Shown in pieces: positions 1-51,697 of a DNA stretch of 51,697 bases. A model generated the notes under the pieces. The model saw nothing but the letters and a program-made list of their open reading frames with translations. It did no database searches and had not been told where the DNA came from. The position numbers and the translations under genes are program-made. The number at the start of each line of letters is the position of its first letter. The first letter of the stretch is position 1. The DNA is taken from assembly GCA_001767435.1 (NCBI GenBank), contig MEKT01000097.1:1-51697 (forward strand). Direction: 5' to 3'. The stretch is from Acidobacteria bacterium RIFCSPLOWO2_02_FULL_65_29 (GTDB lineage: Bacteria; Acidobacteriota; Vicinamibacteria; Vicinamibacterales; CAVVIG01).

Positions 1-65
1 GCCGAGCGCCCAGCGTGACGTTCGGTCCGGGCCGTGTCGCGGTGTCGCAGCGGCTCTCGTGGTGA
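1..65 (+). CDS. C-terminal end of small membrane protein (partial, paralog of 16994-17458)
   Basis: The window opens inside a reading frame that ends at TGA 63-65. Its last 20 or so codons match the tail of the complete small membrane protein at 16994-17458, and a similar tail ends the paralog at 22450-22872. By analogy with those two copies, a TonB-receptor gene or remnant probably lies just left of the window. Only the tail is visible, so function cannot be read here. Confidence 0.7.
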   Translation, partial: RAPSVTFGPGRVAVSQRLSW

Positions 66-192
66 GGTAGGTAGGCCGGATCCTTGCGGAACCGGCGGGA
101 GGCTAAGGCGGGAGGCGGGTCTGAAGACCCGCACTACATTCTGCCGCGCAGACTCCTAGCGTTCGTAGCCCAGCGCGTGTCGCACGATCTCG
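1..192. repeat. 192-bp direct repeat, copy A
   Basis: This block matches 17394-17585 base for base at a constant offset of 17393, with only a handful of mismatches by eye. It covers the end of the small membrane protein gene, a palindromic spacer (66-155) containing a GCGGGTC-TGAA-GACCCGC hairpin, and the last codons of a minus-strand TMTC-like gene. In copy B that gene is complete. In copy A the match stops at 192, where about 1.9 kb has been lost. It is a decayed segmental duplicate. Confidence 0.9.
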
Positions 193-200
193 TCGGCCAT
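156..200 (-). pseudogene. 3' remnant of TMTC-like TPR membrane protein gene
   Basis: The minus-strand reading ...EIVRHALGYER followed by a stop is the exact C-terminus of the complete protein at 17549-19447. Only about 12 codons survive. The rest of the gene is replaced by 28 bp (193-220), after which homology resumes with the region upstream of the intact copy (221-350 versus 19489-19619). This is an internal deletion inside a duplicated module rather than a separate small gene. Confidence 0.8.
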
Positions 201-220
201 GGCGGGATAGGAGATACACG

Positions 221-350
221 ATACACAGCAATGAGGTTGTGCGTTCCAGGCCGCGGCCCTACATCTTTGAAGGTCGTCACCGCTGAAACCTATAGGTGTG
301 TCCGCTGGCCCACCACACGATCCGCGAGACGTCCGTGTTCGCAATCCACC
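221..350. repeat. Shared upstream region, copy A
   Basis: About 130 bp resembling 19489-19619, with one 1-bp indel. The best conserved stretches are CGTTCCAGGCCGCG, TTTGAAGGTCGTCACCGCTGA and ACCACACGATCCGCGAGACG. In copy A it leads into the NHL protein at 396; in copy B it leads into a TonB receptor at 19690. Two unrelated genes therefore probably share a duplicated leader or promoter. Confidence 0.75.
267..296 (+). promoter_or_regulatory. Possible sigma-70-type promoter before the NHL gene
   Basis: TTGAAG at 267-272 and TATAGG at 291-296 are separated by 18 bp and lie 100 bp before the ATG at 396. The copy B counterpart keeps the -35-like box but has GACAAG in the -10 position. This is weak evidence based only on hexamer similarity. 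Confidence 0.3.
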
Positions 351-395
351 GAAAGAACCTTGAAATCTCGGGGACGCATCCGGAGTAGGAAGGGG

Positions 396-1643
396 ATGAG
401 GCGGACTCTTTTTCTGTGCGCGGCCCTGGCGGCAACGCCCGCGGCGATCGACGGCCAGGGGCGCGGCGGCCCGCAGGCGGGCACCGATGCGCAGGCGACG
501 CGCAATTATCGAAACGTGCCGTTGTGGCCCAGGCCCTTGCCGAACCACTGGGTGGTCGGATCGATCACCGGCGTGGCGGTCGACGGTCAGGACCATGTGT
601 GGGTGACGCACCGCGGCGCCGACTCGCTCGAGGGCAATGAGAAAGGCATGATGGCGGACCCGCCGACATCCAGCGTCTGCTGTGTCGCGGCGCCGTTCGT
701 GCTCGAGTTCGACACCGCGGGCAATCTGCTGGGCAGCTGGGGCGGCCCGGGCCAGGGTTATCAATGGCCGCAAGCGACCGGCGGTCTCGCCGTCGACGCC
801 AGAGGCAACGTGTGGATCACCGCCGCGGGCCTGGAGCCGGCGCCGCAGGCTGCTGCCGGGCGAGGACGAGGCGCGGCGCCAGGGGGAGGCGGTCGCGGAC
901 AGGTGTCACCTCCTGCTCTCGCCGACGCGCACGTGGTGAAGTTTTCGCGCACCGGTCAGTTCCTGCTACAGATCGGTACGCCTGGCAGGATGGACGGCCC
1001 CGACAGTGTGACGACGCTGAATCGCCCTGCAGGAATCGCCGTTGATGACGCCGCGAACGAGGTGTACGTGGCGGACGCCGGCAACCATCGTGTCATCGTC
1101 TTCGACGCGAACACGGGTGCTTACAAACGGCACTGGGGCGCGTATGGCGAGAAGCCGACGGAGGCGGGCGGCGGGCGCTACGATCCTGCCACGCCACCCG
1201 CGCGACAATTCCGCGACGTGACCTGCGTCAAGATCGCGCGAAACGGGATGGTGTACGTCTGCGATCGCACGAGTAATCGGATTCAGGTGTTCCAGAAGGA
1301 CGGCTCGTTCGTGAGGGAGGGTCTCGTGTCGAAGAACACCCTCGGCGCGACCGCCACGGTCGGTACGGTGGTGCTCAATTCGGCCGGCTCCGTATGGGAT
1401 CTCGCGTTTTCGAACGATCCGCAGCAGCAGTACATCTTCGTGGCCGACGGCCAGGACAAGAAGGTCGTCGTGCTCCAGCGCGAGACCTTCGCCGAGGTCG
1501 CCCCGATTGGCGATGGTGGACGACAGCCTGGACGATTCCTCACGGTAGGCAGCGTCGGCGTCGACTCGAAAGGCAACCTCTATACAGGCGAGCAGCACCA
1601 CGGCAAACGCGTGCAAAAGTTCGTGCCGGCCCCGGCTCAATAG
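396..1643 (+). CDS. Exported NHL-repeat (PAL-like) beta-propeller protein 1
   Basis: The 415-residue product starts with a Sec-type signal (MRRTLFLCAALAATPAA). NHL/six-bladed propeller units follow, such as VDGQDHVWVTHRG, VDDAANEVYVADAGNHRV, MVYVCDRTSNRIQVF and VDSKGNLYTGE. The family is annotated in relatives as peptidyl-alpha-hydroxyglycine alpha-amidating lyase-like; true lyase activity is not shown. ATG 396 follows AGGAAGGGG; the open frame runs back to 84 but crosses duplicated non-coding sequence. A Gly/Arg/Ala-rich insertion lies near residues 150-170. A paralog follows 10 bp downstream, so the pair is probably one transcript. Confidence 0.85.
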   Translation: MRRTLFLCAALAATPAAIDGQGRGGPQAGTDAQATRNYRNVPLWPRPLPNHWVVGSITGVAVDGQDHVWVTHRGADSLEGNEKGMMADPPTSSVCCVAAPFVLEFDTAGNLLGSWGGPGQGYQWPQATGGLAVDARGNVWITAAGLEPAPQAAAGRGRGAAPGGGGRGQVSPPALADAHVVKFSRTGQFLLQIGTPGRMDGPDSVTTLNRPAGIAVDDAANEVYVADAGNHRVIVFDANTGAYKRHWGAYGEKPTEAGGGRYDPATPPARQFRDVTCVKIARNGMVYVCDRTSNRIQVFQKDGSFVREGLVSKNTLGATATVGTVVLNSAGSVWDLAFSNDPQQQYIFVADGQDKKVVVLQRETFAEVAPIGDGGRQPGRFLTVGSVGVDSKGNLYTGEQHHGKRVQKFVPAPAQ

Positions 1644-1653
1644 GAGCGCGCGA

Positions 1654-2847
1654 ATGACACGCAGTGTCCTCGTCGGTTCGGCGTTCGTCGCGCTCCTGAC
1701 CCTGCTCGGTGTCAGCGAGAACATCGCCACGAAGATCGCGGTGGCTCAGGCCCAGACGCCGGGTCGCACGATGGCGCCGCGATTCGAGGTCGATCCCAAC
1801 TGGCCCAGGCCGCTGCCGAATGGCTACTACCTGGGTCAGACGATAGGTGTGGCCGTCGATGCGCAGGACCACGTGTGGATCATTCACCGCTCCGATTCCC
1901 TCGACGCCGTCGAGGCGGCGGCCGATGAGAAGACCGGCACGTGCTGCAAGAAGACACCGCCGGTGCTCGAATTCGATCAGCAAGGCAACCTGCTGCGCCA
2001 CTGGGGCGGCGAGGACGGCCCGGGCTACAAATGGCCGACGTCCAACCACGGCATCTGGATCGACCACAAGGGGAACGTCTGGATCGGCGGCAACGGCGCC
2101 GACGATGGCCAGGTCCTGAAGTTCACGCAGGACGGAACGTTCCTGTTGAAGGTGGGAGACAAGTATCCGGCCGCCGACAGCAACAGCATGGATCGCTTCT
2201 GGAGGGTCGCCAAGGTGCACGTCCTTCCGAAGACGAACGAAGTGTTCGTCGCCGACGGGTACGGCAACAAGCGCGTCGTGGTCATGGACGCCGACACGGG
2301 TAAGCTCAAGCGCTTCTGGGGCGCGTACGGCAACAAACCGTCCGATGAAGCGCTCGGCCGTTACGATCCCAAAGGACCGCCATCGAAGCAATTCCGGGGT
2401 CCGGTGCACTGTGCCGAGCCGTCGAACGACGGGTTTGTGTACGTGTGCGATCGCACGAGCGACAGGATTCAGGTGTTTACGCTGGATGGCAAGTACGTCA
2501 AAGAGACCTTTGTGATGCCGGACTCTCTTGGGGACGGATCGACCTGGGACATTGACTTCTCAAAGGATCCGCAGCAGAGGTACCTGTACGTCGCCGACGG
2601 CCGCAACCAGAGGATCCACATCTTCGATCGCCAGTCGATGGTGGAGATGACGAACTTCGGCGACGGCGGCCATTACCCGGGGCAGTGGTACTCGCTGCAC
2701 AGCATCGCCGTCGATTCGAAGGGGAATCTGTATACGACCGAGACGTATCAGGGGCGCCGCGTGCAACGGTTCACGTACGCGGGCCTCGTGGCGGTGACCA
2801 AGAAGGAACAGGGCGTAGTCTGGCCGTCGGCAACGGGCACTCAATAA
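1654..2847 (+). CDS. Exported NHL-repeat (PAL-like) beta-propeller protein 2
   Basis: The 397-residue product has a signal-like N-terminus (about residues 1-30) and the same propeller layout as its neighbour: matching WPRPLPN, QDHVW, VCDRTS.RIQVF and VDSKGNLYT blocks and a paired-Cys motif (TCCKKTPP here, VCCVAAP in paralog 1). It lacks the Gly-rich insertion. It is likely periplasmic, binding or acting on a small ligand through the propeller; the substrate is unknown. The next gene starts 26 bp after the stop. Confidence 0.85.
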   Translation: MTRSVLVGSAFVALLTLLGVSENIATKIAVAQAQTPGRTMAPRFEVDPNWPRPLPNGYYLGQTIGVAVDAQDHVWIIHRSDSLDAVEAAADEKTGTCCKKTPPVLEFDQQGNLLRHWGGEDGPGYKWPTSNHGIWIDHKGNVWIGGNGADDGQVLKFTQDGTFLLKVGDKYPAADSNSMDRFWRVAKVHVLPKTNEVFVADGYGNKRVVVMDADTGKLKRFWGAYGNKPSDEALGRYDPKGPPSKQFRGPVHCAEPSNDGFVYVCDRTSDRIQVFTLDGKYVKETFVMPDSLGDGSTWDIDFSKDPQQRYLYVADGRNQRIHIFDRQSMVEMTNFGDGGHYPGQWYSLHSIAVDSKGNLYTTETYQGRRVQRFTYAGLVAVTKKEQGVVWPSATGTQ

Positions 2848-2873
2848 GGTCTGCAGAGACACAGGAGTCATTC

Positions 2874-4991
2874 ATGAAGTTCGATCAGCGCTGGATTCGG
2901 CCGGTGTGCGCGTTGAGTGTGGGCGTCGGTCTTTTGCTGGCGATCGCTCCGGAGGATCGCCTACAGGCGCACGGAACTGAAGCGCGATACGTGGAGCTCA
3001 CGCAGTGGAAGAAGCCGCATTTCTCCCGCGTCTTCGGCGTGGGGACGTCGGCGCTCGGTGTCCCCGGTTCCCGACAAACGATTCAGATGCGGATCATCGA
3101 GAACAAGGCCTGCCTGGTGGGCAACGTCGTTGCGCTCGACGTGGACGACGCGTACGCGTTCGACGTCGACGAGCCGGTGACCCTGACGTTGACCTACGCC
3201 CCACAGTTGACGACGCCGTTCGTCGTGGGTTGGGACAAGAGCGGCGGGACGGGCGTGGGCCTGACCGAACCGATCAATCCGGAGCCCGGCGCCACGCTTC
3301 GCACGGTGACGGTGACTCTGGATCGAGCTCGCCTGGCGGGCCAGGGCACTCAGGGCACCGACATCGCGGTCGGCAGCCGCATGGGGCTCGCGCTGTGCGA
3401 CGTCGAGCTGACTCGAAGCGGGACCACCAAGCCGGCGACGTCGTTGGGCCAGGTGCGGCTGACCGTGAAGGATCCCAGGACGGGCCGTCCCGTTCCGGCT
3501 CGAGTCGGTGTGTACGACGAGACGGGCCGGGCGCCGCTCGCGTCGGACAAGGCGCTGATGCTTCAGCGCTACGCGGACGATCTTCGGATGCTCCCGGTCA
3601 ACGATCGTACGTTCTGGCCGTCCGCGAATCGCCAGGCCTTCTACGTGGACGGCAACTACGAAGGGCGGCTGCCGGAGGGCAAGTACGAGCTCGTCGTCAC
3701 TCGAGGCCCGGAGTACCGCGCCTACCACGGCGCCTTCGACGTGCGCAAAGACGAAACCAGCGCCGTCACGGTGACCCTGGAGCGTTACGCCGACTTGCCG
3801 GGCAAAGGCTGGTATTCCGGCGACTCGCACATTCACCTCACGCGCGACGAAGTGGCCGATCCGCTGGTCTGGGGGATGGTGGCCGCCGAGGACGTGTACG
3901 TCGGGAATCTGCTCGAGATGGGCAATATCACGGGCACGCACTTCAAACAACCGGCGCTGTGGGGGGATGCCAGCCGGTTCGCGCGCGAAGGTCACTACAT
4001 TGTCTCGGGCCAGGAAGATCCACGGACGGGGATGATGGGCCATACGATTCACCACAACCTCGAACGGCCCATCCACCTCGATGCGGAGAACTACTTCTTC
4101 TACAACCGCGTCTTCGAACAATCGAAGAAACAGGGCGGCACGTCGGGGTTCGCGCACATGGGCTCTGGGTTCAACGGCCAGCGCGGTCTTGCGTTGACCG
4201 TGCCGTTCGGACTGGTGAACTTCATCGAGGTGCTGCAGGCGGGACGTCTCTTCTCGGACGTGTGGTACCGCTTTCTCAACCTTGGGTACAGGATCAGTCC
4301 CGCGGCCGGGTCCGATTGGCCGTATAGCGATTTTCCGGGAGTGGTGCGCAATTACGTCAAACTGAACGGCCGGCTCGACCTCGACGCCTGGTTCGAGTCG
4401 TTCCACGCCGGCCACGTGTATGTCTCCAACGGTCCGTTCCTGGAGTTCACGGTGAACGGCCGTCAGATGGGCGAGGAATTGCGCGTGAAGCGCGGCGCGC
4501 GCCTGGACATCGCGGCCAGCACCCAGCTCAATCCGGATGTCGACAAGCTCAATCGTCTCGAGCTCGTCATCCTCGGCGACGTGGCCGCCACCGTGCCGGC
4601 GGACGGAAAAGATCGCCTCACGTTCCGCCAGGAGCTGAAGGCCGAGCGCAGCATGTGGATCGCCGTGCGCGCGCTCGGCGAGCGCCAGGATCCGCGGAAC
4701 ATGATCATCGCCCATAGCGCGCCCATCTATGTCGTCGTGGACGGGGAGCCGTCTTGGAAGGCGAGCGCGGTGTCCGAGCTCGTCGCGTACCAACGGGCGC
4801 AGCTGCAGGACCTCCTCACAGCGCCGCTCGAGCCGCTCGACGATCTCGAGGTGTGGGAAACGCGCGATCTGCTTCTTTCCGGGTGGGAGAAGCAGCGTTC
4901 GCTCTTACAGCCGACCGTCGATGGAGCCAACGCCCTCTACCAGAAGCTGCTGGATCGTTTGAGCACGTTTTCGAGAGTGTCTCAGCGCTAG
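2874..4991 (+). CDS. CehA/McbA-family metallohydrolase 1
   Basis: The 705-residue exported protein has a signal at about residues 1-32. An N-terminal beta-rich part is followed by a PHP-type metal site beginning GWYSGDSHIHLTR (His319 and His321), with further conserved blocks SGQEDPR, GFAHMG, VNFIEVLQ and AAGSDWPY. The family is named after carbaryl hydrolase CehA and McbA, which hydrolyse carbamate esters; most members have no known substrate. ATG 2874 follows an AGGAGT ribosome site; an upstream in-frame extension to 2685 overlaps the previous gene and is rejected. A close paralog is at 8299-10374, with two amidases between them. Confidence 0.85.
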   Translation: MKFDQRWIRPVCALSVGVGLLLAIAPEDRLQAHGTEARYVELTQWKKPHFSRVFGVGTSALGVPGSRQTIQMRIIENKACLVGNVVALDVDDAYAFDVDEPVTLTLTYAPQLTTPFVVGWDKSGGTGVGLTEPINPEPGATLRTVTVTLDRARLAGQGTQGTDIAVGSRMGLALCDVELTRSGTTKPATSLGQVRLTVKDPRTGRPVPARVGVYDETGRAPLASDKALMLQRYADDLRMLPVNDRTFWPSANRQAFYVDGNYEGRLPEGKYELVVTRGPEYRAYHGAFDVRKDETSAVTVTLERYADLPGKGWYSGDSHIHLTRDEVADPLVWGMVAAEDVYVGNLLEMGNITGTHFKQPALWGDASRFAREGHYIVSGQEDPRTGMMGHTIHHNLERPIHLDAENYFFYNRVFEQSKKQGGTSGFAHMGSGFNGQRGLALTVPFGLVNFIEVLQAGRLFSDVWYRFLNLGYRISPAAGSDWPYSDFPGVVRNYVKLNGRLDLDAWFESFHAGHVYVSNGPFLEFTVNGRQMGEELRVKRGARLDIAASTQLNPDVDKLNRLELVILGDVAATVPADGKDRLTFRQELKAERSMWIAVRALGERQDPRNMIIAHSAPIYVVVDGEPSWKASAVSELVAYQRAQLQDLLTAPLEPLDDLEVWETRDLLLSGWEKQRSLLQPTVDGANALYQKLLDRLSTFSRVSQR

Positions 4992-5051
4992 GAGCGCGTC
5001 CGAGAAATGCGAACACGATCCATATCAGTCTAGCCGGAGGTTTGACGTGCG

Positions 5052-6620
5052 ATGCTGACTCCGATCATCCGTCGCTTCTCGGCGTCACTCGGGGTCGCGA
5101 GCGCGCTGGCGGGGCTGCCCGTGCAGGCGCAGCGGGCCGCAGCGCCGCGAACTCCGCAGTTCGACGTGTACGAAAAGTCGATTCTCGACCTGACAGGGGC
5201 GATGGAGTCGCGGCAGGTGACGTCGCGCCAGCTGGTGGAGCAGTACTTCGCGCGCATCAAGGCGTACGACCAGGACGGCCCGCGGATCAACGCGTTCATC
5301 GCGCTGAATCCGCGCGCGCTCGAGGCGGCGGCCGCGCTCGACGCCGAGCGGCGCGCAGGACGGGTGCGCGGGCCGCTGCACGGCGTGCCGATCGTCGTCA
5401 AGGATAATTACGCGACGGCCGACATGCCGACGACGGCCGGGTCGCTGGCGCTCGAGGGGTTTGAAACCAAACGGGACGCGTTCATGGTGAAGAAGCTCCG
5501 CGACGCGGGCGTCGTCATCGTGGGCAAGACGAACCTTCACGAGCTGGCAACCGGCATTACCTCCATCAGCTCGATGGGCGGGCAGACGCGCAACCCGTAC
5601 GATCCGACGCGCAATCCAGGGGGGTCGAGCGGCGGAACCGGGGCGGCCGTGGCGGCGAACTTCGCGGTGGCCGGACTGGGGACCGACACCTGCGGCTCGA
5701 TCCGCAATCCGTCGGCCGACAACAATCTGTTCGGCTTGCGGGGGACGGCGGGTCTGTCCAGCCGCGACGGCATCGTGCCGTTATCGCACACGCAGGATAT
5801 CGGCGGCCCGCTGGCGCGGACGATGACGGATCTCGCGCTGCTGCTCGATGCCACGGTCGGGTTCGATCCCGCGGATCCGACGACGGCGGCGAGCCAGGGC
5901 CGCATTCCGCCGAGTTACGCGAGTCTGGCCGGCGAGGGTGGCCTCCACGACTTGCGGGACGTGCGGATCGGCATCGTGCCTGCGCTCTTTGGCGCCGCGC
6001 CGGAGGACGCTGAAGTCGGCGGGATCGTGCGCCGCGCGATCGACGTGCTGCGCGGCCTTGTCGGCGGCGTCTTCGAAATCACGATTCCCGGCTACGACGA
6101 GGCGTTACAGGGCGCCGGCGTCATCGGGTTCGAGTTCAAGTTCGATCTCATGGACTACCTCGCGCCATTCCCGGGCGCGCCCGTTCACTCGCTGGACGAT
6201 ATCCTGTCGACCGGGCTGTATCACAACGCCGTCTCCGCTGGGTTGAAGCGGCAAAACGCGGTGGAGTCCCGCCACAGCGAGCCGTATTCCGCCGCTCTGG
6301 CCAAACGCGGCGTGGCGCGGCAGACCATTCTTGCGGCGATGCAGGCGCAGGGCCTGACGACGCTGGCGTACCCGACGCTTCGAAGGAAGCCGGCGGTGAT
6401 TGGCGAGCCGCAGGCCGGATCGAATTGCGGCGTGAGTGCGAGTACCGGTTTGCCCGCCATGAGCATCCCGGCCGGATTCACCGAGGACGGTCTGCCCATC
6501 GGTTTGGAGTTATTGGGCGGTCCGTTCACCGAGGCGACGCTGATCAAAGTCGCGTTCGCGTACGAGCGAGCGGCGCACCCGCGCCGGCCGCCGCCGACCA
6601 CGCCGCCGTTGCGGCCATAG
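5052..6620 (+). CDS. Exported amidase (amidase-signature family) 1
   Basis: The 522-residue amidase-signature enzyme hydrolyses amide bonds with a Ser-cisSer-Lys triad. It is visible as Lys117 in VVKDN, Ser192 in GGSSGG and Ser216 in TDTCGSIRNPS. A signal peptide of about 27 residues ends near VQAQ, so it is periplasmic. It is followed after 31 bp by a paralog of identical length and near-identical sequence. The substrate is unknown; the CehA-like neighbours suggest a shared route for amides or carbamates, which is inference. Confidence 0.9.
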   Translation: MLTPIIRRFSASLGVASALAGLPVQAQRAAAPRTPQFDVYEKSILDLTGAMESRQVTSRQLVEQYFARIKAYDQDGPRINAFIALNPRALEAAAALDAERRAGRVRGPLHGVPIVVKDNYATADMPTTAGSLALEGFETKRDAFMVKKLRDAGVVIVGKTNLHELATGITSISSMGGQTRNPYDPTRNPGGSSGGTGAAVAANFAVAGLGTDTCGSIRNPSADNNLFGLRGTAGLSSRDGIVPLSHTQDIGGPLARTMTDLALLLDATVGFDPADPTTAASQGRIPPSYASLAGEGGLHDLRDVRIGIVPALFGAAPEDAEVGGIVRRAIDVLRGLVGGVFEITIPGYDEALQGAGVIGFEFKFDLMDYLAPFPGAPVHSLDDILSTGLYHNAVSAGLKRQNAVESRHSEPYSAALAKRGVARQTILAAMQAQGLTTLAYPTLRRKPAVIGEPQAGSNCGVSASTGLPAMSIPAGFTEDGLPIGLELLGGPFTEATLIKVAFAYERAAHPRRPPPTTPPLRP

Positions 6621-6651
6621 TAGTGATTTCGCGTTCAGAGAAGGACTGCCC

Positions 6652-8220
6652 GTGCTGACTCCGGTCATCCGTCGCTTTTCGGTGTCACTCGGGATCGCGA
6701 GCGCACTGGCGGGGCTGCCCGTGCAGGCGCAGCGGCCGGCGGCGCCGCTGGCGCCACAGTTCGACCTGTACGAAAAGTCGATTCCCGAGCTGAAGAAGGC
6801 GATGGAATCAGGGCAGGTGACGTCGGGCCAGCTCGTGGAGCAGTACTTCGCGCGCATCAAGGCGTACGACCAGGACGGCCCGCGGATCAACGCGTTCATC
6901 GCGCTGAATCCGCGCGCGCTCGAGGTGGCGGCCGCGCTGGACGCGGAGCGGCGCGCGGGCCGGGTTCGGGGGCCGCTGCACGGCATCCCGATAGTCGTCA
7001 AAGACAACTACGCGACGGTGGACATGCCGACGACGGCCGGGTCGCTGGCGCTCGAGGGGTTCGAGACGAAACGGGACGCGTTCATGGTGAAGAAGCTCCG
7101 CGACGCGGGCGTCGTCATCATGGGCAAGACGAACCTCCACGAGCTGGCGTCGGGGATCACCACGATCAGCTCGATGGGCGGGCAGACGCGCAATCCGTAC
7201 GATCCGACGCGCAACCCGGGCGGGTCGAGCGGCGGGACCGGGGCGGCGGTGGCGGCGAACTTCGCGGTGGCCGGGCTCGGGACCGACACGTGCGGCTCGA
7301 TCCGGAATCCGTCGGCCGACAACAACCTCTTCGGTCTGCGGGGCACCTCAGGGCTGTCGAGCCGCGACGGCATCGTGCCGCTGTCGCACACGCGGGATAT
7401 CGGCGGCCCGCTGGCGCGAACGATGACGGATCTCGCGCTGCTGCTCGATGCGACGGTCGGCTTCGACCCGGCGGATGCGACGACGGCGGCGAGCCAGGGC
7501 CACATTCCACCCAGCTATGCGAGTCTCGCAGGTGAGGGCGATGCGGTCGACATACGGGCCGTGCGGATCGGCATCGTGCCGGCGCTGTTCGGCGCGACGC
7601 CGGAAGACGCTGAGGTCGGCGCGGTCGTCCGCCGCGCGATAGACGTGCTGCGCGGGCTGGTCGGCGGTGTCTCCGAGATCGCGATTCCCGGCTACGAGGA
7701 AGCAACGGAGGGCACCGGCACCAATGTCAGCGAGCTCAAGTGGGATCTCATGGACTACCTCGCGCAGTTTCCTGGCGCGCCGGTCCGCTCGCTGGACGAC
7801 ATTCTGTCGCGCGGCTTGTATCACAACGCTGTGGCCGGCGCCATCAGGAGAGCGAACGCCGTGGAGTCGCGCGACAGCGAGGCCTATCGTGCCGGGCTGA
7901 TCAGACGCGAGACGGTACGGAAGACCATCCTCGCGGCGATGCAGGCGCAGGGCCTGACGGCCCTGGCCTATCCGACGCTTCGCCGCAAGCCCGCGGTGAT
8001 CGGCGAGCCGCAGGCCGGGTCGAACTGTCAGGTGAGCGCGACGTCGGGACTGCCCGCCATGAGCATTCCGGCCGGATTCACCAACGACGGTTTGCCGATC
8101 GGCTTGGAGTTACTGGGCGGCCCGTTTACCGAGCCGATGCTCATCACGGTAGCGTTCGCGTACGAGGCAGCAACGCACCCGCGGCGGCCGCCGCCGACAA
8201 CGCCCTCGCTCTATCGATAG
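6652..8220 (+). CDS. Exported amidase (amidase-signature family) 2, tandem duplicate
   Basis: The 522-residue product is a tandem copy of 5052-6620, equal in length and without gaps, with the triad Lys117, Ser192 and Ser216 kept. It starts at GTG 6652 after an AGAAGGA site. Differences from copy 1 concentrate around residues 30-60 and 300-410, so substrate preference may have shifted while the core stayed fixed. The signal peptide (ASALAGLPVQAQ) is retained. Confidence 0.9.
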   Translation: MLTPVIRRFSVSLGIASALAGLPVQAQRPAAPLAPQFDLYEKSIPELKKAMESGQVTSGQLVEQYFARIKAYDQDGPRINAFIALNPRALEVAAALDAERRAGRVRGPLHGIPIVVKDNYATVDMPTTAGSLALEGFETKRDAFMVKKLRDAGVVIMGKTNLHELASGITTISSMGGQTRNPYDPTRNPGGSSGGTGAAVAANFAVAGLGTDTCGSIRNPSADNNLFGLRGTSGLSSRDGIVPLSHTRDIGGPLARTMTDLALLLDATVGFDPADATTAASQGHIPPSYASLAGEGDAVDIRAVRIGIVPALFGATPEDAEVGAVVRRAIDVLRGLVGGVSEIAIPGYEEATEGTGTNVSELKWDLMDYLAQFPGAPVRSLDDILSRGLYHNAVAGAIRRANAVESRDSEAYRAGLIRRETVRKTILAAMQAQGLTALAYPTLRRKPAVIGEPQAGSNCQVSATSGLPAMSIPAGFTNDGLPIGLELLGGPFTEPMLITVAFAYEAATHPRRPPPTTPSLYR

Positions 8221-8298
8221 CTATACGCGGTTGAACCTGAATCGACTCCTGGCTCTGAAAACAGAGACACCTGGTGATCGTCCGTGAGGAGGCATTTC

Positions 8299-10374
8299 AT
8301 GATCTCGAGAAACATCCTGTCCACGTTCGTTGCGGCTGGCGGCGCGGCGCTGGCGGTCGTGGCTATGACGGCTGCCGGGGACGACGCCCGGTTTTCGAAG
8401 CCGCTGTCCTGGAAGAAGGATCACATCTCCCGAGTGTTCGCGCTCGGCTATACCGACCTCGGCGCCAACGGCCGAGACCAGACGGAGCTCAGGACGGTCG
8501 GCGGTCGGTCCTGCGTGGTCGGGACGACGGTCGGATTCGATGTCGACGACGCCTACGGGTTCGACATCGATGAACCGGTGAATCTGACGCTGACCTACGT
8601 GCCGGAGTTGACGACGGCCCAGGCGATCGTCGTGCTGTTCGACAGGAATGGCGCCGACGGCCGAGGGTCGATGGAAGTGGTGCCCGAGCGCGCCGGTCCC
8701 CTGGCGCGCTCCACGGTGCGGCTGGATCGCGCCAGATTCGCCGGACAAGGCGCGCAAGGCGTCGATATCGCCCTCAACGCCCGGCAGGGCGCGTTCGGGC
8801 TGTGCGATGTCGAGATCGCCCGCACCAATACGACCAAGGCGCCGGCCGCCTTCGGCCGCGTGAAACTGGATATCCGCGACGCCGCGACCGGCCGGGTCGT
8901 GCCGGCGCGCGTCGGGTTGTACGACGAAACCGGCCGGCTGCCGTTGCCTTCAGAGCAGGCGATTCCAATCAACCGCTTCACCGACGCGATTCGCCGCGTG
9001 TGGTTGAACCGCCGGACGTTCTGGCCCGTCGCGAGCCGAGAAGCGTTCTACGTGGACGGCGCGTACGAGGCCCGCGTGCCTGCGGGCGTCTACGACCTCG
9101 CGGTCTCGCGCGGTCCCGAGTATCGCCTGCACCACCAGAAGATCACCGTGCCTCCCAACGACACGGGCGCGGGGACCGTGTCTCTTCAGCGCTATGACGA
9201 TCTGGCGGCGCGGGGCTGGTACTCGGGCGAGTCGCATCTCCACTTGAAGCGCGACCAGGTGGCCGACCTCAAGGTGTGGAACGTCCTGGCGGCCGAGGAC
9301 CTCCACATCGCGAATCTGCTCGAGATGGGCAACATCATGGGCACCTACTTCAAGCAGCCGGCCTGGGGGCGGCGAGGCCGGTTCGAGCGCGACGGCATTG
9401 CGCTGGTGTCCGGGCAGGAGGATCCGCGGACCGTGGCGCGGGGCCACACCATTCACTGGAACGTCGACACGCACGCGCACTTCGAGGCCGAGGGCTTCTT
9501 CCAATACCATCTCGTGTTCGAGCGGACGCGGCGCGGCGGCGCGTCCACCGGCTACGCGCACCTCGGCGAGCTGTTCAACGGCCGCCGCGGCCTTGCCATC
9601 GACGTGCCGTTCGGGCTCGTCGACTTCATCGAGGTGCTTCAGGGCGGCCGGATCAACACGGAGATCTGGTACAGCTTCCTCAACCTCGGCTTCAAGGTCC
9701 TGCCGGTGGCCGGCGCCGACTGGCCGTATTTCGGCCCGGCGCTCCCGGGTGTCGAGCGCACCTACGTCAAGGTGGACGGGCCTTTTTCCGCCGATTCGTG
9801 GTTCGACGGCTTCCGGCGCGGCCACGCGTTCGTCACCAACGGGCCGTCGCTCGAGCTGACCGTCAACGGCCGGCTGATGGGCGAGGAGCTGCGCGTGCCC
9901 CGGGGCACCAAGCTCGAGATCGCCGCGTCGGCCCGATTGAATCCCGACATCAATACGCTCGATCGCCTGGAGATCGTCGCGCTCGGCGACGTTGCCAAGA
10001 CCGAGCCGGCGCGCGACAACCGCGCCGCGATCGCGACGACGCTCACCGCCGACCACAGCATGTGGATTGCCGCGCGGGCGTGGGGCCGGCAGCAGGAGTC
10101 CATCGCCCACAGCGCGCCAGTCTATGTCATCGTGGACGACGAGCCGACCTGGAAGCGCGAAGCGGTCGAGGACCTGATCAAGCTCCAGCGTCAGCAGCTC
10201 GCCGACCTGATGACCCAGCCCGTCAACGCCGACGGCGATCTCGAGTCCTTCGAGACGCGCGAGACGATCATCGAGCAGTGGAAGAGGCAGCTGCCCACGC
10301 TGACGCCGCGCATCAAGGAGGCCGACGCGCGCTATCAGACGCTGCTCGACCGTCTCAGGAGGCCGAAGCCCTGA
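8299..10374 (+). CDS. CehA/McbA-family metallohydrolase 2
   Basis: The 691-residue paralog of 2874-4991 keeps the same order of blocks: signal (MISRNILSTFVAAGGAALAV), DVDDAYGFDIDEPV, GWYSGESHLHLKR metal motif, SGQEDPR, GYAHLG, VDFIEVLQ and AGADWPYF. The first metal motif has Glu for Asp (GESHLH against GDSHIH). ATG 8299 sits 6 bp after a GAGGAGG site; GTG 8284 overlaps that site and is less likely. A 110-bp piece matching its codons for residues around 452-488 lies at 13932-14041. Confidence 0.85.
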   Translation: MISRNILSTFVAAGGAALAVVAMTAAGDDARFSKPLSWKKDHISRVFALGYTDLGANGRDQTELRTVGGRSCVVGTTVGFDVDDAYGFDIDEPVNLTLTYVPELTTAQAIVVLFDRNGADGRGSMEVVPERAGPLARSTVRLDRARFAGQGAQGVDIALNARQGAFGLCDVEIARTNTTKAPAAFGRVKLDIRDAATGRVVPARVGLYDETGRLPLPSEQAIPINRFTDAIRRVWLNRRTFWPVASREAFYVDGAYEARVPAGVYDLAVSRGPEYRLHHQKITVPPNDTGAGTVSLQRYDDLAARGWYSGESHLHLKRDQVADLKVWNVLAAEDLHIANLLEMGNIMGTYFKQPAWGRRGRFERDGIALVSGQEDPRTVARGHTIHWNVDTHAHFEAEGFFQYHLVFERTRRGGASTGYAHLGELFNGRRGLAIDVPFGLVDFIEVLQGGRINTEIWYSFLNLGFKVLPVAGADWPYFGPALPGVERTYVKVDGPFSADSWFDGFRRGHAFVTNGPSLELTVNGRLMGEELRVPRGTKLEIAASARLNPDINTLDRLEIVALGDVAKTEPARDNRAAIATTLTADHSMWIAARAWGRQQESIAHSAPVYVIVDDEPTWKREAVEDLIKLQRQQLADLMTQPVNADGDLESFETRETIIEQWKRQLPTLTPRIKEADARYQTLLDRLRRPKP

Positions 10375-10713
10375 CGCTCAAGGCGGGTTCATCCCGCGCG
10401 CGGCACTCTCGTCCTGTCGGTCGCGTCACCTTGCTGGCGGCCCGGACGCCGGCCGGGGCGGGCCCCGCTGTCGAGAGGGCGTTGCCGTTCGCGGGCGCCT
10501 TGGACTGCCGCGCGACCGTCGAGGTCAGACTCGCCGCGTGGCACGTCACCGGCGAGGCGTTCCCCGAAGTGGCCGATCCGCTTGGCGGCCGCTCGTGGCG
10601 GCTGCCGACCGCTCGCCTCGGTGTCTGGGTGGTGGCGGCGGTCGACACGGACCGACGCCCGACGCTGACGCGCGTGGACGCGCGCGAGGCGCTCGGTAGG
10701 CCTCCGCCACTCT
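10375..10713. other. Intergenic region with no recognised gene
   Basis: About 340 bp. One plus frame stays open and reads plausibly protein-like (VWVVAAVDTDRRPTLTRVD), but it has no start codon of its own after the upstream stop and no family I recognise. It may be the remnant of a decayed gene. I see no hairpin terminator. Confidence 0.4.
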
Positions 10714-10757
10714 GCCACAACTTGCAACTTGTCTTCCCGCGTCGGCTCGCCTATTTT
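10714..10757 (+). promoter_or_regulatory. Conserved CCACAAYTTGCAAC element, site 1
   Basis: GCCACAACTTGCAACTT at the left and CTATTTT at the right, 149 bp before the receptor ATG at 10906. Two similar sites at 16835 and 22884 share the 15-bp left block, one of its bases being C or T, and a CTATCCT right block at nearly the same spacing (one base shorter). It is probably a promoter with an upstream activator or sigma-factor element; the factor is unknown. Confidence 0.55.
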
Positions 10758-10905
10758 GGCTCCACCGACAAACGGTCTGACGTTTCCGACCAGCGATCCC
10801 GGACGAGTTCGCCGATATGGAATTGTACTTCTCCTGGTTCTGCATGGGAGAGGGCATCTGACGAGTGCAACGGAAACATCGTTTACATCCAAGGGTGGGA
10901 GGGGG

Positions 10906-13782
10906 ATGGATATGGCCTCGATTCTTCGCCGGTGTGGCGCCGCCTTCGTCGTGCTTCTTCTGGGCGCAGCGCGTCTTCAGGCTCAGGAGGCGACTGTGAC
11001 CGGCACGGTCGTTGACGCATCCGGGGCCGTTCTTCCCGGTGTTAGCGTGACGGCCACCAATTCGGCGAATGGCCGGGAGTTTTTCGATGTCACGACCGCC
11101 GAAGGCCGTTATCGCCTGGTGGGTGTTCCCGCCGGACAGTACAAACTGCAAGCGGCGCTTCAGGGATTCGCGACGATGCTGATGGAGAACGTGGAGCTTC
11201 TCGTCGGGCAGAATGCCACGATCCCGTTGACCCTGAGGATTGCGACGTTAGCCGAGAACATCACCGTCACCGCCGCCACACCGCTCGTCGACACGCGACA
11301 GGCGCAGGTCACGGGCAACCTCGATCGGCGGCAGATGGAAGAGTTGCCGATTCCGGGCCGCAATTGGCTGGAGATGTCGACCATGGTCAAGGGCGTGGTC
11401 AAGAACAACATCTCCGGGGGGTGGGGGAACGAGGGTCCGACCCGTGCGGCGCAGGGGTTTCGGATAAACCTGGATGGCCAGGAAATAACGCAAGAGAGCG
11501 TTCCCGGATACGGGCAGCCGGGCGTGAGCCAGGACGCCATCGCGGAGTATCAAGTCATCACGAATATGTTCGACATTACGATGGGTCGATCAACGTCGGC
11601 GCAGGTGCAGGCCGTCTCGCGTGCCGGCACGAACAACTTCCGAGGCGGCGCGTACGGGTATTTCCGCAGCGACAAGCTCAATTTGGCGGACCACTTCACC
11701 GACGAAGTGCTGCCGTTCTCCAATCAACAGGTTGGCGGGACGCTCGGCGGCCCGATTGTCCGGGACAAGACGCAGTTTTTCGGGATGTACGAGCATACGC
11801 GGGAACCGGGCTCGACCGTCATCGCACCCACTGTCTACAACGGACAGTCGATCACGGAGCCGACTGGGGAATACCAAGACTACATCCTCGGGCGCGTTGA
11901 CCATCAGTTGACGTCGAAAGATCATCTCCTGGTGCGCTACAGCCAATACAGCTGGAGGCACCCAGCGGAATTTAGCACCACCGCCTACTCGCGGCATCAG
12001 ACGCGCACCCGCGACTCGAATCTGCTGGCGAGCAGCTGGTCACGTGTTATCAACAGCAGCCTGTTATCGGAGGTGAAAGTCAACTATTTCCATTTCAATT
12101 TCCTGCACACTCCACTGGAGGGGGCGCCCCTGACGCCTGAGTACAATTTTCCCGGCTTTTCGGTCGGCCCGCCCTGGAATTTTCCGGAAGACTGGAATCA
12201 GGACAATATCACGACACGCTGGGACCTCACTTGGAACAAGGGCTCGCACGATTTCAAGATCGGCACCGAGGCCAGGGTTGGCAAAGATACCGGCTGGTGG
12301 GAAGCGCGAGCGCGCGGGCAGATGTTCTTCAGCCGGCTGCCCGACCGCATCCCGGAACGCTTCCCGCTCGACGCATGGAACGATTCGAGCCGGTGGGATC
12401 TGACCGGCCTCGATGCGTCCGCGTTGCGGTACGTAGTCCATTTCGCCGAGCTTGGCGGTCAGAACGATGGCAAAGGCGATTACAGCTTCGACATACCCCG
12501 GCCGATGTTCGGGGTCTGGATCGGCGACTCGTGGAAAATGCACGATCGCTTCACCCTGAATCTTGGCCTCCGCTATGACGTCGCCTGGAAGGATTTCATC
12601 TCTCCGGGGCTCAAAGAGACCGAACTCGTGTTCGACACCGGCTACAGCATTGAGGACATCGGGTACCGCAACAACATTCGCGATCTCGACGACGTGGCGC
12701 CGCGCGCGGGATTCGTCTGGAACGTGGGCGGCGACGCCAATCTCATCATTCGCGGCGGTGTGGGGCTGTACTACTCGACGCAAGGCGGCAATCAGGTCAT
12801 CGATCAGCAGCTGTTCAACGGCCAGCGCGTGCTCTCGAACACTTTCGAGAACGACGGGTTGCCGGGCTTCGTCCTCGACCCGACGCGTGGCCTCAAAGTC
12901 GAGGATATCAAGGCAGGCAAGGTGAAACTGCCCCCGCAGAGCATTCAGGTGATCGCGCACGACTACCAGAATCCGTGGAAGGTGCAGACCATGATTGGCT
13001 TCCAGAAGCAGATCAACGAGATCATGGCCTTTGATGCCGACCTGGTGCACTACAAGGGCGGAAACGAGGACGTGCAGCGCGACCCGAATGTGTTCTACAA
13101 CCCCGCCACGGGATTTCCCTTCCCCGTGAATCAAGCCGGCCGGCCGGCGGTGGCTCCCGACGGCAGCACCTTCGGCCAGATAAATCTGAAGGACAGCACC
13201 GGACGGTCCGAGTACATGGGGCTGGCGTCGTCCTTCACCAGACGCTATCGCAACAACTTCCAGCTCTCAGTCTCCTATACGCACCTGTTCTTCCAGAACA
13301 ACACCGGCATCGGGATCGTGGGGTACAGCAATCAGCAGTTCAACCCGTTCAACCTCGATCAGAGCTGGGGGCGCTCGCAGGAATTCCAGCGGTCCACCCT
13401 GAATATGAACGGTGTCTTCACGCTGCCGAAGCGCCTCAACCTGTCGACCGCCTACCACTTCGGTTCGGGCGACTACACGAGCGTCACGTTGCCGTACGAC
13501 GCCCTGGGACTCGGCGGCGCGCGCCGGATCCGGCGTGATGGCTCCCTCATCGCGCCCAATACGTTCAAGAATGATGCGTGGAGCCGGCTGGACGTGCGCG
13601 CCTCGAAGGACTTCTCACTGGGGGGCAGCGTCAAACTCACGGGTATAGCGGAGGTGTTCAACCTTCTCAACGAATCTCGGTTCAACCGCAATACGATTGA
13701 GGGGCTTTCCAACTTCGGGGAGAAGAGATCCTCGGCGATCACTCCGCTCTCGGGACAGCTCGCCGTCCGATTGGCGTTTTAG
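10906..13782 (+). CDS. TonB-dependent receptor with carboxypeptidase-regulatory domain
   Basis: The 958-residue outer-membrane protein has a signal at residues 1-27 (MDMASILRRC...LQAQ). A carboxypeptidase regulatory-like (CNA-B) domain at about 28-110 begins ATVTGTVVDASGAVLPGVSV. A plug-like region (ENITVTAATPLVDT onward) and a long beta-barrel follow, ending in a C-terminal Phe (LAVRLAF) as outer-membrane proteins usually do. Such 'Oar-like' receptors import large ligands such as oligosaccharides or peptides. ATG 10906 follows GGGAGGGGG. The conserved element at 10714 is its likely regulatory site. It is not closely similar to the receptor at 19690. Confidence 0.88.
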   Translation: MDMASILRRCGAAFVVLLLGAARLQAQEATVTGTVVDASGAVLPGVSVTATNSANGREFFDVTTAEGRYRLVGVPAGQYKLQAALQGFATMLMENVELLVGQNATIPLTLRIATLAENITVTAATPLVDTRQAQVTGNLDRRQMEELPIPGRNWLEMSTMVKGVVKNNISGGWGNEGPTRAAQGFRINLDGQEITQESVPGYGQPGVSQDAIAEYQVITNMFDITMGRSTSAQVQAVSRAGTNNFRGGAYGYFRSDKLNLADHFTDEVLPFSNQQVGGTLGGPIVRDKTQFFGMYEHTREPGSTVIAPTVYNGQSITEPTGEYQDYILGRVDHQLTSKDHLLVRYSQYSWRHPAEFSTTAYSRHQTRTRDSNLLASSWSRVINSSLLSEVKVNYFHFNFLHTPLEGAPLTPEYNFPGFSVGPPWNFPEDWNQDNITTRWDLTWNKGSHDFKIGTEARVGKDTGWWEARARGQMFFSRLPDRIPERFPLDAWNDSSRWDLTGLDASALRYVVHFAELGGQNDGKGDYSFDIPRPMFGVWIGDSWKMHDRFTLNLGLRYDVAWKDFISPGLKETELVFDTGYSIEDIGYRNNIRDLDDVAPRAGFVWNVGGDANLIIRGGVGLYYSTQGGNQVIDQQLFNGQRVLSNTFENDGLPGFVLDPTRGLKVEDIKAGKVKLPPQSIQVIAHDYQNPWKVQTMIGFQKQINEIMAFDADLVHYKGGNEDVQRDPNVFYNPATGFPFPVNQAGRPAVAPDGSTFGQINLKDSTGRSEYMGLASSFTRRYRNNFQLSVSYTHLFFQNNTGIGIVGYSNQQFNPFNLDQSWGRSQEFQRSTLNMNGVFTLPKRLNLSTAYHFGSGDYTSVTLPYDALGLGGARRIRRDGSLIAPNTFKNDAWSRLDVRASKDFSLGGSVKLTGIAEVFNLLNESRFNRNTIEGLSNFGEKRSSAITPLSGQLAVRLAF

Positions 13783-13931
13783 CACGCGCCGTACCAGGGG
13801 AGGCGGTCGAAGGCGCAGGGAAGAATGCTTCTCCGCGTTCTTCGACTACTCCCCGGGTGCGTGCGTCGAATTTCGGCAAGACCTGCACAAGAACACGGCG
13901 AACGCCAACCCTGCCGATGCGCAGGTTTCCG

Positions 13932-14041
13932 CAACACGGAGATCTGGTACAGCTTCCTGAACCTCGGCTTCAACGTCCTGCCGGTGGCTGGCGCCGACTG
14001 GCCGCACTTCGGCCCCGCGCTGCCTGGTGTCGAACGCACCT
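13932..14041 (+). pseudogene. 110-bp fragment of a CehA-like gene
   Basis: Aligns without gaps to 9654-9763 of CehA-like hydrolase 2, with 9 mismatches by my count (about 92 percent identity). It encodes EIWYSFLNLGF and AGADWPHFGPALPGVERT in an open frame that runs into unrelated sequence and stops. There is no start codon or active-site motif, so it is a broken copy. The flanks 13783-13931 and 14042-14073 hold nothing I recognise. Confidence 0.85.
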
Positions 14042-14073
14042 CGTGGACTTCGGATGACTGCGGCTGCTAAGGT

Positions 14074-15339
14074 GTGACCACCGACATGGAATGCTGTGGA
14101 GTTCGACAAGGGTTGGCGCCGCGCTGGCTGTTCGTGGGCGCTGCCCTGCTGATTGCGTGTGTCGGCACCGTCGCCGCGCAAGGCTCCGGGCGAGACTATC
14201 CACAGTGGCGCGGTGTAAACCGCGACGGCGCGGCCAGCGCTTTCGCCGAGCCGGCGATGTGGCCTGAGGCGCTGACCCGCAAGTGGAAGGTTGACGTCGG
14301 AGAGGGCTACGCGACCCCCCTCGTCGTTGCGAACATCGTCTACATCTTTACGCGGCGCAATGGAACCGAGGTGATGACGGCGCTCGATGCCGAGACTGGC
14401 CAAGAGCGCTGGCACACGAGTTACCCGGCCCCCTATGCGCCAGCCAGGCTGGCCGCTGCCCACGGCGTGGGTCCAAAGGCCACCCCGCTGTTCCACAATG
14501 GCGGGCTGTTCACGCTCGGGATCACCGGCATTGTTTCCGCCTTCGATGCCGCAACCGGAAAGATCGCGTGGCAGACGCCCGCGGCGCCCGAACATCCGTC
14601 CTACGGCATGGCCGTGTCTCCTGTCGGTGATGAGAACCTGGTCATCGTCCACTCTGGCAATCACGGCCCGCTGACGGCGTTCGACGCGAACACCGGCGCC
14701 GTCAGTTGGACCGGAATCGGTCGTGGCGCGTATGCCTCGCCGATCATCGTGGAACTCAGTGGAGTTCGTCAGGTCGTGACGATGACTCAAACAAGCGTCG
14801 TCGGTGTCTCGCTCTCCGATGGCACACGGCTGTGGGAGCATCCGTGGCCGTCTCGCGGCACGCCGAGCGCCATCACGCCGATCCTGTACGGAGAGACGCT
14901 CATTGTCGGCGGCCAGGCCGCGGGGGTCACCGCGCTGAAGCCGGCCAGACGCGACAGCACGTGGGTCGTCGAGGTCGTGTGGGAGACCACGGAGGTCTCG
15001 CTGTTCCTCAGCAATCCGGTGCTCGTCGGCAACACGCTGTTCGGCCTGTCCGAGAAGGCGAGAGGCCAGTTCTTCGCACTCGACGCGGACACCGGCCATG
15101 TGCTCTGGCTCGGTCAGCCCCGTCAGGCCTCGAACACCGCCGTCGTCAAGGCAGGCGATCTTCTCCTCCTGCTGAACGACGACGCCGAGCTGATCGTGGC
15201 GAGGAGCAACCGTAGTGGATTCGAACCCCTCAAACGGTATACGGTCGCGAACAGCGAGACCTGGGCTCAGCCGACCGTCTCGGGCAATCGAGTCTTCGTC
15301 AAGGACGTCAGGTCAATCTCGCTCTGGACGCTGAATTGA
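14074..15339 (+). CDS. Exported PQQ-like beta-propeller repeat protein
   Basis: About 421 residues. A signal segment (LFVGAALLIACVGTVAAQ) precedes PQQ-propeller repeats of the form VTALDAETGQERWHT, VSAFDAATGKIAWQT, LTAFDANTGAVSWTG and FFALDADTGHVLWLG. It is probably periplasmic. These repeats occur in quinoprotein dehydrogenases and in BamB-like scaffolds; no dehydrogenase active-site Asp/Glu set is evident, so catalysis is uncertain. The start may be GTG 14074 or ATG 14086; neither has a strong ribosome site. The next gene overlaps its stop by 4 bp. Confidence 0.75.
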   Translation: MTTDMECCGVRQGLAPRWLFVGAALLIACVGTVAAQGSGRDYPQWRGVNRDGAASAFAEPAMWPEALTRKWKVDVGEGYATPLVVANIVYIFTRRNGTEVMTALDAETGQERWHTSYPAPYAPARLAAAHGVGPKATPLFHNGGLFTLGITGIVSAFDAATGKIAWQTPAAPEHPSYGMAVSPVGDENLVIVHSGNHGPLTAFDANTGAVSWTGIGRGAYASPIIVELSGVRQVVTMTQTSVVGVSLSDGTRLWEHPWPSRGTPSAITPILYGETLIVGGQAAGVTALKPARRDSTWVVEVVWETTEVSLFLSNPVLVGNTLFGLSEKARGQFFALDADTGHVLWLGQPRQASNTAVVKAGDLLLLLNDDAELIVARSNRSGFEPLKRYTVANSETWAQPTVSGNRVFVKDVRSISLWTLN

Positions 15340-16775
15340 ACAACACGCTCGCATCCGCCGTTCTCGTCGCGGTCTCCGTGGTCGCTGCCCACGGGCAGGG
15401 GCCGGATCGCAACCAGCGGCCACGTCCCGGCTCCTCGCCGATGTTGACGCCGGCGATTCTGAGGCATCAGTTGAGCAATGGCCTCCCGGTATGGATCGTC
15501 GAGCAGCACGAGCTGCCCGTCGTGCAGATGAGCCTGCAGGTGCCGGTCGGCACCGACGCCGATCCACCGGGTCGATATGGGATCGCGAGCCTCACCTCGG
15601 CCATGCTCACCGAGGGCGCCGGTGCACATTCCGCCGTCGAGATCGCCGACGCGCTCGACGTCCTTCTCGCCAATCTCTCGGCGTCGAGCGGCGTGGATTC
15701 GTCTTTTCTGCGGTTGTACGTGCCGGTGGCGCGGCTGGACGCCGCGCTGCCGCTGATGGCCGATGTGTGGCAGCGCCCGACGTTCCCGAAGCCTGAGCTC
15801 GAACGCTTGCGGCAGCAGCGCCTGATGATGCTGCGCCGTGCGCGCGACGATCCGGATGCAATCGCGGCCCTGACTTTCGCGCGCAGCCTCTACGGTCCGT
15901 CGCAGCGCAACGCCGCGGCGCAGATAGGCACCGTCGACAGCCTCGAGGCCGTCACGGCGGAGGACTTGGAGGCATTTCACAAGTCCGCCTACCGACTCGG
16001 CAACAGCACCTTGATCGTCGTCGGGGATGTGGAGGCGGATCGGGCGCTGTCACTGCTCGAGACGCATTTCGGTACGTGGCAGCCGGCCGGCGCGCCCGGT
16101 GTCGTCCGTGCACCGGCGCCGGCCGTTCAACGGCCTCCGCGCCGGCTGATGCTCGTGGACATGCCGGACGCGCCGCAGTCACGGATTCTCGTCGGCGGCG
16201 TGGGCGCATCGAGCTCGATGTCGGATTTCTTTCCGACCCAGGTCCTGAACACGGTCCTCAAGGGCAGGTTCAGCTCGGCCCGCAACCCGACGCTGCGCGA
16301 CTACACGGCCGGCGTTCGATCGGGCTTCGAGATTCGCAAGTCCGCGGGACCGTTCGTCGTGGCCGCCGCCGCGCAGGGCCACAAGACGGCCGAGTCGCTC
16401 GGCGAAATGCTCAACGAGTTGACCGACATCCTGAAGGGCATACCCGCGGACGAGCTCGCGCGCGCGAAGGACGACAGCGCGCTCGAGTTCTCGCGGATAT
16501 TCGAGGCGACCGGTCGCATTTCGAGTCGGCTGCAGGCGCTCGAATCGCTCGTGGCCTACGACCTGCCGGACGACTACTACTCCAAGTACGTGCCGGCGAT
16601 TCAGGCGGTCGGCGCGGACGACGTTCAACGTGTGGCGGAGCAATACTTCCAGCCCGACCATCTCGTGATCGCGATCGTCGGAGACCGGAAGACGATCGAG
16701 CCCCCCCTTCGCGCGCTCGACATTGGATCAATCACGGCGGTGAGCATCGACGAAGTGTTTGCGCCGGCGAGGTGA
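15336..16775 (+). CDS. M16-family (pitrilysin) protein lacking the zinc site
   Basis: The 479-residue exported protein has the two-lobed M16 fold: LSNGLPVWIVEQHELPVVQMSLQV at the N-terminus, a helix-rich middle, and GRFSSARNPTLRDYTAGVRSGFEI typical of the second half. Active members carry HxxEH about 30 residues after the first strand; here the position reads SLTSAMLTEG, so it should be catalytically dead. Such subunits normally pair with an active M16 partner, which is not in this window. The TTG start at 15336 overlaps the upstream stop (TTGA), implying translational coupling with the PQQ-propeller gene. Confidence 0.8.
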   Translation: MNNTLASAVLVAVSVVAAHGQGPDRNQRPRPGSSPMLTPAILRHQLSNGLPVWIVEQHELPVVQMSLQVPVGTDADPPGRYGIASLTSAMLTEGAGAHSAVEIADALDVLLANLSASSGVDSSFLRLYVPVARLDAALPLMADVWQRPTFPKPELERLRQQRLMMLRRARDDPDAIAALTFARSLYGPSQRNAAAQIGTVDSLEAVTAEDLEAFHKSAYRLGNSTLIVVGDVEADRALSLLETHFGTWQPAGAPGVVRAPAPAVQRPPRRLMLVDMPDAPQSRILVGGVGASSSMSDFFPTQVLNTVLKGRFSSARNPTLRDYTAGVRSGFEIRKSAGPFVVAAAAQGHKTAESLGEMLNELTDILKGIPADELARAKDDSALEFSRIFEATGRISSRLQALESLVAYDLPDDYYSKYVPAIQAVGADDVQRVAEQYFQPDHLVIAIVGDRKTIEPPLRALDIGSITAVSIDEVFAPAR

Positions 16776-16834
16776 GCGACGCCGGCAGTTGCCGGCAGCG
16801 ATGCGCAGAACGTCCCTCGACGGGCGGTCTCTCC

Positions 16835-16877
16835 GCCACAATTTGCAACTTACCTGCCGAATTCGCTCAGCTATCCT
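16835..16877 (+). promoter_or_regulatory. Conserved CCACAAYTTGCAAC element, site 2
   Basis: GCCACAATTTGCAACTT followed by CTATCCT, matching sites 10714 and 22884. It is joined directly, 6 bp later, to the last 30 codons of a deleted TonB receptor, so it now lies 117 bp before the small membrane protein start at 16994. Confidence 0.55.
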
Positions 16878-16883
16878 TTGCCT

Positions 16884-16976
16884 CAACTGGGCAGCGCCGC
16901 CGTCACGGCGTTCGGGGTGCCGACCAATTACACCTATCCGCGCCGGCTGCAGCTCGGCGCGAAGATTCGGTGGTGA
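16884..16976 (+). pseudogene. C-terminal remnant of a TonB-dependent receptor
   Basis: Thirty codons plus stop reading QLGSAAVTAFGVPT...RRLQLGAKIRW, nearly identical to the end of the intact receptor at 19690-22428. Everything upstream of this tail is missing. The remnant lies between the conserved upstream element and the small membrane protein gene, as if the receptor had been excised and its promoter left in place. Confidence 0.85.
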
Positions 16977-16993
16977 GGGCAAGGAGCGTCGAG

Positions 16994-17458
16994 ATGAGAA
17001 TCTTGCGAGCCGTAATCACATGGATGCTGATTGTTGGACTGTGCTCTCCGGCATTCGCGGATGATCTCGGAGAGCGGCCGGCGGACGAGGCCGCGGCGAC
17101 GCGGCTGAATGCGGCATCGGTGTCTGTCGGCGGGCTCCGCGAGAGCATCGCGCGAGTCGCCGAACAGGCGGCGCAGCCCGAGGCCGGGCCGATGCCACGG
17201 GGATACCTGTGGGCCGGCACGGCAATGTTCGTGGGAGGGATGGCCGCCGGCGTGTACGGTTTCCTCAACAATCAGAACGGGTCGTTTCCGGGGTTTGGGG
17301 AGGCGGAAGCGACAGACAAGAAGCTCGGCACGGCAGGGCTCGCCGTTGCATTCGCTGGCGGGACGATCCTGTTTCTGGGCTCGCAGCGCGCAAGCCGAGC
17401 GCCCAGCGTGACGTTCGGTCCGGGCCGTGTCGCGGTGTCGCAGCGGCTCTCGTGGTGA
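16994..17458 (+). CDS. Small inner-membrane protein paired with TonB receptors (copy 1)
   Basis: The 154-residue product has an N-terminal signal or anchor (MRILRAVITWMLIVGLCSPAFA). Two hydrophobic segments at about residues 74-93 (LWAGTAMFVGGMAAGVYGFL) and 115-133 (AGLAVAFAGGTILFLGS) are separated by an acidic loop. The tail ...FGPGRVAVSQRLSW is conserved in the paralog at 22450 and in the fragment at 1-65. ATG 16994 follows AAGGAG. I do not recognise a named family. It always follows a receptor C-terminus in this window, so a role alongside the receptor is plausible. Confidence 0.75.
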   Translation: MRILRAVITWMLIVGLCSPAFADDLGERPADEAAATRLNAASVSVGGLRESIARVAEQAAQPEAGPMPRGYLWAGTAMFVGGMAAGVYGFLNNQNGSFPGFGEAEATDKKLGTAGLAVAFAGGTILFLGSQRASRAPSVTFGPGRVAVSQRLSW

Positions 17459-17585
17459 GGTAGCTAGGCCGGGTCCTTGCGGAACCGGTGGGAGGCTAAG
17501 GCGGGAGGCGGGTCTGAAGACCCGCACTACATTCTGCCGCGCAGACTCCTAGCGTTCGTAGCCCAGCGCGTGTCGCACGATCTCG
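17394..17585. repeat. 192-bp direct repeat, copy B
   Basis: Counterpart of 1-192. It spans the end of the small membrane protein gene, the 90-bp palindromic spacer between the convergent genes, and the last codons of the TMTC-like gene. The spacer carries GCGGGTC-TGAA-GACCCGC and may act as a bidirectional terminator. Confidence 0.9.
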
Positions 17586-19447
17586 GCGGCGAGATCGAGA
17601 TCGCCGTGCTGGCGCGCGAGCGCCGCTGCCTCAGTCGCGATGCGGCGCGCGGGCTCTCGCTGGCCGGTCGCCGCGTAGGCCGCCGCCAGCGTATCGAGCA
17701 CCCGCGGATCGCGTCCGCCCGTGCGATCGCGGACGGCCAGCGCGAGTCGAAGCGCCAGCGCGCCATCCCGGACCGCTGAATCCGGCGCGGTGGCAAGCAC
17801 TCGCGCGAGGTTGTGTGCGAGCTCGTCGTTGTCAGGATGGCGGGCGAGCGACTGCTTGAGCACGGCGACCGCTTCGCCCGTTCGATCTATCTGTGCCAGC
17901 GCGAACGCCAGCGCGTTGGCAAGCGCGAGATCATCGGGACGCGCATCGAGCGCGGCGCGCAGGTCGGTCGCCGCCTCGGCAAATCGTCCGCCCTTCGTCA
18001 GCGCTAGGCCGCGTTCCGTCCGCATGCTCGTCAACGCCCGGCGCGCCGGCTCGTGATCGGGTATGAGCGCCAGCGTCTGCTCGTAACGCCCGATCGCTTC
18101 CTTCTTGCGGCCTGCCTCGTCGAGCGCGATCGCCAGGTTGAACGTGGCGATGTCGTTTCGCGGATCGAGATCCGCCGCACGCGTCCACAGCGCGATCGAA
18201 TCGTGCCACCACCGTGTCTGGCGCCACGTGGCCGCGCCGAGAACCACCGCCAGGCCGACGATGGCCACGACCGATAGTCGTCGAAGCCTTGCAAGCGATT
18301 CGATCCGAACGATCGCGGCGCCGGCGAGGAGCGACAGGGCGATCCCGGGCACATAGGTGTATCGATCGGCGGTGGCCGTCTGGCCGCTCGGCGTGAGGCC
18401 CATCACCGGCGCGAGCAGGACGAGGTAGGCGGTCCAGGCCGCCGGCAGCGCCGGCCACTTCTGTCGCAGGGTCCAGCAGACGAACGTGAGTCCGCCGAGC
18501 GCCGCCAACCCGAGCGCAAGCGGCGCCCACTCCGTGTGGGGCGCGATTGGCAGCGGGTCGACCGGCGAGCGACCCACGGGAAGCAGGGTCCGCCCCAGAT
18601 ACACCAACGGCGCCGTTGCCGCCATCGTCAGGCGCGAGCCGATGCCGATTTCCTCGAGCGGCGCCATCTCCCGCGAGCGCGATTCCACGAACGCCGCGGC
18701 CAGCGCGACGAGCGCGAAGGGCACTTTTTCCACGAACGAATCAAGCCATCGCACTCCGTCGTGCCGTCGCGGGCGGTCGTCGCGTCGGCCTGCACCGACG
18801 CGCCCGAGCGGATAGACGTCCAGGACGACAAGCACCAGCGGGAATCCGATCGCCGTGACGCGCGAGAGAAGAGCGATCGCGTAACTGCCGAGGGCGAGGC
18901 CGAACCACGCGCGACGGCCCGCGGGCGCCCGACTGTCGCAGTACCGCAGGTAGGCGAGCGTCGTCGCCAGCAACCATGTGAGCGACAAGATGTACGGAAA
19001 CGCGCTGGCCCATGCCACGACCTCGACACGCATGGGATGAACGGCGAACACGATGGCCGCGGCGAACGCCGCGATGCGCCGCGTGCCACCCTCGAGACCG
19101 GAGGACCCGGTCAGACGAGCCGACAGAAGATACACGAGCGCCGTGTTGACGAGGTGACCGAGCAGGCTGGCGGCGTGAAACGCCAACGGATTCACGCCGA
19201 AGAGCGATGTGACGCCCGACCACGCCAGCCACGAGAGCGGCTGGTAGTGCCCCATGAGCGTTGTGATGAACGCCCACGACAGCACGCCCGGCGCGGCGAG
19301 CCGGTCGTTTCCGGTCAGCGCGTACTGATCGTCCCAGTTGACGAACCCGTTGTCGAGCAGCGGCAGAAACGCCGCGAGGGTTGCCGCCAGCAGCAAGCCG
19401 ACACCAGCCGCATCGACACGCCTGTCGCTTTTCTTGCTAACCAACAC
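17549..19447 (-). CDS. TMTC-like multi-pass membrane protein with TPR repeats
   Basis: About 632 residues. Roughly ten transmembrane helices come first, with loop motifs NGFVNWDDQYAL, GHYQPLSWLAW, FHAASLLGHLVN and VFAVHPMRVEVVAW. These are characteristic of the TMTC/DUF1736 relatives of protein O-mannosyltransferases. From about residue 410 there are TPR units, e.g. ALWTRAADLDPRNDIATFNLAIALDEAGR. It is likely an inner-membrane lipid-linked-sugar glycosyltransferase acting on exported proteins, inferred from the family. The start is GTG 19447 or TTG 19444; the frame extends to 19654 but that part lies in the duplicated leader. It is convergent with the small membrane protein gene. Confidence 0.8.
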   Translation of the reverse strand: MLVSKKSDRRVDAAGVGLLLAATLAAFLPLLDNGFVNWDDQYALTGNDRLAAPGVLSWAFITTLMGHYQPLSWLAWSGVTSLFGVNPLAFHAASLLGHLVNTALVYLLSARLTGSSGLEGGTRRIAAFAAAIVFAVHPMRVEVVAWASAFPYILSLTWLLATTLAYLRYCDSRAPAGRRAWFGLALGSYAIALLSRVTAIGFPLVLVVLDVYPLGRVGAGRRDDRPRRHDGVRWLDSFVEKVPFALVALAAAFVESRSREMAPLEEIGIGSRLTMAATAPLVYLGRTLLPVGRSPVDPLPIAPHTEWAPLALGLAALGGLTFVCWTLRQKWPALPAAWTAYLVLLAPVMGLTPSGQTATADRYTYVPGIALSLLAGAAIVRIESLARLRRLSVVAIVGLAVVLGAATWRQTRWWHDSIALWTRAADLDPRNDIATFNLAIALDEAGRKKEAIGRYEQTLALIPDHEPARRALTSMRTERGLALTKGGRFAEAATDLRAALDARPDDLALANALAFALAQIDRTGEAVAVLKQSLARHPDNDELAHNLARVLATAPDSAVRDGALALRLALAVRDRTGGRDPRVLDTLAAAYAATGQREPARRIATEAAALARQHGDLDLAAEIVRHALGYER

Positions 19448-19488
19448 TTCCGTCGGTTTCTTCGTCGCGCCCTCCCTCGGCTCCCAGC

Positions 19489-19619
19489 ATACACGGCGAT
19501 GAGGGTCGCGCGTTCCAGGCCGCGATCCTACATGTTTGAAGGTCGTCACCGCTGAGACCGACAAGCGTGTCCGCAGGCTCACCACACGATCCGCGAGACG
19601 TTCGCGTTCACAATTCACT
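19489..19619. repeat. Shared upstream region, copy B
   Basis: Counterpart of 221-350. It lies between the divergent TMTC-like gene and the TonB receptor at 19690, so it probably carries one or both of their promoters. In copy A the same sequence precedes an NHL-protein gene. Confidence 0.75.
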
Positions 19620-19689
19620 GACTCCGCAGACGTTGCGAATGCGGGCGCCTTCATCAGTCGACGGGCACGGTGCTTGCTCTGTCGATCGC

Positions 19690-22428
19690 ATGCGCAACTA
19701 TTTCCTCAGTCTCTGCGGCGTTCTGGCGCTGATCGTATTCGCGGTCCCGGCGATCGCGCAGCGCACCACTGGCGAAATCATCGGCAAGGTCACCGACGAT
19801 TCCGGCGGCGTGCTGCCGGGCGTCACCGTCACGCTCCGCGGCGCCGCCGTCGCCGGGGCGCCGACGGCGGTGACCTCCGAGACCGGCGTGTACCGGTTTC
19901 CCGTCCTGCCGCCCGGCACCTACGACGTGGAGTACGTCCTGGCGGGCTTCGGCACGCTGAAACGCGAGGGCATTCCCATCGCCGTCGGGGCCACCGTGGC
20001 GCTGGACGTGGCCTTGAAGATCAGCGCGCTCGAGGAGACGATCACGGTGACGGGCGCCTCGCCCGTCGTGAACACCGCGACCTCGCAGGTGAGCACGAGC
20101 TACAACAAGGAATGGGTGCAGAACGCGCCCGTCCGCCGGTTCTCGTACTTCGATCTGATCAACTCGGCGCCCGGCGTCAGCCAGACCTCCAACCTGGGAT
20201 CGTCCACGCAGGCCACGTCTCTCGGCTCGAGCACCAACGAGAACTCGTACCAGATTGACGGGACGGAAATCAGCTCGACGCCCTGGCCCAACACCGATGC
20301 GGTCGAAGAAGTCGAAGTCCTGCAGCTCGGCGCCTCGGCCGAGTACGGGAACGTGCAGGGCGCGGTCTTCAACATCGTCACGCGCCAGGGCGGCAACCGG
20401 CTGCACGGCGACGCCAACGTCTACCTCCAGAACGACGCGCTGACGGCCAGGAACACCACCCAGGCGTTCGACAGGGGCCGGCCGTACCACCGCGAGGTCT
20501 GGCGCGACGCGACGGTGCAGGCGTCGGGTCCGTTCATCAGAGACAAGTTCTGGTTTTTTGGGTCGCTGGAGTACCAGCGAGACTGGGACTCGCAGCCAGG
20601 CGCCGATCCGGTGTTTCCGTCGAAGTCGGACTCGCGCCGCATGTTCTGGAAGTTCAACTACAACATCACCGACAAGCACCGGCTGCTCAACGGCTATCAC
20701 GACGACTTCTACTGGATTCCTGGCACGACGTCCGCGTTCGACGCGCCGAGCACCATCAGCCTCAGTCACGGGCACAACCCGACGCCCAACCTTGTCTACA
20801 CGGGCGTGCTGACGTCCAGGACGCTCGTCGAGGTGCGCTACTCCGGGTTCTGGCTGCAGTCCTCGAGGGATCCGAACGAAGAGGGGCAGTCCAGCATCGG
20901 CACCCGCTATACGGACGACGTGTCGGGGCTCGTGACGGGCGCGATCACGCAGTGGACCGAGAACAGGAGCTTCCGGTACGGAGTACAGAGCAAGCTGTCT
21001 CACTACGCCGACGACGTCCTCGGCGGCAGCCACGACCTGAAGGTGGGTCTCCAGTACGGGACCAACGGCAACGTGACGCTCACCGGTCCGAACGACACGG
21101 TCAGGACGCTCACCACCGGCCGGCGCATCGGGACCACACAGTTGCCGTACTACCAGGGCACCCGGGCGAAGACGTATGGCACCTATGTCGACGACACGTT
21201 CCGGCTCGGCGATCGGACCACGCTGAACCTGGGCTTGCGCTACGACTACAGTCAGGGCTTCTACCCGTCGTTCCCGATGCTCGACCAGGCCGGCAACCCC
21301 ACGGGCCAGCTCTCGGCGGCCAACGACGATGTGTACGACTTCAGCGTCGTGTCGCCGCGCGTCGGCATGAACGTCAAAGTCTCGAGCCGGACGGTGGTCA
21401 AGGGCCACTACGGACGGTACTACAGCGCGCTCGATCGCGACTTCTCCGCGATCGTTCCCTCGACGACGCCGGAGCTCACCTTCGACCTCGATGCGGCGGG
21501 CAACCGCACGAATTTCACGTCGCAGACCCCCGCCAACCTCCGCGTCGATCCCGATCGGAAGAACCCCTACTCGGATCAGTTCATCGCCCAGGTCGAGCAG
21601 GGGCTTTCGCCGAACCTCGGGTTCCAGGTGAACTACGTGCACAAACGAGGCGAGGACTTCGCCGGCTGGCGGGATACGACGGGTCAGTACGTGCAGGTAC
21701 CCTATGTCGACAGCGTGGGCATCGACGCGACGGGCAACACGGTGCCGGTCTGGCGGCTCGTGTCACCGCCCAACAATCGCATTTTCCTGCTGACCACTCC
21801 AGAAGGTCTGTACACGCGGTATCACGGCGCGACGTTCATGCTCACCAAGCGGATGTCCAGTAACTGGCAAGGCGTGATCTCGCTGGTGCTGTCGAAGGCT
21901 GACGGCCGCATCGCGTCGAGCGCGCGCAGCGGACCCTCGTCGGGCCAGTCGAGCGGGTCCGGCACGTTCGGACGCGACGCGGCCGGCCCGAACGACTACG
22001 TCAACACCGAGGGTCGCCTGATTGGCGACAAGCCGGTGGTGGCCAAGGCGCAGGTGGTCTACAACTTCCCGTGGGGCATCACGGCGGCCGCCAACGTGCA
22101 GCATCAGACCGGGCGTTTGTGGTCGCGCCAGATTCGGCCCGCGGGCCTCGGGTTCCCGAGCCCGCCGACGATCAATATGGAGGCGAACAGGGGCGATCGC
22201 CGGGTGCCGGACGTCGATCTCGTCGACCTCCGCGTGCAGAAGACGTTCACGATCGGTGGCTCGGGCACGAGGCTCGACTTTTTCCTCGACGGCTTGAACA
22301 TGACCAACAGCAACAGCTCGGAAGGCGTCGCCTCCCAGCTCGGGACCGCGGCCGTCACGGCGTTCGGTGTGCCCACGCGATACACATATCCGCGCCGGCT
22401 GCAGCTCGGCGCAAAGATTCGGTGGTGA
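19690..22428 (+). CDS. TonB-dependent receptor with carboxypeptidase-regulatory domain (second type)
   Basis: The 912-residue product has a signal at about 1-23 (MRNYFLSLCGVLALIVFAVPAIA). A carboxypeptidase-regulatory domain at about 24-115 (TGEIIGKVTDDSGGVLPGVTV) is followed by plug motifs (EETITVTGASPVVNT, NSYQIDGTEIS, AEYGNVQGAVFNIVTRQG). The barrel ends in LQLGAKIRW, with an aromatic C-terminal residue. It belongs to the outer-membrane Oar/SusC-like receptors, importing an unknown large ligand. ATG 19690 lacks a strong ribosome site; the frame is open from 19567 through the duplicated leader. Its C-terminus is duplicated as a remnant at 16884-16976. Confidence 0.88.
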   Translation: MRNYFLSLCGVLALIVFAVPAIAQRTTGEIIGKVTDDSGGVLPGVTVTLRGAAVAGAPTAVTSETGVYRFPVLPPGTYDVEYVLAGFGTLKREGIPIAVGATVALDVALKISALEETITVTGASPVVNTATSQVSTSYNKEWVQNAPVRRFSYFDLINSAPGVSQTSNLGSSTQATSLGSSTNENSYQIDGTEISSTPWPNTDAVEEVEVLQLGASAEYGNVQGAVFNIVTRQGGNRLHGDANVYLQNDALTARNTTQAFDRGRPYHREVWRDATVQASGPFIRDKFWFFGSLEYQRDWDSQPGADPVFPSKSDSRRMFWKFNYNITDKHRLLNGYHDDFYWIPGTTSAFDAPSTISLSHGHNPTPNLVYTGVLTSRTLVEVRYSGFWLQSSRDPNEEGQSSIGTRYTDDVSGLVTGAITQWTENRSFRYGVQSKLSHYADDVLGGSHDLKVGLQYGTNGNVTLTGPNDTVRTLTTGRRIGTTQLPYYQGTRAKTYGTYVDDTFRLGDRTTLNLGLRYDYSQGFYPSFPMLDQAGNPTGQLSAANDDVYDFSVVSPRVGMNVKVSSRTVVKGHYGRYYSALDRDFSAIVPSTTPELTFDLDAAGNRTNFTSQTPANLRVDPDRKNPYSDQFIAQVEQGLSPNLGFQVNYVHKRGEDFAGWRDTTGQYVQVPYVDSVGIDATGNTVPVWRLVSPPNNRIFLLTTPEGLYTRYHGATFMLTKRMSSNWQGVISLVLSKADGRIASSARSGPSSGQSSGSGTFGRDAAGPNDYVNTEGRLIGDKPVVAKAQVVYNFPWGITAAANVQHQTGRLWSRQIRPAGLGFPSPPTINMEANRGDRRVPDVDLVDLRVQKTFTIGGSGTRLDFFLDGLNMTNSNSSEGVASQLGTAAVTAFGVPTRYTYPRRLQLGAKIRW

Positions 22429-22449
22429 CGTGATGAAGGTGGTGAAGGG

Positions 22450-22872
22450 ATGAATATGTCGAGAATTCTGCGAGTGGTGGCGGCGTGGGCGGCAATCGTG
22501 GGCGTCGGTTCGCCGGCGTTCGCCGGCGATCTGCACGCGAGTATCGCCAGCGTGGTCCAGCAGCAAGCGCAACCGGCGCAGCAGACGCCCGTCGACCAGA
22601 GGACCATGCCCAAGGCGTACTTCTGGCCAGGGGCGGGGCTCTTTGTCGGCGGCATGGCGGTGGCGATCAACGGTTTCCTGAACAACAAGAACGGAGAGTT
22701 CCCCGAGTTCGGCGAAGCCGAGTCCACCAATGTCGAAATAGGCGCCGCGGGTCTCGCGGCGGCGTTTGGCGGCGGGGTGCTCCTGTTCCTCGGCAAGCAG
22801 AAGGCCGGGCGGGCGCCCTCGGTGGCGTTCGGGCCGGGCCGTGTGGCAGTCGCTCAGCACGTGACGTGGTAG
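22450..22872 (+). CDS. Small inner-membrane protein paired with TonB receptors (copy 2)
   Basis: The 140-residue paralog of 16994-17458 has an N-terminal hydrophobic signal (VVAAWAAIVGVGSPAFA) and a short Gln-rich linker. Two hydrophobic segments (GLFVGGMAVAINGFL and AGLAAAFGGGVLLFLG) flank the conserved GEFPEFGEAE loop, and the tail is FGPGRVAVAQHVTW. It starts 21 bp after the receptor stop, so the two are probably co-transcribed. No named family is recognised. Confidence 0.78.
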   Translation: MNMSRILRVVAAWAAIVGVGSPAFAGDLHASIASVVQQQAQPAQQTPVDQRTMPKAYFWPGAGLFVGGMAVAINGFLNNKNGEFPEFGEAESTNVEIGAAGLAAAFGGGVLLFLGKQKAGRAPSVAFGPGRVAVAQHVTW

Positions 22873-22883
22873 GTTCCCTGGCC

Positions 22884-22926
22884 GCCACAATTTGCAACGA
22901 CTCGACGGAATTGAATCGGCTATCCT
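22884..22926 (+). promoter_or_regulatory. Conserved CCACAAYTTGCAAC element, site 3 (before qhpD)
   Basis: GCCACAATTTGCAAC followed after 21 bp by CTATCCT, 115 bp before the GTG of qhpD. This matches the two elements upstream of the receptor and small-membrane-protein genes, and suggests common control of the amine dehydrogenase cluster and outer-membrane uptake genes. Confidence 0.55.
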
Positions 22927-23040
22927 CGCGTTGCGTCGGCACTTCCGGCGCCTTCGCACTCGCGTCGGCGCCGTTTCGTGCTCCGGGCGGCGGTCTGCTA
23001 TAGTTGGGGCACTTTCGCACGCCCAACCACGGGAGCCACG

Positions 23041-24489
23041 GTGATTGCATTAGCCCTGCGGGAATTCCACCAGTTCCAGGCGTCGGGACGGCAGTTTCTC
23101 TACCTCGTGCCGAGCGCCGCCGTCTTCGAGCTCGACCCCGTGGCCGGAGCGGTCATCCGCCTGGTCGGCGAATCCCCGCGCACCGAGGACGCCGTTGTCG
23201 CCGCGCTGGCAGATCGGTTTCCCGCACCTGCTGTGCAGGCCGTCATCGAAGAGCTGCGCGACGTCCGGGCCATCGGTTACGAGCAGCAGCCGGATCCGGA
23301 CAGCCCGAAGTTCCTCCCGATGATGCCGTTCCCGCTGTCGACGATGGTGCTGAACGTCACCAACCAGTGCAACCTCGCGTGCACGTACTGCTACGAGTAC
23401 GGCGAGGACAAGATCGTCGACACCGAGAACGGCAAGCAGTCGAAGTTCATGACCGAAGCGACGGCGCGCGACAGTGTCGAGTTCCTGCTCAAGGAAGCCG
23501 GCAACATCGCCCACATGACGTTTTTCGGTGGCGAGACGCTGCTCAACTTCCCGGTCCTGAAGTCGACGGTCGCCTACGCGCGGCGGCGCGCGGCTGAGGT
23601 CGGCAAGTCCGTGGACTTCAGCCTCACGACCAACGCGACCCTTCTTCAGCCGGACATCATCGACTTTCTCGCCGACAACGAGATTGGCGTCACCATCTCG
23701 ATGGACGGCCCGAAAGAGATGCAGAACAAGTTCCGCGTGTTTCACAACGGCGCCGGCAGCTATGACATGATCGCGCCGAAGATCAAGGCGCTGCTGCGGC
23801 GGCATCGGAGCCGGCCGATCGGCGCGCGCGTGACGCTGACGTCCGAGACGCTCGACGTCACCCGGATCTACCGGCACTTGACCGAGGAGTTCGGGTTCTG
23901 GGAGGTCGGATTCGCGCCCGTGACGACCTCGCCCAACCAGCAGTACGCGATCGGCGATTCTGGCTTCGATCGGATGCTAGGGCAGTTCCGCGAGCTCGCG
24001 TTCGAATTCCAGGAGCATGTGGCGGCGAACAAGCACCACGGCTTCTCGAACATCAAGGACACGCTCGAAGAGATTCACAAGGGCGTGAGCAAGGCGTATC
24101 CTTGCGGCGCCGGCCTGGGACTGATGGGCGTGTCGACCGACGGCGATGTGGCCGTGTGCCACCGCTTCGCCGGCAGCGACACGCATAAGCTGGGCACGGT
24201 GAAAGACGGCATCAATCGGGAGACGCAGAAAGAGTTTCTCGAGCACCACCACATCGCCGACAAGACCGACTGCCACACGTGCTGGGCGCGTCCGTTGTGC
24301 GCGGGCGGCTGTTACCACGAGGCGCATGTGCGCTACGGCACGACGCGGCGGCCGAACCTGCACTACTGCGAGTGGATTCGCGGATGGACCGACACGTGCC
24401 TGCAGGTCTACGGCGATCTGTCGGTGAGGAACCCGGACTTCCTGGCGCGATTCGATCGCGTCGAGGCGAAAGCGGAGGCAGTACTGTGA
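23041..24489 (+). CDS. qhpD: QHNDH maturation radical SAM/SPASM protein
   Basis: 482 residues. This radical SAM enzyme (also called PeaB) forms the three Cys-to-Asp/Glu thioether crosslinks inside the gamma subunit of quinohemoprotein amine dehydrogenase. The SAM cluster motif CNLACTYC is at residues 110-117. SPASM-type cysteines for auxiliary Fe-S clusters follow (YPCGAGLG, VAVCHRF, CHTCWARPLCAGGC, HYCEW). The N-terminal ~95 residues form a RiPP-recognition-like region. The GTG start at 23041 follows GGGAG. The last codons overlap qhpC by 4 bp (GTGA), coupling enzyme and substrate translation. It acts in the cytoplasm. Confidence 0.93.
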   Translation: MIALALREFHQFQASGRQFLYLVPSAAVFELDPVAGAVIRLVGESPRTEDAVVAALADRFPAPAVQAVIEELRDVRAIGYEQQPDPDSPKFLPMMPFPLSTMVLNVTNQCNLACTYCYEYGEDKIVDTENGKQSKFMTEATARDSVEFLLKEAGNIAHMTFFGGETLLNFPVLKSTVAYARRRAAEVGKSVDFSLTTNATLLQPDIIDFLADNEIGVTISMDGPKEMQNKFRVFHNGAGSYDMIAPKIKALLRRHRSRPIGARVTLTSETLDVTRIYRHLTEEFGFWEVGFAPVTTSPNQQYAIGDSGFDRMLGQFRELAFEFQEHVAANKHHGFSNIKDTLEEIHKGVSKAYPCGAGLGLMGVSTDGDVAVCHRFAGSDTHKLGTVKDGINRETQKEFLEHHHIADKTDCHTCWARPLCAGGCYHEAHVRYGTTRRPNLHYCEWIRGWTDTCLQVYGDLSVRNPDFLARFDRVEAKAEAVL

Positions 24490-24824
24490 CGCATCTCAAA
24501 GCGGTGAACCGGAAAGCCAATCGGGTAACGGACTACGTGCGAGGGGAGAAAGACGGCGACGTCGTCGCGCTGCAGCAGCAGCCCGCGCAGCCCCACATTC
24601 CGCTCGGGTGCTCGCTGGCGTTCTCGCCGGGCTGGGAGGCGGATTCAACCGGCGGCACCGCCGGGCTGTGCCAGCCGGTCGAGCGCGACCTCTTCGACTG
24701 CCATCTCGGGTGCTTCTGGCCGGCCCACGTGCCCGACCAGTTGAACCACGCGCCCAGCTGGACGAGCCAGTGCGCCGCGGCCCAGAAAGACTGGCGCAAG
24801 CTGGATCTCGTGTTCCCGGGCTGA
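24486..24824 (+). CDS. qhpC: QHNDH gamma subunit precursor (CTQ- and thioether-containing)
   Basis: 112-residue precursor of the catalytic subunit. A leader of roughly 30-35 residues is removed by QhpE. With Cys42 set as mature Cys7, every modified position of the characterised enzymes is kept: Cys42-Glu51, Cys62-Asp68 and Cys76-Asp84 for the thioethers, and Cys72-Trp78 for the cysteine tryptophylquinone. The tail DWRKLDLVFPG also matches the family. An additional Cys96 is not one of the known crosslink positions. GTG start at 24486. An 84-bp gap with a double hairpin follows before qhpA. Confidence 0.95.
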   Translation: MTHLKAVNRKANRVTDYVRGEKDGDVVALQQQPAQPHIPLGCSLAFSPGWEADSTGGTAGLCQPVERDLFDCHLGCFWPAHVPDQLNHAPSWTSQCAAAQKDWRKLDLVFPG

Positions 24825-24848
24825 GCAGCGAAACACGCCCGTCGATCC

Positions 24849-24903
24849 GTAGGCCGGGTCCTTCGGACCCGGCATCACCGGCGGGTCCAAGGACCCGCCC
24901 TAC
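24849..24903. repeat. REP-like double hairpin between qhpC and qhpA
   Basis: GTAGGCCGGGTCC-TTC-GGACCCGGC is followed by a second stem GGCGGGTCC-AA-GGACCCGCC and CTAC, so the whole 55-bp unit begins GTAGG and ends CCTAC. There is no poly-T, so it is not a standard terminator. The spacers at 66-140 and 17459-17533 carry related GTAGG...GGCGGGTC...GACCCGC...CTAC sequence. It may stabilise the upstream mRNA and raise gamma-subunit output. Confidence 0.75.
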
Positions 24904-24908
24904 GCGTC

Positions 24909-26711
24909 ATGAGCCTTCTACCCATGCCTAATATTTCTCGATGGTTGGCGATTGGCGTCATCTCAGCGACGGCGGTGCTGCCGCTCGTGGCGGCTCCTCA
25001 GCAGACGCCTGCCGCTCCGGGGCCCCCAGCGCAAGGGCAGCGGGGTGGCGCGGCCGCGGCGACCGACGAAGGCATTCCGGTGACGGACGCCGAGGTCGTG
25101 AAGGCATGCGGCAGCTGCCACGTCCCCGACGACAAGCAGCGGATGACGCGCATCTCGTACCGGCGCGCCACGCCCGAGAACTGGGAGCTGACGATTCGCC
25201 GGATGATGTCGCTCAACAACGTCCAGATCACGCCGGAGGTGGCGCGCCGCGTCATCAAGTCTCTCTCCGACTCGCACGGTCTCGCCCCGGAAGAGGCGCG
25301 GCCCGTGATGTTCGAGCCCGAGCGGCGCATGGTCGACTTCACCTACTCCGACAAGGAGACCAACGATCTCTGCAGAAGGTGCCACTCGATCGGCCGCGTG
25401 CTCAGCGAGCGCCGGACCAGGGACGAATGGAACGGGCTGATCGCGATGCACCGTTATTACTATCCGGGCATCGACGGTGGGTCAGGCGGGTTCCGCCGCG
25501 GAGGACCGGGAGGTGGCGCGGCTGAGGCCGGCGCGGCCAGAGGCCGCGGAGGAGACGGCGGCCGTGGCGGCGAGAACCTGCAGCCGGTGGACCGGGCCCT
25601 CAACAATCTCGTTGGCGCCTTCCCGCTGATCTCGCAGGAGTGGACCTCATGGTCGGCCGCGATGCGGACGCCGAGGCTGGCCGGCCGCTGGGCGCTTTCC
25701 GGATACGAAATCGGTAAAGGGCCGGTCTTCGGGCAGGTCACGATTTCCGAGCGGCCCGACGCGCCCGACTCGTTCCTCACCGACGGCCGGTTCGTCTACG
25801 CGAGGAGCGGCCAGGCCGTCCCGCGGCGCAGCCGCGCCATCGTCTACACCGGATTCCAGTGGCGCGGCCGATCGGCTGACACACCCACCGATCCAGGCAC
25901 GTGGCGCGAGGTGGCCTTCATCGAGCGGAACGGGCAGGAGATCAAGGGTCGCTGGTTTACGGGCGCGCACGACGAAACGGGGATCGACGTCACGTTGCGC
26001 CGGGTTTCGAGCGATCCGCTCGTGACGGGCACCGACGTGAGCTCGCTCAAGACTTCGTCGACGGCGCAGCGGGTGCGCATTTACGGCGCCAACCTGCCCG
26101 AGCGCGTCACGCCGGCCGACATCGACTTCGGACAGGGCGTCAGGGTGTCGCGCGTGGTCAGCGCGTCGGCCGATATGCTCGCGGTCGACGTGGACGTCGC
26201 GGCCGGCGCGCGCATGGGCCCTCGCGACCTTTCCGTGGGGGGCTCGACCAGGCCCGACGCGCTCGTCGTGTACGGCAAGATCGACGGTATCAAGGTGACG
26301 CCGCAGGCCGGCATGGCGCGTGTCGGCGGCGCGGTTTTTCCGATTCGGACGGAGCAGTTCGAGACCCGCGGCGTCAGCAACGGGCCGGACGGCAAGCCCG
26401 GCAGCGCCGATGATCTCGATCTGGGGGCGGTCGACGCCCGATGGAGCGTCGAGGAGTACACGGCGACCTTCAAGGACGACGACATCAAGTTTGTCGGCGA
26501 GCTGTCGCAAAGCGGGCTGTTCGTTCCGAATGTCGACGGCCCGAACCCCAAGCGCTCGGGCAACCGCAACAACATCGGAGACGTCTGGATCGTGGCGTCC
26601 TTCGCTCCGCCGGGCGCCGATCCGTCCGCGAAGCCGTTGCGCGCGAGGGCGCATCTGCTCGTGACCGTGCCTATATACATGGACTGGGATTCACGAGAGG
26701 TTGGACGATGA
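24909..26711 (+). CDS. qhpA: QHNDH alpha subunit (diheme cytochrome c)
   Basis: The 600-residue periplasmic subunit passes electrons from the CTQ of the gamma subunit to external acceptors. A signal peptide lies within about 1-30 (ATG 24909, or 24924). Two c-heme motifs are CGSCH at 67-71 and CRRCH at 155-159. Beta-barrel/Ig-like domains follow (TGFQWRGRS, VRIYGANLPERVTPADIDFG). A Gly/Arg-rich stretch at about residues 193-232, between heme domain and barrels, is unusual. The gene overlaps qhpB by 4 bp (ATGA). Confidence 0.92.
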   Translation: MSLLPMPNISRWLAIGVISATAVLPLVAAPQQTPAAPGPPAQGQRGGAAAATDEGIPVTDAEVVKACGSCHVPDDKQRMTRISYRRATPENWELTIRRMMSLNNVQITPEVARRVIKSLSDSHGLAPEEARPVMFEPERRMVDFTYSDKETNDLCRRCHSIGRVLSERRTRDEWNGLIAMHRYYYPGIDGGSGGFRRGGPGGGAAEAGAARGRGGDGGRGGENLQPVDRALNNLVGAFPLISQEWTSWSAAMRTPRLAGRWALSGYEIGKGPVFGQVTISERPDAPDSFLTDGRFVYARSGQAVPRRSRAIVYTGFQWRGRSADTPTDPGTWREVAFIERNGQEIKGRWFTGAHDETGIDVTLRRVSSDPLVTGTDVSSLKTSSTAQRVRIYGANLPERVTPADIDFGQGVRVSRVVSASADMLAVDVDVAAGARMGPRDLSVGGSTRPDALVVYGKIDGIKVTPQAGMARVGGAVFPIRTEQFETRGVSNGPDGKPGSADDLDLGAVDARWSVEEYTATFKDDDIKFVGELSQSGLFVPNVDGPNPKRSGNRNNIGDVWIVASFAPPGADPSAKPLRARAHLLVTVPIYMDWDSREVGR

Positions 26712-27835
26712 AGCCACGTACTTGCCTCGCGATGGTTGCGCTCGTCGCGCTCACGGGCGCGTTTGTCTCGGCCCAGCCGCAGACGCCCCGCCTCACCGGC
26801 GGGAACGGGACGCTGTACATCGGCGGCTATCCCAACGTGATCTGGATCATCGACGAGGCGACGGAGAAGGTCGCCGGAACCATTCAGACCAAGACCGGCA
26901 TTCCCCGCCGCCTGACGCTCTCCCGCGATCTGAAGCGCTTCTACAACATCGATGCGACCAACGAGTACGTGGAGGTTCTCGACATCGCGTCGCGAGCCAC
27001 CATCGATTCCTTCAGGCTGACCGAGGGCAACAAGCGGGTCCGTATTGCCTCGCTCGAGCCGGATCCGAAGCATCAGTACCTGATGATGATCACGCGGACC
27101 GCCACCAGGCAGCGCGATCGCGTGGAGATCGGCGCCTCCGAATTGCAGCAGTACGACCTGAAAGAGCACAAGATCATCCGGACGGTGCCGTGGCCCGACG
27201 GCCAGGAGCGCGACCAGGCGAACCTGATGTTCTCGCCTGACGGCAAGCTGCTCTACTTCCTCGGGAACGAGATCCTCATCTTCGAGACGGAGAACTTCAC
27301 CCAGGTCGACAAGTGGGACCTGTCGAGCCTCGAGGAAGGCCTCGGTCAGGTCAGCGTGACCTTCGGCGGGTTTGGCGGGCTGGACTCGGTGAACGACGAG
27401 CCCGGTTTCCTGACGACCACGCTGACGGTCGACGACCCGGTGCAGCACCGGCGCATGATGGGCGTCGCGCGCATCGACCTCGTGAAGAAGGATCTGGAGT
27501 TCTACACCATGGGACCGGCGGGCGGCGTGAATTTCGTGCTCGCGCCGGACAGGAAACGCGGATACGGCCTCGAGTCCACCGTCGGCCGCTATCAGTTCTG
27601 GACGTTCGACCTCGAGCAGCGAAAAGTGATCTCCCGCGCGGAATTCGACGGGCGGCCGCGGATGTCGCTCAAGACGAGCTCGAACGGGAGGATTCTCTAC
27701 ATCTACAACGCCGGCAACACGATCGATCTCTACGACGCGGCGACGTACAGATACCTGCGCACCATCACGCTCGACGGCGACGTGACAACGGGGTTTTACG
27801 TCGTGCCCAGGCAGGCGGCCACGGCGAAGCCCTGA
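26708..27835 (+). CDS. qhpB: QHNDH beta subunit (seven-bladed propeller)
   Basis: The 375-residue exported protein has a signal at about 1-22 (ALVALTGAFVSAQ). Propeller strands follow: LYIGGYPNVIWIIDEATEKV, YNIDATNEYVEVLDIASRA, FSPDGKLLYFLGNEILIFETE, RILYIYNAGNTIDLYDAATY. Length and pattern fit the QHNDH beta subunit, which helps form the active-site cavity around CTQ. ATG 26708 overlaps the qhpA stop. Confidence 0.92.
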   Translation: MKPRTCLAMVALVALTGAFVSAQPQTPRLTGGNGTLYIGGYPNVIWIIDEATEKVAGTIQTKTGIPRRLTLSRDLKRFYNIDATNEYVEVLDIASRATIDSFRLTEGNKRVRIASLEPDPKHQYLMMITRTATRQRDRVEIGASELQQYDLKEHKIIRTVPWPDGQERDQANLMFSPDGKLLYFLGNEILIFETENFTQVDKWDLSSLEEGLGQVSVTFGGFGGLDSVNDEPGFLTTTLTVDDPVQHRRMMGVARIDLVKKDLEFYTMGPAGGVNFVLAPDRKRGYGLESTVGRYQFWTFDLEQRKVISRAEFDGRPRMSLKTSSNGRILYIYNAGNTIDLYDAATYRYLRTITLDGDVTTGFYVVPRQAATAKP

Positions 27836-27950
27836 GCGCGCAGAATACCGCCAGAGGTCGGCGCGGACTACGACGCGAATCGGATTTCATCTTTCGATCC
27901 GAGACCGGCAGGAGCCGTCGCTCCGCGACGCACCCTCGAATCCGTGGCGG

Positions 27951-27980
27951 TTTCTCTGCGTCCTCTGCTGGCTCTGCGTT
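27951..27980. repeat. Degenerate TCTGCG dispersed repeat
   Basis: TTTCTCTGCG TCCTCTGCTG GCTCTGCGTT is a short dispersed element of a type I recognise from intergenic regions of many environmental bacteria. It fills part of the 182-bp gap 27836-28017 between qhpB and the next gene. No other feature is seen in that gap. Confidence 0.4.
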
Positions 27981-28017
27981 TGACGTGGTCTTCGTCGCTT
28001 TCGACAAGGAGCGAGTT

Positions 28018-29112
28018 ATGAAAGTCGCGCTCGTCCTCGCTGCGTCTCTCTTCGCGGGTGTGCTCTCCAACGCGACGCTCGCCAGGACCGACGAATCGGT
28101 CTCGTGGGACGCAAAGGGCGCCGCGGCGTACCTGGATGGACGGCAGGCCTGGTGGCTCACCTGGCCCTCCGCGGCGCGCGACCACGATACGGCCTGCGTA
28201 TCGTGTCACACGGCGCTTCCATACGCGCTCGCCCGCCCTCTGCTTCGCGCCGCGTTGAACGAGCGCGGCCCCTCGCCGAGCGAAGCGAAGCAGATGGACC
28301 AGATCGTGAAGCGCGTCAGAGCGTGGGGGGACATGGCCCCGTGGTATCCGGATCAAACGCGCGGCCTTCCCAAGACCGCGGAATCGCGCGGCGTCGAGTC
28401 GGTCATCAACGCCGTGGTCCTCTCTCGCAGGGACGCCGCGGACGGCGTGTTGAGCGCTGACGGGCGTCAGGCGTTTTCCAACCTCTGGGCCCAGCAGATG
28501 CGGACCGGCGATCTGTCGGGCGCGTGGGCCTGGCTGACGTTCCGCCTCGAGCCGTGGGAAGGCGCACAGTCCGCGTACTTCGGCGCGGCGCTTGCGGCGG
28601 TCGCCGTCGGGAGCGCGCCCGGCGGCTACGCGTCGAGCGCCGATATTCAACCAAACGTCGCGCTCTTGCGCGGCTATCTGACGAAGCAGTTCGAGCACCA
28701 GCACACGCTGAACCGCCTCATGTTCCTGTGGGCGTCGGCGAAGCTGACCGGCGTCGTGACGCCGGAGCAACGCGACGCCGTGGTCGCCGAGGTGCTCGGC
28801 AAACAGCGGAGTGACGGCGGGTGGGGCACGGCGTCGCTCGGCCCGTGGCAGCGCGTCGATGGCACGGCGCTCGACACGGCGAGCGATGGCTATGCGACGG
28901 GCCTGGCAGCATTCGCGCTGCAGCAGGCTGGGCTGCCGTCAACGCACCCGCAGGTGAAGAAAGGCCTCGACTGGCTCGTCGCGCATCAGGACAAGACGAC
29001 AGGGCGGTGGCCGGCTTCGTCGTTGAACAAACAACGTGATCCCGAGTCGGACGCGGGCCGATTCATGAGCGACGTGGCGACGGCGTACGCGGTGCTGGCG
29101 TTGACGCCCTAG
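28018..29112 (+). CDS. Exported single-heme protein with terpenoid-cyclase (alpha/alpha-barrel) repeats
   Basis: 364 residues. A signal at about 1-22 (MKVALVLAASLFAGVLSNATLA) is followed by one c-heme motif, CVSCH at 60-64. The rest resembles squalene cyclase/prenyltransferase helical repeats with QW-type motifs (KQRSDGGWGTASLGPWQRVD, GYATGLAAFALQQAGL, HQDKTTGRWPAS). It is not part of the characterised qhp set, yet it sits between qhpB and qhpF on the same strand. It is periplasmic, so it could be an electron acceptor or assembly factor for the dehydrogenase; that is inference. ATG 28018 follows AAGGAG. Confidence 0.8.
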   Translation: MKVALVLAASLFAGVLSNATLARTDESVSWDAKGAAAYLDGRQAWWLTWPSAARDHDTACVSCHTALPYALARPLLRAALNERGPSPSEAKQMDQIVKRVRAWGDMAPWYPDQTRGLPKTAESRGVESVINAVVLSRRDAADGVLSADGRQAFSNLWAQQMRTGDLSGAWAWLTFRLEPWEGAQSAYFGAALAAVAVGSAPGGYASSADIQPNVALLRGYLTKQFEHQHTLNRLMFLWASAKLTGVVTPEQRDAVVAEVLGKQRSDGGWGTASLGPWQRVDGTALDTASDGYATGLAAFALQQAGLPSTHPQVKKGLDWLVAHQDKTTGRWPASSLNKQRDPESDAGRFMSDVATAYAVLALTP

Positions 29113-29148
29113 ACCTCGGAACAAGAGGCGTGCCGCCACGCGCCGGCG

Positions 29149-29488
29149 TCAACGGAGACAGCTTGCGTCGAGCATCGCCTGCAACGCCGGATTCTCGAGG
29201 CGCACGTCGCATCGACCGAGAAACCTGCGCGCAAAGGAAATCCATCTGTTCCCGCGCTTTCGGATCAGGCAACCGTACATCGCACCGAAGATACTCGAGC
29301 AATTCGGTGGAGCGCCGTAGCACCAGCTCGATACGTCGTCCGCTTTCCGGAATGGTCGGCTCGACTCGTCGGGTTCCCACAACCCGCGGGAGAGTGTCCA
29401 CGGCATCAAGCAGAATGACATTCGCATCTCCCAGCGCGATCTGATGGTCGACGACTTGGGCTATTCGCGACAGAGGATCGAAACGCAA
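29149..29488 (-). pseudogene. Possible small minus-strand gene with a frameshift
   Basis: One minus frame from TTG 29488 reads naturally (FDPLSRIAQVVDHQIALGDA, then RRIELVLRRSTELLEYLRC) until about 29225. A second frame then reads naturally to a stop at 29149 (RRFLGRCDVRLENPALQAML). Together they would make about 112 residues if one frameshift is bridged. It has no recognised family. It fills the gap between the heme protein and qhpF, back to back with qhpF. The evidence is only composition and continuity. Confidence 0.35.
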
Positions 29489-29498
29489 CTCGAGTCGA

Positions 29499-31223
29499 AT
29501 GCCCGCTGAATTTCGGCGCGCGCTCGCGTATCTCGTTCCCTACTGGCAGCGGCTGGCGCTCGTCGTGCTGCTGAGCGGGCTCAATACGGCCCTCTCGCTC
29601 ACGCTGCCTTACCTCTCGAAAACGCTCGTCGATTCGGCGCTTATCGGGAGGAGTCTGCCCGCCCTCTACTCGACCGTCACGCTCTTCGCGCTGGCGTCCG
29701 CGGCCGGCTTCGCGCTCACCGCGATTATCGGGCTGCGTTACACGCGCGTGTCGGCGGATGTCCTGTTCGACATGCGGCTGGCCGTATACCAACATCTGCT
29801 GCGCCTCTCGCCGCGATTCTACGCGCGCACGCCCCTCGGCGACATCCTCGCGCGCGTGAACAACGACGTCGGCGAGATCCAGCGCGTGGCCGCCGAATCG
29901 CTGCTCGCGTGGGTGGGCAATGCCTTGTTCCTTGTCGGCAGCATCGCCGCGATGCTCTGGCTCGACCTGCGCCTCGCGTTCGCGGGCCTCGCGCTCGTGC
30001 CCGTCGCCGCCTGGGTGCTCGCCCGGACGCGCGTGGCGCTCACCGGGCACATCAAGGCCATGCGGGAGGCGAGCGCGGCGATCGGCAGCTTTCTGATCGA
30101 AACGATCCAGGCCGTACGCCTCATCGTGACGTCGAACGCGCAGGCGCGCGAGAGCGAGCGGTTCCGCGCGACCAACGCGACGTTTGTCCGCGCGCTGATG
30201 TCCATGCAGCTCTGGTCGTATCTGTCGGGGAGCGCGCCGGGCCTGGTGCTGTCGGCGGGATACGTGCTGGTCTTCGTGTACGGCGGCAGTCGCGTGATCG
30301 CCGAGACGCTGACGCTGGGAACGTTCATCGCGTTCATGGCCTACTACATGCGCCTCTTTCAGCCCGTCCAGGCGCTGATGGGCCTCTACTCGAGTCTGGC
30401 GACCGTGCGGGTGTCGCTCGCGCGCGTCCACGAGCTCCTCGACACACCGCCCGATGTCGTGGAAGCGCCCAACCCCCAGCGTCTGACTGGGGTCGAGGGC
30501 GCGATCGAGTTCGATCGCGTGAGCGTCGATCTCGGTCGAGGGCAGATCCTGCGCGCGGTTTCGTTCGCGGTCGCCCCAGGAGAAACCGTGGCCCTGGTCG
30601 GACCGAGCGGAAGCGGCAAGTCCACGATCGCCGACCTGCTGGTGCGGCTCCTCGATCCCGACGAGGGCATGGTGCGGCTGGACGGCGTCGATCTCAAGAG
30701 CCTGTCGCTCGAGGATCTGCGCCGGCACGTTGTGCTCGTCGATCAGGAGCCGGCGCTCCTGCACGCGAGCATCGAGGAAAACGTCCGCTACGCCCGTCCC
30801 GACGCGGCCGACGAGGAGATTCGGCGAGCGGTGTCGGCTGCCGGCGCCGACGAGATCATCGCTCGCCTGCCCGATGGCCTTCGTACGATCGTCGGCGAGC
30901 GTGGCGCGGCGCTGTCGGCCGGCGAACGCCAGCGCGTGGCGATTGCCCGCGCGCTGCTGACCAGTCCGGCCGTGCTCGTCCTCGACGAGCCTACCGCGGC
31001 GCTCGATCCGATCTCCGAGCGACAGGTGCTCGCCGGGTACGAGCGGGCGATGCGCGGCCGGACCACCGTCCTGATCACGCACCATCTGTCGCTCGCGTCA
31101 GCGGCGGACCGGGTCGTCGTGCTCGGTGAGCGGGGGATCCTCGAGGAGGGAGAGCCGGCGGCGCTCCAGGCCAGGGGTGGCGCGTTCACCGCGCTCTTCG
31201 CAACGGCAAGTCGGACAAGTTGA
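29499..31223 (+). CDS. qhpF: ABC exporter of the qhp cluster
   Basis: The 574-residue half-transporter fuses membrane and ATPase domains. Six transmembrane helices lie in about residues 15-300. The nucleotide-binding domain has Walker [10 protein letters not shown], signature LSAGERQ, Walker B VLVLDEPT and the switch His in LITHH. In the studied qhp operon, QhpF is the ABC protein needed to move the processed gamma subunit to the periplasm. The identity as QhpF rests on context with qhpC, qhpE and qhpG; sequence alone says type-I ABC exporter. Confidence 0.85.
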
Positions 31224-31386
31224 CAGTTGACAGTCAACAGTTGACAGTGCGAGCCAGCTCGGCATTCAGGAGCTTCTTCTTTTCGTGCCTTCATGGTTTC
31301 GTGGCCTTCGAACTGTGAACTGTCGACTGTGGCGGTCGACGGCTGCGAACTGCCGACTGTTGACTGTTAACTGTTGACTGTCAACT
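31220..31386. repeat. Heptamer array between qhpF and qhpE
   Basis: TTGACAG-type 7-bp units on the left (31220-31248) and AACTGTT/GACTGTT units, roughly their reverse complement, on the right (31310-31386) flank a TTCGTGCCTTCATGGTTTCG core. The RNA could fold into an imperfect hairpin. The array runs to within 3 bp of the qhpE ATG, so no normal ribosome site is present there. Confidence 0.75.
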
Positions 31387-31388
31387 AC

Positions 31389-32090
31389 ATGTATCTCAAC
31401 GAATACACCGGGCGCGGCGTACGCGTCGCCATCGTGGACAGCGGCGTGCATGCCGCGCACCCGCACGTGCAGGGCGTCGAGCAGGGCGTGGCCATCCGCG
31501 CCGACGGGTCGCTCGACGACGACTTCGTGGACCATCTGGGCCACGGGACCGCGGTCGCGGCGGCGATTCGAGAAAAAGCTCCAGACGCGCGCCTCCTGGC
31601 GATCAAAGTGTTCTGGCGGGCGCTCGCGACCGACGTGTCGGTGCTCGTCCGCGGCATTGACGAGGCGTCGGAGCGCGGGGCGGCCGTCATCAACCTGAGC
31701 CTCGGCACGTCCAATCTTGCACACCGGCCGCTCGTCGAGGCTGCCGTCCGGCGGGCGAGCGTCCGTGGCGCATGTATCGTCGCTGCCGGCGAAGATCAGG
31801 GCGTGTGCTGGCTGCCGGGCGCCATCGACGGTGTGGTGCCTGTCACGCTCGACTGGCACTGCCCTCGCGAGGAGTACCGCGTGATCTCGAGGGCCGGCCG
31901 ATCGGGCGTGGCCGCGTCGGGGTACCCGCGAGACATCCCGGACGTTCCACGCGAACGCAATCTCAAAGGCATCAGCTTTGCGGTGGCGAACGCGTCCGGC
32001 TTTCTGGCGCGGGCGTACGAGGCGGTGCCGGGCGCCACGGTGACGGACCTTCTCGCGATCCTCGAAGGCGCGATGGACAGGCTGCCGTGA
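31389..32090 (+). CDS. qhpE: Subtilisin-like leader protease of the QHNDH gamma subunit
   Basis: 233-residue S8 serine protease without a signal peptide, hence cytoplasmic. The triad is Asp17 in IVDSGV, His52 in LGHGTAVAA and Ser196 in GISFAVA. QhpE cleaves the leader of the crosslinked gamma subunit. It is much shorter than secreted subtilisins and has no propeptide, as in characterised QhpE. ATG 31389 was chosen; a TTG at 31374 lies within the repeat array. The stop overlaps the qhpG start (GTGA). Confidence 0.9.
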   Translation: MYLNEYTGRGVRVAIVDSGVHAAHPHVQGVEQGVAIRADGSLDDDFVDHLGHGTAVAAAIREKAPDARLLAIKVFWRALATDVSVLVRGIDEASERGAAVINLSLGTSNLAHRPLVEAAVRRASVRGACIVAAGEDQGVCWLPGAIDGVVPVTLDWHCPREEYRVISRAGRSGVAASGYPRDIPDVPRERNLKGISFAVANASGFLARAYEAVPGATVTDLLAILEGAMDRLP

Positions 32091-33580
32091 CGAAACGGTC
32101 GAGCAGCTCGGAGGTTGACGTCGTCGTGATCGGCGGCGGCCCAGCCGGAGCCACGGCCGCCGCGCTGCTGGCCTCGTGGGGCCGATCGGTGGCCGTGATG
32201 CACGGCGACTCGGGCGCGCCGAGCCTCGCCGAGTCGCTTCCCGCCAGCACGCGAAAGCTGCTGCGCTTTCTGGGCCTCGCCGAGATCGTCGACGCCGCGG
32301 GGTTTCATCCGAATCGCGGCAACATCTCCCGCTGGGCCGGCAAGGAGGCCGTGGCGGCGACCGATGCCGCCGGCTATCACGTGTCCCGCGCGAGATTCGA
32401 TCGGCTGCTGCGCGACCACGCGCGCGCCCAGGGAGCGGTCGTGATCGAAGGCCACGCGCGACGCGTCGATCTCGCCAATCCCGTCACGTCCGAATGCGTA
32501 GTATCGTCGCAGCGAGACTCGTACCGCGGCCGCTTCGTGCTCGATTGTTCGGGCCGTGCCGGCGTGATCGCCGGTCGCGGGCTTCGCCGGGTCCGCGCCG
32601 GCTATCGGACGCTGGCAGTCGCCGCCGAGTGGCACTGCGATGGATGGCCGGCACGTGAGCGCACGCACACGATCGTGGACAGCTACCGCGACGGCTGGGC
32701 CTGGTCGGTGCCACTGTCAGGGACAAGGCGCCAGTGCACGGTGATGATCGACGCAGGTCGCACGACCGTGCGAAAGGCCGGCCTGGCAAGCCTCTACGGC
32801 CGGGAACTGCGGAAGGCCGTCAGCATCAGCGCGCGCCTCGCGGGCGCCAGGCAGATCAGCCGGCCGTGGGCGTGCGACGCGTCGGTGTACGACTGCGTGA
32901 GGGCGTTCGAGGGCGGGGCGCTTCTCGTCGGCGACGCCGCGTCGTTTGTGGAGACCCTCTCGTCGGGCGGCGTGAAGAAGGCGTTGTCCTCCGCCTGGCG
33001 CGCGGCCGTCGTGGTCAATACCTGCCTGGACACGCCCGAGATGCTGTCGGCCGCGTTCGGGTTTCACGACCGGCGCGAACGGCTCGTCTACGACGAATAC
33101 CAGAGGTACACAGCGGCGTTTTTCCGCGACGCGGCCAGTGTCTACGACGATCTCTTCTGGTCCGCGCGCGCGGCTGGATCTCCGGATCGGGCGGGTCGAC
33201 CGGGCGATGATCTCGCAGACCGCGATCTGGCGCGCGATCCAGGGATCCGTTCAGCCTTCGAGAGACTTCGACGCGCACACACCTTGCGTCTCGTGCCGGC
33301 ACCGTCGCTGAGCTTCGGGAAGACGGCGGTCGTCGAGGGGCGCTACCTTGTCATGCGTGAGGCGGTCGTCGTGCCGGGCGTCGACGCCCCCGTACGGTTC
33401 GCGGCCGGCGTGAACCTGCCCGAGCTGATCCGGATCGCCGCCGGCGGCGGAGACGTCGCCTCTGTGCTCGAGACGTACCATCAGCAGGTTGGCAAGGTCG
33501 ATCCACGCAATCTGCTCTTAGGACTCTCGTTCCTCATCGCCCGCGGCGTGCTGATCGACGGGGCGAAGGGTGAAACTTGA
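32087..33580 (+). CDS. qhpG: FAD-dependent monooxygenase for CTQ formation
   Basis: 497-residue cytoplasmic flavoprotein. The FAD-binding motif VVVIGGGPAGATAAALLA is near residue 12, and GGALLVGDAASFVETLSSGG is the second FAD motif. It is distantly related to flavin halogenases/monooxygenases. QhpG dihydroxylates the Trp of the gamma subunit that becomes cysteine tryptophylquinone; here this would be Trp78 of QhpC. The GTG start at 32087 overlaps qhpE by 4 bp. It ends the cluster; a heptamer array follows its stop. Confidence 0.9.
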   Translation: MTKRSSSSEVDVVVIGGGPAGATAAALLASWGRSVAVMHGDSGAPSLAESLPASTRKLLRFLGLAEIVDAAGFHPNRGNISRWAGKEAVAATDAAGYHVSRARFDRLLRDHARAQGAVVIEGHARRVDLANPVTSECVVSSQRDSYRGRFVLDCSGRAGVIAGRGLRRVRAGYRTLAVAAEWHCDGWPARERTHTIVDSYRDGWAWSVPLSGTRRQCTVMIDAGRTTVRKAGLASLYGRELRKAVSISARLAGARQISRPWACDASVYDCVRAFEGGALLVGDAASFVETLSSGGVKKALSSAWRAAVVVNTCLDTPEMLSAAFGFHDRRERLVYDEYQRYTAAFFRDAASVYDDLFWSARAAGSPDRAGRPGDDLADRDLARDPGIRSAFERLRRAHTLRLVPAPSLSFGKTAVVEGRYLVMREAVVVPGVDAPVRFAAGVNLPELIRIAAGGGDVASVLETYHQQVGKVDPRNLLLGLSFLIARGVLIDGAKGET

Positions 33581-33676
33581 AGGGCAATGGGCAATGGGCA
33601 AAGGGCAAAGGGCAAAGGGCAAAGGGCAAAGGGCTGAAAGCTAATGGCTGATAGCTGACGGCTGATGGCTGAGAGC
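33581..33676. repeat. Heptamer array after qhpG
   Basis: About 13 consecutive 7-bp units: GGGCAAT twice, GGGCAAA five times, then drifting through AAGCTAA to GGCTGA-type units (TGGCTGA, TAGCTGA, CGGCTGA). The period stays exactly 7 while the sequence drifts. It fills the gap before the PfpI gene. Confidence 0.85.
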
Positions 33677-33723
33677 AGCCTTTGTGAGTTAGGATCGCGG
33701 CCTCGGGCAAAAGGAGTGAAGCC

Positions 33724-34326
33724 ATGGCGAAAAAAGTGCTCATGCTCGTTGGCGACTTCGTCGAGGACTACGAGGTCATGGTGCCGTTTCAGGCGCTGCA
33801 GATCGCGGGGCTCCAGGTGGACGCCGTGTGTCCCGACAAGAAGGCGGGCGACTCGGTGCGGACCGCTATCCACGATTTCGAGGGCGACCAAACCTACACC
33901 GAAAAGCGCGGCCATAATTTCTCGCTGAACGCCACGTTCGCGGACGTGAAGGCGGAGGACTACGACGCCCTGCTCATCCCTGGCGGTCGTGCGCCGGAGT
34001 ATCTGCGCCTCAATCCGCGGGTCCTGAGTATCGTCCGCCACTTCAACGACGCGGCCAAGCCGATCGCCGCCGTCTGCCACGGCCCGCAGGTGCTGGTGGC
34101 GGCAGGGGCGGTCAAGGGCAGAAAAATCTCGGCGTATCCGGCCGTGGGTCCCGAGATCTCGGCGGCGGGCGGTGAATACGCCAACATCAAGATCGATGAC
34201 GCGATGACCGACCGCAACATGGTGACGGCCCCGGCGTGGCCCGCGCACGTGGCGTGGCTGAAGCAATTCCTGGCCGTGCTCGGTGTTCGAATCGTGCAGG
34301 AAGAAGTCGCTGGCGCCCGTCTGTGA
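33724..34326 (+). CDS. DJ-1/PfpI-family protein
   Basis: The 200-residue single-domain cytosolic protein has the DJ-1/PfpI fold, with nucleophile-elbow Cys118 and His119 in AAVCHGPQ and acidic Glu15 in GDFVEDYE. Members act as glyoxalases, deglycase-like enzymes or proteases; the sequence does not decide which. ATG 33724 follows AAAGGAG. It stands alone after the qhp cluster. Confidence 0.88.
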
Positions 34327-34480
34327 TCCGCCTCGCGCGTGCCATTTCGCTCGTAATGGCGCGATGGCGACGCGCTTCTGCGTGGATTGAAGGGTCCGTG
34401 AACGGCACGACTCGCCGCACGGAGTTTCCCTACCATCGTGTCCAGTGTGCCGGATCCCCGGCTCCTGGCGGAGGAAGGCC

Positions 34481-36160
34481 ATGATGACGATCCGTTGTTT
34501 TCGACTGCCCCTGTTGATCGTGCTGTCGCTCGCGCTCACTGGACTCGTGGCGAGCGCGCAACGTGGAGGCCGCGGCGGCGGCGGAGCCGCCCCAGAGCCT
34601 CCAGTCCCGCCGTTGAACCTGCCCCCCAATCCGCGGCTTGACGCGCTCAAGCAGGAGCTCATCGCCGACATCGAGTCGCGCCGCGTGTTCACGCAGCAGA
34701 TGGTGGACACCATCTTCAGCTACAGCGAGCTGGGCTTTCAGGAGACAGAGACACAGCGCTACGTGACCGACATTCTGGTCCGTGAAGGCTTCGAGGTGCA
34801 GCGCGGCGTGGCGGGCGTGCCCACCTCGTGGATCGGCAAGTACGGTTCGGGACGGCCGATTATCGCGCTTGGCACCGACATCGACGGCCTGCCGACCACG
34901 AATCAGATGCCGGGCGTCGTGACGCGGAAGGAGTTCGTGGCCGGCGCGCCCGGACACGGCGAGGGCCACAACGCCGGCCAGGCGCTGGTCATGACGGCCG
35001 CGCTCGCGCTCAAGAAAATCATGGACCGCGAGAAGCTGCCCGGAACGATCGTGCTGTGGCCCGGCGTCGCCGAGGAACTGCTCGGCACGAAGGCGCATTT
35101 CGTGCGCGGCGGCATCTTCAAGGACGCCGACGCCGTGATCTTCACCCACGTCGGCTCGAACCTCAGCACGGCGTGGGGCGATGGCAGCGGCAACGGCATG
35201 GTGTCGGTGGAGTACATGTTCCACGGAGCGAGCTCGCATGCCGCGGGGTCGCCGTGGGCGGGCAAGAGCGCGCTCGACGCCGTCGAGCTGATGAACATGG
35301 CGTGGAACATGAAGCGTGAGCACCTGCGGCTCTCGCAGCGCGTGCACTACGTGATCACCCACGGCGGCGATCAGCCCAACGTCGTTCCGCCGGAGGCGTC
35401 GGTGTGGTACTTCTTCCGCGAGACCGACTACGAGCACGTCAAGGAGCTATGGGACCTCGGCGACACGATGGCCAAGGCGGCGGCGATGATGACGGGCACG
35501 ACCGTCGAGTCGCGTGTCCTGGGGTCGGCGTGGCCGCAGCACGGCAACCGGCCGATCGCTCAGGCCATGCACGCGAATATTCTGCAGGTGGGCATGCCGC
35601 AGTGGAGCGAGGCGGACCAGCAGTTCGCGCGCGCCTTCCAGCGCGCGATGGGCGCCGAGGAACGCGGATTGTCGACCACGGTTTCGCAAACGCTGAACGG
35701 ACGCGTGTCGATTCCCGACAGCGAGAAGACCGGCGGCGGCTCCGACGACATCGGCGACGTCATGTGGAACGTGCCGACCGTCCGCCTGAGCTTCCCGTCG
35801 AACGTGTCGGGAGCGACCGGACACCACTGGACGAGCGCGATCGCGATGGCCACGCCGGTGGCGCACAAGGGCGCGACGCAGTCTGCCAAGGTCGTAGGCA
35901 TGACCTCGCTGGATCTGCTCATGCAGCCCGAGTTGTTGACCGCCGCGCGCGACTACTTCGTGAACGTGCAGCAGGCGCCGAAACGCTACAAGCCGTTCCT
36001 CCGTCCCGAAGACAAGCCCGGGACGTGGCTGAACAAGGACACCATGGATCGGTTCCGGCCCGAGCTCCGGAAGTTCTACTACGACCCGACGAGATACAAG
36101 TCGTATCTCGAGCAGCTCGGCGTCGCGTACCCGCCGCCGATGCCGGCGGCGAAACCATAA
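34481..36160 (+). CDS. Exported M20-family amidohydrolase (AbgB-like)
   Basis: About 559 residues. A signal peptide (LPLLIVLSLALTGLVASAQ) is followed by a Gly/Arg-rich linker. The M20 metallo-core includes SYSELGFQETET, ALGTDIDGLPTT, GHGEGHNAG (metal-binding His) and GVAEELLGTKAHF (catalytic Glu-Glu). It resembles p-aminobenzoyl-glutamate or other acyl-amino-acid hydrolases; the substrate is unknown. ATG 34481 sits after GGAGGAAGG; the longer start at 34445 is less likely. Confidence 0.87.
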   Translation: MMTIRCFRLPLLIVLSLALTGLVASAQRGGRGGGGAAPEPPVPPLNLPPNPRLDALKQELIADIESRRVFTQQMVDTIFSYSELGFQETETQRYVTDILVREGFEVQRGVAGVPTSWIGKYGSGRPIIALGTDIDGLPTTNQMPGVVTRKEFVAGAPGHGEGHNAGQALVMTAALALKKIMDREKLPGTIVLWPGVAEELLGTKAHFVRGGIFKDADAVIFTHVGSNLSTAWGDGSGNGMVSVEYMFHGASSHAAGSPWAGKSALDAVELMNMAWNMKREHLRLSQRVHYVITHGGDQPNVVPPEASVWYFFRETDYEHVKELWDLGDTMAKAAAMMTGTTVESRVLGSAWPQHGNRPIAQAMHANILQVGMPQWSEADQQFARAFQRAMGAEERGLSTTVSQTLNGRVSIPDSEKTGGGSDDIGDVMWNVPTVRLSFPSNVSGATGHHWTSAIAMATPVAHKGATQSAKVVGMTSLDLLMQPELLTAARDYFVNVQQAPKRYKPFLRPEDKPGTWLNKDTMDRFRPELRKFYYDPTRYKSYLEQLGVAYPPPMPAAKP

Positions 36161-36197
36161 GAAGTCAGAAGTGAGAAGCTAGAACTGAGAAGTCAAA
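36161..36197. repeat. Heptamer array after the M20 gene
   Basis: Five 7-bp units (GAAGTCA, GAAGTGA, GAAGCTA, GAACTGA, GAAGTCA) between the M20 gene and the next ribosome site (AAAGGAGGG). They have the same period but a different heptamer from the other arrays. Confidence 0.7.
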
Positions 36198-36207
36198 GGA
36201 GGGCGAC

Positions 36208-36768
36208 ATGGTTTCCGTCACCTCGTTGTGGCTGCCGATTCTCTTGTCCGCGGTGCTCGTCTTCATCGTCAGCTCCGTCCTTCACATGGTGTTGAGCTAC
36301 CACCGCAACGACATGCGGAAGCTCCCGAACGAGGACGAGGCGATGGACGCCCTGCGCAAGCTGAATATCGCGCCAGGCGACTACGCCATCCCATGCCCCA
36401 GCTCGATGGAGGCAATGCGAAGCCCGGAGTTCACGGCGAAGATGAACAAGGGGCCCGTGGCCTTGATGACGGTGGTGCCAAGCGGCCCCATGTCGATGAC
36501 CAAGAGCCTGGCGATGTGGTTCGTCTACTCGCTGGTCATCAGCCTCTTCTCGGGCTACATCGCCAGCCGCGCCCTCGGGCCAGGCGCGAACTACCTCGAC
36601 GTGTTCCGCTTCGTCGGGACTGCCGCCTTCATGGGGTACGGCCTTGGGCTCGTGCAGTTCTCGATCTGGTATCACCGCAATTGGATGACGACGTGCAAGT
36701 CGGTGTTCGACGGCTTAATCTACGGCCTGTTCACCGCGGGAACGTTCGGGTGGTTGTGGCCGAGATAG
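36208..36768 (+). CDS. Hypothetical membrane protein
   Basis: 186 residues. A transmembrane helix is at about residues 7-29 ([20 protein letters not shown]), with a polar loop to about residue 95 ([13 protein letters not shown]...[11 protein letters not shown]). Further hydrophobic segments are at about 100-120 and 134-183. AAAGGAGGG precedes ATG 36208. No named family is recognised. Confidence 0.75.
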
Positions 36769-36806
36769 AGGTTCTAGATTAGGCTACAGCGAACCATGAA
36801 CCCAAG

Positions 36807-39053
36807 ATGACGGGACGTGTGTCTTTCGCCGCCGGTGTGGGCTTCACCACGGCGCTGCTGGTATGTATGGCCGAGACGCCTGCCTGGCCGTCCCCTTCGC
36901 CGCAGGCTCCTGCGATCGAGTCCGCAAAATCGGCCATTGTGACGGCAACCGCGTTGAACATCACGCTGGACGGTGTGCTCGAGGAGGAGGCCTGGCAGAC
37001 CGCGCCAACCATTGGCGAACTGACACAGCGCGAGCCGCGCACCGGCGAACAGCCAAGCGAAAGAACAGAAGTCCGGCTGCTCCGCGACCAGAATGCCCTG
37101 TACATCGGCGTCATGTCGTACGACTCTGAACCGGAAAAGATCATCGGAACCGACATGACCCGTGATGGGGGGCTGCGCTCCGAGGACCGCGTCGAGATCG
37201 TGCTCGACACGTATGGCGACCAACGAAACGCCTTTTACTTTGCGACCAATCCCTCCGGCGCGCTGGTGGATGGGCTGGTGTTTGCGAATGGTCAATCCAA
37301 TCTGGACTGGGACGCGATCTGGACGGTGCGGACCAGGCGCACGCGTGAAGGATGGAGCGCCGAGTTCGAAATCCCCTTCAAGAGTCTGAGCTTTCCTTCC
37401 GGCAAGACGCGTTGGGGGTTCAACATCTCCCGAACCATCCAGAGGAAACTCGAGGAAGCGCGCTGGTCAGGCGCGCGTCTGCAAACCCAGTTCTTTCAAG
37501 TGTCCGAAGCGGGCGAAATCACGAATCTAGAGGGTCTCTCTCAGGGTGTCGGCCTTCATGTGCGGCCGTTCGTGGCAGGCCGCTGGCTGCACCGGCGCGT
37601 CACCGGGCTGGATACGGTCAAGGGCAAGCCCGGACTCGACGTGTCATACAACGTGACGCCGAGTCTGAAGCTGACGGCGACTGCCAATACCGACTTCGGT
37701 GAAACGGAGGTCGACGCCCGGCAGATCAACCTGACGAGGTTTTCGTTGTTCTTTCCGGAGAAGCGGTCGTTTTTTCTGGAGGACGCCGGTGTCTTCAACT
37801 TCTCCAATGCCGCCGTAGTGGCGCCGAACTACCTCTCCCCGGCCCGAGCCCAGGTGATCCCGTTCTTCAGCCGTCAAATCGGGCTGGTGTCCGGAGACGA
37901 GGTGCCGATCGAGGCTGGACTCAAGCTGACGGGGAAGGTCGGCCGCACCGATCTTGGCGTGCTCAACGTGCGTACCGGTGACATCCGCCGCGTGCCGGCC
38001 AGTAACCTCTTCGTCGCGCGCGCCAGACGCAATTTTCTGAGGCAGTCGTACGTGGGCGCGATCGTCACGCAGGGTGATCCGGCGCGGAACTCGTCAGCTA
38101 CCACGCTCGGTACCGACGTGGCCCTCTCCACGTCCAATTTCCTCGGGCGCAGGAGGAATCTCATCTTCAACGCGTATGGCGTCGGGAGTGCGCGGGCAGG
38201 CACGTCCAGCGACGGCCTCTCGTACGGCGCGTCGCTGGAATACCCGAACGACATCTGGGAGTTGGAGCTGAGCTCGCGTACGGTGGAGGGTACTTTCGAC
38301 CCGGCCTTGGGGTTCGTCGCGCGCAAGAACGTGCGCCTCTTGAGGGTGGGCGCCCGCTACAATCCGCGTCCCAGGAGGTTCCTGGGGATTCAGCAGATGT
38401 TCAACGGCGTGATCTACAACCGCTTCTCTCGAGTGGACACGGGCCAGCTGGAAAGCGCCAACCTGTTCATCATCATCCCGGACTGGCACTTCAAATCCGG
38501 TGATTCGCTGCACGCACTGCTCAGTCCGGACTTCGTGTACGAGCGGTTGTTCGTGCCGTTTGAGATCTCGCCAGGCGTCATTCTGCGGCCTGGCGAGTAC
38601 CGGTTCACGCGCTGGTCGAACAACGTGGCGACCGCGTCGAAGCGGCGGCTTCAGACTCGGATTCAGTGGCTTTTCGGCACCTTCTGGTCAGGCCACGCTG
38701 ACGAGCTGCAGACGTCGATGACCTTCAAGCTGCCACCGCGCTTCACCTTCAGCGCATCGGCCGTGCAGACGTTCGCGCGGCTGCCGGAGGGCCACTTCAC
38801 GGCCCGCATCGTGAGCTCGCAGGTGAACTATGCGGCGTCCCCGTTTCTCGCCGTGTCGAACCTGATCCAATACGACAACCGCTCTCGCAACCTCAGCTGG
38901 CAAAGCCGGATCCGGTGGACCGTGCAGCCCGGGAACGACTTGTTTCTTATCGTGAACCAGGGGTGGATTCACGGAACGGAAGATGGCCGATTCCGTTTCA
39001 GTCCTCACGACACCCAGCTGTCGACAAAGCTGCAATACACTTTCCGTCTATAA
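36807..39053 (+). CDS. DUF5916 outer-membrane barrel protein with CBM9-like N-terminal domain
   Basis: 748 residues with a signal in about the first 35. A carbohydrate-binding family 9-like domain at about 50-230 (LDGVLEEEAWQTAP, LRSEDRVEIVLDTYGDQRNAFYFATNP, GWSAEFEIPFKSLSF) precedes a DUF5916 barrel to a C-terminal aromatic-rich end (LQYTFRL). The diagnostic block ETEVDARQINLTRFSLFFPEKRSFFLE is split by me only for description. Probably outer-membrane; function unknown, with sugar binding suggested by the first domain. Confidence 0.88.
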   Translation: MTGRVSFAAGVGFTTALLVCMAETPAWPSPSPQAPAIESAKSAIVTATALNITLDGVLEEEAWQTAPTIGELTQREPRTGEQPSERTEVRLLRDQNALYIGVMSYDSEPEKIIGTDMTRDGGLRSEDRVEIVLDTYGDQRNAFYFATNPSGALVDGLVFANGQSNLDWDAIWTVRTRRTREGWSAEFEIPFKSLSFPSGKTRWGFNISRTIQRKLEEARWSGARLQTQFFQVSEAGEITNLEGLSQGVGLHVRPFVAGRWLHRRVTGLDTVKGKPGLDVSYNVTPSLKLTATANTDFGETEVDARQINLTRFSLFFPEKRSFFLEDAGVFNFSNAAVVAPNYLSPARAQVIPFFSRQIGLVSGDEVPIEAGLKLTGKVGRTDLGVLNVRTGDIRRVPASNLFVARARRNFLRQSYVGAIVTQGDPARNSSATTLGTDVALSTSNFLGRRRNLIFNAYGVGSARAGTSSDGLSYGASLEYPNDIWELELSSRTVEGTFDPALGFVARKNVRLLRVGARYNPRPRRFLGIQQMFNGVIYNRFSRVDTGQLESANLFIIIPDWHFKSGDSLHALLSPDFVYERLFVPFEISPGVILRPGEYRFTRWSNNVATASKRRLQTRIQWLFGTFWSGHADELQTSMTFKLPPRFTFSASAVQTFARLPEGHFTARIVSSQVNYAASPFLAVSNLIQYDNRSRNLSWQSRIRWTVQPGNDLFLIVNQGWIHGTEDGRFRFSPHDTQLSTKLQYTFRL

Positions 39054-39166
39054 AACGCCGCTCCTGACGTTCACTGAGCCCGTAATCCCCTTACCGCTTC
39101 GAAGCTCTTGAGCGCGAGGCGAAACAACGCTGGCGAAGCGGGAAGCCGAGGAGTATCTTGTCCGGC

Positions 39167-39973
39167 ATGGACCGAAGACATTTCCTCGTCGGCAGTCTCG
39201 CGGCGGGCGGCCTCGCGCCGCTCCTCGCCGAGCGTGCGGCGGCCGCGCAGGCCGCGCCCGAAAGGGCGCCGGGTGTTCAAGTCCTCGTCTTCGACACCTT
39301 CGGCACGGTCGTCGACTGGCGATCCTCGGTGATCGCGGAAGGGGAGAAGCTCGGGCGCGAGAAAGGCCTGAAGGTGGACTGGGCGGCGTTCGCCGACGCG
39401 TGGCGCGGCGGGTACGGGCCCGCGATGAACCGCGTGCGCACCGGGCAGCTCCCGTGGACGAAGCTCGACGTGCTGCACCGGACGACGCTCGACGGCCTGC
39501 TCGAGAAATTCAAGATCGAAGGCTTGACGGAGGCCGAGAAGGCGCATTTCAACAAGGCCTGGCATCGGCTGCACCCGTGGCCCGACTCGGTGGCCGGACT
39601 CACGCGCCTGCGCAAGCGCTTCGTCATTGCTCCGCTGTCGAACGGCAACGTGTCGCTCCTGACCAACATGGCCAAGTTCGCCGGCCTGCCGTGGGATGCG
39701 ATTCTCTCGACCGAGCTCGTGCGGCACTACAAGCCCGACAAGGAAACGTACCTCATGGCCGTCGACTTCTGGGACCTCGAGCCGGCACACGTCATGATGG
39801 TGGCCGCGCACGCGGGCGATCTGAACGCCGCGAAAGCGCTTGGCCTGCGTACCGCGTACGTGCATCGTCCGCTCGAGTACGGACCTGCGCGCAAACCGGA
39901 GCCGCCCGCGGCTGGCACGTTCGATTTCATCGTGAAAGACTTCGGCGAGCTCGCGACGCAGGTCGGCGTTTGA
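39167..39973 (+). CDS. Tat-exported haloacid-dehalogenase-type HAD hydrolase
   Basis: About 268 residues. The N-terminus MDRRHFLVGSLAAGG is a Tat signal, unusual for the normally cytosolic type II haloacid dehalogenases. HAD motifs: Asp43 nucleophile in VFDTFGTVVD, Ser in PLSNGN, Lys in HYKPDKETY, and the acidic motif MVAAHAGDLNAAKALGL. A TTG at 39158 is closer to the GAGGAG site (4 bp) and could be the real start, adding MSG. Confidence 0.85.
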   Translation: MDRRHFLVGSLAAGGLAPLLAERAAAAQAAPERAPGVQVLVFDTFGTVVDWRSSVIAEGEKLGREKGLKVDWAAFADAWRGGYGPAMNRVRTGQLPWTKLDVLHRTTLDGLLEKFKIEGLTEAEKAHFNKAWHRLHPWPDSVAGLTRLRKRFVIAPLSNGNVSLLTNMAKFAGLPWDAILSTELVRHYKPDKETYLMAVDFWDLEPAHVMMVAAHAGDLNAAKALGLRTAYVHRPLEYGPARKPEPPAAGTFDFIVKDFGELATQVGV

Positions 39974-40081
39974 GAAATTAAGAATTGGGAATTAAGAATT
40001 AAGAATGCGTTTCCGTATTCCCAATTCTGAACTCCTGATTCTTAATTAATTCTTAATTCTCAATTCTTGATTCTTAATTTC
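39974..40081. repeat. AATTAAG heptamer array with inverted arms
   Basis: Left arm units AATTAAG, AATTGGG, AATTAAG, AATTAAG; right arm units ATTCTTA, ATTCTCA, ATTCTTG, ATTCTTA, with a short loop around 40008-40020. This is an AT-rich island in very GC-rich DNA and can fold into a long imperfect hairpin. Confidence 0.85.
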
Positions 40082-40091
40082 CCAAGGCCGC

Positions 40092-40697
40092 ATGCGCCCA
40101 ATTGCGATCGCGATTCTCTTCTTTCTGCAGGCGGCGCCGTCCTATCCGCCGGCGTATCCGCGGCCTGGCGCCACGAAGATGCTCGAGAACGACCGCGTGG
40201 TCGTGTGGAACATCGCCTGGCTCAAGCAGCAGTATCCGACCCATCGCCACATCTACGCGCTGGCTGGCGTCTACTACGAGCCGGGCGATCGGATGATTAC
40301 GTCGCTCGAGGGCACGAAGCGGCCCGTGAAGACGGCGGCCGGCGACATCGCCTTTCAGCGAGCCGGCGTCACGCACATCGAAGAGGGCACGAACGACCGA
40401 CCGCTCCGCGCCGTGTTCTTCGAGTTCAAGGAGGCCGAGCCGACCGGCCGAATGGATGCGGCCGCCACGCCGCCTTCGTTTCCGCGCGCGGGAGAGAAGC
40501 AGCTCCTCGACAACGATCGAGTGACCGTCTGGGAACACACCGCCGGTGCGCCTGCGGTCCCGCATCGCCACGCCCGCGACGCCGTCGTCGTGTGGATCGA
40601 CGGACCGACGCCGCACGCGGCGTTTGCTGCGCAAGGCACCGTCCACAGCGACGAAGGCGTCGGCCAGGCGCGTGCCTGGATCTTCGAATTGAAGTAG
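40092..40697 (+). CDS. Exported double-cupin-like protein
   Basis: The 201-residue product has a short hydrophobic N-terminus (IAIAILFFLQAAPSY) and two cupin-like halves. The first is around THRHIYALAGVYYEPGDRMI...FQRAGVTHIEEG, the second around VTVWEHTAGAPAVPHRHARDAVVVWI, both His-rich as in metal-binding cupins. Substrate unknown. The next gene starts 2 bp after the stop. Confidence 0.72.
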   Translation: MRPIAIAILFFLQAAPSYPPAYPRPGATKMLENDRVVVWNIAWLKQQYPTHRHIYALAGVYYEPGDRMITSLEGTKRPVKTAAGDIAFQRAGVTHIEEGTNDRPLRAVFFEFKEAEPTGRMDAAATPPSFPRAGEKQLLDNDRVTVWEHTAGAPAVPHRHARDAVVVWIDGPTPHAAFAAQGTVHSDEGVGQARAWIFELK

Positions 40698-40699
40698 CG

Positions 40700-40960
40700 A
40701 TGACCGAGCCATTTGTCGTCGTCTCGACGGTGCAGGGTCAGTTTGTCGAAGGGCAGATCCGGGCGTTTCTCGAGGCGAACGGGATTCCCACACGGACGCG
40801 CGGCGAAACGCTGCGCACGACGCACGGCATCTCGATCGACGGCATTGGGGCTGTGCAGATCCTGGTCCCGCGGGACCTGGCGGCAACGGCACGCACGCTG
40901 TTGGCGCGGGCCGATCGAGGCGAGTTCAGAATCGAAGACGCGGAAGGGGAGGGAAGGTGA
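40700..40960 (+). CDS. DUF2007-type small protein
   Basis: The 86-residue product has the pattern FVVVSTVQGQFVEGQIRAFL...GIPTRTRG...VQILVPRDLAATARTLL, typical of DUF2007 (putative signal-transducing) domains with a ferredoxin-like fold. It overlaps the next gene by 4 bp (GTGA). Confidence 0.8.
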   Translation: MTEPFVVVSTVQGQFVEGQIRAFLEANGIPTRTRGETLRTTHGISIDGIGAVQILVPRDLAATARTLLARADRGEFRIEDAEGEGR

Positions 40961-41355
40961 CGGCGACTGCAGACATCGAGCGCGACACGCGCGAGCTTCA
41001 TGCGCTTCGCGAACGCGCGATGGCGGCGGACAACGCCGCCGACGCTTCCGCGATGGCCGACCTCCTCGCCCAGGACATCGTCATCATGCCCCAGGGCGTT
41101 CCTGTGATAGAGGGCCGGGCCGCGTGCCTCGAGTTCGTCCGCGCGGTGCTTATCGAGTTCCCGATGCGCCGTGTCGAGTATTTCAGCGACGAGCTCATCA
41201 TCAGCGGCGGCGTGGCGATCGATCGCGGGCACTTCACGCAGATCACACCGGGCGCGAGGGCAAGGAACCCTGTGATGAAGTCGGCACGTATGTCTGGATT
41301 CACAAGCGCGCCGCCGGCGGCTCGTGGGGGGTGTCGCGCATCGTTTTCAATGTGA
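40957..41355 (+). CDS. DUF4440/SnoaL-like protein, C-terminus frameshifted
   Basis: The 132-residue frame starts at GTG 40957 and reads as an NTF2-fold DUF4440 protein to about residue 98 (DIVIMPQGVPVIEGRAACLEF, VAIDRGHFTQITPG). After that the family sequence continues in another frame: DEVGTYVWIHKRAAGGSWGVSRIVFN. A single missing base near 41251-41256 would explain this. After the shift there is no stop before 41998, so the end is also damaged. It is either a pseudogene or an assembly error. Confidence 0.65.
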   Translation: MTATADIERDTRELHALRERAMAADNAADASAMADLLAQDIVIMPQGVPVIEGRAACLEFVRAVLIEFPMRRVEYFSDELIISGGVAIDRGHFTQITPGARARNPVMKSARMSGFTSAPPAARGGCRASFSM

Positions 41356-41403
41356 TGCCGGCGTATGCAGAGGAGTCGCGAGCCCGAGCATGGCGACTAG
41401 CAG

Positions 41404-41985
41404 ATGAAACCACGATTCTTCAGGACCCCGCGCGACTTCCGGAAGTGGCTCTCGTCCAACCATGCCCGACTGCCAGAGCAGTGGGTGGGCTTCTACAAGC
41501 TGGCCTCTGGAAAACCGAGCGTGACGTACCACGAAGCGCTGGACGAAGCGCTGGCGTTTGGCTGGATCGACGGTGTGCGGAGAAGCGTCGACGCCTCGGG
41601 CTACGTCATCCGGTTCACGCCGCGGAGACCGAAGAGCATCTGGAGCGCCGTGAACATCGCGCGGGTGAAGGTACTCATCGCAGACGGCCGGATGGCGCGG
41701 CCCGGCCTGGCTGCGTTCGAAGCCCGGGACACAGCGCGGATCAATCGCTATTCGTTCGAACAGCGGGCGCCCGCCTTCGATCGCGTGCAGACGAAACGCT
41801 TCGCGTCGAACACCGCAGCGTGGTCCTTCTTTCAGGCGCAGCCGCCGGGGTATCGCCGGATCGCGACGTGGTGGGTGGTGAGCGCGAAGAAAGACGAGAC
41901 GCGCACGCGTCGGCTCGCAGCGCTCATCGCAGACTGCGCGCGCGGGCGACGCCTCGGCCTCGTGACAGGAAAGGAGAGATCGTGA
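41404..41985 (+). CDS. YdeI/OmpD-associated family protein
   Basis: The 193-residue product has the family blocks RDFRKWLSSNHARLPEQWVGFYK, TYHEALDEALAFGWIDGVRRSVD, RFTPRRPKSIWSAVNIARV and the WWVVSAKKDETRTRRL C-terminus. The biochemical role is unclear; relatives are linked to bacteriocin protection and polymyxin tolerance. Cytosolic, with no signal peptide. Convergent with the FHA regulator, 40 bp apart. Confidence 0.83.
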   Translation: MKPRFFRTPRDFRKWLSSNHARLPEQWVGFYKLASGKPSVTYHEALDEALAFGWIDGVRRSVDASGYVIRFTPRRPKSIWSAVNIARVKVLIADGRMARPGLAAFEARDTARINRYSFEQRAPAFDRVQTKRFASNTAAWSFFQAQPPGYRRIATWWVVSAKKDETRTRRLAALIADCARGRRLGLVTGKERS

Positions 41986-42025
41986 AGCCCTTCCGCTACT
42001 AACTTAACTAAGATATCCAACCGCA

Positions 42026-42733
42026 TCACACGCGCCGCTTGGTAACCGTGGACGGGAGGGCACCCAGGATTCGGAATGTCATCTTCACAGAGCCGACCCG
42101 GATCTCGGCGCCCTCCTCGAGCGCCACAGGCAGCGTGACGGGCTCCCCGTTGAGGGACGTTCCGTTCTTGCTCTCCAGATCTTCGACCGTTGCCTTTCGG
42201 CGCAGAACGACGATTCGGGCATGATGACGCGAGACAGTGCTGGAATCGAGGCGGACGGCACAGTCGCGATCGCGACCCACCAAGCTCGAACCTTCGGAGA
42301 GCAGCCACTCGCGGCGCTTCGAGATCAGGCGAGGGCCTGACCCAGCGAGCTGGGGAACGTCGACGTCGACCGCAGGTGCCGGCCGTGCATCACCATGAAA
42401 CGCGTATCCGTACCGCGGGGCGGTTCGAATGTATCGCGGGGCCCGCGCCTGGTCGCCCAGCGCGGCTCGGACTTCGGCCACCAGGTTGTGCAGGCTCGCG
42501 TCGGAGACGAAGGTTTCTGGCCACAGGTGCTCGAGGAGTTCGGACTTCGACACCGCCTCCGGCCGCCGATCGAGAAGCAACTCCAGGAGCTGGAAGGCCT
42601 TGGGCGAAAGCGCCGTGGCGCGTCCATGGCGAAGAACCAGACGCCGGCCCGTGTCGAACTCGCACTCTCCAAAGACGATGCGCACAAGAGCCCTTGAAAG
42701 AATTAGAGTTTCCTGAGAACTCCGAGAGGACAT
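42026..42733 (-). CDS. Winged-helix (OmpR/CadC-type) plus FHA-domain regulator
   Basis: 235 residues. A trans_reg_C winged helix at about 18-113 (LSPKAFQLLELLLDRRPE, SDASLHNLVAEVRAALGD, RYIRTAPRYGYAF) is followed by an FHA domain at about 140-222 with Gly153-Arg154, SRHHA at 168-172 and SKNGTSLNG at 189-197. FHA domains bind phosphothreonine, so this is likely a transcription factor reading Hanks-kinase phosphorylation. It lies divergent (40 bp apart) to the exported kinase-like gene. Frame-compatible starts upstream of 42733 would overlap that gene. Confidence 0.85.
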   Translation of the reverse strand: MSSRSSQETLILSRALVRIVFGECEFDTGRRLVLRHGRATALSPKAFQLLELLLDRRPEAVSKSELLEHLWPETFVSDASLHNLVAEVRAALGDQARAPRYIRTAPRYGYAFHGDARPAPAVDVDVPQLAGSGPRLISKRREWLLSEGSSLVGRDRDCAVRLDSSTVSRHHARIVVLRRKATVEDLESKNGTSLNGEPVTLPVALEEGAEIRVGSVKMTFRILGALPSTVTKRRV

Positions 42734-42773
42734 CCGCGTTGACCGCCGTGTATTTTGACACAGGGAGTTCTCT

Positions 42774-43589
42774 ATGATCCTGTCCGCGTCGCGAAGACTT
42801 GCCGTTCTTCTGGTGTGCCTGCCGGCTCTGTTGGGTTTAACGGCGCCCAGCTCGGAACAACCCGCTTCGACCATACGTCAGGACCCTGGCGCGAGAGCAT
42901 GGGTCGGTCGCTATCAGGAGATCGAAGAATACCTGAGGACCGCGGAGTGCGTAAATATGCAACCGATGGCCTCGAACTCGAGCCCAACGCGCTGCACGCT
43001 GCCGCCGGGCGGGCTGGTTGCTCGTATGGCCTGGAAACCCCAGCCCCCCGGCGTCTATCGCGGTTTCTGGGAGAGCTACAAATCCGAGATCGCCGCCTAC
43101 GAGCTCGACAAACTGCTGAAGATGGATATGGTGCCGCCAGCCGTCGAACGGGAGCTCCAGGGCAACAAAGGTTATGCCGTCCTGTGGGTGGAGAACATCG
43201 TCCAGTTAAAGGCCGACACGTCGCCCCCAGGGTCAAAGCGGGCCGATTGGGACAGGCAGATGGCACGCGCCAGCATGTTTGACAACCTCATTGGGAACGC
43301 GGACAGAAACCTCAACAACGTACTGGTTGATGCCGCGTGGAACCTGATTCTGCTTGACCATACTCGCGCTTTCCGGTCCAGCATAGAGCTGCCCCGTCCG
43401 CTGAACCGGATCGACGGAGCCTATTGGGACAGGGTGCAAGGGTTGACTCGCCAGGAGCTCGACGCGGCACTGGGCCAGTGGCTCGACGAAAGCCAGATCA
43501 CGGCGATCTTGGATCGCCGCGAGAAAATGAGAGCCGAGACCAACAGACTGGTTTCCGAAAAAGGGTCGGCGGCGGTCGTGTTGCGCTAA
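42774..43589 (+). CDS. Exported PI4K/FAM20-like kinase-fold protein 1
   Basis: The 271-residue product has a signal peptide at about 1-25. Kinase-like landmarks: Lys88 in ARMAWKP (candidate ATP Lys), Glu105 in KSEIAAYELDKLL (candidate helix-C Glu), hinge-like AVLWVEN, catalytic-loop-like Asp177 and Asn181/182 in NADRNLNN, and metal Asp195 in LILLDHTRAF. The D-R-x-x-N-N...DH arrangement resembles PI3/4-kinases, HipA and FAM20 kinases rather than Hanks kinases. The paralog at 46403 keeps all of these. Usually such proteins are annotated hypothetical; kinase activity is inference. Confidence 0.7.
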   Translation: MILSASRRLAVLLVCLPALLGLTAPSSEQPASTIRQDPGARAWVGRYQEIEEYLRTAECVNMQPMASNSSPTRCTLPPGGLVARMAWKPQPPGVYRGFWESYKSEIAAYELDKLLKMDMVPPAVERELQGNKGYAVLWVENIVQLKADTSPPGSKRADWDRQMARASMFDNLIGNADRNLNNVLVDAAWNLILLDHTRAFRSSIELPRPLNRIDGAYWDRVQGLTRQELDAALGQWLDESQITAILDRREKMRAETNRLVSEKGSAAVVLR

Positions 43590-43617
43590 GGTCTGGCCGC
43601 GTGCGGCGGGGCCGAGG

Positions 43618-46368
43618 ATGATCACGAAGACGATCTCGCATTACGAGATAGTGGAGCTCGTCGGCGAAGGCGGGATGGGCACGGTGTACCGCGCCGTCGA
43701 TACGCGCCTGGGTCGGCCGGTCGCCATCAAGCTGCTGCGAAGTGAGATCGCTGGCAACGGCGAGAGTAAGAAGCGGTTCATCCACGAGGCCAGGGCCGCT
43801 TCCGCCTTGAACCATCCCCACATCACGACGATCTATGACATTGGGCAGGACGGCGGCGTGGATTTCATTGCGATGGAGTACGTCGCCGGCCAGTCGCTGG
43901 CCCGCCTACTTGGCCGCACCGGACTCAAGATTGAGGATGCGCTCACGTACGCGATTCAGATCGCGGATGCACTGGCAGCCGCTCACGCTGTTGGAATCGT
44001 GCATCGCGACCTCAAGCCGGCCAATATCATGGTCAGCGACAAGGGATCGATAAAAGTTCTCGACTTTGGCCTCGCGAAGTTGACCGAGTCGGTTCGTTCT
44101 GAGCCGCTCGACGAGCACGTCACGACAACAAATGTGGAGTCCCGCGGACGCCCGCAGACCGAGGAAGGGACGATCCTCGGAACCGCAGCCTACATGGCGC
44201 CCGAACAGGCGGAGGGAAAGCCGACCGATGCGCGATCGGACGTCTTCTCGTTTGGTGCGGTGCTCTACGAGATGGTCACCGGCCGTCGTGCATTCGACGG
44301 CGAAACGAAGATGTCGACCCTGGCGGCGATCCTGGCGAAAGAGCCGGAACGTCCGAGCGACGTGATCCCGGGGTTGTCGCGGGATCTCGAGAAGCTGATC
44401 GTCCGCTGTCTCCACAAGAAACCCGAGCGTCGCTGGCAGGCGACAGCCGATCTCAAGCTTGCGCTCGAGGAACTGCGGGAAGATCTCGAGTCGGCCCAAC
44501 CAGCACTAGCTTCCCGCGGCGCGTCGATACCGGCCCGTCGGTCCAAGGGGCGGTTGACGTTGGCGGCCGGAGCGATCCTGGCGACGCTCGGGGCCTTGAC
44601 GTTCAGCGTGTGGTGGCGGGCCTCGCCGACCGAGCTGGGCGCCAACGGCCAGCCGTCTCTCAGGCGGCTCACTTCAGATGTGGGCTGGACCGATTATTCG
44701 GCCATCTCACCCGATGGAAGAATCCTGGCGTACGCCTCCGACCGCAGCGGCGAAGAGAATCTCGACATCTGGGTCCAACAGATTTCAGACGGCTCTCCGG
44801 TCAGGTTGACGCGCCATGCCGCAGATGACGTCGATCCGTCGTTCTCTGCCGACGGGAGCAAGATCGCTTTTCAATCCAGCCGGCTGGGAGGGGGAATCTA
44901 CGTCATTCCCACGCTGGGCGGCGAAGAGAGACTCCTCGCGAAAGAAGGCTTTTCTCCACGGTTTTCCCCTGACGGAACGTGGATCGCCTACGGTGTCGCG
45001 AAAGCGCCCGGCGTTGGACTCTACGTGGCCCCGGCGGCCGGTGGACCGGCCACGCCGGTGGCCGCGGATTTCTACCTGGCCCGGGCCCCGGTGTGGTCAC
45101 CGGACGGTCGCCATTTGCTGTTTTGGGGCCAGCGCGACCGTAACGCCACGCCGGAGAACAACGTCGATTGGTACGTGGCGCCAGTGACAGGCGGTTCGCC
45201 GGTAAGAACGCAGGCGCGGAATGTTCTCCTTCGTGAAGGATTTCAAGCGTTTCATGGACTACCGACAGCCGACGGGTGGGTCGGCACCGGAAACCGCCTC
45301 GTTTTTCATGGGCGGGTCGGGGACTCGTCAAGTACCTGGCAGGTGGCCATTTCCCCGAGGAACTGGCAGGTCAGCGAGGCGCCGCGGCGGGTGACATTCG
45401 GCACCACAGACGAATCGTCCGCCTCAGTGGCCGTGGACGGGCGACTCGTATTCACCAGTCGAACGATCGGCGCGGATATTTGGGGCCTTGCGATCGACGC
45501 AGACGACGGCCGGGTGCAGGGTCCCCTGAAACGGATCACCCAGGATCTCGCCGATGATTACGATCCGACGCTGTCGGCCGATGGTGGAGCGTTGGCATTC
45601 CGTTCACGAAGAGCAGGGCGGTTCGACGTCTTCTTGAGAAACCTGGGGACCGGCGAGGAAACCGTCCTGACCCAGACTCCAGCAGATGACTCCCCGGTCA
45701 TCAGCCCTGATGGAACGAAGGTCGCGTACTCGTTCCGGCAGAATGGCAAGACGCCTATCTTCGTGGTCGCGGCGAGCGGAGGAGCGCCCGAACTCGCGTG
45801 CGACGATTGCGGCGAGGTGGAGCAGTGGGCACCCAATGGACGCGAGCTACTGTTTGTCACGGCGGATGACCCTTCCGGGGTCGGCCTCTTGAACGTGGGT
45901 TCCTCACAGCATCGGGAATGGCTCAAACATCCCGGCTACGGAATCTTCAATGCACGCTTGTCCTCGGATGGACATTGGGTGTCCTTCAATGCCAGACCAA
46001 ATAGATATGCGCCTGCTCAAGTGCTCATTGCGAAGGTACAAGACTCGATCGTTTCGGGCGAGAAGGAGTGGATTGTGGTGACCGAGGATGGTGAGGCGCC
46101 AAACTGGTCACCACGCGCCAGGCTTCTGTACTTCTGGTCGAATCGAGACGGCTCTCCATGCCTCTGGGCACAGCCTCTCGATCCGACGACAAAACGGCCG
46201 ATCGGGTCGCCGCTGGATATCCAACACTTCCACAGCAGAGGGTTATCGTGGAGGAACCTGTATCTGGGCACACCGGATATCGCCGTTGCCCCCGACAAGA
46301 TCGTATTCAACCTAGGCGAGCACACGGGCAACATCTGGATCACGGATCTCCCACAGATCCCGGATTAG
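43618..46368 (+). CDS. Hanks-type Ser/Thr kinase with WD40-like (PD40) extracytoplasmic propeller
   Basis: 916 residues. The cytosolic kinase at about 8-290 has GEGGMGTVYRA, Lys38, HRDLKPAN (Asp131), DFG 149-151 and GTAAYMAPEQ. One transmembrane helix is at about 313-333 (LTLAAGAILATLGALTFSVWW). The outer part contains PD40/TolB-like propeller repeats (SPDGRILAYASDRSG, SADGSKIAFQSSR, SADGGALAFRSRRAG). It is probably a receptor kinase sensing an extracytoplasmic ligand. It lies 28 bp after exported kinase-like protein 1 and 34 bp before its paralog, in one apparent operon. Confidence 0.92.
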   Translation: MITKTISHYEIVELVGEGGMGTVYRAVDTRLGRPVAIKLLRSEIAGNGESKKRFIHEARAASALNHPHITTIYDIGQDGGVDFIAMEYVAGQSLARLLGRTGLKIEDALTYAIQIADALAAAHAVGIVHRDLKPANIMVSDKGSIKVLDFGLAKLTESVRSEPLDEHVTTTNVESRGRPQTEEGTILGTAAYMAPEQAEGKPTDARSDVFSFGAVLYEMVTGRRAFDGETKMSTLAAILAKEPERPSDVIPGLSRDLEKLIVRCLHKKPERRWQATADLKLALEELREDLESAQPALASRGASIPARRSKGRLTLAAGAILATLGALTFSVWWRASPTELGANGQPSLRRLTSDVGWTDYSAISPDGRILAYASDRSGEENLDIWVQQISDGSPVRLTRHAADDVDPSFSADGSKIAFQSSRLGGGIYVIPTLGGEERLLAKEGFSPRFSPDGTWIAYGVAKAPGVGLYVAPAAGGPATPVAADFYLARAPVWSPDGRHLLFWGQRDRNATPENNVDWYVAPVTGGSPVRTQARNVLLREGFQAFHGLPTADGWVGTGNRLVFHGRVGDSSSTWQVAISPRNWQVSEAPRRVTFGTTDESSASVAVDGRLVFTSRTIGADIWGLAIDADDGRVQGPLKRITQDLADDYDPTLSADGGALAFRSRRAGRFDVFLRNLGTGEETVLTQTPADDSPVISPDGTKVAYSFRQNGKTPIFVVAASGGAPELACDDCGEVEQWAPNGRELLFVTADDPSGVGLLNVGSSQHREWLKHPGYGIFNARLSSDGHWVSFNARPNRYAPAQVLIAKVQDSIVSGEKEWIVVTEDGEAPNWSPRARLLYFWSNRDGSPCLWAQPLDPTTKRPIGSPLDIQHFHSRGLSWRNLYLGTPDIAVAPDKIVFNLGEHTGNIWITDLPQIPD

Positions 46369-46402
46369 CTGAGATAGGCGGCGATTCTTCGAGGAGGTGC
46401 AT

Positions 46403-47230
46403 ATGCGACATCGAGTCGAATTCGCAGGGCTGGCGACCGGATTGGTCATCCTCAGCGCCGTCACCACGCTTGGCCTCGGGCTCCCCCAGTCTTTCGACGC
46501 TGTACAAGGCGAGGATGTCGAGCGCTTCTTGACCCAGGCGAAGTTCGTGCGGTTAGGAAAGACACTCGGCGGCGTGACGCTGTCGAGACAAGCGATTCTC
46601 GAGCTCGATGGCGTCACCCGCTTCGGCGTCTTCAAGACCATCGATGAAAGCCGATCGGGGTACACGCAGCTCTCCAGAGGCGGGGAGATCAACTTTCAAG
46701 ACAGCTGGCGCACGGAGATTCCGGCCTACGAGCTGGACAAACTTCTCCGGCTGCGAATGGTGCCTGTCACCGTCGAGCGGACGTACAACGGCGCCACGGG
46801 TTCGCTCCAGGCTTGGGTGGATCTCGGAATGTCGGAAGCCGAGCGCCTGAAGAAAAAGATTGGCGCCCCGGACGTCGAGGCGTGGAATCGACAGATCCAC
46901 AAAGTACGAATGTTCGACAATCTCATCTACAACACGGACCGCCATTCGAACAACATCTGGATCTCCAAGGATTGGAACGTGATCCTCATCGACCATTCCA
47001 GGGCGTTTCGTAACTTTGGACAGTTGCGCGCTGAAGGGGACCTCACTCGATTCTCTCGGTCGCTCCTCGAGGCGATGGAGAAGCTTGACAGACCAACGCT
47101 GATCAAGCTCGTGAGTCAGTACCTCACCCCTTATCAGATCGACGCCTTGCTGCAGCGGCGCGATCTCATTGTTCAACGGGCACGGCGTCTCGCCGCGGAC
47201 AAAGGCGAAGCGGCCGTGCTGTTTCCTTGA
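46403..47230 (+). CDS. Exported PI4K/FAM20-like kinase-fold protein 2
   Basis: The 275-residue paralog of 42774-43589 has a hydrophobic signal at about 8-28. Landmarks: Lys78 in RFGVFKTI, Glu105 in RTEIPAYELDKLL, hinge-like LQAWVDL, Asp179 and Asn183/184 in NTDRHSNN, and Asp197 in VILIDHSRAF. The NTDRHSNN...LIDH pattern is closer to canonical PI4K/HipA-like catalytic loops than copy 1. ATG 46403 follows a strong GAGGAGG site. It may phosphorylate exported protein or lipid targets, or be a pseudokinase; ATP supply outside the cytoplasm is an open question. Confidence 0.72.
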   Translation: MRHRVEFAGLATGLVILSAVTTLGLGLPQSFDAVQGEDVERFLTQAKFVRLGKTLGGVTLSRQAILELDGVTRFGVFKTIDESRSGYTQLSRGGEINFQDSWRTEIPAYELDKLLRLRMVPVTVERTYNGATGSLQAWVDLGMSEAERLKKKIGAPDVEAWNRQIHKVRMFDNLIYNTDRHSNNIWISKDWNVILIDHSRAFRNFGQLRAEGDLTRFSRSLLEAMEKLDRPTLIKLVSQYLTPYQIDALLQRRDLIVQRARRLAADKGEAAVLFP

Positions 47231-47277
47231 CATCGCCGCGACGCGCACGGTGCGGGAGAAGGGCGTCGGCGACCTAC

Positions 47278-49869
47278 TCAGTTGGGAAGCCTCGCGCGCC
47301 GTAGGATCTCCTGGAACCGCGGATCGTCACCGAGCCTGTCATTTGAAAACGGGTCTGCGGCGGCGCCGTCCAGCTGAGGGTCGCGTAGCTCGACGGCTCT
47401 CGACAGCCATTCCAAAGCGAGGTCCTTCTCGCCCGCGTGCAAATACGGGAGGAACACATCGATCGGGGCCACGTGCACTCCGCTCATTCCTGATGCGAGA
47501 AGGTCCGCGACCTGGCGCATGGCTCTCGGGTACCCCCCCTCCGAGTAGCCCCGCACAAGAGCGTCTTTGACCTCGCGTCCGTAAAACCCAATACACCCCT
47601 CGGCGCCCTTCAGCGCCTGTTCAGGTCTGCCCGTGATGTTGAAGGCGTGCCAGAGGACACAGTGAGCACCTATCAGCTCCGGTGACTTTCTGAGCGCGTT
47701 TTGCGACTGTACGATGGCCTCGTCGTAGCGACGGACGAAATACAAATTCATTCCGTAGCTGGCCTGAAAGTTGGCATTGAGCGGATCCAATTGCACGGCC
47801 AACTCGATCTGAGCCATCGCTTCCTCGGGACGCTTGAGCGCCATCAGCACCCCAGCGTATCCGTCGCGCGCGCCGGCAAGATTGAGGTCGAGCGCGATGG
47901 CTCGCCGGTACTCCCGTTCACTGGTCTCCCAGTCCCAATCGGCCCGGGCGATTCCGCCCAATACGGCGTGAGCGAGCGCCAATGTACCATCGAGCTCGAG
48001 GGCCTTCACCGCGGCTGCCTTCGCCTTGGGCGTGGCTTCGCTGGGCGCCACGTATCCCGTGAAACTCCGGAGGTTCCAAACGATTGCGATACCCGCGTAG
48101 GCGGCCGCGTAGCCGGGATCCTTCGCCAGCGCCACCTCGAAGTACTCGAGCGCAACGTCGAGATCCGACCGCGTCCGCCTCTGCATGTGGAAGCGGCCCT
48201 TGAGGTACGCTTCGTACGCCTCGGGGTTGACGGGGCGGGCGCTGGCCAGCCGCGTTTGCTCAGCGGGAAGGAGCGTCAGTCTCAGCGACCCCGCAACCGA
48301 TCGTGCGACGTCACTCTGTAGCGCCAGAATGCCGGCGAGCTCGCGGTCGAAGCTGTCGGTCCACCGCTGCGTCTGATCGCGCACCTGAATCAACGTGGCG
48401 CTGATGCGCACGCGACTGCCCTCTCGGCGAGCGCTCCCTTCCAGCACGTAGTCCACTCCGAGCTCGCGGCCGATCTGATCGATCGCGATGTCGCGCTTCT
48501 TGTACCGCATGGACGATGTCCGCGCGATCACGCTGAGGCGCTGCGGGTGCAGGCGGCCAAGCTGCGTGATCATCTCGTCGGTGAGGCCGTCGCTGAAGTA
48601 CTCCTGCTCCGGATCGCCCGTCAGGTTCTCGAAGGGCAGCACGGCCAGCTTGATCGGATCCGCAGCGGATGGGCTGCCACCGAGCCGCTCCCGCAGGCCG
48701 CCGACATTCACTCCTATCAGAAGCGCCGCGACAGCGAGTCCTGTAGCGGCCGCCGCCACTCCAGCACGTCGCCTGACCCGCGCGCGCCAGCCAGCCCTTG
48801 GTGGTACCGAACCCGCGTCAATCGCTTCGAGCGCCGCGCGCACTTCGCGCGCGTGCTCGTAGCGCCGCTCGGGCCCCTTCTCCAGACACCGCTCGATCAC
48901 GGACCTCAGCGCAACGGGTGTGGCGTCCGGCAACGGCGCGGGCGCATCTCGCAAGATCGAGGAGAACAGCTCCGGGGTCGTAGGGGCCGCGAAGGGCTTG
49001 GCGCCGCTCACCATCTCATACAGCAGCACGCCGAGCGCCCAGATGTCCGTGCGCGCATCCGTGACGCCGCCGCGTACCTGTTCCGGCGCCATCGCGTACG
49101 GCGTGCCAACGGCGACGCCGGCTGGCGCCAGCGAGGCTATTGTTGTGGCGTCGGCCAGCAGCGCGTCATCGCGCCGCGCCAGCCCGAAATCGACGATCTT
49201 CAACCGCCCAGCTGCCGTGACCATCGCGTTGGCCGCCTTGAAGTCGCGATGCACGACGCCATTGTCGTGCGCGTACGCGAGCGCGTCGGCGGCCTCGGTG
49301 CCGTACCGCATGGCCTCCTCGAATGGCAGGGCGGAGCCAGCGAGCCGATCGCTCAGCGGCTGTCCATCCACGTACTCCATCGCGATGAACGCACAGCCGT
49401 TCGCTTCGCCGACTTCGTAGACGGCGCAAATGTTCGGGTGATTCAGCGCGGCGGCGTTGCGCGCCTCGCGCAGCAATTGGGCATGGGCCGTTTCGTCATC
49501 CACCGGCGCCCCCAAGACCTTGAGGGCCACCTGACGATGGAGGGTCGTGTCGTACGCGAGGAACACAACACCCGTTCCCCCGCGGCCGAGTGTCCGCTCG
49601 ATCTGATAGCTGCCCAGCTTGACTCCTGGCTCGAGTCCGGCGTGCAGGGGCTTTGAATTCTTGGTCAACCGATCGGCCACCGCGTCGGCGGCGGGCGCCA
49701 CGAGGAAGGCCTCGGCGCTCGCCCCGCGTGCCAGGAGCGAGTCGACCTCCCCGCGCAGCGCTTCGTCGCCGCTGCAAGCAGCGTCGAGGAAGGCGCGCCG
49801 CTCATCAACAGGGCGTTCAAGCGCTGCCTGATAGAGCCGCGAGATCCGCTGCCATCTGTCAGCGTCCAT
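47278..49869 (-). CDS. Hanks-type Ser/Thr kinase with TolB-like domain and TPR repeats
   Basis: 863 residues. An N-terminal helical segment at 1-70 (RWQRISRLYQAALERPVDERRAFL) is typical of acidobacterial kinases. The kinase at about 88-345 has GRGGTGVVF, Lys117, HRDFKAAN (Asp209; Phe and Ala replace the usual Leu and Pro) and DFG at 227-229. A transmembrane helix is at about 369-389. A CadC/FlgO-like TolB-N domain follows (LAVLPFENLTGDPEQEYFSDGLTDEM), then TPR units from about 535. Convergent with the exported kinase operon. Confidence 0.9.
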   Translation of the reverse strand: MDADRWQRISRLYQAALERPVDERRAFLDAACSGDEALRGEVDSLLARGASAEAFLVAPAADAVADRLTKNSKPLHAGLEPGVKLGSYQIERTLGRGGTGVVFLAYDTTLHRQVALKVLGAPVDDETAHAQLLREARNAAALNHPNICAVYEVGEANGCAFIAMEYVDGQPLSDRLAGSALPFEEAMRYGTEAADALAYAHDNGVVHRDFKAANAMVTAAGRLKIVDFGLARRDDALLADATTIASLAPAGVAVGTPYAMAPEQVRGGVTDARTDIWALGVLLYEMVSGAKPFAAPTTPELFSSILRDAPAPLPDATPVALRSVIERCLEKGPERRYEHAREVRAALEAIDAGSVPPRAGWRARVRRRAGVAAAATGLAVAALLIGVNVGGLRERLGGSPSAADPIKLAVLPFENLTGDPEQEYFSDGLTDEMITQLGRLHPQRLSVIARTSSMRYKKRDIAIDQIGRELGVDYVLEGSARREGSRVRISATLIQVRDQTQRWTDSFDRELAGILALQSDVARSVAGSLRLTLLPAEQTRLASARPVNPEAYEAYLKGRFHMQRRTRSDLDVALEYFEVALAKDPGYAAAYAGIAIVWNLRSFTGYVAPSEATPKAKAAAVKALELDGTLALAHAVLGGIARADWDWETSEREYRRAIALDLNLAGARDGYAGVLMALKRPEEAMAQIELAVQLDPLNANFQASYGMNLYFVRRYDEAIVQSQNALRKSPELIGAHCVLWHAFNITGRPEQALKGAEGCIGFYGREVKDALVRGYSEGGYPRAMRQVADLLASGMSGVHVAPIDVFLPYLHAGEKDLALEWLSRAVELRDPQLDGAAADPFSNDRLGDDPRFQEILRRARLPN

Positions 49870-49970
49870 GACGTGATTGACTGCGCCGGTCTGTGATCTG
49901 CGCTGATTCTACGCCGGAACGCTGCGTATCGATCGCAGCGCCGGGTCGAGGCCAAGCTATCCCCTGTTCG

Positions 49971-49995
49971 TCAATAGCTGATAGCTGAGAGCTTG
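49971..49995. repeat. Short TAGCTGA heptamer array
   Basis: TCAATAGCTGATAGCTGAGAGCTTG holds about three 7-bp units just after the DUF4159 stop. The TAGCTGA unit also occurs in the 33581 array. The rest of 49870-49996 shows nothing notable. Confidence 0.55.
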
Positions 49996-49996
49996 T

Positions 49997-50752
49997 TCAG
50001 TGAGTGAGCGCGTACATCATGTAATTGACGCCGAGTTTGTACGCCTCATTCGAGGGATCCACGAGGAACAACCCGGAGCCCGACCATTCCCAGTATTCCG
50101 CGACGTCGTTGTTGTGGTTGGCGATGACCATCAGCCGTTTCGCGGGATCGTTGTCCTCGTACAGCCCGTAGTACGACGGGCGAATGCCGTACATTGGATG
50201 CGGAAAATCGATGGTCTTCATCCGGAAGAAGGAATCGAAAATCCTGTTCGACTGGTCGAGCTTCACCCAGCGTAGCTCCGGCAGGACGCGCCGCATCTGG
50301 GCCTCGAAGTTGTTCCACTGTTCGTACTCGAAATCGTCGAAGATCGCGAAGCCGCCCTTGAGCAGGTATTCCCGGAACCGCCCTGCCTCGTGGTCGCTCA
50401 TCGTCCAGAAGCCGGGTTCCCACATCATGGCCACGGGATAATGGAAGAGCCGCGGGTCGTCGAGCGTCAGGATGTGCCCCCCGTCTGTCCGGGCGTCGAT
50501 GAGGGTCAGATCCTTGAGGATGGTCATCAGGTTCTGCTCGGCCCGAGGGAAATCGTGGTTCCAGGAGCCGTTCATCCCCCGGAACCGGCCGCCGAAGCCA
50601 GAGTCCCAGCGCAGGCGGACGAAGGTGAACCGGCCGTCGTAGGCCGGGTTGGTGTGCCAGATTCCCGAGGCGCCCCGATCCTGTCCGTGCAGGGCAGCCC
50701 CCGCCAGCAGGGTCGCCAGGGTCGCCGTTCGCAGGAAACGCCCTCGTTTCAG
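49997..50752 (-). CDS. DUF4159 exported protein, probable CTG start
   Basis: About 251 residues. The DUF4159 core (RFTFVRLRWDSGFGGRFRG, SWNHDFPRAEQNLM, LTLDDPRLFHYPVAMMWEPGFW, YLLKGGFAIFDDFE, YEWSG-like C-terminal part) needs the frame to extend upstream of the only in-frame ATG (50575). In the extension a signal peptide appears (LRTATLATLLAGAALHGQ), starting at CTG 50752 behind a GGAGGGG ribosome site; an in-frame TGA lies at 50765-50767. No ATG, GTG or TTG occurs in between. Function unknown; relatives are often annotated as a signal peptide protein near MoxR/BatA-type genes. Confidence 0.8.
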   Translation of the reverse strand: MKRGRFLRTATLATLLAGAALHGQDRGASGIWHTNPAYDGRFTFVRLRWDSGFGGRFRGMNGSWNHDFPRAEQNLMTILKDLTLIDARTDGGHILTLDDPRLFHYPVAMMWEPGFWTMSDHEAGRFREYLLKGGFAIFDDFEYEQWNNFEAQMRRVLPELRWVKLDQSNRIFDSFFRMKTIDFPHPMYGIRPSYYGLYEDNDPAKRLMVIANHNNDVAEYWEWSGSGLFLVDPSNEAYKLGVNYMMYALTH

Positions 50753-50897
50753 AAGCCCCTCCGGTCATGCGATTATCGCACCTCGACCACCCGAGCACCC
50801 GGGGCATCTGGAGCACCTGGAGAGAATGAGAGTTCCCCGAGCCGTTTTCGTGGTACTCTCTCGCGACGCCTTTGAGCGTCTTCGAAGAGGAGACTGC

Positions 50898-51161
50898 ATG
50901 GCCAAGAAGAGAAAACCGAGCGCCGCTTTCATGAAGCCGATGACCCCCAGCGCGGCTCTGGCCGAGGTCGTGGGCGCGAAGGCGATCCCTCGGACCGAGG
51001 TCACCAAGAAGCTGTGGGCCTACATCAAGAAGAACGGCCTCCAGGACAAGAAGAACAAGCGGATGATCAATGCCGACGCCAACCTGAAGGCGGTCTTCGG
51101 CGGTAAGGCGTCCGTGAACATGTTCGAGATGACGAAGCTCGTCAGCAAACACCTGAAGTAG
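50898..51161 (+). CDS. SWIB/MDM2-domain protein
   Basis: The 87-residue stand-alone SWIB domain reads MKPMTPSAALAEVVGAKAIPRTEVTKKLWAYIKKNGLQD...MINADANLKAVFG, then a Lys-rich end. SWIB domains are best known from eukaryotic chromatin remodellers and chlamydial topoisomerase; bacterial solo versions are basic and may bind nucleic acid or protein. It is preceded by GAAGAGGAG and followed by a strong terminator, so it is a monocistronic gene. Confidence 0.92.
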   Translation: MAKKRKPSAAFMKPMTPSAALAEVVGAKAIPRTEVTKKLWAYIKKNGLQDKKNKRMINADANLKAVFGGKASVNMFEMTKLVSKHLK

Positions 51162-51201
51162 TGCAACTGGGCGCGACTCGCCCGGATTGCCGCGACGACG
51201 A

Positions 51202-51236
51202 GGCGACGGTCTCACGGGCCGTCGCCTTTTTGTTTT
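51202..51236 (+). terminator. Rho-independent terminator after the SWIB gene
   Basis: GGCGACGG and CCGTCGCC form a perfect 8-bp stem around a 9-nt loop, followed by TTTTTGTTTT, 40 bp after the SWIB stop. Confidence 0.92.
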
Positions 51237-51263
51237 GGCCAATCGGGCAACACTGTCGAGATC

Positions 51264-51294
51264 GTCTTCTTCGTGCCTTCGTGTCTTCGTGGTG
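51264..51294. repeat. CTTCGTG dispersed repeat
   Basis: CTTCTTCGTGCCTTCGTG then TCTTCGTGGTGG resembles the core of the array at 31272-31310. It lies just before the last gene and is of a type I recognise from intergenic regions of many environmental genomes. Confidence 0.6.
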
Positions 51295-51303
51295 GAGGAT
51301 GCC

Positions 51304-51697
51304 ATGCTCGGTCGCGCCTTGTGTTTGGCCGCCCTGCTCGCGGTAGGAGCGTCGATGAGCGCCAACGCCCAGGATCGGATGCCGCCGATTCCACCCGAGA
51401 AGTTGACCGACGCGCAGAAAAAGGCGGTCGAGGAATTCCGCGCCGCGCGAAACGCCAACGTGACGGGCCCCTTCGTGCCCCTGCTGCGGAGCCCGGAGGT
51501 GATGAACCGCGCGCGCGCGATGGGCGATTACTTGCGCTTCAAGAGCGTCCTGCCCCCGCGGTTGAGCGAGTTCGCGATTCTCATCGCCGCGCGCCAGTGG
51601 ACGCAGCAGTACGAGTGGGACGCGCACTACCGGCTCGCGCTCGAGGCTGGGCTGAATCCGCAGGCGGCCGCCGCCGTCGCCGAAGGCCGCCGGCCCG
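51304..51697 (+). CDS. Exported carboxymuconolactone-decarboxylase-like protein (partial)
   Basis: 131 codons visible, running off the right edge. A signal peptide (MLGRALCLAALLAVGASMSANAQ) is followed by a CMD/AhpD-like helical domain with PFVPLLRSPEVMNRARAMGDYLRF, SEFAILIAARQWTQQYEWDAHYRLALEAGL. Members include decarboxylases and peroxide-related CxxC proteins; the visible part has no CxxC. ATG 51304 is in good context (GGTGGAGGATGCC upstream). Confidence 0.82.
   Translation, partial: MLGRALCLAALLAVGASMSANAQDRMPPIPPEKLTDAQKKAVEEFRAARNANVTGPFVPLLRSPEVMNRARAMGDYLRFKSVLPPRLSEFAILIAARQWTQQYEWDAHYRLALEAGLNPQAAAAVAEGRRP

Follow-up and report, generated by a model that had tools for sequence, protein, structure and literature searches.

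Acidobacteriota encode a family of Fam20-like kinase-fold proteins, predicted to be exported, whose usual companion is an exported PPP phosphatase of the Shelph type. Two members, KA and KB, lie in the window (the whole stretch of DNA analysed, 51,697 nucleotides of contig MEKT01000097.1 from Acidobacteria bacterium RIFCSPLOWO2_02_FULL_65_29). A sequence-only reading of this DNA had placed them in a phosphosignalling circuit with a Hanks receptor kinase and an FHA regulator. The tie between the exported kinase family and an exported PPP phosphatase is a stronger and newer observation than that circuit. The conserved partner was missed by the sequence-only reading because it is absent from the window, and no phosphatase gene is found at the window locus itself. 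The features of this locus are as follows.

42026 to 42733, minus strand: OmpR-type winged helix and FHA regulator, EmbR-like without BTA, divergent from KA (Trans_reg_C, E-value: 4.4e-17; FHA, E-value: 8.9e-18)
42734 to 42773, no strand: intergenic gap of 40 bp between the divergent regulator and KA, presumed from the sequence to be a shared control region
42774 to 43589, plus strand: KA, putative exported Fam20-like kinase-fold protein of 271 aa (homology to the modelled KB, E-value: 2.6e-31); key residues K88, E100 (metal), E105, D177, N182 and D195
43618 to 46368, plus strand: transmembrane Hanks kinase with six PD40/TolB-like repeats across the membrane (Pkinase, E-value: 1.2e-51; PD40, E-value: 2.4e-40)
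46403 to 47230, plus strand: KB, putative exported Fam20-like kinase-fold protein of 275 aa from ATG 46403 (model, fold and profile searches); key residues K78, D100 (metal), E105, D179, N184 and D197
47278 to 49869, minus strand: convergent gene for a Hanks kinase with TPR repeats, likely a bystander (Pfam match; no conserved linkage)

All five genes were confirmed as window ORFs at the coordinates first assigned to them, and only the start of the regulator is amended: it is likely to be ATG 42733 rather than 42874, because the longer ORF would overlap KA. The apparent operon proposed for KA, the Hanks kinase and KB agrees with their layout: all three run on the plus strand, 28 and 34 bp apart (counting KB from ATG 46403, which has the Shine-Dalgarno sequence GAGGAGG upstream). 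The end of KB is separated by 47 bp from the end of the convergent Hanks-TPR gene, which had been counted as part of the set and is probably a bystander, its linkage not being conserved. The description of the middle gene as a Hanks kinase with an outer propeller domain holds, as the protein has a PF00069 match, one transmembrane segment (LTLAAGAILATLGALTFSVWW) and the six PD40 repeats; the Trans_reg_C and FHA matches likewise agree with the description of the divergent regulator. The 40-bp gap has no promoter consensus, promoter and terminator scans were no better than shuffles, and there is no Rfam match within the window. Elsewhere in the window, the ORFs at 22978-33580 look like a quinohemoprotein amine dehydrogenase cluster, with a SPASM radical SAM protein (22978-24489), a CxxCH subunit (24909-26711), a propeller subunit, an ABC exporter (29499-31223) and an FAD enzyme (31772-33580).

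The fold of KB was predicted with AlphaFold (pLDDT 96.2, pTM 0.92). In VIA-align searches of the PDB the model is most similar to hydra Fam20 (Z 20.2), human Fam20C (Z 19.8) and Fam20A (Z 18.8). Fam20 structures score from 20.2 to 18.0 across 233-238 residues, PI4K2 18.2 and below, CtkA 15.5 and HipA about 11-12; the top Foldseek match is Fam20C (2.1e-8). A family profile made from an alignment of 90 homologs and run against PDB sequences gives the same picture (FAM20A, E-value: 4.3e-12; FAM20C, E-value: 2.4e-8; FAM20B, E-value: 5.5e-8; PI4K2A, E-value: 7.5e-5). Nematode Fam20 is also matched ahead of PI4K2, and the C-terminal helices are included in the alignment to Fam20. The fold and profile searches agree in placing Fam20 first, PI4K2 second, and CtkA and HipA lower. 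Among the four relatives that the sequence-only reading had suggested for comparison, Fam20C and PI4K2 are thus the near ones and HipA a lower one, while CotH is not seen among the 50 matches listed for the KB model, an absence that does not speak against a relationship. As KB recovers KA in a sequence search, KA is predicted by homology to have a fold of the same Fam20/PI4K2 type, and the earlier identification of two exported kinase-fold proteins of PI4K2/FAM20 type is supported.

KA and KB stay below the cut-off of every Pfam and NCBIfam model. The two proteins score 15.1 and 14.4 bits with the Fam20 model PF06702 (cut-off 26.8), 24.8 and 25.1 bits with the PI3/PI4 kinase model PF00454 (cut-off 27.1; single-sequence E-value: 2e-5) and 16.9 and 19.3 bits with the HipA-like model PF20613 (cut-off 27). 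TIGR03843 (SCO1664) is matched at an E-value of 1e-8, far under its cut-off. PF06702 is matched by 12 of the 90 family members, with E-values as low as 0.00039. The conserved Fam20 disulfide cysteines are missing, KB having no cysteine and mature KA two. Because these proteins fall short of the Pfam cut-off and of the disulfides, they are described here as Fam20-like and are not claimed as members of Fam20.

The motifs previously picked out in KA and KB (a Lys, a Glu, a D-R-x-x-N-N loop and a final Asp block) are present as described (KA: D177-R-N-L-N-N182 and LILLD195HTRAF; KB: D179-R-H-S-N-N184 and VILID197HSRAF), and they are conserved beyond chance. Over 187 non-redundant homologs the final Asp never varies, 169 keep the catalytic Asp and 159 the Asn. 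At the position of the Fam20C metal Glu, located from the Fam20A/C profile alignments, 184 have an acidic residue, and 159 retain Asp, Asn and Asp together with this acidic ligand. The loop residues are thus largely conserved as expected, but the Lys is not invariant: the Lys/Glu pair varies jointly (K-E in 86 of 187, Q-N in 60 and R-E in 20), and Gln replaces the nucleotide-binding Lys in 67. The Gln type requires a single change on the tree and so represents one event, not 60. This paired swap of Lys to Gln and Glu to Asn in the nucleotide site leaves the metal ligands in place. In KA and KB themselves the active site is fully intact (Lys, Glu, metal Asp/Glu, Asp, Asn, Asp). The two are true homologs (E-value: 2.6e-31), as their description as paralogs implies, but that label hides the fact that they fall in different deep clades; a recent KA/KB duplication is ruled out by the tree.

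The kinase family occurs in 77 of 396 sampled Acidobacteriota genomes, often in several copies, and the best 80 loci of a scan of 85,000 species have almost only Acidobacteriota titles, many of them from Aminicenantes, Bryobacterales and Terriglobia. The window's genome has five copies, although within its own family only 6 of 27 genomes have the kinase. The window holds the second KA/KB pair of this genome, the other being on contig C204.

The long homolog ORFs are fusions in which the kinase-fold domain is joined to a calcineurin-like phosphatase preceded by a hydrophobic N terminus. The fused domain matches Pfam Metallophos (E-value: 4.7e-14) and the Shewanella phosphatase 1v73 (E-value: 3.3e-30). 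The closest solved structures to the partner phosphatase are of this Shewanella type (1v73, 2zbm and 2z72), and the full PPP signature is conserved. A phosphatase lies within 3 kb in 56 of 133 kinase loci, fused in 20, and only one locus has one further out. At the level of whole genomes, a strong phosphatase match is found in 63 of the 77 genomes with the kinase and in 5 of the 319 without it (Fisher test, 6e-53, with genomes treated without correction for shared ancestry and with a phosphatase profile built from kinase-linked members). Seen from the phosphatase, the distance to a kinase gene is 3 kb or less for at least 44 of 65 (31, 8 and 5 by three region sets), while 12 of 20 further phosphatase regions have no kinase within about 5 kb or before the contig end. 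The window's genome has exactly one such phosphatase, between the KB-like and KA-like genes on C204. This repeated fusion and adjacency suggests a bacterial system that adds and removes phosphate outside the cytoplasm.

In 18 copies the catalytic Asp is missing (Cys, Ser, Leu or Gly instead) and Asp replaces the Asn. These copies form one clade of single origin. All 18 are fused to the phosphatase or less than 1 kb from it, and every locus with a degenerate copy holds one to three further copies, intact ones included. The degenerate copies are putative pseudokinases, although a nearby Asp could conceivably substitute; their occurrence beside intact copies recalls the Fam20A/Fam20C pair.

The best explanation of these data, to which a probability of about 0.6 is assigned, is that KA, KB and their relatives are extracytoplasmic Fam20-like phosphotransferases opposed by the phosphatase. 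As part of this explanation the family is predicted to act beyond the cytoplasm, either in the periplasm or on the cell surface. Export was scored by a simple hydropathy rule rather than a signal-peptide predictor: the N termini of KA and KB are hydrophobic, a strongly hydrophobic segment precedes the domain in 129 of 164 unfused homologs, and none lies inside the core. The proposed model is as follows. KA and KB would transfer phosphate there, and the Shelph-type PPP phosphatase would presumably strip the phosphate that the kinases add. In some lineages a single polypeptide would combine both activities. Elsewhere a degenerate kinase copy is attached to the phosphatase, near intact ones, which suggests an allosteric pseudokinase like that of the Fam20A/Fam20C pair. 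The window would hold a variant locus in which the place of the phosphatase is taken by a receptor kinase together with an EmbR-like FHA regulator. The middle gene of this locus encodes a membrane Hanks kinase whose TolB-like propeller faces the periplasm, and the winged-helix/FHA protein seems placed to read phosphothreonine on this kinase and to regulate the operon, much as EmbR works with PknH.

Two other functions for the family have to be weighed. The proteins could be exported glycan or lipid kinases, like Fam20B or PI4K2, sharing substrates with the phosphatase and with neighbouring PAP2 enzymes. Hydra Fam20, which heads the fold matches with PI4K2 next, has been described as a sugar kinase of Fam20B-like type (PMC5865150). 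In locus L006 the KA-like gene follows a gene for a PAP2 phosphatase, and related ORFs lie beside the kinase in L055, L062 and L063. However, PAP2 linkage is confined to a few loci, and the closest solved relatives of the partner phosphatase are named protein-tyrosine phosphatases, so a glycan or lipid substrate is considered rather unlikely. Still less probable, and indeed improbable outright, is use of the fold outside the cytoplasm for something other than phosphotransfer (AMPylation, polyglutamylation or scaffolding), with the proteins being pseudokinases. Kinase folds with such chemistry are known in SelO and SidJ; the joint replacement of Lys by Gln and of Glu by Asn throughout one large clade and the degenerate catalytic Asp of 18 copies would fit, but the 159 homologs with a complete set of Asp, Asn, Asp and acidic metal ligand, and the fully intact sites of KA and KB, argue for the phosphotransferase reading.

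The circuit of the sequence-only reading, in which the Hanks receptor kinase, the two secreted kinases and the FHA regulator form one evolved signalling system, depends on their linkage. The short gaps, single strand and divergent regulator seen in the window favour it, and PknH-EmbR is a precedent for an FHA regulator with a membrane Hanks kinase (PMC4601284). Co-directional Hanks neighbours are also found at loci L061, L153 and L228, and the arrangement recurs sporadically. FHA proteins recur as well, within 3 kb of 9 of the 133 loci, in another arrangement that is mostly a single repeated one. A Hanks kinase, however, is within 3 kb in only 5 of these loci; at 7 others the nearest one is more distant, and Pkinase is matched above its cut-off 57 times in the 5.5 Mb of the window's genome. 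Adjacency is therefore near background, conserved Hanks-kinase linkage is rejected, and a single evolved system is judged unlikely. For the regulator, a single close paralog exists in this genome, on contig C184. Because this sole close paralog also adjoins a Hanks/PD40 gene, the winged-helix/FHA and Hanks/PD40 proteins more likely form a unit with each other than with KA and KB. At the C184 locus (L188:3784-6484) the Hanks part of the PD40 protein is apparently truncated or frame-broken. In L077 (10788-12941), L082, L087, L156 and L183, an FHA protein faces the exported kinases at a distance of about 1.8 kb, in one shared layout; that of L077 is an FHA-GAF-SpoIIE-HATPase protein, and several such clusters are from Aminicenantes.

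Comparison with known systems shows what is shared and what is distinct. With Fam20 the bacterial family shares export, a kinase fold over nearly the whole KB model, C-terminal helices, and the Lys, the alpha-C Glu, the metal Glu/Asp five residues before it, the catalytic Asp and the final Asp. It also shares the pairing of putative pseudokinase and intact copies (Fam20A is a pseudokinase, Fam20B a xylosylkinase and Fam20C the Golgi casein kinase). Unlike Fam20, it has about 250 residues rather than about 385, an Asn after the DR loop, scores below the PF06702 cut-off and a fused phosphatase, and KB, having no cysteine, has no Fam20 disulfides. PI4K2 (PF00454) is similar in fold (Z 18.2) and in the sub-threshold Pfam match to its catalytic region, but KA and KB are shorter and predicted to be exported, and PI4K2 is more distant than Fam20 by both profile and fold. 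HipA, SCO1664 (TIGR03843) and CtkA have a related fold with structural scores lower than those of Fam20 (CtkA 15.5, HipA about 11-12). These kinases are not known to be exported by a signal-like N terminus. The spore coat kinase CotH is a bacterial kinase whose relationship to Fam20C has been pointed out before (PMC12189002), but KA and KB have no Pfam CotH match, and CotH has a spore coat role and, as far as found, is not paired with a PPP phosphatase. The partner phosphatase resembles Shelph PPP phosphatases in its GDxHG, GDxxDRG and GNHE motifs, its two His, its export and its best PDB match (1v73), and differs in being fused or adjacent to a kinase-fold domain. EmbR-PknH of M. tuberculosis likewise sets an OmpR-type DNA-binding domain with FHA beside a membrane Hanks kinase, whereas the window regulator has no Pfam match to the BTA domain of EmbR and the sensor of the window kinase is a PD40 propeller.

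Phosphorylation of proteins or glycans outside the cytoplasm is well known in animals and hardly described in bacteria. The present family supplies concrete testable proteins, single-chain kinase-phosphatase fusions included, and raises the question of the phosphate donor outside the cytoplasm. ATP is generally considered scarce in the Gram-negative periplasm, which makes the donor a problem for the exported-kinase reading. A paper on Fam20 evolution traces the family to sponges only, with bacteria unmentioned (PMC5865150), and literature searches, whose coverage left out most subscription journals, found no bacterial Fam20-phosphatase system. More tentatively, and with the odds slightly against it, Acidobacteriota may run exported reversible phosphorylation by Fam20-like kinases and Shelph phosphatases, one lineage having a phosphatase-bound Fam20A-like pseudokinase. 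The pseudokinase-kinase arrangement would then have arisen independently of vertebrates, and the bacterial family may lie near the root of animal Fam20.

A second exported kinase-like family was found upstream of the KA/KB-like pair on C204, where a protein of 599 aa (L007:4773-6569) has no Pfam match. Common to its homologs are an Asp...Asn loop of kinase type, a DFG motif and the family motif FYxDDP. The model of this protein (pLDDT 88) is most similar to CtkA (Z 14.8), followed by Fam20C (13.3), PI4K2 (12.5), CotH (12.2) and HipA (about 11), and its C-terminal part is Ig/FN3-like. Profile comparison of the Fam20-like and FYxDDP families gives only 9% probability, and a common origin is not claimed. 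The FYxDDP family is present in 35 of 199 sampled genomes. In L007 its gene has a weak Omp85 match as a neighbour; at L055, L062 and L063 PAP2-like genes adjoin it too.
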